Below, one piece after another: positions 1-37,661 of a DNA stretch of 37,661 bases. Origin of the DNA: a virus; IMG/VR virus record IMGVR_UViG_3300008448_000263, positions 1-37,661 of that record; one strand, 5' to 3'. Positions within the stretch are counted from its first letter, which is position 1. Each line of letters opens with the position of its first letter. Below the pieces are notes generated by a model. The model was not told the DNA's origin. It did no database searches and worked only from the letters and a program-made list of their open reading frames with translations. Position numbers and translations under genes: made by a program.

Positions 1-47
1 CCTGGTGTGCTCATAAATACGTCAGGAGTTATGGCCGCTGTTTTCAC
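1..47 (-). CDS. Start of a downstream tail-region gene (partial, runs off window)
   Basis: On the minus strand, just after the stop of the putative tape measure gene, GAGG is followed eight bases later by a GTG codon at 47. An open frame continues to the window edge, reading MKTAAITPDVFMSTP. Only 15 codons are visible, so no function can be assigned. Genes just after the tape measure in contractile phages usually encode tail hub or baseplate proteins, but that is context only. The start choice rests on the SD spacing. Confidence 0.5.
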   Translation of the reverse strand, partial: MKTAAITPDVFMSTP

Positions 48-59
48 AGCTTATACCTC

Positions 60-3000
60 TTACGGGTTTTGTGCGGTAAGAACCATCGCGCCAGTAGTCA
101 GTTCCATGGTTCCGCTGAACTGAGTACCGTCTGCGAATCTGACTACTTGAGGTTTAGCCTCGGTAGAACTCTCAGCTTTCTTGTCTTGCGATTTTATAAA
201 CTTGTCCATATCCAAAAACCCAGTTTTACGGAAATTCATAATGTTAGTATCTAAACCTTTTACTAACCTCTTGGTTTCGTCGGTCTGGTTGTCTAGGTTT
301 TTGCCCTCAAACATTTCTTGAATTTGAGCTTGGTTGAATCCAAGCTTGGTTAAAGTGTCCAGAGAGGCTGTGGTTTTTGCCACAGCTGCTTTCACACCAG
401 GACCAGCTTCTGAAATTCTCTTTACGTCTGTGTCTGATAAGGTCTTGCTTGGATCCAGTTGTTTTAGCAGTTTGTTTAGCTGGTTGCCTGGATCTGCAAC
501 TATTTCTTTTAGCCTGCCTATTCTTTCCTCTTCTTTTTTCATTTCTTCTGGCGTCATAACCTGAAGACCGTATCTAGTAGCTTCACCAAGCTCCATACCT
601 AAGTTACGAGCTACGTCTTTTATCATTTCAGACGCGGCTCCTGAAGAATCTCCCATAACGTCGGCTACAGTAAAAGTGCCGCCGCTAGCTTCAGCTATTC
701 TTGTAGCCCTGCTGAACATGTCTAATGACTGTTTGTCTAAATCTTTTTGTTTTGAAAGAAGCTTTCTGGCTTCGGCTTGCTGGTTGGCAGTCAGATTGCT
801 CTTGAAGTCGCCCATTACACTTTCGACAGCATAACCCCGCGACTGAGCATGCCTGGCTATCTTTGCTTTGACAGCGCCTAGTTTTTTAAGAGCTGCTTCT
901 TTAGCTTTAGGATCATTACCTGCTGCTGCCAGCTCAGCTCTGGCGTCCTGTAGTTCTTTTGTGATGCCTAGTCTGTCCAAGTCTGCGATGTCAGCAGCTG
1001 ATGCACCGACGTTCTTCAAAATGTCTTTGTATTCTATTTTCCCGTCTTTAGCCAAAGTCATTAAGCCTTTTTCTACTTCATCTCGGCTCTTTCCTAGATT
1101 TAGCGCCTCTCTTCTAATAGCGTCTACACCAGCTACCCTGCCAGCAGCGGCTAATCCAGCTGCCGTGGTGCCAGCGTCCATACCTTCAGACATTTTACCT
1201 ACGTCTGTCAGACCTCTAGTGATGTAGTCAGCCGTTTCTTTGCCCATCATGCTGAGCATGCCTACATCACTTTGTAGAGCCTCGGCCATAGACATGGCCA
1301 AGCTGCCTGCTTGCTTAGCGGTACCGCTAATAGCAGCAGAAGTCATAGAACCGATTGTGCCTCTATCAAAATCTGTTTTTGCTTGACCAAGCCCCATCAG
1401 ACGCATGCCGCTGGAAGCGTGTACACCAAGTGAAGTAATGCGGTCAGTTCTGAGGGTATTTAGTTTGCTTATAATATCTTTTTCGCTGAGTGGTTTTCCG
1501 TCTTTATCACGCATAATAGTATCAAGCTGACCTGGTGTTAACCCGTACGCTGTCTCTATCTCTCGCATTTCAGCAGCTAAATTTTTATTTCCTTTTAAGT
1601 ACGCAGTAATTTTACCTTCGTCTTGAGCCACTGCTCTTTTGTTGAGCATTTTTGCTGATTCTAGATCTCCTCTTATGCCAGCAGCCTCTGCCATCTCTAG
1701 ATCGGCAGTGCCAACGCCTCCCAGCATCTGGAACAAGGCGTCTTCAATGGTCGTGTCTTTATTAGCACCCAAAAGAACATCGGCAAACCTTTGCATAGGT
1801 GTGCCTCTGTTAAGCTTGGCGAAAGCGCTCTGTTGTCTTGAGTCAGCTTCAGCCTGTGCTCTATTTCTAGCCGCTTGAGCCCTATTCTCCGTGTTAACTA
1901 AAGCAAGTACTTCGTTGCCTTTGCCTTTGGCCCTCTCACCGAACGACCCTGCGCCCTTAGAGACAGCAAGCCTAATCTGGTTTTCGTCAATTCCTGGGAA
2001 CTTGTCTTTTATTTTCTTAACCAAGAACTCGTAGTTTCCTGTAGAAAACTGACCAGCCTCATCGCCAGTCATGTTCATAAGGCCTTCTGTGATGACCTTA
2101 CGCATGTCTCCAGCTTGATTTATATTCAACCCAAACTCAGTAACCATGTTTGGCACAAAGCTAGACGCGATCATGCCTTCAGCTTCAGCTACTTGTCCAG
2201 CTTCGGACATGGCAGCCAAGCCTGGAGTTCTGAACATCACGGCTTGATTGGCGTTTCTTTGAGACGTCATAGTGAAGAAATCGGCAGCTCTTATGCCGTT
2301 CCTGTTCAACATAGCGCCGATCTCTTCTGGGCGCATGTGCTTGGCTGTGCCAGCTTTTACTTGCTCGATGTAATCAGCTACTTCTTTATGCTTATTGGGG
2401 TCTATTACGCCTGCTTCTGACATTCTTATCAAAGCAGCATAAGAGTTTGCAAAAGGACTGTTCAGCCCAGCAGCCTGAGCTTCTCGGCTAAAAGCCAAGG
2501 CTTTTTCCTTATCCATAAGGTTAAAGCCAGTAGCACCTCCGAAGTTGGTCGCATACGCCTGCGCGAAAGCAGCTGAGTTAGTTGCAATTCCAGTAGCAAA
2601 TGCTCTGTTTAGTCCATACCTGTCCCCAGCCTGCCCAGCCATGCCGATGTTTGCCATCATGGCGTCTAGACCCATGCCAGTCATCTTCGACATATTGGCA
2701 GCATTTCGTACCATGCGCTCTACATCAGCGGGGTTCATGCTGCTTAAATTGTTTTGGGTAATAGCCTGCAGGGCATTGAAAAGTTCTGCCATAGGCGCGT
2801 CTGAGCGCCCGTTCTCACCAAATATGTCTTTCATGGCGGCTACTGCGCCAGACATGGCTTTGATTTTGTCTGTAATTCTGTTGGCTTCAAACTGCTGTAC
2901 TTTGTCGTTAAAGTCTGGCGCTTCAACAAGATCCTGCATTGTTCTTTCTAGCTCGCCTGGTCCTGCTGGACCTACGCGTCTATTCAGCTGGTCTTGAGCG

Positions 3001-3701
3001 ATTTGTCTAATAGACCTAGGAGCAGACCCTAGTATGCCTCTACGCGCCATCTCGTCAAACATAGAGCCAGCCTGTCCAGCTGTAACTCCACGCATTTCGC
3101 CTATGTCTCTTCCTTCAGCGAACAAGTTATTAAATACTTGTTCTGTTATTGTCTTTACAGTATCTCCGCGCATACCCACGGTGCCAGTGACAGGATCTGA
3201 CACGTATCTTGAGCCAGCCGCCATTCTCTGAGCCATTACCGCCGCCGACCCTCTTGAGCCGTGCATGCGGTCAACAAAGTCTGGTGCTATCTGTGTAAGC
3301 ATTGGCATAAACATGGCCATGTCGCCAGCCATTGTCTGAGCAGCCATTTGCTCACGCATACCGAAAGGAGTGCCCGCTAGGTTGGCGAAACCCCTAAACA
3401 TTTGTTCGTATGTTTTTTGATCCAGAGCCGAGCCTCTGGCCATGGCTTGTTGCTGCATATCAAAAGCAGCGCGCTGCCTGAACTGATCGTATAGATTCAT
3501 CTGGGGCATAAACTGGCCAAATTGCCCCATGTTACTGCCAAAAATATTAGGCAGTATGCTCTGCATTAGCCCGTTGACTAACATGGCAGAACCGCCAGAC
3601 AGACCTAATGCCTGGGCTACATTAAAAGTCTGGGCTGGTGTGATCGGGGAACCTGAAAATACGGTCCCTGGTCCACCAAACATTTGTTGAATGTTATTCA
3701 C
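60..3701 (-). CDS. Putative tail tape measure protein, 1213 aa
   Basis: This is the longest protein in the window. It is almost entirely predicted helical, rich in Ala, Gly, Met, Lys and Asp, with no signal peptide and no obvious membrane segment. It follows the tail tube and a chaperone pair with a likely -1 frameshift, the usual place of a tape measure gene in contractile phages, where the protein sets tail length and is later released during DNA ejection. The GTG start at 3701 overlaps the end of the upstream frame by eight bases, which suggests translational coupling. The ATG at 3683 is an alternative but has a poorer SD distance. The C-terminal 40 residues are more polar. I recognise no specific domain, so the call rests on size, composition and position. 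It could instead be another large helical virion protein. Confidence 0.55.
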   Translation of the reverse strand: MNNIQQMFGGPGTVFSGSPITPAQTFNVAQALGLSGGSAMLVNGLMQSILPNIFGSNMGQFGQFMPQMNLYDQFRQRAAFDMQQQAMARGSALDQKTYEQMFRGFANLAGTPFGMREQMAAQTMAGDMAMFMPMLTQIAPDFVDRMHGSRGSAAVMAQRMAAGSRYVSDPVTGTVGMRGDTVKTITEQVFNNLFAEGRDIGEMRGVTAGQAGSMFDEMARRGILGSAPRSIRQIAQDQLNRRVGPAGPGELERTMQDLVEAPDFNDKVQQFEANRITDKIKAMSGAVAAMKDIFGENGRSDAPMAELFNALQAITQNNLSSMNPADVERMVRNAANMSKMTGMGLDAMMANIGMAGQAGDRYGLNRAFATGIATNSAAFAQAYATNFGGATGFNLMDKEKALAFSREAQAAGLNSPFANSYAALIRMSEAGVIDPNKHKEVADYIEQVKAGTAKHMRPEEIGAMLNRNGIRAADFFTMTSQRNANQAVMFRTPGLAAMSEAGQVAEAEGMIASSFVPNMVTEFGLNINQAGDMRKVITEGLMNMTGDEAGQFSTGNYEFLVKKIKDKFPGIDENQIRLAVSKGAGSFGERAKGKGNEVLALVNTENRAQAARNRAQAEADSRQQSAFAKLNRGTPMQRFADVLLGANKDTTIEDALFQMLGGVGTADLEMAEAAGIRGDLESAKMLNKRAVAQDEGKITAYLKGNKNLAAEMREIETAYGLTPGQLDTIMRDKDGKPLSEKDIISKLNTLRTDRITSLGVHASSGMRLMGLGQAKTDFDRGTIGSMTSAAISGTAKQAGSLAMSMAEALQSDVGMLSMMGKETADYITRGLTDVGKMSEGMDAGTTAAGLAAAGRVAGVDAIRREALNLGKSRDEVEKGLMTLAKDGKIEYKDILKNVGASAADIADLDRLGITKELQDARAELAAAGNDPKAKEAALKKLGAVKAKIARHAQSRGYAVESVMGDFKSNLTANQQAEARKLLSKQKDLDKQSLDMFSRATRIAEASGGTFTVADVMGDSSGAASEMIKDVARNLGMELGEATRYGLQVMTPEEMKKEEERIGRLKEIVADPGNQLNKLLKQLDPSKTLSDTDVKRISEAGPGVKAAVAKTTASLDTLTKLGFNQAQIQEMFEGKNLDNQTDETKRLVKGLDTNIMNFRKTGFLDMDKFIKSQDKKAESSTEAKPQVVRFADGTQFSGTMELTTGAMVLTAQNP

Positions 3702-4131
3702 CTTTCCAAATCCCCAGACGTTTTTGTCTTGCTTCTTCTACCTCTGCCTCTACTTTCTTTCTGAACTCTGGGTCGTTCCAATCGCCAAATTCTTCTTTAT
3801 AAGCGTCTATCAGCTCTCTATATGCATCATAATTCTTTCTAGGTTTCGTGTCTCTAGCAAGCCAAGGCTGCGATAGCTCGTCTATCACGTCAGCCATTTG
3901 GTCAAAACTGGAATAAGCAGACTTTACTAGCTCTAAATGGGGACTGCTGCAAATAGCTGAAGTTTTAAGCAACCTGAGTTTTAACAACTCAATCTGCTTA
4001 GTGTCTTGATACGCTCTAGCTATCCACAGCAGCCTTAATTTCCAACGGCGATCAAGTAGAGCGGCTTTTGAGAAGTCAAAACCGTCTGCTGCCATCCTTA
4101 CAAGTAAGGATGCTACTTGGTCGCCTTCCAA
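3694..4131 (-). CDS. Tail assembly chaperone, distal part, probably made by -1 frameshift
   Basis: This 145-residue open frame overlaps the end of the 361-aa frame and sits one base back from it. Its only plausible independent start is a TTG at 4131, with AAAGGA too close to act as a good SD. At the junction the upstream frame reads GAT TTT TGG, so a run of five T lets the ribosome slip back onto TTT TTG. The slipped product would be about 501 residues. Many tailed phages make a short and a long tail assembly chaperone this way, directly before the tape measure gene, which is the arrangement here. The frame is helical and charged and ends inside the start region of the tape measure gene. Separate initiation by coupling at TTG cannot be excluded. 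Confidence 0.6.
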   Translation of the reverse strand: MEGDQVASLLVRMAADGFDFSKAALLDRRWKLRLLWIARAYQDTKQIELLKLRLLKTSAICSSPHLELVKSAYSSFDQMADVIDELSQPWLARDTKPRKNYDAYRELIDAYKEEFGDWNDPEFRKKVEAEVEEARQKRLGIWKGE

Positions 4132-5198
4132 AAATCCTTTGATTCTGCCATAGCCTGCAGTTTTTCACACAACGAATTAAACTCTGTGTAAAGATGCGTA
4201 ATTGTGTTACGCATGGCTTCTGTAGGCATAATTTGACTAACTAAATCATCGAATAGCGCAAACAACTTGGTGTTAGGTTTCTTGTATGAAGCCTCATCTA
4301 CATCGATGTCATTAATCGGCGGAATTTCTATTATGTTGTCAGTACTTTCAATTTTTTCTATACCCATAACAGCTCTATAGGCCATAAGCGTACGCCAGTA
4401 AAAACTGGTATCGCTAAGTATTTTGGATTGCAGGTCGTTTTGGGCGTCAACAATCAACTGTTTATAAGCCGTATCTGACTCTGCTGTGGTAAGAGCGCGA
4501 AAAGTTATGTTTAACCTTCCACCAAACACAGAATAGACTTTCTTAAAGCGTATACCTCCAAGTATCGACTGGACGAAGTCTAGTTTGTCCTCATCAGACA
4601 CTTCTGTAAGTTCTGTCTTTGTAGTGTCCCATCCGCAGTGGGGACACATAACTGGCCCAGGTGACACCAGACCAGAACCAACACCTTCGGCTATGGGCGC
4701 AGCCGTAGCTGTTTCTGAAGTTTTTTGTTCTTCTGGTTTTTTGGTAGAAGCAGGCAACAAGTCATCAATGATTTCTGGTTCTTTAAATATTTTTGGATCT
4801 AAAGGTGGATCAACATAAGCAGGTTTGTTGACTTGTTCTTTTTTCCTTTCTTCAACAGCTTCTTTGATAAAACCAACGATTTCCTTTTTCTTGTCGTCTG
4901 GTAGTTGACTGAAGTCAACAGGCTCTGGGATATGCAAAGGCTTATCAACCTTTGGCATTTCAACCTTAGACGTTTCCTTTACAACGTTGTGAATCTTTTC
5001 AGCAATATTAGCTGGAAGATTCTCAGGGTTGTCTACAATACCCAACTGTTTTAGCCCTTCTCGTTCTACTTCTGTAAGGACGGTGCCTGGGCGCATCATG
5101 CCAGGCAACCCAGCATTTGACGGTATGGTAGGCTTTGCTGGAGCTGGAGGAGCAGGCAGCTTTCTAAACGAATCTAACTTTCTGACAGGCTTATCCAT
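4113..5198 (-). CDS. Putative tail assembly chaperone, zero-frame product, 361 aa
   Basis: The first 170 residues are Pro/Lys/Glu rich and look disordered. Residues about 180-350 form a folded part that begins with a CPHCGW knuckle (C185, C188). It continues with a conserved-looking stretch GGRLNITFRALTTAE (227-240) and a helical end. Only one CxxC pair is present, so a zinc site would need a partner. The gene lies between the spike-like gene and the tape measure gene, and its end overlaps a -1 frame, which is the classic chaperone layout. I infer a role in binding the tape measure and promoting tube polymerisation. Start ATG at 5198 has AAAGGA upstream. A baseplate assembly protein with a zinc knuckle is the main alternative. 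Confidence 0.55.
   Translation of the reverse strand: MDKPVRKLDSFRKLPAPPAPAKPTIPSNAGLPGMMRPGTVLTEVEREGLKQLGIVDNPENLPANIAEKIHNVVKETSKVEMPKVDKPLHIPEPVDFSQLPDDKKKEIVGFIKEAVEERKKEQVNKPAYVDPPLDPKIFKEPEIIDDLLPASTKKPEEQKTSETATAAPIAEGVGSGLVSPGPVMCPHCGWDTTKTELTEVSDEDKLDFVQSILGGIRFKKVYSVFGGRLNITFRALTTAESDTAYKQLIVDAQNDLQSKILSDTSFYWRTLMAYRAVMGIEKIESTDNIIEIPPINDIDVDEASYKKPNTKLFALFDDLVSQIMPTEAMRNTITHLYTEFNSLCEKLQAMAESKDFWKATK
4128..4136 (-). other. Candidate -1 programmed frameshift site GATTTTTGG
   Basis: The minus strand reads GGATTTTTGGAAGG, with zero-frame codons GAT TTT TGG AAG. Moving back one base gives TTT TTG GAA and enters the 145-residue frame. The zero-frame stop TAG lies only four sense codons after the TGG. 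The homopolymer allows the phenylalanine tRNA to re-pair perfectly. I did not identify a downstream pseudoknot. Confidence 0.5.
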
Positions 5199-5210
5199 GA
5201 CAGTCCTTTC

Positions 5211-5381
5211 TTAGACTTGTACGGTGGCTACGGCTTCAGGGCATTCGATAAACCTTTGATCAACAATAGTTATTTGTTGAGAAACAATAACTATTGGTTC
5301 TTCTTTAACTTCTGGAGGAGGTACTACGATTTCATTTCCGTCTTTGTCGTAGTAGGTTACTTGTTGAGCTTGCTCAGTCAT
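5211..5381 (-). CDS. Small uncharacterised protein, 56 aa
   Basis: The best start is the ATG at 5381 with AAGGGA upstream, giving MTEQAQQVTYYDKDGNEI at the N-terminus; an upstream TTG at 5396 has no SD. The protein is acidic, with a central Pro/Glu segment (VVPPPEVKEEP) and a hydrophobic beta-like C-terminal half. It lies 12 bases before the chaperone gene and just after the spike-like gene, so it is probably a small tail-related protein. No family is recognised. Confidence 0.55.
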   Translation of the reverse strand: MTEQAQQVTYYDKDGNEIVVPPPEVKEEPIVIVSQQITIVDQRFIECPEAVATVQV

Positions 5382-5392
5382 TACTGTCCCTT

Positions 5393-8056
5393 TCAAGCTA
5401 TGACAGGATAGTTGCCATCAGCGGTTACAGCCTCTGGCAGTTCAGCCAGCGATGCCTGTTCATAATCTGGGCCTGCTGGTATCGGCCCCAGACCATTATT
5501 ACCTTTAACATACAGACTGGTGTTAATTTTTCTATAGCTCTGCCCAGTCCAAGCGTCTTCTCCTGGAAATGGATATGTTTTGTTTTCGTTTGCTTGTACT
5601 GGTTTTTCAACCCAAACGTTAGTGGACTGATTGTTCATCCTAGCCCGTTGAGCCCAACGGCTTTCATAAAGCATAAAGTCAGATACTCTGCTTTGCGCAG
5701 TGCTTCTGAACGAAAATCCCATAGTTTTAATTACAGTGTCGTTTCCTACACGCTGTTTAGCGTACAGATAGTCAGTGAATACGCTTTTATATACTTTTGT
5801 ACCTTCCTTGCTTGTTTCTTTGTTTTTCTCTTTGATGTCTTCATACACCTTCCCGATAATTTTTTTACCTTCTTCGTTTATGTTTGGCACCAACCCTTCA
5901 GAAAATTCAGCAATTATATTACCATTCGCTATAATCACATCCCTGTTAAAAACGGATCCACCGCCAAATACTGAGTAGTCAGAACTCAAAGAAACAAACC
6001 GACCAGAAATTATTGTTTGTGCTTTTGTAAATACGTTAGAAGCCGTTACATCACCTGGCTGTCCGAAATAGGTTACAGTTGAATTAGTAACGTAATTCAT
6101 CAGCTCTCTTGAGCTGGTGGTTATGGTGCCTTTGCCTTTTGCTGCGTCTAGAACTATTGAGCCGTAGTCCGAGCCTGCACCTGAGCGCAAATACAAGTCG
6201 CTACCCATGCAAGAAACCATGGATGACGATTTTATGATTACTCCGTTAGATATTACTTCAGATCCTGTCTTGCTGTAGTCTTGGTCTGGCTGTCGGCTCT
6301 TGCTTTCTAGAAGCAAAGCTCCAGTTCCAGAATTGCCAGCCAGTATTTGAGCATGCCTTTCTGCTTTGATCCTCACATCTTCATTAGTCGCGGATATTTC
6401 TACGTTACCGTTGGCTTTCAGTATGGCATCTCTACCAGCCAGGCTAATGAGGCTTCTGCCTGGACGCAGCACTACGTCTCCTGGGCAGCTTATTTCTATG
6501 CTGCCGCCTCCCATTCTTATTTCTTCGCCAGCAGGCCCAGATATTACGACAGTCCCGTCTCGAAGAATACCTACCATGCTCAAAGTATGGTGGTAGTTAG
6601 CTTGCTCTCTGTGATCTACGGTTAAAGGTGTAGCCTGAGGCTTTGTTAGGTATTGGGAAGAAGAAAGTTCGTTGTATCCCTGTGGTAATTCTTTCAAAGA
6701 ACCAGGAAGAGTGGTCCAGTCTCTTGTGTGATAGTGGAAAGGATGCTCAGACCGCCACCTAACGCCGTAAGCAAGCTCATCGTCGGCTACAGAGGCCATG
6801 TGAGGGCCGACCAGCGTGGTAGCACCTGCTGGTCCTTCTTTTATTTTTTGATTTGATTCTGAAGAGCCAGCTGTGTAACCAGCTGGCGAATACCCGTCTT
6901 CTCTGTTGTCGCCTGTTTTGTCTTCTGGAAGTCGTATCTGTACAGGGCTTACAAACGGAGGCACGTGCGCGAATAGCAGTCCCTGAGCAGATACCATGTG
7001 GTAATTGCCGTCCATAGCCAAATGTTCTTCCCACACAGTTAGTGGGTTAGCTGGATTTGGCAAAGAGTAGGCAGTACCTGTAGTTATTTGTGGAGGTATT
7101 ACAAGCTGCTGTTTAAAGCCTTGACCCAAGAATCCGTCAAATCTTTTAAGTCTATGAAACGGTATCTGTCCCTGGACCAGCAGATCAGTAGTAGCAAACT
7201 CAGACTGAGTCAGCTGTACTATGGTCGAGTCTCTGTTTAGGGACAGTTTTCCTGGAGTGAGTCCTCCAAGAGACTCCCACAGATAAGGGCTATACCCTGT
7301 TATTACAGACAACTCGTCTTCATCGTCTAAAGAGTATAAATCCATAGCTGCAGATCTGATCTGCAAATTATGGCCGTGCATTCTTACAAGCTGGTCATGC
7401 CAGAAAGCCCAAAACCCAGCGTTTTCATCTGCACGCATGAAGGCCATGAAAGGATCGGAAAAGAATCCGACGCCCGTCTCGGCCATCTTGCCCCATTCGC
7501 CTATAGCAGTTTCATCTATAGGCGATCCGCGAGAAAACCTAAGCAGCTGAGGCAAACGTTGAGAATAGTGTTTAAGAAAACCGTCAACGCCTAAAGTGTT
7601 AACGGCGGCTTGGCTTATGTAGTCGTGTACGTCTTTTTCTATTCCTAAGGAATAACCATTAAAAGAACCCAGAATTACGCCAGAACTGCTTGAAGTGTTT
7701 AGTATGGCGTACACTCTGGTGCCTGGAGCCATTGCGCCTATGGTGCGCACACCAACTATGGCAGCAGAGGTTTCTGCAAGAAGCTCGCAGGCTACATAGC
7801 CAGAATCGTCTATTTGAACGTTGTACCAGCCGTAAACCGACAGGCTGTCTATTACGGTTCCAGTTACAAGTCTTAAATTGCTATTTGTAGTCTGTAGATT
7901 AGACGACAACGTCCCGAAGCTGTCGCTCTTCGGGACGTTGTAATCTGTGTACCCTACTGAAGCTACTTTAGTTTCTAGATGTCTGATTCTTTCCTGCATC
8001 GACTGCAGATAAGCTACCAGATTGAAACTAGTACCCCCAGTTTTTGCTACTGCCAT
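5393..8056 (-). CDS. Baseplate spike-like protein with OB-fold and beta-helix, 887 aa
   Basis: After a short N-terminal coiled-coil-like helix (about 10-35), residues about 65-135 look like the OB-fold of gp5/VgrG-type hub proteins. They run GTVIDSLSVYGWYNVQI and end in APGTRVYAIL then SSGVILGSF. Residues about 495-580 show short alternating repeats such as IEISCPGDVVLRPGRS and GNVEISATNEDVRIKAE, typical of the triple-stranded beta-helix of membrane-piercing spikes. The middle (140-490) is Trp/His rich and unassigned. I see no lysozyme domain. The ATG at 8056 is preferred over the GTG at 8059 because GAGGG is better spaced. A spike gene between tube and chaperone genes is unusual; it might instead be another baseplate or fibre-base protein using the same folds. 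Confidence 0.65.
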   Translation of the reverse strand: MAVAKTGGTSFNLVAYLQSMQERIRHLETKVASVGYTDYNVPKSDSFGTLSSNLQTTNSNLRLVTGTVIDSLSVYGWYNVQIDDSGYVACELLAETSAAIVGVRTIGAMAPGTRVYAILNTSSSSGVILGSFNGYSLGIEKDVHDYISQAAVNTLGVDGFLKHYSQRLPQLLRFSRGSPIDETAIGEWGKMAETGVGFFSDPFMAFMRADENAGFWAFWHDQLVRMHGHNLQIRSAAMDLYSLDDEDELSVITGYSPYLWESLGGLTPGKLSLNRDSTIVQLTQSEFATTDLLVQGQIPFHRLKRFDGFLGQGFKQQLVIPPQITTGTAYSLPNPANPLTVWEEHLAMDGNYHMVSAQGLLFAHVPPFVSPVQIRLPEDKTGDNREDGYSPAGYTAGSSESNQKIKEGPAGATTLVGPHMASVADDELAYGVRWRSEHPFHYHTRDWTTLPGSLKELPQGYNELSSSQYLTKPQATPLTVDHREQANYHHTLSMVGILRDGTVVISGPAGEEIRMGGGSIEISCPGDVVLRPGRSLISLAGRDAILKANGNVEISATNEDVRIKAERHAQILAGNSGTGALLLESKSRQPDQDYSKTGSEVISNGVIIKSSSMVSCMGSDLYLRSGAGSDYGSIVLDAAKGKGTITTSSRELMNYVTNSTVTYFGQPGDVTASNVFTKAQTIISGRFVSLSSDYSVFGGGSVFNRDVIIANGNIIAEFSEGLVPNINEEGKKIIGKVYEDIKEKNKETSKEGTKVYKSVFTDYLYAKQRVGNDTVIKTMGFSFRSTAQSRVSDFMLYESRWAQRARMNNQSTNVWVEKPVQANENKTYPFPGEDAWTGQSYRKINTSLYVKGNNGLGPIPAGPDYEQASLAELPEAVTADGNYPVIA

Positions 8057-8071
8057 CACACCCTCATCGGG

Positions 8072-8560
8072 TTAGTTCGACCTCGACACCTGACCGCACA
8101 TGCACTGAACATTCTCGTTGATGAGCATGTCCTGAGCTGCAACGGAGTAGCCTACAGAAGTTGCCACTACGGCGTCAGCGATAATTTCAATATTAGCGCC
8201 AACAGCCCCACCAGCGTCCTTCCAGTTACAGGCCGAAGAGCCCATAGTGAACTTGAGGCGGTGAGAAGCTGCGTCACCTTGGCACACGTTACCAAGACGC
8301 TGCAGCAGCTCCAAGGCCACAACCTTAGGACCAACGATTCTACCGAAGCCGATAGAGCCGTTGGTGCGGCCAACCACATAGTACCTGTTGGAGCTACCAA
8401 CTTCAAATACCTGGTTGACCTGCTGGTTATAGTTCACAGTCAGGTTCTGGACTAGAGAACCTGCTGCGTTTCCTCCCATGTCCCCAAGCTGGAGCTTGGA
8501 CCTGTCTGCCGCGAAAGCGCCAGCAAAGGGAGAATCTTCGCGACCAAATACATCAGCCAT
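8072..8560 (-). CDS. Tail tube protein, 162 aa
   Basis: This is a small beta-rich protein directly after the sheath gene, the conserved position for the inner tube of contractile phages. The stretch VNYNQQVNQVFEVGSSNRYY (about 45-65), followed by VVGRTNGSIGFGRIVG, resembles tube proteins, in which this region forms the inner barrel wall. The length fits T4 gp19-like tubes. Five Cys residues are present, with C-x-C near the C-terminus. The ATG at 8560 has a strong GAGGAGG eight bases upstream. That SD lies within a perfect 7-bp inverted repeat, so translation may be modulated. The gene starts 21 bases after the sheath stop and is evidently co-transcribed with it. Confidence 0.8.
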   Translation of the reverse strand: MADVFGREDSPFAGAFAADRSKLQLGDMGGNAAGSLVQNLTVNYNQQVNQVFEVGSSNRYYVVGRTNGSIGFGRIVGPKVVALELLQRLGNVCQGDAASHRLKFTMGSSACNWKDAGGAVGANIEIIADAVVATSVGYSVAAQDMLINENVQCMCGQVSRSN

Positions 8561-8564
8561 CGAT

Positions 8565-8582
8565 ATAACCTCCTCAGGTTAT
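8565..8582 (-). promoter_or_regulatory. SD-sequestering hairpin before the tail tube gene
   Basis: The minus strand has ATAACCT, a GAGG loop, then AGGTTAT, a perfect 7-bp stem. The tube gene's SD (GAGGAGG) occupies the loop and right arm. The hairpin overlaps the first base of the sheath stop codon, so ribosomes terminating on the sheath could open it and couple tube synthesis to sheath synthesis. Confidence 0.5.
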
Positions 8583-11344
8583 CAGATCACAAGCTTAAGC
8601 TCGATGTTGTTGAGAGGATAGGGGATAGACAAGTCAGCTTCGATCACAACGCGATCCTTGTACAGAGCGTGCTGACGGATCTGGATTACAGTACCGTCGA
8701 TTAGCTGAGGACCAGTTCGGGTTGTGCCGTTTGACTTGAGGACCAAAGTCACTGTTTCAAACAGGGACTTCAGGATTATGAGCATATCGTCGGTCACGTT
8801 GGAACGACCGATGTATGGCTCGTATACGTTCTTGTACTGGTAGGAGATGGAGTCCACGTTAACGCGGACCATTTCCTCACGGCTGTTAAGGTCGGTTGGA
8901 TCGCTGGTTACAGCGTGACGGTTGAAGATGTTACCGTCAACATCCTTGTGGATGATCCAGCCGCCAGACTCAGCGATTTGGTTTAGCTGGCTGCCGTTAA
9001 GACCGCTGATCAAAGCGCCAGTGTCGTCTATACCAGACAAGGTGACGTGGGTCAGACCTTGCTGAGGAAGGACACCAGAACGAAGACCAGCAACAGCGGC
9101 TGCTGCGAAGTAGCCTGGGAACACTGCGCCGTCCAGACCAACGGTGCTGTTGGCTACTACGACGATACGGCGGTCCTTGTGCTGAGCTACCTGAGCCTTG
9201 GCCTCTAGAACCTTGTCAGCACGGTTCAAGGTGCGCCAGATTTCCACACGCTGGGCCACGGTGATGGCAGCGGTGTGGCCAGTGGCCAACCTTACTGAAC
9301 CTTCAGACAGCACTTCGTCAATGACGAACTCGCTGTAGGTCTCGTTGCCGAAACCGTCAGTGCTGAACAGGAAGCGAGCCTTGTCGCCTGCGCGTACACC
9401 GTTGGTGACGAACTTGGCGTTGTTAGCTGGTACGAACAGCAAGGTGTACTGAGTGCCAGAGGTGGTTGGGTCGTCAGACAGCTTGGCCAGAACAACTCCG
9501 TCATCAGAGCTGGTGGCTGGGCTTACTACGGCCTTCTGGTCAGGTACGTCGATGCTGAACACGCCAGCCTTGTAGTTGCCAACTTCTGGGGAGGACTCTG
9601 AAAGAATCAGAGACTTCCAAGCAGCCAACACAGTGCCGTTGGTGGTCAGAGGTACTAGGTTGTAGATCTGGGTCTGGCCGTCCAGAATTTCCAGAACGTC
9701 CAACCAGCTGTCTACGTCGTTAGGATCGGCAACAGCTGAGAAGTACACAGGCTGGTCGTTGGCGTTGACCAGAGCTTCGTAGACGCCCCAGTATAGGGGG
9801 TTGTCTGGGCTGGCCTGACCGAGCAGGGTGCCGATTTCAGAAATGTTGGCCACGCTCTCAAAGGCGTTGACGTAGTCAGCCAACCAAGCGCGATACTCTA
9901 CGAAGAGAGTGCCGCCCTTCAGAGGAAGAGGCTGGGGAACGCCGCTGTCAGTCCAGCTATCGTCGTACAGAAGGATGCCAGACTGTACGGTGATCTCGGT
10001 GTCTGAAGTTGTATAAGCTACGTTTGGAACGTCAGCGTCTAGATTCTTTTCAATCTGCAAGTTCTTGCGGATTGAAAGTTTCAGGTCGAGATCGGTAGCG
10101 GCAGCCAAAGCTTCTGGAAGGTCGTCAGCCAGGATTAGCGTCTTGACAGCGCCAGTCGAAGCAGCTGTAGCAGTGATGTAGTATTTGTCGCCCTTGCACA
10201 GAGCGGTCTGGTTGAGCGAAATGGTTACGCCGTAATTGCCTACAGGGAAAGCAGTGCTAGCTGCTGAAATCACTGTAGGACCGCTGAGGTCATAACCAGT
10301 TGTGGTGGTCACAGTTACTTCAGGGGAAGCAGCGTAAGCGCCGCCCTTGGTAACTTCCACGATATAAGTGGTTGTGGAAGTACCGCTGTAGGTACCAGCA
10401 GCTGTAGCCGTTGGAGCGGTGAAAGCCTGGTTAGCTACAACACGCCACTTCTGGCCTACAACCAAGTCATCTGGGCTGATGCCTTCTTCTTCAGCGATAG
10501 ATGAAGCAGAGGTAGCGGCTCCACCAGTCAGTTCGCTAAAGGTTACTCTCAGACCCCTTGTACCAATCGAAGTAGCAACGCCTTTTGCTGAAGGCGTAAT
10601 GCTGGCTTGGTTGTCTCTGCCAGAGGCGCTAGTCACGCGCAATCTAGCAGTGGTGTGGTTACCACCAACCGAGCTGTTGATAACTTCGATGGTGTAAGTT
10701 TCAGTGATGTCGCCAGATTCTCTGCCGTCATAGCTTGAGGCGTCGGCAGAAGCTCTGATAGCGTTGACCAAACCTAGGCTGGTCACGGTCACTGACAGGG
10801 TTTGAGTAGTCTTGTTGGTAGAAGCGCCTGAGGCAGAGCCGACAGAAGCGGCTACAGTCTCGCCAACAAAACCGCGAACTGAAGTATTGAGAACGTATTC
10901 GGTTCCGCTGACAACTCCGCGAACATAAGCGTGGTCGCCAATTTGCACATCTCTGTCTAGAAGAGATGCGGAGCGAGCATAGGAGCCGTTGGTCTTGAAG
11001 CTGGTACCAGCGTCACGCACGCGGTTCTTGTAGCCAGCTACTGGAGCTACTAGAGAACCTACACTGGCGGCGTTGCTGAAGTACTCAAGCAGAGCGTCTT
11101 CTGCAAACAGCTTTACGTAGCCGAAGTCAACCTGGGAGCCGACAGGGCGCTCTGGCCAAGCGTAAGCTTGGTCAGCAACGTCGTCGTATTCGCCTAGGTT
11201 GATAATTTGTTTTTCGTCTGAGTTGGCATAGCGGAACAGCTTGGCGTGACCGCCAGTGATGTGAGCACTACGGGGTGCTGCAGCAGCTGCTGTGGTTACG
11301 CTGAACTCTTGGAATACAGTTACTTGAGGAAGAACGTAAGCCAT
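8582..11344 (-). CDS. Contractile tail sheath protein, 920 aa
   Basis: The C-terminal third matches the sheath family closely. It has a segment with LNQIAESGGWIIHKD, the NSREEMVRVNVDSI stretch, the YEPYIGRSN motif, and a final PLNNIELKLVI strand used for subunit linking. The N-terminus (MAYVLPQVTVFQEF) is also typical. At 920 residues it is longer than T4 gp18 (659). The excess lies roughly at residues 130-420, which are Ser/Thr/Ala/Gly rich, beta-like and probably form surface domains. It is followed by the tube gene and preceded by the tail terminator candidate. Start ATG at 11344 has GGAGG five bases upstream, directly after a GTGTC/GACAC hairpin. Base composition is more GC-rich than the fibre region, as in other highly expressed genes here. 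Confidence 0.9.
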   Translation of the reverse strand: MAYVLPQVTVFQEFSVTTAAAAAPRSAHITGGHAKLFRYANSDEKQIINLGEYDDVADQAYAWPERPVGSQVDFGYVKLFAEDALLEYFSNAASVGSLVAPVAGYKNRVRDAGTSFKTNGSYARSASLLDRDVQIGDHAYVRGVVSGTEYVLNTSVRGFVGETVAASVGSASGASTNKTTQTLSVTVTSLGLVNAIRASADASSYDGRESGDITETYTIEVINSSVGGNHTTARLRVTSASGRDNQASITPSAKGVATSIGTRGLRVTFSELTGGAATSASSIAEEEGISPDDLVVGQKWRVVANQAFTAPTATAAGTYSGTSTTTYIVEVTKGGAYAASPEVTVTTTTGYDLSGPTVISAASTAFPVGNYGVTISLNQTALCKGDKYYITATAASTGAVKTLILADDLPEALAAATDLDLKLSIRKNLQIEKNLDADVPNVAYTTSDTEITVQSGILLYDDSWTDSGVPQPLPLKGGTLFVEYRAWLADYVNAFESVANISEIGTLLGQASPDNPLYWGVYEALVNANDQPVYFSAVADPNDVDSWLDVLEILDGQTQIYNLVPLTTNGTVLAAWKSLILSESSPEVGNYKAGVFSIDVPDQKAVVSPATSSDDGVVLAKLSDDPTTSGTQYTLLFVPANNAKFVTNGVRAGDKARFLFSTDGFGNETYSEFVIDEVLSEGSVRLATGHTAAITVAQRVEIWRTLNRADKVLEAKAQVAQHKDRRIVVVANSTVGLDGAVFPGYFAAAAVAGLRSGVLPQQGLTHVTLSGIDDTGALISGLNGSQLNQIAESGGWIIHKDVDGNIFNRHAVTSDPTDLNSREEMVRVNVDSISYQYKNVYEPYIGRSNVTDDMLIILKSLFETVTLVLKSNGTTRTGPQLIDGTVIQIRQHALYKDRVVIEADLSIPYPLNNIELKLVI

Positions 11345-11357
11345 GATGCCCTCCGTA

Positions 11358-11371
11358 GTGTCTTATGACAC
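11358..11371 (-). promoter_or_regulatory. Hairpin GTGTC-ATAA-GACAC upstream of the sheath SD
   Basis: A perfect 5-bp inverted repeat with a four-base loop ends three bases before the GGAGG of the sheath gene. A near copy (TGTGTC, five-base loop, GACACA) lies one base before the AGGAGG of the decoration-like gene at 16373-16389. The shared position suggests an mRNA element controlling translation or stability. Confidence 0.45.
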
Positions 11372-11388
11372 ACTTGCTAGCTTTTAGT

Positions 11389-12018
11389 TTAAGGCATGAA
11401 CTTCGACAACACAATACGCTTTAACACAGGTGCTTGAGGTACCAATGTCCAATTCTCGTCTGCAACGTAGGACACAGTTACTGGAACACCGTATGTTTCT
11501 TTCCATTCTTCTAGTTCAAACAAGGAGCCTACAGAAACCAGAGAAAAGCGCTTTAAGTCCAGCTCGTCTCTGATAATTGGTCCAAACTGCATCATCTCCC
11601 TGTATACTTCTGCTGCTAGAATCTCCGCTTCTGTACCTTTTCCAGCTAAGCAGAAAAATGTATGGCTACCTGCTACTAGGATCGAATGCTCCCTGTTAGC
11701 AGAAGTGGGCAAACCCCCGTGAAGCCTGTCGTCTATGCTTATTCGCTGAGGCTGCCAATCATTTCTTTTAATTATGATTGCTAGCTTTTTTTGCGTCAAG
11801 TCAGGACGCCACTGTGTTATAGATTCAATAACTATATCAGTTGATGCTACTGCTCTCCACAATTTTCCTCTAAGTTCTTTAGCTTCAATGTTATCGGCGT
11901 TAGCAAAATGATTGATAAACCATTCCCTGAAGAATCCTGTCATCAGATGCGGTTTTGGGGCTATTGAGCACCAATTACTGTATTTTCCAGGGTCACTTAC
12001 TTGAGGCTGGTCGCTCAT
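11389..12018 (-). CDS. Putative tail terminator/completion protein, 209 aa
   Basis: The gene sits directly before the sheath gene, the usual place of the tail terminator that caps the tube and sheath and joins the tail to the head. The protein is mixed alpha/beta. It includes HSILVAGSHTFFCLAGKGTE, a following helix, and the phrase GVPVTVSYVADENWTLVPQAP near the end, which resembles the ending of tail terminator proteins (a VPV strand followed by a proline-rich tail). The ATG at 12018 has GGAGAAG upstream and overlaps the end of a 53-codon gene. The assignment is by position and general appearance, not a firm motif. Confidence 0.55.
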   Translation of the reverse strand: MSDQPQVSDPGKYSNWCSIAPKPHLMTGFFREWFINHFANADNIEAKELRGKLWRAVASTDIVIESITQWRPDLTQKKLAIIIKRNDWQPQRISIDDRLHGGLPTSANREHSILVAGSHTFFCLAGKGTEAEILAAEVYREMMQFGPIIRDELDLKRFSLVSVGSLFELEEWKETYGVPVTVSYVADENWTLVPQAPVLKRIVLSKFMP

Positions 12019-12154
12019 TATACTTCTCCAAGCCCCATGATTTGACTATTTGCTCTTTAAGATCGTCACTAGGCTCCCAGTTTCTAATACTGGTGGTTGG
12101 CAGCAGCTTTTTGTTTTTTGTCTTATCGTTAAGACTGGGATCTGGTTTTTCCAT
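11993..12154 (-). CDS. Small overlapping gene, 53 aa, uncharacterised
   Basis: An open frame starts at ATG 12154 in a TAATG overlap with the stop of the preceding 266-aa gene and has GGAG four bases upstream. It ends in TGA at 11993, 26 bases inside the start of the tail terminator candidate. It encodes a basic N-terminal half with KTKNKK, then SIRNWEPSDD and a short helix. Without it, about 135 bases of an otherwise fully packed operon would be empty, which supports it as a real gene. It may be a small connector or assembly factor. Confidence 0.55.
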   Translation of the reverse strand: MEKPDPSLNDKTKNKKLLPTTSIRNWEPSDDLKEQIVKSWGLEKYNERPASSK

Positions 12155-12954
12155 TACACTCCACCCATTGGAATGTTGTAAACCACGTCTGAAAAATTTG
12201 CTTGTCTAGCAGAAACGTTGGTGACTACTGGGTAGCCTCTCATCTCTGCAGCTGAAATTATCTCATGGATAATAAACCGTCTATCACTGCCAGAGTCCAC
12301 AAACACATCATAACTGTCAGGCACAGGATCTCCAAGCATTCTACAGTTGCCAAATATGACGTCTTTTTTAGTTCCAACTGCTTGAACGTTGTCCATCTCT
12401 TCTCTGTGCTGGTGCAGAGCTAGCTCCATATTTGCTGGTATAGCTGCAAAATACCCTTGAATAATTCCAGTTCCTTTACAAACGGTGCAATCGCTGTTTG
12501 TTACTTCGTCTGTTAAGTAATCTGTACAAGCGGTACAGCGAGTACCGTATCTTTTTCTTTTGAGCAAAAAGCCTTTAAGTGAAGTGTACTTTGAATGCCT
12601 AAGTTTTTCTTTTCTTAGGACATCTCTAGCCAGTCTCCAGTCTCTAAATTGAAGATTCTTTACAGCTGAAACTATTTCTGAGTAGTAGGTCCTCAAAGCT
12701 GTTTGTAGCTTTACTCTGTAGTAAAAATCCTGGCTTTGAGCGTATATTCTTTTTTCGTCGTCTTCGGCAAAGTAGACATTTTGTACAGGCAGACCTATAT
12801 TCGCAAATTCCGTAGTAGGAACCGACGAAGCAGCGCCTTGTAGCGTAAATACGTGCGGACCTGGATCTGTAAATAGTCTAGAAATTACCCACTCTACTCT
12901 ACTGCCTCCTGAGACAGAGTATTTGACGAAAGCCCTTTCAAAAGGGTTAATCAT
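12154..12954 (-). CDS. Connector-region protein with zinc-ribbon motif, 266 aa
   Basis: The preferred start is ATG 12954, which overlaps the upstream stop as ATGA; the TTG six bases earlier has no SD. The central part holds CTAC and CTVC (C140, C143, C156, C159), a CxxC-x12-CxxC zinc-ribbon pattern ending in KGTG. The N-terminal half has a long helix with many Arg/Lys, and the C-terminal part is beta-like. Its position between an adaptor-like gene and the tail terminator candidate fits a head-tail connector or neck protein. I do not recognise a named family. A structural zinc site is inferred from the cysteines. Confidence 0.5.
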   Translation of the reverse strand: MINPFERAFVKYSVSGGSRVEWVISRLFTDPGPHVFTLQGAASSVPTTEFANIGLPVQNVYFAEDDEKRIYAQSQDFYYRVKLQTALRTYYSEIVSAVKNLQFRDWRLARDVLRKEKLRHSKYTSLKGFLLKRKRYGTRCTACTDYLTDEVTNSDCTVCKGTGIIQGYFAAIPANMELALHQHREEMDNVQAVGTKKDVIFGNCRMLGDPVPDSYDVFVDSGSDRRFIIHEIISAAEMRGYPVVTNVSARQANFSDVVYNIPMGGV

Positions 12955-13880
12955 CGCCAACGACCTCCGTACTCGTAGCCAGACCCGAATGTACCATTCC
13001 AGTTTTGAGCGTTAAACTGGGCTTTCTTATTTTTAACCCATTGGTTGAATTCACCAACCATCATAGCGCCAAGTTGCTCATACTCGCTGGCTTTGTTTTT
13101 ATCGTCTACTTGGATACCGCCTGCGCTATACGGCAGATGGTTACGACGATAGTGTTTTGCAGCTATCTGATACAAGTAACCCATTACGCCGTTTAGCAGA
13201 ATAACTGGGTTGGGAAAGTTAGAAGTATCAAATTTCTGAGGAATAGGAGGTTGAGCTGAATTAAAGTGCTCAACGCAGCGCAGCGTACACTCAACTATTT
13301 CTGTGAGGTCAAATTCAAGTTCTGATAGCAAGTAGTTATCTTCTGGCGCACTGTCTCTTAAAAACACTCTTACATCGTTGGGGCTAGGCACGCCTACGTT
13401 GCGGTTCTCTAAGCCAAACTCGCCCCTGTCTACGAATAGGTAAAAAGGATAGGTAAATAGTATAGCGCCGTCTATGTCACGAAAGGCCCACTGCCCTCTG
13501 TAGATACCGTTTAGAGCTGTGACCTCAGGTTGTAGTCTGCAGCGTATAGTTCCAGAAGGCGCATCCCAGATTACGGCGTCTAGATCGTACGGCAGTTTGC
13601 TGTCAGATATATTTACAGCCTCTCTAAGCCTTCCAATAATTGAAGGCTCAAGGGTTCCAGAGCTTGAGCTGTTTGCTGAGCTACTGCTGGCTAGACTGCA
13701 ATTACTTAAGTTTATAGGCCTGCCTTCTGAATCTCTTAACACCATTTCCATCACAGGACTTACGTTACGAACTGTGTAAACTGACGGAATCTTTGCCAAG
13801 ATCGGATTATTCTCGACCTTGGTTATTCTTGGTCTAATTATTACTTGTTCTGAACAATCTACACTTGATGGGTCAGGCAT
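12951..13880 (-). CDS. Putative head-tail adaptor/neck protein, 309 aa
   Basis: The first gene after the intrinsic terminator that closes the head module. Residues about 30-165 are beta-rich, with a Ser-rich loop, and look like an immunoglobulin-like domain (GIYRGQWAFRDIDG, YPFYLFVDRGEFG). Residues about 185-300 are helical, with SELEFDLTEIVECTLRCVEH and a phrase with PPIPQKF, resembling helical head-tail adaptors. The end is Tyr/Gly rich (YEYGGRWR). The ATG at 13880 has AGAGGA upstream. The call rests on position between head and tail genes and on the helical pattern. Confidence 0.45.
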   Translation of the reverse strand: MPDPSSVDCSEQVIIRPRITKVENNPILAKIPSVYTVRNVSPVMEMVLRDSEGRPINLSNCSLASSSSANSSSSGTLEPSIIGRLREAVNISDSKLPYDLDAVIWDAPSGTIRCRLQPEVTALNGIYRGQWAFRDIDGAILFTYPFYLFVDRGEFGLENRNVGVPSPNDVRVFLRDSAPEDNYLLSELEFDLTEIVECTLRCVEHFNSAQPPIPQKFDTSNFPNPVILLNGVMGYLYQIAAKHYRRNHLPYSAGGIQVDDKNKASEYEQLGAMMVGEFNQWVKNKKAQFNAQNWNGTFGSGYEYGGRWR

Positions 13881-13907
13881 AGCTAATCCTCTGTAGAAGT
13901 TTGGTTC

Positions 13908-13916
13908 ATCTTATCA
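13908..13916 (-). promoter_or_regulatory. Possible extended -10 promoter TGATAAGAT
   Basis: Between the intrinsic terminator and the adaptor gene start, the minus strand reads TGATAAGAT, a TG-n extended -10 with hexamer TAAGAT. No convincing -35 is seen. The same TG-n-TAAGAT arrangement occurs in the intergenic space before the 964-aa gene. A promoter is expected here because a terminator lies just upstream. Confidence 0.35.
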
Positions 13917-13963
13917 CAGCTACAGAGCTGTCTGGTAGTTTAAATTAAAAGCCTTAACGTGCA

Positions 13964-13995
13964 AAAACCCACCCTCTAATTTGAGGGTGGGTTTT
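13964..13995 (-). terminator. Rho-independent terminator after the head module
   Basis: AAAACCCACCCTC and GAGGGTGGGTTTT form a perfect 13-bp stem around a six-base loop. On the minus strand the stem is GC-rich at its top and ends in a T tract, as in intrinsic terminators. It lies 19 bases after the stop of the 116-aa gene and before the adaptor gene, so it divides head from connector/tail transcription. The symmetric A and T tracts mean it could act on both strands. Confidence 0.85.
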
Positions 13996-14014
13996 GCTTC
14001 CCAAGGCTGTCTTA

Positions 14015-14365
14015 TTAGACGGTGTGGGGATCAGTGATAGAGCTGGAGTAGTCACCCCAGCAAGGATCGACATCGTTGACCACGCTGTTTTGCACAGCGA
14101 GAATCTTCGTGACATCCAGAGTAGTGTCGTAATAGTGCGGAGTTGGGGTCTGCACAATTACAAGCTTGCCGTTGTTAACGGCATTCTGGAGGGCAGCGCG
14201 ATGGCGCTTCTTGGTGATGGAAGAGTAAAGAGTGTCAACGCCACCGAAGTAGCTGTACTCTTCACCTGACGCTAGGCGCTTGCCGTGAGGAGGTAGAAAG
14301 CCAAAAAAGGCTTCCTTTCCGCTCATGTTACGCACCTTCGTCTGAAGGCAGGTAATTTCAGCCAT
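14015..14365 (-). CDS. Conserved-looking small virion protein, 116 aa
   Basis: The last gene of the head module, 11 bases after a 128-aa gene and just before the terminator. It contains GKEAFFGFLPPHGKRLASGE near the N-terminus, a KKRHR basic patch, and ends in DPCWGDYSSSITDPHTV. From memory, similar small proteins with an FGFLPPHG phrase occur next to capsid genes in other large phages, where they are of unknown function. A capsid cement or head vertex protein is plausible. The ATG at 14365 has GGAGG six bases upstream. Confidence 0.5.
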   Translation of the reverse strand: MAEITCLQTKVRNMSGKEAFFGFLPPHGKRLASGEEYSYFGGVDTLYSSITKKRHRAALQNAVNNGKLVIVQTPTPHYYDTTLDVTKILAVQNSVVNDVDPCWGDYSSSITDPHTV

Positions 14366-14376
14366 GTTAACCTCCG

Positions 14377-14763
14377 TTAGTTAGCCACATGCTGGGCTAG
14401 AGCATTGTGGTAAACAGCAAGTGCTGCTTGGACAGATGGATTAGCTGCAAGGTTCTCAGAAGCAGCCTTTACCAGGGCCTCTTCCTGTGCAACTTGTGGA
14501 TTGCCGAAACCCATGGAACCCATGGCGTTTTCCAAGCTGGACGAAGCAGCGCCGATCAAAGATCCGCGAGCCTGGGCCTGCTTGATTTGCTCTTGTTCCT
14601 TGGCAGCTTCCAAGTGACTTGCGATCTTGAGAAGTTCTGCAACTTCCCCTTCGTTCTGGGGAACGATACCGAAGTCGTTTGCCAGCTTTTCGAGGAACAC
14701 AGGCACGTAAACGTTCTGCATCAGAAAGCCGTGTGCCTGCTCTGGTGTGATCTGCTCTGACAT
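14377..14763 (-). CDS. Helical head-module protein, 128 aa, uncharacterised
   Basis: The protein is almost wholly helical. It has an acidic N-terminal half, a charged helix (HLEAAKEQEQIKQAQARG, about 50-67), then a Gly/Met/Ala-rich linker and a second helical segment with LVKAASENLAANPS. The KAAS tetrapeptide is one instance of a motif recurring in this cluster. It lies directly after the capsid gene and a strong hairpin, with AAGGAG before the ATG at 14763. Function unknown; a head-associated assembly protein is the best guess from context. Confidence 0.5.
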   Translation of the reverse strand: MSEQITPEQAHGFLMQNVYVPVFLEKLANDFGIVPQNEGEVAELLKIASHLEAAKEQEQIKQAQARGSLIGAASSSLENAMGSMGFGNPQVAQEEALVKAASENLAANPSVQAALAVYHNALAQHVAN

Positions 14764-14788
14764 TTAGATACTCCTTGTTAAGTAGGAC

Positions 14789-14818
14789 CAAGGTAGCCGT
14801 GTTGCCACGGCTACCTTG
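14789..14818 (-). promoter_or_regulatory. 13-bp hairpin with GCAA tetraloop after the capsid gene
   Basis: CAAGGTAGCCGTG, GCAA and CACGGCTACCTTG on the minus strand form a perfect 13-bp stem capped by a GNRA tetraloop. It starts about ten bases after the capsid stop and has no following T tract, so it is probably a transcript-end stabiliser or processing signal rather than an intrinsic terminator. Confidence 0.65.
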
Positions 14819-14828
14819 AAGTACCTTA

Positions 14829-15761
14829 TCATGCAAAGTCTGCACGGGCCAGAGAGTTGGTGTTGCCGATGGCTCCACCGAGGGTCTCATAGGCAAAGAA
14901 CTCCAACATGTAAGCCTTGCGCTCGATGTACATGGTGGTGTCTTCGAGCAAGTAGCTCTTGCCCATGAACTTGGGATCAGCAAACAGGTACATCGAGTCG
15001 CTGGGGACCAGATCCTGCTTGATGGTGACGATCCAGTTGGCGTTCATGAAGTTCTGCTCGGACCAGCCATTCTTGAAGAGGTCCTGGCTGAAGTCGCCGC
15101 CCATTTCTTCACGACCGAACTTCATGATCTCGCGGATCGTGAGGTTGTTCAGAAGAACGGTACCAGTCTCTAGACGAGAGATGGTGCGGGGCAGAATCTT
15201 GAAAGCGTCCTGGAGGGTATCACGGGTGATACCGCCGTACAGGGTTTCCCACTGAACGGTGCCAGAGTTGGGGTTAACGGTGTCGGCAGAGCCGCCGAGG
15301 CCAGCGTTAACAGCAGCCAAGAACTTGCGGTCTTCTTCAGCCAGCATGTCCTTGATTGAGTTGTCGCTTAGAACCTGACGGATGTCGATGTAATAAGTAC
15401 GCAGTTCGTCAACGTCCTTCGTGAAACGAGGGGTGACGATACGGTCGAAGCTAACGCGGTAGCGCTGGCCACGAATGTACAGGCTCATCGGCAAGGTAGC
15501 GAAGGGAATGCTGACAGCGGCAGGGGAGTCTGGCTCGCGGTCAACAATCTTCACTGGCTTGTCGGTATCAACCTGACGATCAAGATCGTCATTGCTGATC
15601 TGGACAGGTGGCAGAATGCGGCGATAGAAGCCTTCTTCACGCATTCTGTAACGGGTGAAGTCATTCACTGCGTCAAGCGCACGCTTCTCCATGCCTGGGG
15701 TCTCCAGGTAGGAGATAAAGGTCTCGTTGCGTAGCTTGACATCGTCATTAACGGATGCCAT
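14829..15761 (-). CDS. Major capsid protein, 310 aa
   Basis: The gene follows protease, scaffold-like and decoration-like genes in standard head-module order. The protein has a helical N-terminal arm (about 1-50), then a mixed alpha/beta body with ILPPVQISNDDLDRQV, SIPFATLPMSLYIRGQRYRV and FTKDVDELRTYYIDIRQVL, consistent with an HK97-fold capsid subunit. The end (EFFAYETLGGAIGNTN) fits the final strands of such proteins. I prefer ATG 15761 (MASVNDD), nine bases after GGAGG, over the in-frame TTG at 15767. The gene is GC-richer than the fibre region, as expected for a highly expressed protein, and is followed by a strong hairpin. No K-x-A-S motif is visible, so N-terminal processing, if any, would be elsewhere. 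Confidence 0.75.
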   Translation of the reverse strand: MASVNDDVKLRNETFISYLETPGMEKRALDAVNDFTRYRMREEGFYRRILPPVQISNDDLDRQVDTDKPVKIVDREPDSPAAVSIPFATLPMSLYIRGQRYRVSFDRIVTPRFTKDVDELRTYYIDIRQVLSDNSIKDMLAEEDRKFLAAVNAGLGGSADTVNPNSGTVQWETLYGGITRDTLQDAFKILPRTISRLETGTVLLNNLTIREIMKFGREEMGGDFSQDLFKNGWSEQNFMNANWIVTIKQDLVPSDSMYLFADPKFMGKSYLLEDTTMYIERKAYMLEFFAYETLGGAIGNTNSLARADFA

Positions 15762-15798
15762 GTTCAAAAACCTCCACGATTACCTTAGGGTTAAAAAC

Positions 15799-16359
15799 TT
15801 AGTAGCCAGTCTTGCCAGGCTTGTAGACTGGCCAGAAGGACAACACGTAGTTACGGTCGCTCTGACGCTTGCGCTTTGCACGGCTCACAACGCCAACAAC
15901 GGCGGTTGGGTTGGTGCTACCGCTTAGCGAGGTAGAGTTTTCCAAGGTGGTAATTCCCTGGTTGGTTAGCTTACCCTTGGTGATGGCTGCGGTGTTGTCA
16001 GCCTTCAGGTAATCGTTGGGGTTGTAGGTTTGAGCGGTATCGAACTCGGTGGTTTCGAGTTCGTAAGCGCCCTTAGCCACTAGACCAGTGAGGTTACCGT
16101 CTGGTCCGATTGGATACCAGAGGCTACCGCCGCTGTTGGTGACGTCGCTATCTGCGTTGTTTTGCAACAAGAAGATAGGCATCTGGCTGCCAGAGCAGCC
16201 AAGACGGAATTCACCGTTTGAGTCTAGATAAACTACGCGACCTGCGAAAGCATAAGCAGCGTAGGTTTCGCTTGCGCTGAGCTTGGCGGTGAAGTCAAGC
16301 GCAGCCATGTGGAACCAACCCTTGACAGCGTCTAGGGTGTGATCAAACATCTGAGCCAT
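15799..16359 (-). CDS. Putative head decoration/fibre protein, 186 aa
   Basis: A beta-rich, Asn/Gly/Thr-rich protein between a small helical head protein and the capsid gene. It contains AYAFAGRVVYLDSNGEFRLG, PIFLLQNNADSD and GGSLWYPIGPDGNLTGLVA, then ends in YVLSFWPVYKPGKTGY. Compact beta proteins in this position commonly decorate the capsid. The true start is probably ATG 16359 (MAQMFDH), with AGGAGG eight bases upstream. The ATG at 16380 would put that SD inside the coding region. A hairpin lies immediately upstream of the SD. Function is inferred from location and composition. Confidence 0.5.
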   Translation of the reverse strand: MAQMFDHTLDAVKGWFHMAALDFTAKLSASETYAAYAFAGRVVYLDSNGEFRLGCSGSQMPIFLLQNNADSDVTNSGGSLWYPIGPDGNLTGLVAKGAYELETTEFDTAQTYNPNDYLKADNTAAITKGKLTNQGITTLENSTSLSGSTNPTAVVGVVSRAKRKRQSDRNYVLSFWPVYKPGKTGY

Positions 16360-16372
16360 GGAAAAAACCTCC

Positions 16373-16389
16373 TGTGTCATTTAGACACA
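16373..16389 (-). promoter_or_regulatory. Hairpin TGTGTC-TAAAT-GACACA upstream of the decoration gene SD
   Basis: A perfect 6-bp inverted repeat with a five-base loop whose right arm abuts the AGGAGG of the gene starting at 16359. It shares its stem and position with the hairpin before the sheath gene at 11358-11371. Confidence 0.45.
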
Positions 16390-16396
16390 AATAAAA

Positions 16397-16783
16397 TTAA
16401 CCCTTTAGCCCCAGAACCTCGTCAAACCGCAGATCACTGGCTCGCGCCTGGGAAGTGCGCGCTCCAACGTAAGGAGGATTGGCCGAAGCCTTCTTCTCCT
16501 GGACGGCGTGACCAAGCTGACGAGGACGAATCGTACGATTCGTGTCAGCAGTCTTTTCAAGGATTTCCAGTACCTTGACTGGATCCTTTAGCATGGCAGC
16601 GCACTTTTCACGATCTTTAGGATCGATGCGCTCATGCGCGATTAGGGCGTCAACAACAGCTGGAATCAGCGCAGCAGCTTTGTGCTGAGCAGCTTCAGCT
16701 TGTTTGACCAGCTTTTCAGCTGCGTCAAGGGCAGCAGCGCTGCACTCGACATAGTCAACAACGTCTACAAGATCACTAGCCAT
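16397..16783 (-). CDS. Small helical head-module protein, 128 aa
   Basis: A helical, Ala/Lys/Glu-rich protein with a long N-terminal helix (VECSAAALDAAEKLVKQAEA) and a less ordered C-terminal segment. That segment contains EKKASANPPYVGARTSQAR. The KKAS in it matches a K-x-A-S tetrapeptide recurring in neighbouring proteins. The gene is 21 bases after the scaffold-like gene and has AGGAGG before the ATG at 16783. Function unknown; a scaffold partner or minor head protein is likely from context. Confidence 0.5.
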   Translation of the reverse strand: MASDLVDVVDYVECSAAALDAAEKLVKQAEAAQHKAAALIPAVVDALIAHERIDPKDREKCAAMLKDPVKVLEILEKTADTNRTIRPRQLGHAVQEKKASANPPYVGARTSQARASDLRFDEVLGLKG

Positions 16784-16804
16784 TTAAAGGCCTCCTGTTA
16801 AGGG

Positions 16805-18076
16805 TCAACCAACGATTTCGGCAATGCACTTCTTGATTTCGTCGCGAAGCTTGCGCTGTCCAGCGGTCTTTGCGGATGAAATCTGAAACTTGCCACTACG
16901 AGCGCGAGCCTTGGCAGCCTTCATCAGACCAAAAATCTGATTGTTGCTGGCTTTAGCGGAAGCCATTTTTGGAGCCTCCATACCAGCCATAGCCGCTTCA
17001 GGAGGCATGGCAGCAGCTTCAGGAGCCATGCCCATGTCGCCACCTTCGGCGCTTAGAGCTGCCATGACTTCGTCAGGGCTTACGCCCATTTCAGCCAAAG
17101 CACCGAGAAGTTCGTCAATGGAACCAGCGTCGCCAGCTGGAGCGGCTTCGCCGCCCATAGCTGCTAGGTCGCCTTCGGTAGCGCCGATGTCGCCACCAGA
17201 AGCCATACCTTCATCGCCTTCTTCCTTTTCGCCCTTCTCTTCGCCTTCTTCCTTCTCGCCTTCTTCTTCAGCAGCCTTTTGAAGCTGTGATGTGAAGGCA
17301 GTCAGGTACTGGCCAGTAGCCGTAGCAGCGTCTAGAGCGCTACGAAGCATGTTTTCAGAAGCAACTTTGAAGAAAGCAGCGGTATCTTCTTCAGAAAACT
17401 CGCCACTCTGTACGGCTTGGTCGTAGCCGATAGCAGCAGCCTTCTTCTCATCTTCGTGCTTTTCTTCTTCCTTGCTTTCTTCTTTCTTGCCGTGGGTGGT
17501 TTCGCCCTTGTTAGAACGCAGTGCGGCAAGATCAGAACCAGTGATCTTGCCGTCCTTAGGGTTTACGTCAAGCTTCTCCTGATTACCGTGGAGTTCAGCT
17601 TGCTTAATGATGTTAGAGATCTTGGCGAGTAGGGCGTTAGCCTTCTTCTCGGTAAGACCCTTGAGCTTATTGAAGCCCATGGAGCTGTACTTTTCGCCAT
17701 CTTCGGTCTTTGCTGGATGGCTGGTACCTGGATCGTCCTTGGTACCCTTGTAGTTGTCTTCGTTGGCTGGGTCTTCACCAGTAGCGGTGGAAGTGATGCC
17801 AACGTCTAGCTGCTGATCTTCCTGGGAAGGAGGATTGTCAGTAGCTGAGTCAACGCCGCCAGCTGGTACTTGCTTCTTAACGTCAGCGGTGTTCTCAGCG
17901 GAACGAGCGCCTTCGTTAGCATCGCCAGTCTGGTCGTCAACATTCTTTACTGGGTGGCTAGTGTCGCCACCACGGCTTCCAGCTTCGGTGTTAGCCTCAG
18001 CCTTCTTTGAAGAGGCAGCTTTAACCTGCTGTACTTCAGCTAGGAAGCTACGCAACTCATCGTACATGCTCGACAT
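16805..18076 (-). CDS. Acidic scaffold-like head core protein, 423 aa
   Basis: A highly charged protein between the protease and capsid genes, the usual scaffold position. After a short N-terminal helix ending in VQQVKAASSKK, residues about 20-180 are polar and low in complexity. Residues about 180-280 alternate Glu/Lys blocks and end in a long Glu/Gly run. Residues about 300-370 are Gly/Met/Ala rich. The C-terminal 50 residues are basic and helical (KAAKARARSGKF), which could bind the capsid shell as scaffold C-termini often do. Several K-x-A-S sequences (KAAS, KVAS, KMAS) may be protease sites. The ATG at 18076 has AAGGAG upstream. Confidence 0.6.
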   Translation of the reverse strand: MSSMYDELRSFLAEVQQVKAASSKKAEANTEAGSRGGDTSHPVKNVDDQTGDANEGARSAENTADVKKQVPAGGVDSATDNPPSQEDQQLDVGITSTATGEDPANEDNYKGTKDDPGTSHPAKTEDGEKYSSMGFNKLKGLTEKKANALLAKISNIIKQAELHGNQEKLDVNPKDGKITGSDLAALRSNKGETTHGKKEESKEEEKHEDEKKAAAIGYDQAVQSGEFSEEDTAAFFKVASENMLRSALDAATATGQYLTAFTSQLQKAAEEEGEKEEGEEKGEKEEGDEGMASGGDIGATEGDLAAMGGEAAPAGDAGSIDELLGALAEMGVSPDEVMAALSAEGGDMGMAPEAAAMPPEAAMAGMEAPKMASAKASNNQIFGLMKAAKARARSGKFQISSAKTAGQRKLRDEIKKCIAEIVG

Positions 18077-18170
18077 GGTTTAAACTCCTTGGAAAAAACA
18101 ATCGTACAAAACCCTGCCGTGAGGCTGTTGCACTACACCTAAGTTTAATTGTCCAGATAGCAAACTAAGT

Positions 18171-18190
18171 CTGCAAGACTAATCTTGCAG
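18171..18190 (-). promoter_or_regulatory. 8-bp hairpin after the prohead protease gene
   Basis: CTGCAAGA, a TTAG loop and TCTTGCAG form a perfect 8-bp stem three bases after the protease stop, within a 117-base gap before the scaffold-like gene. No T tract follows, so it is a weak terminator at most. It may help set protease and scaffold levels apart. Confidence 0.45.
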
Positions 18191-18193
18191 AAT

Positions 18194-19672
18194 TTAAGCT
18201 AGGTAGTTGGAGCGTACGGCATGCTCTTTATACCAGCCAAAATTCGAGTCATTCTTGAGTTCGTTCAAGAAATATAACTGATACGTAGCATAACGTCTAG
18301 CTAACTGCTCTGCCTCGTCAGCCGAAGCTGTCTTGATCAGATCATTAGCTCTGCCTCTAAAACTGGCAGTTTTTACACCGCCAGCTTTTACGAACTGAGA
18401 CATAACTCTTCGTTCAAAGTTGTTTGTGGCTATAGACTTAGCTTCTGCAGTCTTCTTAGCCCAGCTGCTGATATTTTCTGATGGAAAAGCAGCAGAAGGA
18501 TCACAAACGCTTTCTGCGATGCAGTGCTCAAGGCTGCTGTGTTCAGAAATCATTCTGCTGAACACGCCAGGAAGTTTAGCCTCTATATCGGCTGCGCTGG
18601 CTGACTTAAGAACACCATTATCGAATCCAGAAGCAGCTACTACAGCCAGCCAGTCTTTTACGCTCAGGGCAACTTTTTCTCTGGCTAGGGCTCTCCACAC
18701 CTGCATGTTGGTGAGTACACCAGTAGGTATGTTGGACACGCTGGCAGTCTTATCGTTAAGAATGACCGCGTCTTTCATAGACGTTCCAAATTTTCCGTTT
18801 TCTAGATCTGATTCCAGATCGGCTAGCTCATAAGCAATTTTTACAAGCTGAGCTGTTTTTGGATCCATACTGTCAAATCGAAGACTGTAAGGCATCGTTA
18901 CGCCCATTTCTTCGGCAAGAAGGGCACCACCAACAGGCTGATTAGACGCAGCTTTAAGATGACCAAAGACATAAGCTATGCGGTCAGCTGGACGATACAC
19001 GTCGCTAATGTCGAACCATCTGGGTTCTGGATTATCAACATGCAGCACATGTCCGTCTTCAGCAACCTTGGTTAGGTTGTCCATGCAACCGCCGTACTTA
19101 CATGTTCTGTCTGTGCAGTACTGCGCACGGCTGGGAGCTTTGTTTCCACAGCCAGAGCATACGTCGTAAGGAACGGAACAGGCCATGCTTACAGCTAGCT
19201 CTTTGTTGTTAGCCAGCTTTTCCATTTCTTTGTCAGCTACCAGACCGCCGTTACGGTCTGCAGCTTCTTTTGTAGCGTTTAGAGCTACCAGCAATTCAAC
19301 GCGCTTCATCGCCTCGTTGAACGCCGACATCTTGATAACGCCATAACTTTTCGCTTGATCTTTATTTTGGTGGTTGCGGTACCAGCGCGCGTGCTTGACG
19401 AACGTAGGATGGTACTTGCGACAAGTCGCAGACTTGAAGCCATCTCCGTTACGGTTTGGGCCATAGGCCTCCGTAGATCCAATAGCAATAAGATGCACGA
19501 GCTGCTCACCTGGCGCGACGTGGACATCGCGAAGTTTATCAGCGAATTCATGGCCTGCTCTTTTTACGAATGAGCGAAGGTCGTCTCCGCGTAGACCTTT
19601 ATTAGACACCTTGACCATTTCGGTCTGTGCTATATCAAGGTTCTGCGCGCCAGGGGTGATGATCTTTATCAT
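18194..19672 (-). CDS. Putative prohead (head maturation) protease, 492 aa
   Basis: The N-terminal half has the pattern of phage prohead proteases. It shows GSTEAYGPNRNGDGF (65-79), then HPTFVKHARWYRNHQNKDQA with a conserved-looking His (H101), then the strand GVIKMSAFNEAMKRVELLVAL. Next comes Ser162 in AVSMACSVPYDVCSG. A His and Ser about 60 residues apart fit the His-Ser catalytic pair of this fold. Directly after Ser162 lies a cysteine cluster (C165, C172, C175, C186, C191, C196), probably a zinc-binding insertion. The C-terminal 200 residues are helical and carry KTAS three times and KSAS once, candidate self-cleavage sites. The gene sits just before scaffold and capsid genes. Start ATG 19672 has AAAGGTGA upstream. 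Confidence 0.7.
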   Translation of the reverse strand: MIKIITPGAQNLDIAQTEMVKVSNKGLRGDDLRSFVKRAGHEFADKLRDVHVAPGEQLVHLIAIGSTEAYGPNRNGDGFKSATCRKYHPTFVKHARWYRNHQNKDQAKSYGVIKMSAFNEAMKRVELLVALNATKEAADRNGGLVADKEMEKLANNKELAVSMACSVPYDVCSGCGNKAPSRAQYCTDRTCKYGGCMDNLTKVAEDGHVLHVDNPEPRWFDISDVYRPADRIAYVFGHLKAASNQPVGGALLAEEMGVTMPYSLRFDSMDPKTAQLVKIAYELADLESDLENGKFGTSMKDAVILNDKTASVSNIPTGVLTNMQVWRALAREKVALSVKDWLAVVAASGFDNGVLKSASAADIEAKLPGVFSRMISEHSSLEHCIAESVCDPSAAFPSENISSWAKKTAEAKSIATNNFERRVMSQFVKAGGVKTASFRGRANDLIKTASADEAEQLARRYATYQLYFLNELKNDSNFGWYKEHAVRSNYLA

Positions 19673-19681
19673 TCGTCACCT

Positions 19682-20584
19682 TTACTGTGGGAAGTCTGTG
19701 TTTAGCTGATCGATTATCTGATTGGCTCGCTGGTTGGATACGCCACCAGCAAAGCGCCTTAGGACAGGCACATAGCTAGCCCATCCAGGAGTGGTTTCCT
19801 TACTTAAATCTTTTAGTTTAGCCAGCAGCTGTGGGTTGTCTGCGCCAAGCCCTCTGTCTCGCATGCTTTGAATTACTGGATTAAGCTCTGCAGACGTCTG
19901 TCCAGGGGTTTTGCCAGAGAACATAGCGTCAGCTGTTCCAGCGGCTAAACCAGTAAGCCCACCTACTCGCTTACTAAGTCGGTTTGGCACGTATTTAAAT
20001 AGACTAGCTGCGGTAGGTCCTGTGAACCTAGCCAGCAATCTGTCCCTTAAACCTTTTCCGCCAGGAGTGCCGATACCTAAGGCTTTGTCGGCTAGAAGAC
20101 TAGCCCCTACGCCAGCAGCCCCAGTACCTGCTAAATGGGCTGCGCCGCCATAAGAACGGTTGGCTAATCCAGTAGCATTCACTCTGTCTCGCAGCTCAGC
20201 CATGGCTTTGCTGTCGCCAGAAGGTCTGCCAGTAATCTGCTCTATGGCTTTAGGGTCCATGACTAAAGTTCCAGCAGCGCCTAGACCAGCGCCGCCAAGA
20301 GCCCCTAACAAACCATGCGAAAGCATATTCTTAAATTTTTTCTTTTTCGAAAACAATCCACTTAGTGCGCCTGCGCCTAAACCTATACCTCCCCCCAAGA
20401 TCGCATTCTGCGCAAGGCTTGGAAGAGCATTGTAGGAAGATTTCAAGTCAGCGTAATGTTTTTCAGCTGTGTCTTTAAGACTTTTAGCCCATTCAGGGTA
20501 CTCGCCAGCCTTGATGACTCCACCAAGGCTACGAGAAACAACAGCCTTCTGAGCCAAATCTTTAGAAATGTCAGATAGTTGCAT
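19682..20584 (-). CDS. Glycine-zipper membrane-active virion protein, 300 aa
   Basis: The key feature is a pair of glycine-zipper segments, NAILGGGIGLGAGALSGLF (about 61-79) and LLGALGGAGLGAAGTLV (about 92-108), separated by a basic SKKKKFK loop. This looks like a membrane-inserting hairpin. A third Gly/Ala-rich segment (GTGAAGVGASLLADKALG) follows at about 153-170. The same zipper-KKKK-zipper arrangement appears in the 964-aa protein nearby. The rest is helical. The gene directly precedes the protease gene, with its stop feeding that gene's SD. I infer a core protein ejected to cross the host envelope. ATG 20584 has AAGGGA upstream. Confidence 0.5.
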   Translation of the reverse strand: MQLSDISKDLAQKAVVSRSLGGVIKAGEYPEWAKSLKDTAEKHYADLKSSYNALPSLAQNAILGGGIGLGAGALSGLFSKKKKFKNMLSHGLLGALGGAGLGAAGTLVMDPKAIEQITGRPSGDSKAMAELRDRVNATGLANRSYGGAAHLAGTGAAGVGASLLADKALGIGTPGGKGLRDRLLARFTGPTAASLFKYVPNRLSKRVGGLTGLAAGTADAMFSGKTPGQTSAELNPVIQSMRDRGLGADNPQLLAKLKDLSKETTPGWASYVPVLRRFAGGVSNQRANQIIDQLNTDFPQ

Positions 20585-20595
20585 GATTATTTCCC

Positions 20596-21957
20596 TTACA
20601 GGCCTTTACGACGATATGGGTCAATGTCACGTTCTTTGATTTTGTTTTCCATGTCTAGAAGCTGGCTTACTTCAAATGGGTCAATAGCGCTTTGACCGCC
20701 AGCCAGTCTTTTACGTAGAACAGCTCTTACAATGCCTTCTTGCCCAGAAGCTCTGGGAGCAATTTGGCTGATCTCGTTGTAATGATGAATTACTTCTTCT
20801 GGATCGTACGAGCTGATGATCTCGTCGTTTGCCATAAGATCCGTAAGCAAAGCAGAAGTCTGCATATTACGCAGCTTTGCGGTATGCCCTGGATCTTGCA
20901 AGGCCTTCATAGCTTTGTTTTCAGCCACTTCTTTATCGAAAGTGGTCATTCCAGCTATGTCTTTAAAAATACCTTTAGAAGCTTCGTCTCTAGCCTTGGT
21001 CATTTCGCTAAGAGGGTTTAAAAAGCTTCTTTTTTCAACAGACTCCAGAACCCCATATGTTACTTGGGGGTTCTGGGCTTCGCCAAAAGGGAGGATCAGT
21101 TTCTCCATTTCAGCTTTAGTCTTTTTTTCAAAATCTTCAAACGAGGCTTTTTTCTCAAGATACTTGGCTGCTACATCCATGCAGTTGCGAACCAAGTTGT
21201 AAGGCTCTTGTTGAAAATTAACCAGAGAAAAGTACTCTCTGTCGGAGCTGGCTTGTTTAGCTAATTGTCTGTTCTTAGATTCAAGAATGTTGAACAACAT
21301 GGAGGCCTGTTTGCCGAAAGTCCTCACCATATTATTCTTAACGCTAAGAAAAGGCTCACAGCCTGGCCTCTTAAAATACTCGGCAAGTTTGGTGATAGAT
21401 TCCAGAAGAGTGTCGTGTAGGTTTGATACCTCGCCTCTTCTATTTTCTATTTCACGCTGCCTGTCTTTCATACCTGCATGAGCTTTCTTCATTACGCTCA
21501 TGGGATCTACAGGCAGAGGAGCTACTTCTGTAACTACTTTGCCAGACTTGGTTTGCAAAGGAGGCAGAGTTTGATTAAACGTAGCTTTCTTTACCAGATC
21601 GCGGTGCCATACTGGAGGCAGACCGTATTCTGGAGAAACAACGCTTTCTGTTCTAGCTTCTGCAGCTGTCTTAACAGAGTCTGGATACATTTCTTTGAGA
21701 ATGCTCTCAGCGTCTGCCAGATCAAACTCTGCAGCTTTTTCAAACACGTCATCGCAAACTTTTCGCTGAGTTTCGGTTCGCCCTGTGTTGAAAGCACTAA
21801 CCATTAGGTTAATGTGCCCAGCAGGGATACCCTCAGCTGATGCGATTTTGACAATAGCGTCGTTTGGATTAACGCCATCAGCTACCAACTCAGCTACTTT
21901 TTCAAGGGCAGCTGTAAGGCGTTGCTCTGCTTGCTTGTTCAGTTTATTAATTGCCAT
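20596..21957 (-). CDS. Helical core/internal virion protein, 453 aa
   Basis: A nearly all-helical protein with no membrane segment. The N-terminal 60 residues form charged helices with KVAELVADGVNPNDAIVKIA, then NLMVSAFNTGRTETQRK. K-x-A-S/A sequences are frequent: KIAS, KTAA, KQAS twice and KKAS, spread along the chain. That density suggests protease processing if the motif is a cleavage site. The C-terminal 100 residues include EEVIHHYNEISQIAPRAS. It lies 11 bases before the glycine-zipper gene. No named family is recognised. ATG 21957 follows GGGGG at ten bases. Confidence 0.5.
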   Translation of the reverse strand: MAINKLNKQAEQRLTAALEKVAELVADGVNPNDAIVKIASAEGIPAGHINLMVSAFNTGRTETQRKVCDDVFEKAAEFDLADAESILKEMYPDSVKTAAEARTESVVSPEYGLPPVWHRDLVKKATFNQTLPPLQTKSGKVVTEVAPLPVDPMSVMKKAHAGMKDRQREIENRRGEVSNLHDTLLESITKLAEYFKRPGCEPFLSVKNNMVRTFGKQASMLFNILESKNRQLAKQASSDREYFSLVNFQQEPYNLVRNCMDVAAKYLEKKASFEDFEKKTKAEMEKLILPFGEAQNPQVTYGVLESVEKRSFLNPLSEMTKARDEASKGIFKDIAGMTTFDKEVAENKAMKALQDPGHTAKLRNMQTSALLTDLMANDEIISSYDPEEVIHHYNEISQIAPRASGQEGIVRAVLRKRLAGGQSAIDPFEVSQLLDMENKIKERDIDPYRRKGL

Positions 21958-21971
21958 TTGCCATAAACCCC

Positions 21972-22919
21972 CTATTCGTCTGTAGTCTGTTCTGGTTCTG
22001 GCAGGGTATACCCTTCAAAGTCATTTTGAACTGTTTGGCCTGTTGCGGCTAGTAGCATTTCACTAGCCCTTAATTCTACTGGTTGGCTATCTACATCTTT
22101 CATAAGAGGAAGAGTTCGATGCTTCATCGTACCAGAACCAGTAGACCAATACAAACTGTTAAACACCTTACCCAACCCTGCTGTAATTACTTCTATACCA
22201 CCACCAGCAGCGGAATCTTTTTCTATCTGTCGATAAGTTTGCTCGACTGTCATAGCGCTTACAGCAGTAAAGTTATTAATCGGGTTAATTACCATGGCTT
22301 TAGAAGCATTCATATTAGCTTGAACAGGTAGAGCCGAAGCCAACAAGCCGTTTGCCTCGTCTTCCGACTCAGCGTGTTGCTTTTTGATACCTATTCTTCT
22401 AATAACCATGTCTAACATCACAGGACCGCCAAAATAACCGTACATCTTCCAAAGAAGATCAAAGTCTCTTTCAGTCAGCCCCACGTGAATAGACCTACCC
22501 ACCACACTGTGAATAATCCAGCTAACGTTCTCCAATCTGTCACTAACGTTAAAAAATATCTTCTCGTATGTGTTTATTGTTTCTATGTCCAAGCTCATTT
22601 TTTGAGCTATGCTGCTGTAGCTTTCTCTTGCTAACAGTCGTGCTTCTAATTCCCACCTGTGGCTGTTTTTTGAATTATCACTATAAAAAGTATGAGCGTC
22701 GAATATGTGTTCGTTTTGCTCACATAATTCGACGCTGTCCATTTCGTCTTCTACTTCATCTAATTTTTCAGCAAAACAATATGCCTCAAATAGATGAGCG
22801 TCTATTTTAAACCTAGACAGCCTAGACCCAAGTCTTCTGTACGCTTTTACTTTGAGCCAGCGCCAATCGACTGGTCTAAACGGGCTTTTAGGTCTGAGAT
22901 GGACTAACTGCATACTCAC
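21972..22919 (-). CDS. HTH-containing protein of unknown role, 315 aa
   Basis: Residues about 94-125 read RLLARESYSSIAQKMSL then DIETINTYEKIFFNVSDRL, a helix-turn-helix-like pattern of the kind found in sigma-70 region 4 and LuxR-type domains. The N-terminal 40 residues are very basic (Arg/Lys/Trp rich), also fitting nucleic acid binding. The C-terminal 130 residues are less ordered and acidic at the end. It lies among head/internal genes rather than regulatory genes, so it could be a DNA-packaging adaptor, a small-terminase-like protein, or a regulator carried in the virion. The GTG at 22919 overlaps the upstream stop as GTGA; the ATG at 22913 is an equally possible start. Confidence 0.4.
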   Translation of the reverse strand: MSMQLVHLRPKSPFRPVDWRWLKVKAYRRLGSRLSRFKIDAHLFEAYCFAEKLDEVEDEMDSVELCEQNEHIFDAHTFYSDNSKNSHRWELEARLLARESYSSIAQKMSLDIETINTYEKIFFNVSDRLENVSWIIHSVVGRSIHVGLTERDFDLLWKMYGYFGGPVMLDMVIRRIGIKKQHAESEDEANGLLASALPVQANMNASKAMVINPINNFTAVSAMTVEQTYRQIEKDSAAGGGIEVITAGLGKVFNSLYWSTGSGTMKHRTLPLMKDVDSQPVELRASEMLLAATGQTVQNDFEGYTLPEPEQTTDE

Positions 22920-23353
22920 CCGACGTCAGTGTCGCCACCAATAAGCACATCCCAAGTAGAATCGCCAGATCCTTCTGGTGTAATTTGAATGTATATCTTT
23001 CTAACAGGGTTGGTGTAGGTGCCGTCCTGGTTACGGAACGAACGACCTACGCTGTCAGAAATTTTGAGAAGAGTTCCAGCTGTACCAGACTGCTCTTCAA
23101 AAACAACATACATTTCTGGCGAAGACACGCACTTCAAAGGGCCTGAGCCGTCTACATCACCGATAGATGATGACGGCTCTCCACAGCCTTTGATTGAGTT
23201 GTAAACTGTGACCTTGAAATTAACCAAGGTTCCGCCAGTCTGCTGAATTAGAAGACGCTTGATATGGGCTTCTGGAGGAAAGCCGATTTCCCAGCAGTTA
23301 GCCTGGCCTTTGGTGGCATGCAGACTGCACAGTCTTCTTTCATAGATACGCAT
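22916..23353 (-). CDS. Beta-rich small virion protein, 145 aa, uncharacterised
   Basis: A compact beta-rich protein with IKRLLIQQTGGTLVNFKVTV (about 32-51), PEMYVVFEEQSG and PVRKIYIQITPEGSGDSTW, resembling a single jelly-roll or Ig-like domain. It has four Cys, two near the N-terminus (C8, C20). It lies 12 bases after the 815-aa gene and overlaps the HTH gene. The ATG at 23353 has AGGAGA upstream. A decoration or minor structural role is a guess from fold and context. Confidence 0.45.
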   Translation of the reverse strand: MRIYERRLCSLHATKGQANCWEIGFPPEAHIKRLLIQQTGGTLVNFKVTVYNSIKGCGEPSSSIGDVDGSGPLKCVSSPEMYVVFEEQSGTAGTLLKISDSVGRSFRNQDGTYTNPVRKIYIQITPEGSGDSTWDVLIGGDTDVG

Positions 23354-23365
23354 TGGTGTCTCCTA

Positions 23366-25813
23366 TTAGTCAGCTGTGTCGCTGAGGTCACCGCTGAAGC
23401 CTTCTTCTGGGAATGGCTCAACAGTCTTCTGCTTAAGGAACAGTACAACGTCGCCCACAGCTTCAAAAGCGTTTCTCAGAGACTCTTCCAGTTCTGGCAT
23501 GTCGCGCTTGCCGTAGCGCTCTTGCATTTCATCTCCGTGCCAGTAGAAGCTGAACAGAATTCTACCAAGCCTGTCTACGCCTTTCATCAAGTCGCCAAGA
23601 TACTTGTCCACGACAGAGTCACTACGAACGTTCTTTAGTAGTGAGCCGATCATGGTAGTGTCAAATACTTCCTTCTGGCCAGACTGTGCAGCTTGGTAGC
23701 CAAGAGCCATAGTCCTTGGGTCAGGCAACCGAGGGTCATAGATCTGCTCGTTACCTACCAAGTTAGCCGAAGTTGGAAGAACTGGCAGAGCTTCTTGCTG
23801 TGGGTAGATGGACTGAACGCTACCAAGCATGGTCTGCTCAAGACCAGAAGGAGGCGATGGGAAAGGAGGAGAGCCAGTGATTGACTGCATGGTCTGGTCG
23901 ATTGGATCGCCAGGAGCAGCTTGCTTGGCAAACTCTACTACATATTCAGGGAAGGCCACGCGGTAGTTGACTACCTTCTTGGCCTCTGCGTTGGCGATTA
24001 CAGCCTTGGCCTGCTTCTCACGCAGCATGAAGTTCTGAATCAGATGGGTCAGAGCGGCAATCTTGTCCATAGCCTTGCCGTTAATGCTGACTTCTGAGCC
24101 AGTATGGCGAACTTCCAAGCTGGAAGTCTTCTCAAAAATAGCCTTGTGTAGGTCTAGCTTGTTGCCATACTCCACAGCTGGCTTTTCGCTACGGTCGCCA
24201 TGACCTTCGTAGTCCTTGGCTAGCTCGATTACCTTCATGCCCTTTGGCACATAAAACTCACCATGAAGGTTACGCATGCGCCCACCTTCTTTATTGGTGA
24301 AGTGCATAATGTCGGAGCAGCCGCAGCCGTAGCCTTCGCAGTCTACGCCATAACCCCAGTAAGTTTCCTTGTTACGATCTTCCAACTTAGGCAGGTGAGC
24401 TGGACGGTCTGCTGAGGACCAGTCCTTGAACTCTACCTTGAAGCTGGTTGAGGCGTCGTCTTCCTGAATCTTCTCTTTAACAAGGAAAGGAGTGGTTCCT
24501 TCCTTGCCAGGAGCGATAAGGATATACAGACCACCTTCTTTCATGGCGCTTGGTTCAGCGTCCTTGAGGCTGTCAAACAGCTCTTTGTATTCGTCCTTGT
24601 CTACGGCTTTTTCTCTGGTGACTAGGTTACCAGGATGGATGTTAGTCCATTTCTTCTGGGAATCGTCTAGGTCGATAACAGTGGCAAAGTTTTTTGTGCC
24701 CTTGTTACCAACTGGTCCGTTGATTACCAGAGACTTGCAGAACGAACTGGGACGACAGAGTACGTCGTATATTCCAGTTTCTGTAGGACTTACTAGCTTA
24801 AGAGGCGTTTGGACCTCGTAAGCTATTGCGGTCTCTGGCCTTTCGTCGCGAACAGATATTCCGTCTGTAAGCAGCTCTTCTTTTTCTTTATCGGTTGGCT
24901 CAAAGCCAATACCACGCTGAGCCACAGTCTTAACGGTAAGAACGGCTACAGCTGCAGCCTTCTCACGCATGACTTTCTTTTCAACGTTGCCGTTGTAGGC
25001 TTCCATTACGCCCTTAGCGCGCTTTGGTGATTCGTCTTCTTCCTCTTCTCTATTTACTTGCTTCTGCTTTAGCCACTTAGGAGCCTTAGCTTCCTTTTGA
25101 GCAGCTTCAGCCATAGCTTGCTTGATGGTGTTCAGGTCGTAGAACTTGGAAATGGCTTCCCCGATAGCTGGGAACTGCTCAATACCCTTAAGCAGGCTGT
25201 GGACTACTTCCATACCAGCTTCTTTGAGGAAGTTAGGAAGAGTCAGGCCTTCTTCTGCTAGTGGGTTGCTAAGAGCGCAATAAGCAAAGGCAGCTTCGCC
25301 AGCTTCCATACCAGTAGCTGATGCAAACTTGGCTGGAGGACGAGAGAAGGCCTGCAGGTCTGGAGACAGCACACCCAGACGCTGAAGGTTACGGTCAGTC
25401 TTGTCGCCCATTACGTTGGGACGACGCTGAAGGATGTAGTTCAGCCAGTTCTCTTTGAGAGGAACGAACTGATCCTGGTCTTTTAGATACAGAAGCTCTG
25501 TACCCTTCATGTCGCCATTAAGGAAAAAGACAGGAGCATACAGCCACTGTCCACCAACCTTAAACCCAAAGATACCAATAGCTTTGGTGTTGTCTTCGTT
25601 ACGATCCATCAGCTGGAAACCGACCTCATAGTCCAGCAGTGATGGAGCTTTGTCTTTAACAAAGGCGTGAGCCAAGTTAGAGAAAGCTTGTTCAAACTGA
25701 GTGTCGTTACCGTCGCCGCCTAGAGTAGCCTTTTTCTCGAAGATGGAAATACCATCATTCATCAAGGAACGGCACTCGTTTAGATGGCGTTGTGTTTCTT
25801 TTGAAAGGGGCAT
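23366..25813 (-). CDS. Large head-region virion protein, 815 aa, unknown function
   Basis: The N-terminal 150 residues contain SLLDYEVGFQLMDRNEDN and IFGFKVGGQWLYAPVFFLNG, a mixed alpha/beta domain that resembles uncharacterised large-phage virion proteins as far as I can recall. Residues about 230-280 are highly charged. The middle has a cysteine cluster (VDCEGYGCGCSDIMHF) that may bind metal. Residues about 655-680 are Pro-rich, and the C-terminal 130 residues are helical with YLGDLMKGVDRLGRILFSFY. A K-x-A pair (EKKATLGG) follows the N-terminal helix, and KFAS and KQAA occur later. Its place before the protease gene would suit a portal, but I see no portal signature, so I leave the function open. 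ATG 25813 follows GAGGTG. Confidence 0.5.
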   Translation of the reverse strand: MPLSKETQRHLNECRSLMNDGISIFEKKATLGGDGNDTQFEQAFSNLAHAFVKDKAPSLLDYEVGFQLMDRNEDNTKAIGIFGFKVGGQWLYAPVFFLNGDMKGTELLYLKDQDQFVPLKENWLNYILQRRPNVMGDKTDRNLQRLGVLSPDLQAFSRPPAKFASATGMEAGEAAFAYCALSNPLAEEGLTLPNFLKEAGMEVVHSLLKGIEQFPAIGEAISKFYDLNTIKQAMAEAAQKEAKAPKWLKQKQVNREEEEDESPKRAKGVMEAYNGNVEKKVMREKAAAVAVLTVKTVAQRGIGFEPTDKEKEELLTDGISVRDERPETAIAYEVQTPLKLVSPTETGIYDVLCRPSSFCKSLVINGPVGNKGTKNFATVIDLDDSQKKWTNIHPGNLVTREKAVDKDEYKELFDSLKDAEPSAMKEGGLYILIAPGKEGTTPFLVKEKIQEDDASTSFKVEFKDWSSADRPAHLPKLEDRNKETYWGYGVDCEGYGCGCSDIMHFTNKEGGRMRNLHGEFYVPKGMKVIELAKDYEGHGDRSEKPAVEYGNKLDLHKAIFEKTSSLEVRHTGSEVSINGKAMDKIAALTHLIQNFMLREKQAKAVIANAEAKKVVNYRVAFPEYVVEFAKQAAPGDPIDQTMQSITGSPPFPSPPSGLEQTMLGSVQSIYPQQEALPVLPTSANLVGNEQIYDPRLPDPRTMALGYQAAQSGQKEVFDTTMIGSLLKNVRSDSVVDKYLGDLMKGVDRLGRILFSFYWHGDEMQERYGKRDMPELEESLRNAFEAVGDVVLFLKQKTVEPFPEEGFSGDLSDTAD

Positions 25814-25885
25814 AGCCGCACCTCAGATTAGTTGTTCCTATTTAAAACTCTATCGCTAATCAAAAATTGTGTCTATACCGCAGCC

Positions 25886-26326
25886 TTAACCTACTTTAGC
25901 GTTAGCAGTGCTATTAGCAGGTGGTTGTATAGCAGGTGTTGGCGTATTAGGCTGTATAGGCGCGTTAGTAGGAGCTGGAGTAGCTTGAGGAGCTACTTGC
26001 CCAGGCCCTGCAGGCTGAGCTGGCGGTTTAGCTTGCTGGTTGTAGTTACCGAATCCTCCAGCAGTTAACGTCTGAAGGTTTTCACCACCTCTAAACATAT
26101 CAAGCATTCCAGCCATACCTGGAATGCCTGCTACAGCACCCACACCTTTGAACAAAGGAGCTGCCATGCCCATGTAAGGCATCATGGACTTCATGTCCAT
26201 GCCCTTAAACATGCCAGACCCTTGGTCGTACAAGTACTTTATTATGGACATCAGATCGAACTCTGATGTCTTAACAAAGTTAGCAGCTGCTTCCTTTGCT
26301 AGTCTGTCTATTAACTGCTTGTCCAT
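25886..26326 (-). CDS. Met/Pro-rich small protein with helical leader, 146 aa
   Basis: The N-terminus MDKQLIDRLAKEAAANF forms an amphipathic helix similar to those of three proteins upstream (LIG-x-x-K-x-A). Residues about 37-80 are rich in Met and Gly (GMFKGMDMKSMMPYMGMAAP) and could associate with membranes. Residues about 90-146 are a Pro/Ala/Gln-rich disordered tail. It starts two bases after the 964-aa gene. No family is recognised. It fits a group of small leader-bearing proteins proposed here as virion-internal. Confidence 0.45.
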   Translation of the reverse strand: MDKQLIDRLAKEAAANFVKTSEFDLMSIIKYLYDQGSGMFKGMDMKSMMPYMGMAAPLFKGVGAVAGIPGMAGMLDMFRGGENLQTLTAGGFGNYNQQAKPPAQPAGPGQVAPQATPAPTNAPIQPNTPTPAIQPPANSTANAKVG

Positions 26327-26328
26327 GG

Positions 26329-29223
26329 TTACTTCTTTGACTCTTTCTTTTTTGTTTCAGTTTCGCCAGCTGGCTTGCAGCTGTCTTCGCTGTATGGCTT
26401 CTTACCAGGAACTGGAACATAGCCTTTCCAGCAGCGAGCTTCTTTAAGTACGTTAGCCAATTTCTCAGAAGCGCTTCCGCATTTCCATTTGCGTAGAGCC
26501 TTGTTGATGCGGCTATCTGGATCGTTAGCGGTCTCCTCCGAAGTCAGCTTGGCCTTCATGCCTTTCATACGAGCGCAGAAGCTGTCTTTACGAGGACCGC
26601 CTTCAGGCTGAGGGCGCTTGATGTCGTGGCCTTGAGCTTTCAGGCTGGCTCTGCCCTTGTCGTTCAAGCCGCCAGACTCACTCTTGCCTTCAGAAGTCTG
26701 CCAGGCTGGAGCTGCTGTCTTCTCAGACTCTTCAGTTACCTTCTTCCAGTTCTTAGCGTCTGGGTAGTCCTTGTCTCCAGGCTTGGCTGGGGATTCTCCC
26801 CTTTGCCTTTTAGCATGAATATTTGCCCACAGCCCTGGCTTAGCAGCTGCGGCCTTTTCCTTTTTATCCTTAGTATCCTTTTTGGTTTCTTCTTTAGCCG
26901 TTTCCTCTTCTTCGGTAAACAGCTCTGGATAACTAGCGCGAATAGCGTCTTCTTTGGTGCGTCCTCGTAGCTTGTCATAGATTACTTCTGGCAATCCTCT
27001 AGGAAAGCTTCTAGTAATTCCTGTTCTGCGAGGATGGTTCCATCTAAAGCCCAGATAGGGGTTTACGCCAATTTCTGATCCAGGATCAGCGTTCACTCCT
27101 ATTTGAAAACCTTTGTTAGGGCCTCCGATGTCTAGGCCTCCAATAGGAATAGGTAGAACGCCTAGCAGGTTTGTATACCCAAGCTCGCCACCCACACCTA
27201 GGCCTTTGGGATGTAGACCCAAGCTGCCGCCGCCCCAAGCAAGAAAAGCTTTTTTATCAGCAGCAGTCTTATCGCTAATTAGGGGTAGAGACTTCTTCAG
27301 GTCGCCTGAAGTAAGGATGCCGTAGTCTCTAAGCAGGTTAGCTGTAGCGAGAAGCTTCTTGTTTTTTTCTCTGGCAGACAGACCGCCTATAGCTGCGCCA
27401 GCGCCACCGCCAGCCAGAGCGCTGGTAGCGATGGTAGCTGGAGATCCTCCAGTTAGGTAGCTAAGAAGTCCCATTGGTACAGCACCAGCGAGGCCGTAGC
27501 CGATGGCTCGTCCTTTAGGGCTGGCTTTTACTTTGGCAAGATTTAACTTGCCAGCTGGGTCTTCGTCGGATTTGCTAGCTATTTCGGAAGCTAGGTTCTC
27601 AAAGCCACCCCTGTCTACGCCGTACATTTTCAAATCTTCGTTGGTAGGTCTGGCAATAGCTCTAGCCTGCATAAGCATGTTTAGAGCGTGCCCCATAAGA
27701 GCACCTCTGCCACCTTGGGAAATGTCAGCCATAGAAGACAGATTCAAGTTGCGAGCTTGCTTTTGAGACGCAGCCTTACGAATTTTTGGCTTTTCTTGGC
27801 TGTCTGATTCTTCTTTGGCTTTTCTTTCTGCTTCTTGGTCTTCGAGCTCTTGACCCTTACCAGCTGCCATGCCCAAGACTTTACCAGCCACCAAGCCAGG
27901 AAGCGGCATTCCCATGGTCAGACCGCCAAGATAGCTGCCGAAACCTGCTGGTAGCACTTCCCAACGTCTCTTAACTCGTTCCTTGTATTCTGGCGAGTCT
28001 TTGCCTAGAACTTCTTCAAGTGCTCTGTGACTTAGCTGGTTAGCCCTGGCTTCCTGTAAAAGCATAGACACTGGATTAAGCCCGTAGCTTACGGAATACA
28101 AATCGTGAGCTAAGCCTTTGGCTTGCCTTTTCAAAAACCCATCATCTTTAGAGCCTGGCCTTATGCCGTACAGCCTGTTGTGGTCCAAAGCGTGGCCTAG
28201 TTCGTGCTGTAGGATAGCGTGTTCGTTTGCGTATTCGCTGATAGTATCGGTAACTGGGTTGTAGTGAGAACCTCTAACCAACGGAGTAGTCAACGACGCT
28301 GCAAGAACACCAGGAGCGCCTAGCAGTTTAGAAATTAAACCTGTTTTCTTATTGTGAAAAGTTCTACCACCAACTCTCTTGTACCAAGGGTCGTTTTCGC
28401 CTCTGTTCTTCTTCCAAATCAAATCATCAATTAAATTGGTACCGCCTAACCTGACTACGGTGTCAGAAAGAGCTTCTGGATCATACTTAGCTATAGTTTC
28501 TGCTTCTTCTTTGTTTTTATTGAATTTTTCTTCATCTTTCCAGAAAATGCCTTTTCTAGAAGGGTCTACATAAGTGTTCTTTGAAAGAAGAAGGTTAGGC
28601 AAAGACCCAGGATTAACACGACCAACTGTGCTGGCTACCAATCTGCTAATTGGGCCGCCTTCTTCTACATACAAAGCTTTTTTCTGCAACTCAGCTGCCT
28701 TTTTACCCATGAATCCAGCGATAGTGTTGTATACAGGATCGATACCGCCAGCGGCTGCGCCCAGACCACCACCGAGTAGACCGCCAGTTAGAGCGCTTGA
28801 GAGCAGCCCACGCTTCTTTTTCTTGTTGCCTTCTTCGTCTTCGTCACTACCGAACATGCTGCTAAGAGCACCAATGCCTGCTCCACCTAGCATGCCAATA
28901 CCCGCGCCGCCCAGTGCTCTAAGGGCGCGCAATCTGTTTTCTCTGCTTAGATTGTTAGTCATGAAGTTAGTAGCTGCTTGTGGGAGCATACCAGCTACAG
29001 TGCCTTCAAAGCTGTCTAACTTCAAAGGACGTGCGTCAATGGCTTTGGCTTTGTCAGCAATGCTTTTACCGAAACCCTTAATGTTGTCAAGCAAGCCTTG
29101 AGTTACTTGTGGCCCTAACTTGCTTGCGTTATTCGCAATGTTAGTGCCAGTCTGCACAGCTTTAGTAATGGCTGGGATGCCTAGGCTAACGGCTGCTGGA
29201 AACAAAGCTTGCTTGTCGTTCAT
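26329..29223 (-). CDS. Multidomain virion protein: glycine zippers, HELGH peptidase motif, C-terminal Cys/Trp cassettes, 964 aa
   Basis: In order: two glycine-zipper segments (about 103-121 and 146-160) separated by an acidic-basic loop ending KKKK; a zincin-like motif LQHELGHALDHN (H340, E341, H344) with a possible third ligand E391 in QEARAN; another pair of Gly-rich hydrophobic segments (about 571-590 and 600-614); and a Gly-rich beta-like part (665-725). The C-terminus carries three cassettes: LWANIHAKRQRGE (799-810); a long one with GGLNDKGR, SFCARMKGMK and DPDSRINKALRKWKC (841-915); and CWKGYVPVPGKK ending at C949. From memory, such cassettes recur as short domains of unknown function in phages and giant viruses. 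I infer an ejected, membrane-active protein with a protease domain; enzyme activity is unproven. ATG 29223 follows GGAG. Confidence 0.6.
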   Translation of the reverse strand: MNDKQALFPAAVSLGIPAITKAVQTGTNIANNASKLGPQVTQGLLDNIKGFGKSIADKAKAIDARPLKLDSFEGTVAGMLPQAATNFMTNNLSRENRLRALRALGGAGIGMLGGAGIGALSSMFGSDEDEEGNKKKKRGLLSSALTGGLLGGGLGAAAGGIDPVYNTIAGFMGKKAAELQKKALYVEEGGPISRLVASTVGRVNPGSLPNLLLSKNTYVDPSRKGIFWKDEEKFNKNKEEAETIAKYDPEALSDTVVRLGGTNLIDDLIWKKNRGENDPWYKRVGGRTFHNKKTGLISKLLGAPGVLAASLTTPLVRGSHYNPVTDTISEYANEHAILQHELGHALDHNRLYGIRPGSKDDGFLKRQAKGLAHDLYSVSYGLNPVSMLLQEARANQLSHRALEEVLGKDSPEYKERVKRRWEVLPAGFGSYLGGLTMGMPLPGLVAGKVLGMAAGKGQELEDQEAERKAKEESDSQEKPKIRKAASQKQARNLNLSSMADISQGGRGALMGHALNMLMQARAIARPTNEDLKMYGVDRGGFENLASEIASKSDEDPAGKLNLAKVKASPKGRAIGYGLAGAVPMGLLSYLTGGSPATIATSALAGGGAGAAIGGLSAREKNKKLLATANLLRDYGILTSGDLKKSLPLISDKTAADKKAFLAWGGGSLGLHPKGLGVGGELGYTNLLGVLPIPIGGLDIGGPNKGFQIGVNADPGSEIGVNPYLGFRWNHPRRTGITRSFPRGLPEVIYDKLRGRTKEDAIRASYPELFTEEEETAKEETKKDTKDKKEKAAAAKPGLWANIHAKRQRGESPAKPGDKDYPDAKNWKKVTEESEKTAAPAWQTSEGKSESGGLNDKGRASLKAQGHDIKRPQPEGGPRKDSFCARMKGMKAKLTSEETANDPDSRINKALRKWKCGSASEKLANVLKEARCWKGYVPVPGKKPYSEDSCKPAGETETKKKESKK

Positions 29224-29248
29224 GGTTAAACTCCAAATGTATTCCTAT

Positions 29249-29278
29249 ATCTTAGCAGTGAGTTAAACTATCTATCAA
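29249..29278 (-). promoter_or_regulatory. Promoter-like TTGATA-N18-TAAGAT with TGC extension
   Basis: In the 62-base gap before the 964-aa gene the minus strand has TTGATA (five of six to the sigma-70 -35), 18 bases, then TAAGAT preceded by TGC, an extended -10. It would start transcription about 20 bases before the ATG at 29223. The TG-n-TAAGAT arrangement also occurs at 13908-13916. Confidence 0.45.
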
Positions 29279-29285
29279 TTGTTAA

Positions 29286-31193
29286 TCAAAGAACGCCAGT
29301 GCTCTCGTTAGGCTTAGCTATTTCTTTAGGGTCAAAGCCTTTTATTTTTCCGCTTTGACCGAAACCTACAGACTTGGCTAGAGAAGGTACAAAAGATGTA
29401 CCAGACTCATCAGCTATGCCTCCAGCCCACACGCTTTTTAGCGTGCCCTTCTGTAGATTGGACCCCAACATTCTTGTCATCCAATCTGGATCATACTGCA
29501 AATTGTCCAAACCTCGCAAGAAGTGAGGCTCAAATGGAGGAGGCTCTTGGTGAGCTGTAACCTCCTTAATGCCAAACTCATCTAGTTCCTTGATTACTGA
29601 CGGCGTAAGCCTGGTACCTACGCTGTAGTGAAGAGTAGGTCGTTCTAGGTATCGGTTACGAAGATTCTTGGGTGCGCCAACTTGATAACCGTCTCTAGGC
29701 TTCCAGCTGCGCTCAAACATGTCATAAGGAATCACATCTTCTGGCATGTTCTCCCCAACTTCGTCAGTAAGACGAATATGGTTGATAAGCCCTCTGGAGA
29801 GAACTTCTATATTACGTCTGTTAGCTCCAAGCCCAGCATCTTGCATGGACTTCCTGAAAGCATTAACAAACTGCCTTCGGCCTTCGCCTAGTCCTTTGTG
29901 TCTTACGAACTCCGCTGGGTTTGGTACACCGTCAGTCAATATGTCCCCAGCTTCTACCTCATCTCCAACTTTGTAATTTATTGCAGCGTCAGGGTTTACG
30001 TAATGCTGCATGCCTTTGATAGTTAAAAAATAGCCGCCTGTTGGAGCTGGCTTGATCTCGTCAATCTTGCCGTCTGCCTGAGCGTGGGTAGCCCAGTACG
30101 GAGATTGCTTTGGAGATTGAATTAGCTGGTTAAGGACTTTAAACCCAGAGATGGACTTACCACCAGCCACGCCACCTGAGTGTTTGGAAGATAGAGTGCC
30201 TTGGCTGATAGGCTCGCCTAGCGCTTGCGCTGCAGCGATGCCAACAAAGTCGCCAGTCCCAGGAAGGCCGCCACGTTCACGTATTCCCACATCTCTCGCA
30301 TACAGCCCACCGTCTGGTGATCCCATAGCTACAGGACTTCTGACAGCTATTCTCTTAACGCCAAGGTCTTGAATAGCCTTCATTACCTTGGGAGTAAGAA
30401 CTGTATTTCTTTTATAGGGACCCACTGGAATAGCTAAAAGAGCGCCTTCGTTATCTGGGTCGTCTACGTCTACTGGCATGCCTCTGGTAGCCGCGTACTC
30501 GTCATCTTCAGCGTCCCTGCCTGTGACGATTAGTCTGTGGCCTAGCTGGTTAAGTTGTTTGGAGAAAAACCCAGAGTGCTGTACAGCAAACTTGGTATCT
30601 ACCACACCCTTACGAGCGCCGAAGCTGCCAGCAAAGTACTCAGCTGGAGTAAGCCCAGAGCTAAACGAGTTAAGCACTGGAATAGGAATGGCTCTATCAC
30701 GGTGATCGGTGTAGAGCAGGTCACCGCCACGTAGAGACTTGAGGTTACCAGGTTTACCTCTAGAGCCTGACAATACCTGAAGAGCCAAGGGGTTCTGCTC
30801 AGCCTTGGACTCTTCCATAATGTCTTTTTCTAGCTTTGACTGGTAGCCGAGCACAGTCTCGATAATTTTGTCGTTTTTAGCCTTATCGTCAAGAAGTGGG
30901 TTGCGCTGAATGTCTCGAACTTTAGCTTTTATTTCTAAATTAGCTTTCTTAGCTGACACAGCTGTGCTGAGAGAGTCCAAACCAAACGAGAAGCCACCAG
31001 TTGTATAGGCTACATCTCTGCCTACATCAAACATTTTCTTTAGAACTGGTCTGTAGTTGTCTGGATCGTTCTCTGCTATGTCCTGAAGAATTTTCTGTAC
31101 GGTCTTACCGTCCATAACGCGATTGTAATCGCGGTACTTCTCTGGAAGCGCCTCGTTTACAAGGAGTTGTCCTATGGTGGCTTTAACTGGCAT
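29286..31193 (-). CDS. RNA polymerase beta-prime subunit, C-terminal part, 635 aa
   Basis: Aligned by eye to E. coli RpoC. It starts at the segment matching TTVGRAILW (here KATIGQLLVNEALP). The bridge helix follows (GLTPAEYFAGSFGARKGVVD, 180-199), then the trigger loop VGIAAAQALGEPISQGT then LSSKHSGG (317-341) with His338 matching RpoC His936. After that come GDEVEAGDILTDGVPNPAEF and NRRNIEVLSRGLINH, which match the region before the RpoC C-terminus. The four zinc-binding Cys before the trigger loop are replaced (SPVAMGSPDGGLYARDVG). The end differs from RpoC. With the N-terminal part encoded at 36497-37661 it would rebuild one active site. No clear SD precedes ATG 31193. Confidence 0.9.
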   Translation of the reverse strand: MPVKATIGQLLVNEALPEKYRDYNRVMDGKTVQKILQDIAENDPDNYRPVLKKMFDVGRDVAYTTGGFSFGLDSLSTAVSAKKANLEIKAKVRDIQRNPLLDDKAKNDKIIETVLGYQSKLEKDIMEESKAEQNPLALQVLSGSRGKPGNLKSLRGGDLLYTDHRDRAIPIPVLNSFSSGLTPAEYFAGSFGARKGVVDTKFAVQHSGFFSKQLNQLGHRLIVTGRDAEDDEYAATRGMPVDVDDPDNEGALLAIPVGPYKRNTVLTPKVMKAIQDLGVKRIAVRSPVAMGSPDGGLYARDVGIRERGGLPGTGDFVGIAAAQALGEPISQGTLSSKHSGGVAGGKSISGFKVLNQLIQSPKQSPYWATHAQADGKIDEIKPAPTGGYFLTIKGMQHYVNPDAAINYKVGDEVEAGDILTDGVPNPAEFVRHKGLGEGRRQFVNAFRKSMQDAGLGANRRNIEVLSRGLINHIRLTDEVGENMPEDVIPYDMFERSWKPRDGYQVGAPKNLRNRYLERPTLHYSVGTRLTPSVIKELDEFGIKEVTAHQEPPPFEPHFLRGLDNLQYDPDWMTRMLGSNLQKGTLKSVWAGGIADESGTSFVPSLAKSVGFGQSGKIKGFDPKEIAKPNESTGVL

Positions 31194-31216
31194 ATCTGTG
31201 TACCCGCGTGTAGTAT

Positions 31217-31627
31217 TTAAGCCAGAGCTTGAGCAGCTTCTTTTTTACTTATTATGCCAAGAGCAACCATAGCCTGAACACCAGCAATTGTTCTTGGATC
31301 TGTTAGAACAATCTCGTCAGCTGCCAACATCTTGTCATACCACAATTTAACTAAGTCGTTTGATTTGGTGGCTGTAACTACTTTTAGTTGAGTTTCTTGG
31401 CTAAACCTTTCCATAAACTGCAGTGAAGACAGCTTCTCTACCCCACTAGACGGTGGGGCAGGAAAGTCTAGACCTAGCAAGTCTATTTGCGCTTCGCACT
31501 CTTCTTCGGTAGCAGCTTCAAAAATGCTATGTATCGATTCAGTCAACCCTTCTGACTCAAATAGTGATATAACAGTGCTGCCGTCGTGAACAAGACGCCA
31601 ACTTTTTGCTGGACCAACTACAGGCAT
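31217..31627 (-). CDS. Small fibre-associated protein, 136 aa, uncharacterised
   Basis: An alpha/beta protein with KLSSLQFMERFSQETQLKVV (about 65-84) and an ending VLTDPRTIAGVQAMVALGII. Endings of the type DPRT-x-x-G-x-Q-A occur in small proteins next to tail fibre genes in other phages, to my recollection. Here too it directly follows the LRR fibre gene with a 15-base gap. A role in fibre assembly or as a fibre-linked cap is plausible. The ATG at 31627 has GGAGT upstream. Confidence 0.45.
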   Translation of the reverse strand: MPVVGPAKSWRLVHDGSTVISLFESEGLTESIHSIFEAATEEECEAQIDLLGLDFPAPPSSGVEKLSSLQFMERFSQETQLKVVTATKSNDLVKLWYDKMLAADEIVLTDPRTIAGVQAMVALGIISKKEAAQALA

Positions 31628-31642
31628 CGCTAATACTCCGTA

Positions 31643-33220
31643 CTAGTTGTGCGTTACAGTACAGCCTCTTGCCACCAGCGTCGCCTTGGCAGCAAGACCT
31701 GTGGCTGAAGGGGTAGCGCTTGTACCACCAGATAGGTTAACCGTTCTGCTGCTATAGGCAGGGTATGGAGCGTTGTTAGTTCCATCCATATAAGCCAACG
31801 CTACGAGAATGCCATCGACAGAAGCTTGGTTAAGCGCAGCTCCTGTGCATATAAAATTACCGCCATAATTCATTGGAGTTTGTTTAACTGTAAAAGTCGT
31901 CAGGGCAGCGCAGTTTGTTACATTGAAAGAAATGCTATTAGACGCGCCAGCAAATTCTAAGTTAGGCAGGTTTATAGTTGTCAACATAGGTGAGTTTGTT
32001 ACAGCGAACTGGCCTCCGTCAGTAGTGTAGCCAGTTGGAGTAGTTGAAGAATTGTTTGCCCAAGTAGGCTTCACCAGACCCCATTTTGTAAAGCTAGGTA
32101 AGCTTATAGTGGTTAAAACATTAAACGTTATTGGACTGTTCTGCCCTGCGCCAAAAGGCGAATTAAGTGTTTTTTTCAATAATGGAAAATTCATAGAAGT
32201 GAGGTAAGGCGCACTTGCCCAAAACCCTGTTGTGTAGTTAGCAATGCTGCCAGTGTACAGCAACTTAGGAAAGTTTAGAGTTTGAGCATAGACATGGTTA
32301 AGAATCATACCTCCAAAATTATGTAAAAGCTCAGGAAAAGAAATGCTTACAAGAGAAGAAGACGCGCCGAGGTAAATTGAATCTGCTGCTTTTAACTTAG
32401 GAAAATTAACAGTAGTTAAAGACGGAAATAGATCCGCTGTGCCTGCAAAATTGGTAATTTGAATTTCGCCTAATTCGGCTTCTGGTGCTGAAACCGACTG
32501 CACTACAGAATACGTGTTATACAAGTATACTTTGCAAAATTTTGCTTTTGGAATACTTATGTTTTGAATAAATTTTCCAGTATTATTACCAGTTCCAGCG
32601 TATAAAAATACTTCCTCGGCTTCTGGAATACTTATTGACGCAAGCCTAGGACAGTTATTGTTGTTTAGATATATTTTTTTGGCGTTTGGAAAAGAAAGAG
32701 ATGTTAGGTTATAAAATTCATAAAAATTTCCTGAAAATTGGTCTAATAGCCAAGTAATGCTTGTAGTATTTGAAGTTTGATCGTGATCTGGTTGTGCTTG
32801 AAAAGTAACATTTCCGCCAATTTTTCCGTTAAGACTATTTTGCTGTAATTGTTGAAGCCCGTACAAAGGCTGATTCCAACCGCTATATGAAAGCTGCCCA
32901 TTGTAATAGCATCTGAATAATTCTATGTTTGGATTAGTTATGGCTGGAGTGATTTGAAAAGCTCCAGAGCTGCCAAAACTAGATACTCCGTTACTTATAA
33001 CCTCAGCAATAGACGCTTTACCAGCCACGCCAGTCGTAGCGTCGTTTACTATCAAGGTGTCTTGAGGTACAGGCGTTTTAGTTGTCAGCTGAGATCCAGT
33101 GTTTAGTATTTGAGCTGCCGTGCTTTTGCCAGTCTGCCCATTAAACGGATCAGCCACTGCCAACACATCTGTAGATGATGGTGTTCTGGGAGCCAACTCA
33201 TTAATTGGTTTTACTGCCAC
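31643..33220 (-). CDS. Tail fibre protein with leucine-rich repeats, 525 aa
   Basis: The N-terminus (INELAPRTPSSTDVLAVADP, then GKSTAAQIL) has the look of a fibre attachment domain, and two similar copies of it follow each other (about 5-40 and 48-75). Residues about 165-420 contain repeats of the BspA-like leucine-rich type, such as LTSLSFPNAKKIYLNNN, RLASISIPEAEEVFLYA and LTTVNFPKLKAADSIYL. The last 65 residues (QASVDGILVALAYMDG, VNLSGGTSATPS, ARGCTVTHN) match the usual end of LRR fibres. It is probably a receptor-binding fibre. The gene is clearly AT-richer than the capsid and sheath genes, suggesting recent exchange. Start is a GTG at 33220 with GAGGAT upstream. It sits between the two RNA polymerase pieces. 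Confidence 0.7.
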   Translation of the reverse strand: MAVKPINELAPRTPSSTDVLAVADPFNGQTGKSTAAQILNTGSQLTTKTPVPQDTLIVNDATTGVAGKASIAEVISNGVSSFGSSGAFQITPAITNPNIELFRCYYNGQLSYSGWNQPLYGLQQLQQNSLNGKIGGNVTFQAQPDHDQTSNTTSITWLLDQFSGNFYEFYNLTSLSFPNAKKIYLNNNNCPRLASISIPEAEEVFLYAGTGNNTGKFIQNISIPKAKFCKVYLYNTYSVVQSVSAPEAELGEIQITNFAGTADLFPSLTTVNFPKLKAADSIYLGASSSLVSISFPELLHNFGGMILNHVYAQTLNFPKLLYTGSIANYTTGFWASAPYLTSMNFPLLKKTLNSPFGAGQNSPITFNVLTTISLPSFTKWGLVKPTWANNSSTTPTGYTTDGGQFAVTNSPMLTTINLPNLEFAGASNSISFNVTNCAALTTFTVKQTPMNYGGNFICTGAALNQASVDGILVALAYMDGTNNAPYPAYSSRTVNLSGGTSATPSATGLAAKATLVARGCTVTHN

Positions 33221-33230
33221 GGCACAATCC

Positions 33231-33455
33231 TCAGATTGTTATTTCTTTGACTTCATTGCGTTGTTCTATGCCGAACTGCTTGAGAAGTCTTTTAAATTCT
33301 TCGTTCTCACCAGGCTTAGCTTTATAGACAGCTATGGTGTTGTTGTCGTATTCAATAGCCAAAAGAATAGGCTGGCCAAAGTTATCCTTTATGACCAGCC
33401 TATTCGCTTCTACTGATACTGAGTTGAACAAGCCATTGTTAAACTCAAGTTTCAC
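33231..33455 (-). CDS. Small beta-rich protein, 74 aa, uncharacterised
   Basis: Starts at GTG 33455 with AGAGGT six bases upstream. The first half is beta-like (MKLEFNNGLFNSVSVEAN, then LVIKDNFGQPILLAIEYD); the second half is a charged helix ending in EVKEITI. An 11-bp inverted repeat lies within the coding sequence. It is tucked between a low-complexity protein and the fibre gene. No family is named. Confidence 0.5.
   Translation of the reverse strand: MKLEFNNGLFNSVSVEANRLVIKDNFGQPILLAIEYDNNTIAVYKAKPGENEEFKRLLKQFGIEQRNEVKEITI
33365..33405 (-). repeat. 11-bp perfect inverted repeat inside a small gene
   Basis: GAATAGGCTGG and CCAGCCTATTC are separated by 19 bases, within codons of the 74-aa gene. 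The repeat would form a hairpin in the message. No T tract follows on the minus strand. It may be a structural RNA element or chance. Confidence 0.5.
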
Positions 33456-33457
33456 GT

Positions 33458-34165
33458 TTACCTCTTTCTGCTTAGAGCATTCAGCATGTGACGAGCAGCT
33501 TCTGCCTTCTCTGACAAGCTAGCCTGTTTTCCACCAATCGGCTCAATTGGCTTGATTGGAGAAATGCCAGAGATGTCAGAAGCTGTAGGAGGAGCTTCTT
33601 GCTTGCCTTCTCCACCTTCAGCGCCTTCTTCAGGAGCTGCTGGCTTGTCAAGAATGTTGTAAGGAAGGCTTAGGCCCAGACTTTCGTACAGATTGATAAG
33701 CAGCTTCTGCTGCCTTTCCATGTACTCAAGCAACTGAGCTGGGTCCACCTTGGCAGAGCCTTTGCTCTTAGGCTTGCCACCGTTCTCACCACCGCCAGTC
33801 ATAGCCTTCTGGATTTCTTCCTGAATCAGCTGCTTGATCATAGCTGGATCAGTGCCAGAAGGAGGAGCTGGGGGTGCGCCACCCATAAGGGATGGGTCCA
33901 TGGGAGGCATGGGAGGCGCACCACCCATAGCGGCTGGATCCATTGGAGGAGCCCCACCCATCATTGCTGGGTCCATGGGAGGAGCGCCGCCCAGCATAGC
34001 TGGATCCATAGGAGGAGCGCCGCCTGGAGACATTCCACCCATAGCTGCTGGATCCATGGGAGGCGCACCACCTGCTGGAGGAGCGCCACCGCCTGGAGGA
34101 ACAAAAGCTTGCTTGGAGGCCAGAGCTTGCTTTACGTTCCTAATCAGAATTGAGTTAAGAGGCAT
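33458..34165 (-). CDS. Low-complexity GGAPPMDP-repeat protein, 235 aa
   Basis: The preferred start is ATG 34165 with AAGGGTG upstream; the GTG nine bases earlier would overlap that SD. The N-terminus SILIRNVKQALASKQAFVPP resembles those of the two preceding proteins. Residues about 32-108 are tandem units GGAPPMDPAxM of about 11 residues. Residues 110-180 contain KQLIQEEIQKAM and a charged linker. The end has GGKQASLSEKAEAARHMLNA, including a KQAS tetrapeptide. A flexible virion-internal or scaffold-like protein is the best guess. No enzyme signature is seen. Confidence 0.5.
   Translation of the reverse strand: MPLNSILIRNVKQALASKQAFVPPGGGAPPAGGAPPMDPAAMGGMSPGGAPPMDPAMLGGAPPMDPAMMGGAPPMDPAAMGGAPPMPPMDPSLMGGAPPAPPSGTDPAMIKQLIQEEIQKAMTGGGENGGKPKSKGSAKVDPAQLLEYMERQQKLLINLYESLGLSLPYNILDKPAAPEEGAEGGEGKQEAPPTASDISGISPIKPIEPIGGKQASLSEKAEAARHMLNALSRKR
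33842..34072 (-). repeat. Coding tandem repeat, about 33-bp units (GGAPPMDPAxM)
   Basis: About six imperfect units encode GGAPPMDPA followed by AM, ML or MM. The DNA copies differ mainly at third positions, as expected for a repeat kept at the protein level. Unit lengths of 11 to 16 residues occur near the ends. Such repeats can change copy number by slippage. Confidence 0.8.
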
Positions 34166-34179
34166 GTGTTTCACCCTTC

Positions 34180-35295
34180 TTAGTAGTTGCGACCGCCTGA
34201 AGTCCTAGCTGGAGGCACAGCCAAAGAACCAGCGTTACTTGGAATTACCGCATTAGTGACATTTTTCAAAACGTTAACAGGCGGCGCTGCTGGTCTGCCA
34301 GGAGCATTACGATTGTAGCTAAAACCGCCTGCGCCCATGCCGCCAGTCGCTTGGCCTACTGCTTTTGCTATAGGTGAGTTTATAGCGTCAAGAGTAACAC
34401 GCTTACCTTGGTCGGCTGCGTTACCTGCTGTAAAAGCAGCAGCGTCGTAGGCATTGCTAGCGGCATTTTGAATACCCACTCCAACGTTGCCAGCAGCGTT
34501 TACTACGTTATTGGCAGCGTTAGAAACTAGGTTTCTAGGGTTGATTGAATAAGGGTCAGTGTTTGACCCAAAGCTAGGACCAACGCTGCCTGCAGTAAGC
34601 GGCACAGTGCCTTCTGTCAGCGATCTAAACTGAGGAGCTGGTCTGAATGGAATACCTCTGTCGTAAGGCTTGGGGGTTGGCGCTGAGGGAGCTGCTTTAG
34701 GGGTTTGCGCAGCTGCCATCTGAGCGCGAATATTTCTAGCTTCTTCAATAGCCTTGTCCATTGGAGAAGGGCCTTGAGGAATTTTTGCTCTAGAAGCAGC
34801 CATCTGCTGTTCTTGATGCTGCCTATAGGCCGTAGGACTAACTGGTTGAGTAGCTGGAGCTGCAGGGGCTACGCGCTGTCCAGGTTTAATGCCTAGCGAC
34901 CCAGCGTCTCCACCAGCTACATAAGCAGAAGCTGCGTTTTGGTCTGGGGCGTAGAACACTTCGCCAGTCTGAGAGTGGCGGAAGCGCTGCATGCCTGCTG
35001 GAGCTGGCTGATACATAGCTCTGCTGGCTGCAGTATCTTCAGAAGGCAAAGGACCTTGGTCATATGGACTTGAAGGAGCCTGGACTGGAGCCTGCGCTGG
35101 AGCTTGAGCTGGAGCAGCGGCTCTTTGTTGATTAGCGTAATAAGCCTGCCTTCTACCAGGAAGAATAGGCACACCTCTTGGACTTATAATCCCAAAAGGA
35201 CCAGCCAACTTTATTAAGCCTATCTCTGTGCCTGCTCTCTTAGCGTTAAGACAAGCTTGTTTTACATGACCAATTAGCTTTTTGTCGATTGCCAT
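34180..35295 (-). CDS. Leader-bearing disordered protein ending in GGRNY, 371 aa
   Basis: The likely start is ATG 35295 (MAIDKK) with AGGAG seven bases upstream; the ATG at 35325 would place a promoter-like sequence and the SD inside the gene. The N-terminus KKLIGHVKQACLNAKRAG is helical, followed by IKLAGPFG. The body is rich in Ala, Pro, Gln and Gly, with a beta-like patch MQRFRHSQTGEVFYAP near residue 100 and a segment with SNAANNVVNAAGNVGVGIQN. The last residues SGGRNY repeat those of the preceding protein (GGGRNY). The paired similarity at both ends suggests paralogues or shared sorting tags. Function unknown; proposed virion-internal. Confidence 0.5.
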   Translation of the reverse strand: MAIDKKLIGHVKQACLNAKRAGTEIGLIKLAGPFGIISPRGVPILPGRRQAYYANQQRAAAPAQAPAQAPVQAPSSPYDQGPLPSEDTAASRAMYQPAPAGMQRFRHSQTGEVFYAPDQNAASAYVAGGDAGSLGIKPGQRVAPAAPATQPVSPTAYRQHQEQQMAASRAKIPQGPSPMDKAIEEARNIRAQMAAAQTPKAAPSAPTPKPYDRGIPFRPAPQFRSLTEGTVPLTAGSVGPSFGSNTDPYSINPRNLVSNAANNVVNAAGNVGVGIQNAASNAYDAAAFTAGNAADQGKRVTLDAINSPIAKAVGQATGGMGAGGFSYNRNAPGRPAAPPVNVLKNVTNAVIPSNAGSLAVPPARTSGGRNY

Positions 35296-35323
35296 CGTAG
35301 TCTCCTGTGTAAGGCGTGAATAC

Positions 35324-35352
35324 ATTATTGCTCAGAAGTACCTAGCTGTCTA
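35324..35352 (-). promoter_or_regulatory. Sigma-70-like promoter TAGACA-N17-AATAAT
   Basis: The minus strand carries TAGACA (five of six), 17 bases, then AATAAT (five of six), with start expected near 35317, about 22 bases before the ATG at 35295. It lies in the gap after the 373-aa gene. This is the best host-type promoter match I found in the window. Confidence 0.55.
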
Positions 35353-35364
35353 TAACGCTTGATG

Positions 35365-36486
35365 CTAGTAGTTTCTGCCACCGCCTACTGGCTTGGCTGT
35401 AGAAACAGCAGGCAAATTAGGAGTTACAGGCTTGGGAGCAGACTGCTGAACAGGAGCAGCTGGCTTAGCTGCGTTAACGTCAGTTCTGCTAAACCTTCTG
35501 TCCAACATAGGTGCGCCTGCGTCCATATGGGAAGCTGGGCTGTATGGGATGTTAGGTTTGGTAGCAGGCTTGTTTGGGTCTACCCGTGGGTAGAAGCCTC
35601 CGTATCCTCTGTCAGCGTATGGAAACGCTTTTAAAGAATTAGCCGCTGTTTGCCCTAAGGTCGTTGGTAGTGAGTTTGTTACTACAGGCTTAGAGGGCGT
35701 AGCGTAACCCATTACTGCTCTTAATGGCAAAGACGAGGCCCAGGCTGTAGGGCCGTAACCCCATCTTCCTTCAGAATTTCGCAATTTTTCAATATTGTCT
35801 CTATAGTTTTTAAACTTGCTATGCGCTTCTTCATAGGTAACGTTGGGGTTTTTTCTCATATAATGAGTTGCTGCGTCTATTCCACTAATATATAACTTTT
35901 GACCTATTGCGTTGTTTACTTCTTTCAAGGTTTGTGGAATTTCTTGTAACTTTTTCTTAAAAGGGTAAAAAGTATTATTGTACCATTCGTTGTCTCTCAT
36001 CATATTAGTAGCATTACGCCAGTCTGTGCCTCTAGGAGCATCCCCAGTTTGGTATTCGTAATAGCGTTCTGCTAGGTCTTGTGGGTCAATAAGATTAGCG
36101 TCACGCATTAAAAAGTCTAAATTACGTTCTGGTTTTATTGTTTCTTCGTATTCTTTCATAGCCTCAGGTACGTCGTTAAAATCTTGGCGAGGTCTGAGGT
36201 TGTATTTTTCCCTAAGATTTCTCATTAACGAGTAAGGATTAGGCTGGGTGATTGGTACGTCTTTCCAGTCTGCCTCCAGCTTGTCCTTAGCCCTATCTTT
36301 TAAAAGACGTTCAGTAACGTCTCTGCGCATGCCGCTTTGAGGATCAATAGCAGCTGGCTGCTCTGGCTCCAAATACTCAGGCCTAACATAAGGCTTTTCT
36401 CCTGTTACTTCTTCTGGAGGCACAGGAGCAGCTAGCTTGTGCATGGCTTTTTTAATTTGACCAATAAGCTTGTAGTTAAAAGCCAT
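35365..36486 (-). CDS. Leader-bearing protein ending in GGRNY, 373 aa
   Basis: Start ATG 36486 (MAFNYKLIG) with GAGGAC upstream is preferred to the TTG six bases earlier. The N-terminus KLIGQIKKAMHKLAAPVPP mirrors the next two proteins. Residues about 60-250 are helical and charged, with many Arg/Asn/Tyr. Examples are RDNEWYNNTFYPFKKKLQ and VTYEEAHSKFKNYRDNIEKL, which suggest a folded domain. The C-terminal 120 residues are Pro/Ala rich and end in VGGGRNY. It directly follows the beta-prime N-terminal part, four bases after its stop, so the two are translated from one message. No family is recognised. Confidence 0.5.
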   Translation of the reverse strand: MAFNYKLIGQIKKAMHKLAAPVPPEEVTGEKPYVRPEYLEPEQPAAIDPQSGMRRDVTERLLKDRAKDKLEADWKDVPITQPNPYSLMRNLREKYNLRPRQDFNDVPEAMKEYEETIKPERNLDFLMRDANLIDPQDLAERYYEYQTGDAPRGTDWRNATNMMRDNEWYNNTFYPFKKKLQEIPQTLKEVNNAIGQKLYISGIDAATHYMRKNPNVTYEEAHSKFKNYRDNIEKLRNSEGRWGYGPTAWASSLPLRAVMGYATPSKPVVTNSLPTTLGQTAANSLKAFPYADRGYGGFYPRVDPNKPATKPNIPYSPASHMDAGAPMLDRRFSRTDVNAAKPAAPVQQSAPKPVTPNLPAVSTAKPVGGGRNY

Positions 36487-36496
36487 AACCAAGTCC

Positions 36497-37661
36497 TCAA
36501 TTCAATATCACTACTTTCTGGTCTGACTCAATTTCACCGTTCTTATAAGCTCTTATTGCGTCAGCCTTTGTAGCAAAGTATCTCTCTGGTTTATTAGACA
36601 CGAAAGCTGTGGCGTGATACAGACCACCTTGGTACTCGTTCTTAGGCAGCTGGTGAGCCTTGAAGTTCTTGGTGCTCAGCAGGTTCTTGCTGGGCAGCAT
36701 CTTCTCAAGAGCGTCCTTAACAGCTCCGTCAGAGACAGGAACGTGATAGTTCATCGTGTCTCCATCGAAGTCTGCACCAAAGCCAGTAACGATAGCTGGA
36801 GGAATCTGTAGAGTCTCAGCCTTGGTCAGCTGGGGCCTGAATGCCATTACGCCATACCTGTGAAGCACAGGTGCGCGAGTGATGATAACTGGACGCTCGT
36901 CCATCTCCTGTAGCAGAGCGTCCTTAGCTGCCTTATCCTTCTGCTCTACTAGCTCAGCAGCTCTAATAGGGGCAACGCCTCTACGCGCCAACCTTCGTAC
37001 GATGAATGGCTTGTAGATTTCCCAAGCCTTGCTCTCAGGCAGACCTACTTGGTCCATGTCCAAGTCTGGGTTAGGTGTAATAACACCTCTACCCACCACG
37101 TCTACAGTCGTACTAAGCAGCTTGCGCTGCATGGTGGAGAACTTGGGGTTATCTCCAAAGATGTACTTGAGTACGCCTTTGACCTGCCTCTCCTGGTTCT
37201 TGGGGCTTACTGGATCCCCCAACCCAGTAACAGCCTTGAAGCTCTTATAGAGCGCAGTACGCTCATCGCTTAAGTTGTTGCTGAAACCTGAAGTTTCTTT
37301 TAGCGCTTCGTTAGCCTCAAACGCCTCTTTGTACAGATAGTTGGCATCTGCTACGAGGGGCCTGCCTGTAGCTCCCATGACGGACACAGGCCTGAAAGCT
37401 GGAGGAAGAACAGGAATCTTGTCCATCATCCATTCCGATGGGCTTAGTCCAAGCTTGGCCGAATGCTTGAGCACAGACCAACGCTTGAGGGCAGCATCCT
37501 TTGTGGACTTTCTGCCATTACGCCATTCGTACTCAGCTTCTCTGGTAGCTTTCTCTAGGTTTATATTACTAAGCGCGTTCTTGATGGCTTGTGGGCCAGT
37601 CTGGTCGCCAATCGTGTCCTTACCAGCAAGAATATCCATGAACTTGTTCTTGGTAAGGCCC
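36497..37661 (-). CDS. RNA polymerase beta-prime subunit, N-terminal part (5' end outside window)
   Basis: Open through the window edge; 387 codons are visible, and Met at 37639 is internal. Aligned by eye to E. coli RpoC. LSPSEWMMDKIPVLPPAFRP matches the PEWM-x-x-x-VLPVLPPDLRP segment. VVGRGVITPNPDLDMDQVGL matches the SGRSVITVGP region. ERPVIITRAPVLHRYGVMAF matches the NRAPTLHRLG motif. GFGADFDGDTMNYHVPVSD holds the three catalytic Asp (D290, D292, D294 counted from that Met; codons within 36758-36772), which bind the active-site magnesium. The frame ends after VVILN, just where the separately encoded C-terminal part takes up the alignment. Phage-encoded multisubunit polymerases with split subunits are known from phiKZ-like and AR9/PBS1-like jumbo phages. 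Confidence 0.92.
   Translation of the reverse strand, partial: GLTKNKFMDILAGKDTIGDQTGPQAIKNALSNINLEKATREAEYEWRNGRKSTKDAALKRWSVLKHSAKLGLSPSEWMMDKIPVLPPAFRPVSVMGATGRPLVADANYLYKEAFEANEALKETSGFSNNLSDERTALYKSFKAVTGLGDPVSPKNQERQVKGVLKYIFGDNPKFSTMQRKLLSTTVDVVGRGVITPNPDLDMDQVGLPESKAWEIYKPFIVRRLARRGVAPIRAAELVEQKDKAAKDALLQEMDERPVIITRAPVLHRYGVMAFRPQLTKAETLQIPPAIVTGFGADFDGDTMNYHVPVSDGAVKDALEKMLPSKNLLSTKNFKAHQLPKNEYQGGLYHATAFVSNKPERYFATKADAIRAYKNGEIESDQKVVILN

What the first reader, a model, noticed from the sequence alone, without database searches (positions are those of the whole stretch)
29286..37661. RNA polymerase beta-prime is split into two genes by a 5.3-kb block of seven virion-like genes
The N-terminal piece carries the catalytic DFDGD loop and ends after VVILN. 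The C-terminal piece begins at the next conserved block (KATIGQLLVNEALP). By eye, little or nothing of the conserved core is missing between them, so this looks like a true gene split and not decay. Seven genes, including an LRR tail fibre, lie between. Split beta-prime is known in phiKZ-like and AR9-like phages, but a fibre and leader-bearing proteins between the halves suggests either gene shuffling around a break or a virion-packaged polymerase.
Basis: partly seen in the sequence, partly recalled or inferred. Interest (0 to 1): 0.75.

Follow-up and report, generated by a model that had tools for sequence, protein, structure and literature searches.

The report
Phage polymerase: one fusion, one break
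This tailed virus of bacteria encodes a cell-like RNA polymerase that has been cut and pasted: the whole beta subunit is joined to the front half of beta-prime, the back half of beta-prime is a separate gene a few virion-type genes away, and relatives carry the same enzyme as one, two, three or four genes, so it shows how such an enzyme is taken apart.

Summary
Both halves are real, conserved beta-prime pieces, and only a roughly 17-residue variable loop is absent between them. The window ends inside the N-terminal gene. In an overlapping contig, identical over 18,373 nt, and in relatives, that gene is an in-frame fusion of beta with beta-prime-N, about 1,455-1,545 aa. So the enzyme is two polypeptides, beta-beta'N and beta'C.

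The split is at the same place in every split relative aligned. The space between the halves is never empty: 614 nt to about 14 kb, median 979 nt; 5,303 nt here. A conserved ~74-80-aa gene lies there in 71 of 79 distinct gaps and a Pro/Met-rich gene in at least 63. It is a recurrent insertion zone, not shuffling around a fresh break.

Salmonella phage Arash has the same layout. Published virion proteomics found its beta-beta'N to be the most detected protein and beta'C also abundant (PMC10585845), which favours a virion polymerase.

New here: the same enzyme exists as one gene (2,077 aa, in two assemblies), two, three, or four or more genes. The one-gene form branches first, which suggests stepwise fission. 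Long branches weaken the direction.

The parts
36497..37661 (-). 3' part of the beta-beta'N fusion gene (beta'-N domain, DFDGD at 36758-36772; ends ...DQKVVILN); gene continues beyond the window
   Evidence: Pfam PF00623/PF04997; identical overlapping contig L005/L006 continues into beta
35365..36492 (-). 375-aa protein of unknown function in the gap, N-terminus MAFNYKLIGQIKKAMHKLA
   Evidence: ORF; leader-like N-terminus only weakly similar to the conserved 238-aa family (E 0.22)
34180..35325 (-). 381-aa protein of unknown function in the gap, with a similar-looking N-terminus (MAIDKKLIGHVKQA) by eye
   Evidence: ORF; no Pfam or PHROG match
33458..34174 (-). 238-aa Pro/Met-rich protein with a leader-like N-terminus; conserved between the halves
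   Evidence: family found in 63 of 79 distinct gaps by iterated HMM; divergent members likely missed
33231..33455 (-). 74-aa small protein conserved between the halves, usually next to beta'C
   Evidence: family found in 71 of 79 distinct gaps
31643..33220 (-). 525-aa fibre-like repetitive protein, inserted in this lineage
   Evidence: PHROG 34853 on its C-terminus, E 3.6e-5; no such gene in the gap of its relative L009
31217..31627 (-). 136-aa protein of unknown function just before beta'C
   Evidence: ORF; only a sub-threshold Pfam match
29286..31193 (-). beta'C gene, 635 aa (bridge helix about 30543-30653, trigger loop about 30171-30245)
   Evidence: Pfam PF04998; profile match to bacterial beta', E about 1e-71; AlphaFold2 model pLDDT 78.8 with best PDB matches bacterial beta', E 4e-25
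23366..25813 (-). 815-aa virion protein homologue (Arash gp218, a virion protein)
   Evidence: phmmer E 2e-13 to Arash; gp218 has 1149 spectra in virions
18194..19672 (-). 492-aa homologue of Arash gp222 (virion protein)
   Evidence: phmmer E 5e-33
14829..15767 (-). probable major capsid protein, 312 aa
   Evidence: 32% identity to Arash MCP gp226, E 2e-47; PHROG major head protein E 4.5e-4
8582..11344 (-). tail sheath protein, 920 aa (contractile tail)
   Evidence: PHROG 279 tail sheath, E 6e-9

Best explanation
The virus makes one cell-type RNA polymerase from two polypeptides: a beta-beta'N fusion of about 1,480 aa that carries both double-psi barrels, including DFDGD and the beta lysine region, and a separate beta'C of about 635 aa that supplies bridge helix and trigger loop. 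They must join in trans after translation, because no intein, intron or trans-splicing signature lies at the break here. The core is probably packed in the virion together with neighbouring virion proteins and ejected with the DNA to transcribe early genes. The split arose once, before the split members diverged, from a fully fused one-gene enzyme, by a break in a variable loop of beta'; the gap was then occupied by two conserved genes and became an insertion zone. Shown: split, fusion, conserved site, conserved gap genes, one-gene relatives. Shown for a relative only: presence in virions. Inferred: assembly in trans, ejection, early transcription, direction of evolution.
For: Domains. The fusion reads on in DNA identical to the window. 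The split point is aligned across members, with only a variable loop missing. 77 distinct gaps. Conserved gap genes. No group I intron or other Rfam match in the window. One beta and one beta'C per record in 10 records. Arash virion spectra: beta-beta'N 3516 (2.31 per residue), beta'C 1210 (2.00 per residue), compatible with about equal amounts. Collinear virion cluster and MCP homology with Arash. One-gene form in two assemblies. Trees put it outside all others.
Against: Virion presence is published for Arash only, about 22-30% identical, and the Arash authors note it may be carry-over of an abundant enzyme. No promoter or initiation factor is identified: a sigma factor was found in Arash and D69 but not in the window's closer relatives. 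Direction of evolution rests on L195, a long branch that may be drawn towards the bacterial outgroup. In a few relatives the halves lie far apart or beta is also broken, so linkage is not required.
Confidence: 0.72

Rival explanations
1. The same two-polypeptide enzyme, but acting as a non-virion polymerase made late in infection; its presence in Arash virions is carry-over of an abundant protein.
For: The Arash authors raise this possibility; many metabolic enzymes also appear in their virion list.
Against: Both parts are among the most detected proteins, the fusion above every other protein, with similar counts per residue; the genes lie inside the virion gene cluster, right after the portal gene in Arash.
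Confidence: 0.15
2. The split was caused by a mobile element (homing endonuclease, intein or intron) that inserted in beta' and later decayed, leaving two genes.
For: Relatives carry intein/LAGLIDADG inserts in these very genes (L187, L199). In L026 an intein-like/LAGLIDADG ORF abuts the beta'N stop codon, with TnpB and another endonuclease in the gap. In Vibrio phage 150E35-1 beta' is interrupted while its relative 1.031.O is intact, with a weak group I intron match.
Against: No such signature in the window and no recognised element in the usual short gap; L026 could be a later insertion into an existing gap.
Confidence: 0.3
3. The multi-gene forms are primitive and the one- and two-gene forms are later fusions, as argued for jumbo-phage polymerases as pre-LUCA relics (PMC7824862).
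For: Four-gene forms exist in the family; the position of the one-gene form is uncertain because of long branches.
Against: The four-gene member is nested among two-gene members, the three-gene member is sister to two-gene members, and the one-gene member branches first; the rest of the beta' protein closely follows bacterial RpoC.
Confidence: 0.15
4. The beta' gene is decaying or the gap is an assembly artefact.
For: One same-species contig has a 181-nt deletion in beta'C and a gap of about 74 nt in beta, both out of frame.
Against: The window and a second contig are identical and intact over 18 kb; the layout recurs in more than 70 distinct loci; both halves are under purifying selection.
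Confidence: 0.01

Closest known systems
Salmonella phage Arash gp206/gp216 and Vibrio phage D69 (VPHD69_0261/0264)
   Same: beta-beta'N fusion, separate beta'C, same split point, virion cluster; Arash parts found in virions (PMC10585845)
   Different: Annotated only as beta and beta' or hypothetical; the fusion and split are not mentioned in the passages of the Arash paper that were read. They have sigma factors. Different gap genes, some antisense in Arash
phiKZ/AR9-type jumbo-phage vRNAP and nvRNAP
   Same: Cell-type polymerase in several pieces; beta' broken in the connector after the catalytic barrel (PMC7598289)
   Different: There beta is also split and there are two polymerases per phage; AR9's beta'C starts about 65 residues further upstream and its beta'N ends about 35-40 residues earlier; one polymerase and fused beta-beta'N here
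Cyanobacterial RpoC1/RpoC2 split beta'
   Same: Break in the same connector
   Different: Cyanobacterial RpoC2 starts about 13-20 residues downstream, after the TTxGQLL block; the phage break lies before it; beta is not fused there
mReC, multi-subunit RNAP-encoding Caudovirales (Weinheimer and Aylward 2020, PMC7481178)
   Same: Metagenomic tailed phages with beta and beta' recognisably like cellular ones
   Different: The paper's main text does not mention split or fused subunits in its phages; its capsids match PF07068, which is absent from all records tested here
crAss-like phage and P23-45 single-chain virion polymerases (PMC10770324)
   Same: Virion polymerase with both barrels in one chain
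   Different: Those are a distant clade with almost no sequence similarity to cellular enzymes; this one is close to bacterial beta/beta'

Membership tests
Bacterial-type multisubunit RNA polymerase core (beta/beta') | Catalytic DFDGD, beta GDKxxGRxGxKG region, bridge helix, trigger loop | tested here: met
   Motif alignment, Pfam, fold match
Bacterial-type multisubunit RNA polymerase core (beta/beta') | N-terminal zinc-binding domain of beta' | tested here: not met
   Cys cluster missing in every phage member aligned
phiKZ/AR9-type jumbo-phage RNAP | beta split into two or more polypeptides | tested here: not met
   beta intact and fused to beta'N in nearly all relatives, and its visible part fused to beta'N in the window's overlapping contig; only a few distant relatives have split beta
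phiKZ/AR9-type jumbo-phage RNAP | Two polymerases per genome (virion and non-virion) | tested here: not met
   One beta and one beta'C in each of 10 records; contigs may be incomplete and a very divergent second enzyme could be missed
phiKZ/AR9-type jumbo-phage RNAP | Same beta' split position | tested here: not met
   AR9 split lies some 40-65 residues upstream
Cyanobacterial-type RpoC1/RpoC2 split | Split after the TTxGR block | tested here: not met
   Profile coordinates against 8syi, 8gzg, 8h3v
mReC | Tailed phage with beta and beta' recognisable by cellular models | tested here: met
mReC | Major capsid protein of family PF07068 | tested here: not met
   No match in 9 records at E up to 1
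mReC | RNAP placed in the published mReC clade | not testable with these tools
   Supplementary contig lists and sequences of that paper could not be read
Virion RNA polymerase | Polymerase present in purified particles | not testable with these tools
   Shown only for the homologue in Arash (PMC10585845)

The most novel reading that the evidence does not exclude
A lineage of phages whose single, bacterial-type, probably virion-packaged polymerase exists today as one, two, three and four or more genes, and so records stepwise fission of a fused enzyme; this would show that multi-piece phage polymerases can be derived by fission and need not be relics older than the last common ancestor of cells.
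Probability: 0.5. Interest if true: 0.8.

Novelty: new variant of a known kind. Interest (0 to 1): 0.66.

Why it matters
Why phages carry cell-type RNA polymerases in several pieces, and whether the pieces are primitive or derived, is an open dispute. Here one lineage holds the enzyme fully fused, fused-and-split, and in three or four or more pieces, with one break point kept, so the question can be tested by phylogeny and biochemistry. It also offers a two-polypeptide core with no phage alpha subunit recognised, in which the fusion of beta to beta'N may replace the assembly platform, and an isolate (Arash) on which virion function can be tested.

Tried and rejected
Group I intron at the split: no Rfam match in the window. 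Split intein: the N-piece ends directly after VVILN and the C-piece starts directly at the conserved block, leaving no room for intein halves. A second complete beta' in the genome: one only in each of 10 records. Identity of split site with AR9 or cyanobacteria: near but different. mReC capsid marker PF07068: absent. Assembly artefact: rejected by the identical contig. Several 'phage' records hit by the searches (e.g. Enterococcus phage Efs 1-1-1, Acinetobacter MD-2021a, Salmonella contigs) carry bacterial-type rpoB/rpoC and look like host contamination; they were used only as outgroups. A shared leader in all gap proteins: only partly supported. Literature searches for a described beta-beta'N fusion with separate beta'C found none in the open library.

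Full report
What was checked. The N-piece runs off the window (36497-37661, minus strand) and carries DFDGD at 36758-36772. The C-piece (29286-31193, minus strand, 635 aa) begins MPVKATIGQLLVNEALP. Pfam calls them RNA_pol_Rpb1_2 and RNA_pol_Rpb1_5. The block between is 5,303 nt and holds six annotatable genes, not seven.

Is anything missing between them? In a MAFFT alignment with Salmonella RpoC and relatives, the N-piece ends at the strand matching RpoC VRI and the C-piece starts at the block matching TTVGRA. Only a variable loop of about 17 residues is absent. Bridge helix and trigger loop are present. The AlphaFold2 model of the C-piece (mean pLDDT 78.8) has bacterial beta-prime as its best solved matches, E about 4e-25; predicted viral structures score lower. 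Both halves are under purifying selection: dN 0.11-0.20 with dS near or past saturation.

The N-piece is a fusion. In relatives with more upstream DNA, the gene is 1,455-1,545 aa in most members and contains beta domains followed by beta-prime-N. For the window's own virus this is direct: contig IMGVR_UViG_3300008110_000054 is identical to the window over 18,373 nt and its N-gene reads on upstream into beta without a stop (827 aa, open). The start of beta in this exact virus is not seen intact; a third same-species contig has a gap of about 74 nt there against its relative.

Survey. Two profile searches of IMG/VR gave 276 and 110 confirmed stretches, of which 79 and 77 loci were kept. Of 77 distinct gaps measured in the viral loci plus Arash and D69, the shortest is 614 nt, the median 979 nt and the longest 9.3 kb; L026 has about 14 kb. 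The window has one of the longer gaps. A small protein of about 74-80 aa lies in 71 of 79 gaps and the Pro/Met-rich leader-type protein in 63 of 79. These two are old occupants; the fibre-like gene is an extra in this lineage. In L026 the gap has taken in homing-endonuclease and TnpB genes, and an intein-like ORF directly abuts the beta-prime-N stop.

The split site compared. Cyanobacterial RpoC2 starts about 13-20 residues further downstream, on the other side of the TTxGQLL block. AR9 beta-prime-C starts about 65 residues further upstream and AR9 beta-prime-N ends earlier. So the same connector is broken at three different points, which suggests independent breaks. The jumbo-phage review calls the phage and cyanobacterial sites common (PMC7598289); at this resolution the present family does not share either.

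The one-gene form and the series. Contig IMGVR_UViG_3300029267_004201 (L195) encodes beta, beta-prime-N and beta-prime-C in one 2,077-aa frame; a second contig from another dataset repeats residues 1-1812, including the junction, at 100%. G011 has three genes, G012 four or more, and G016 and G017 look similar with inteins. In G014 the two genes are 82 kb apart. In trees the one-gene form is outside all others (SH-aLRT 99); the four-gene member is nested among two-gene members and the three-gene member is sister to the two-gene members of the Arash group. Forcing L195 with the Arash group is rejected (p-AU 0.002). These are quick trees; L195 has a long branch and may be drawn to the outgroup, so direction is likely but not proven.

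Function. The gene cluster is a virion cluster: tail sheath, a capsid protein homologous to the Arash MCP, and homologues of Arash gp218 and gp222. In the Arash paper gp206, the fusion, is the protein with most spectra (3516) and gp216, the C part, has 1210 against 1333 for the capsid protein (PMC10585845). Per residue that is 2.31 and 2.00, compatible with roughly equal amounts; spectral counts are only a rough guide. No search was aimed at a phage alpha subunit, and none was recognised in passing; sigma was found only in Arash and D69. The working model is a two-chain core packed in the head and ejected to transcribe early genes; the fusion may do part of what alpha does as an assembly platform. 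Packaging in the window's virus, trans assembly and early transcription are inferred.

Novelty. Phage multisubunit polymerases, split beta-prime and fused single-chain phage polymerases are all known. A bacterial-type enzyme with beta fused to beta-prime-N, beta-prime-C separate, and one- to four-gene relatives was not found described in the open papers searched, which do not cover subscription journals. It is rated a new variant of a known kind.

Noticed in passing
L195:5534-11767 and L201: A single 2,077-aa open frame holds beta, beta'N and beta'C; the junction is repeated at 100% identity in a second assembly.
   Followed up: yes
L187, L199, L058, L102, L105, L141, L200: In-frame inserts in the polymerase genes of relatives, at conserved positions; intein/LAGLIDADG domains confirmed in L187 and L199 (several in L187), not recognised by Pfam in L105.
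   Followed up: partly
L026:11176-16777 / L048: Gap of about 14 kb between the halves, with an intein-like LAGLIDADG ORF overlapping the beta'N stop, a TnpB/Cas12f-like gene and a second LAGLIDADG ORF.
   Followed up: partly
L021-L023, L078, L081: beta'C carries an extra C-terminal extension of about 600 aa, Pro-rich and virion-protein-like in L021.
   Followed up: no
L036:6533-11335 versus L033:6380-10171: Vibrio phage 150E35-1 has beta' interrupted near DFDGD by about 1 kb with a weak group I intron match; its relative 1.031.O has an intact beta' gene.
   Followed up: partly
L004/L007/L065 (contig IMGVR_UViG_3300008108_000260): A same-species contig has a 181-nt deletion in beta'C relative to the window and a gap of about 74 nt in beta relative to L008, both out of frame; cause unknown, possibly assembly.
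   Followed up: partly
Arash gp217 (L030:22731-24149): A DNA helicase encoded directly after beta'C is as abundant per residue in Arash virions as the polymerase.
   Followed up: no
window 26329-29223: 964-aa protein after beta'C has a DUF6321-type domain near its C-terminus, shared by many phage protein families.
   Followed up: no
L119, Arash, D69, L195 versus the window clade: Cysteines of the second beta' zinc site appear kept in these members and lost in the window clade.
   Followed up: no
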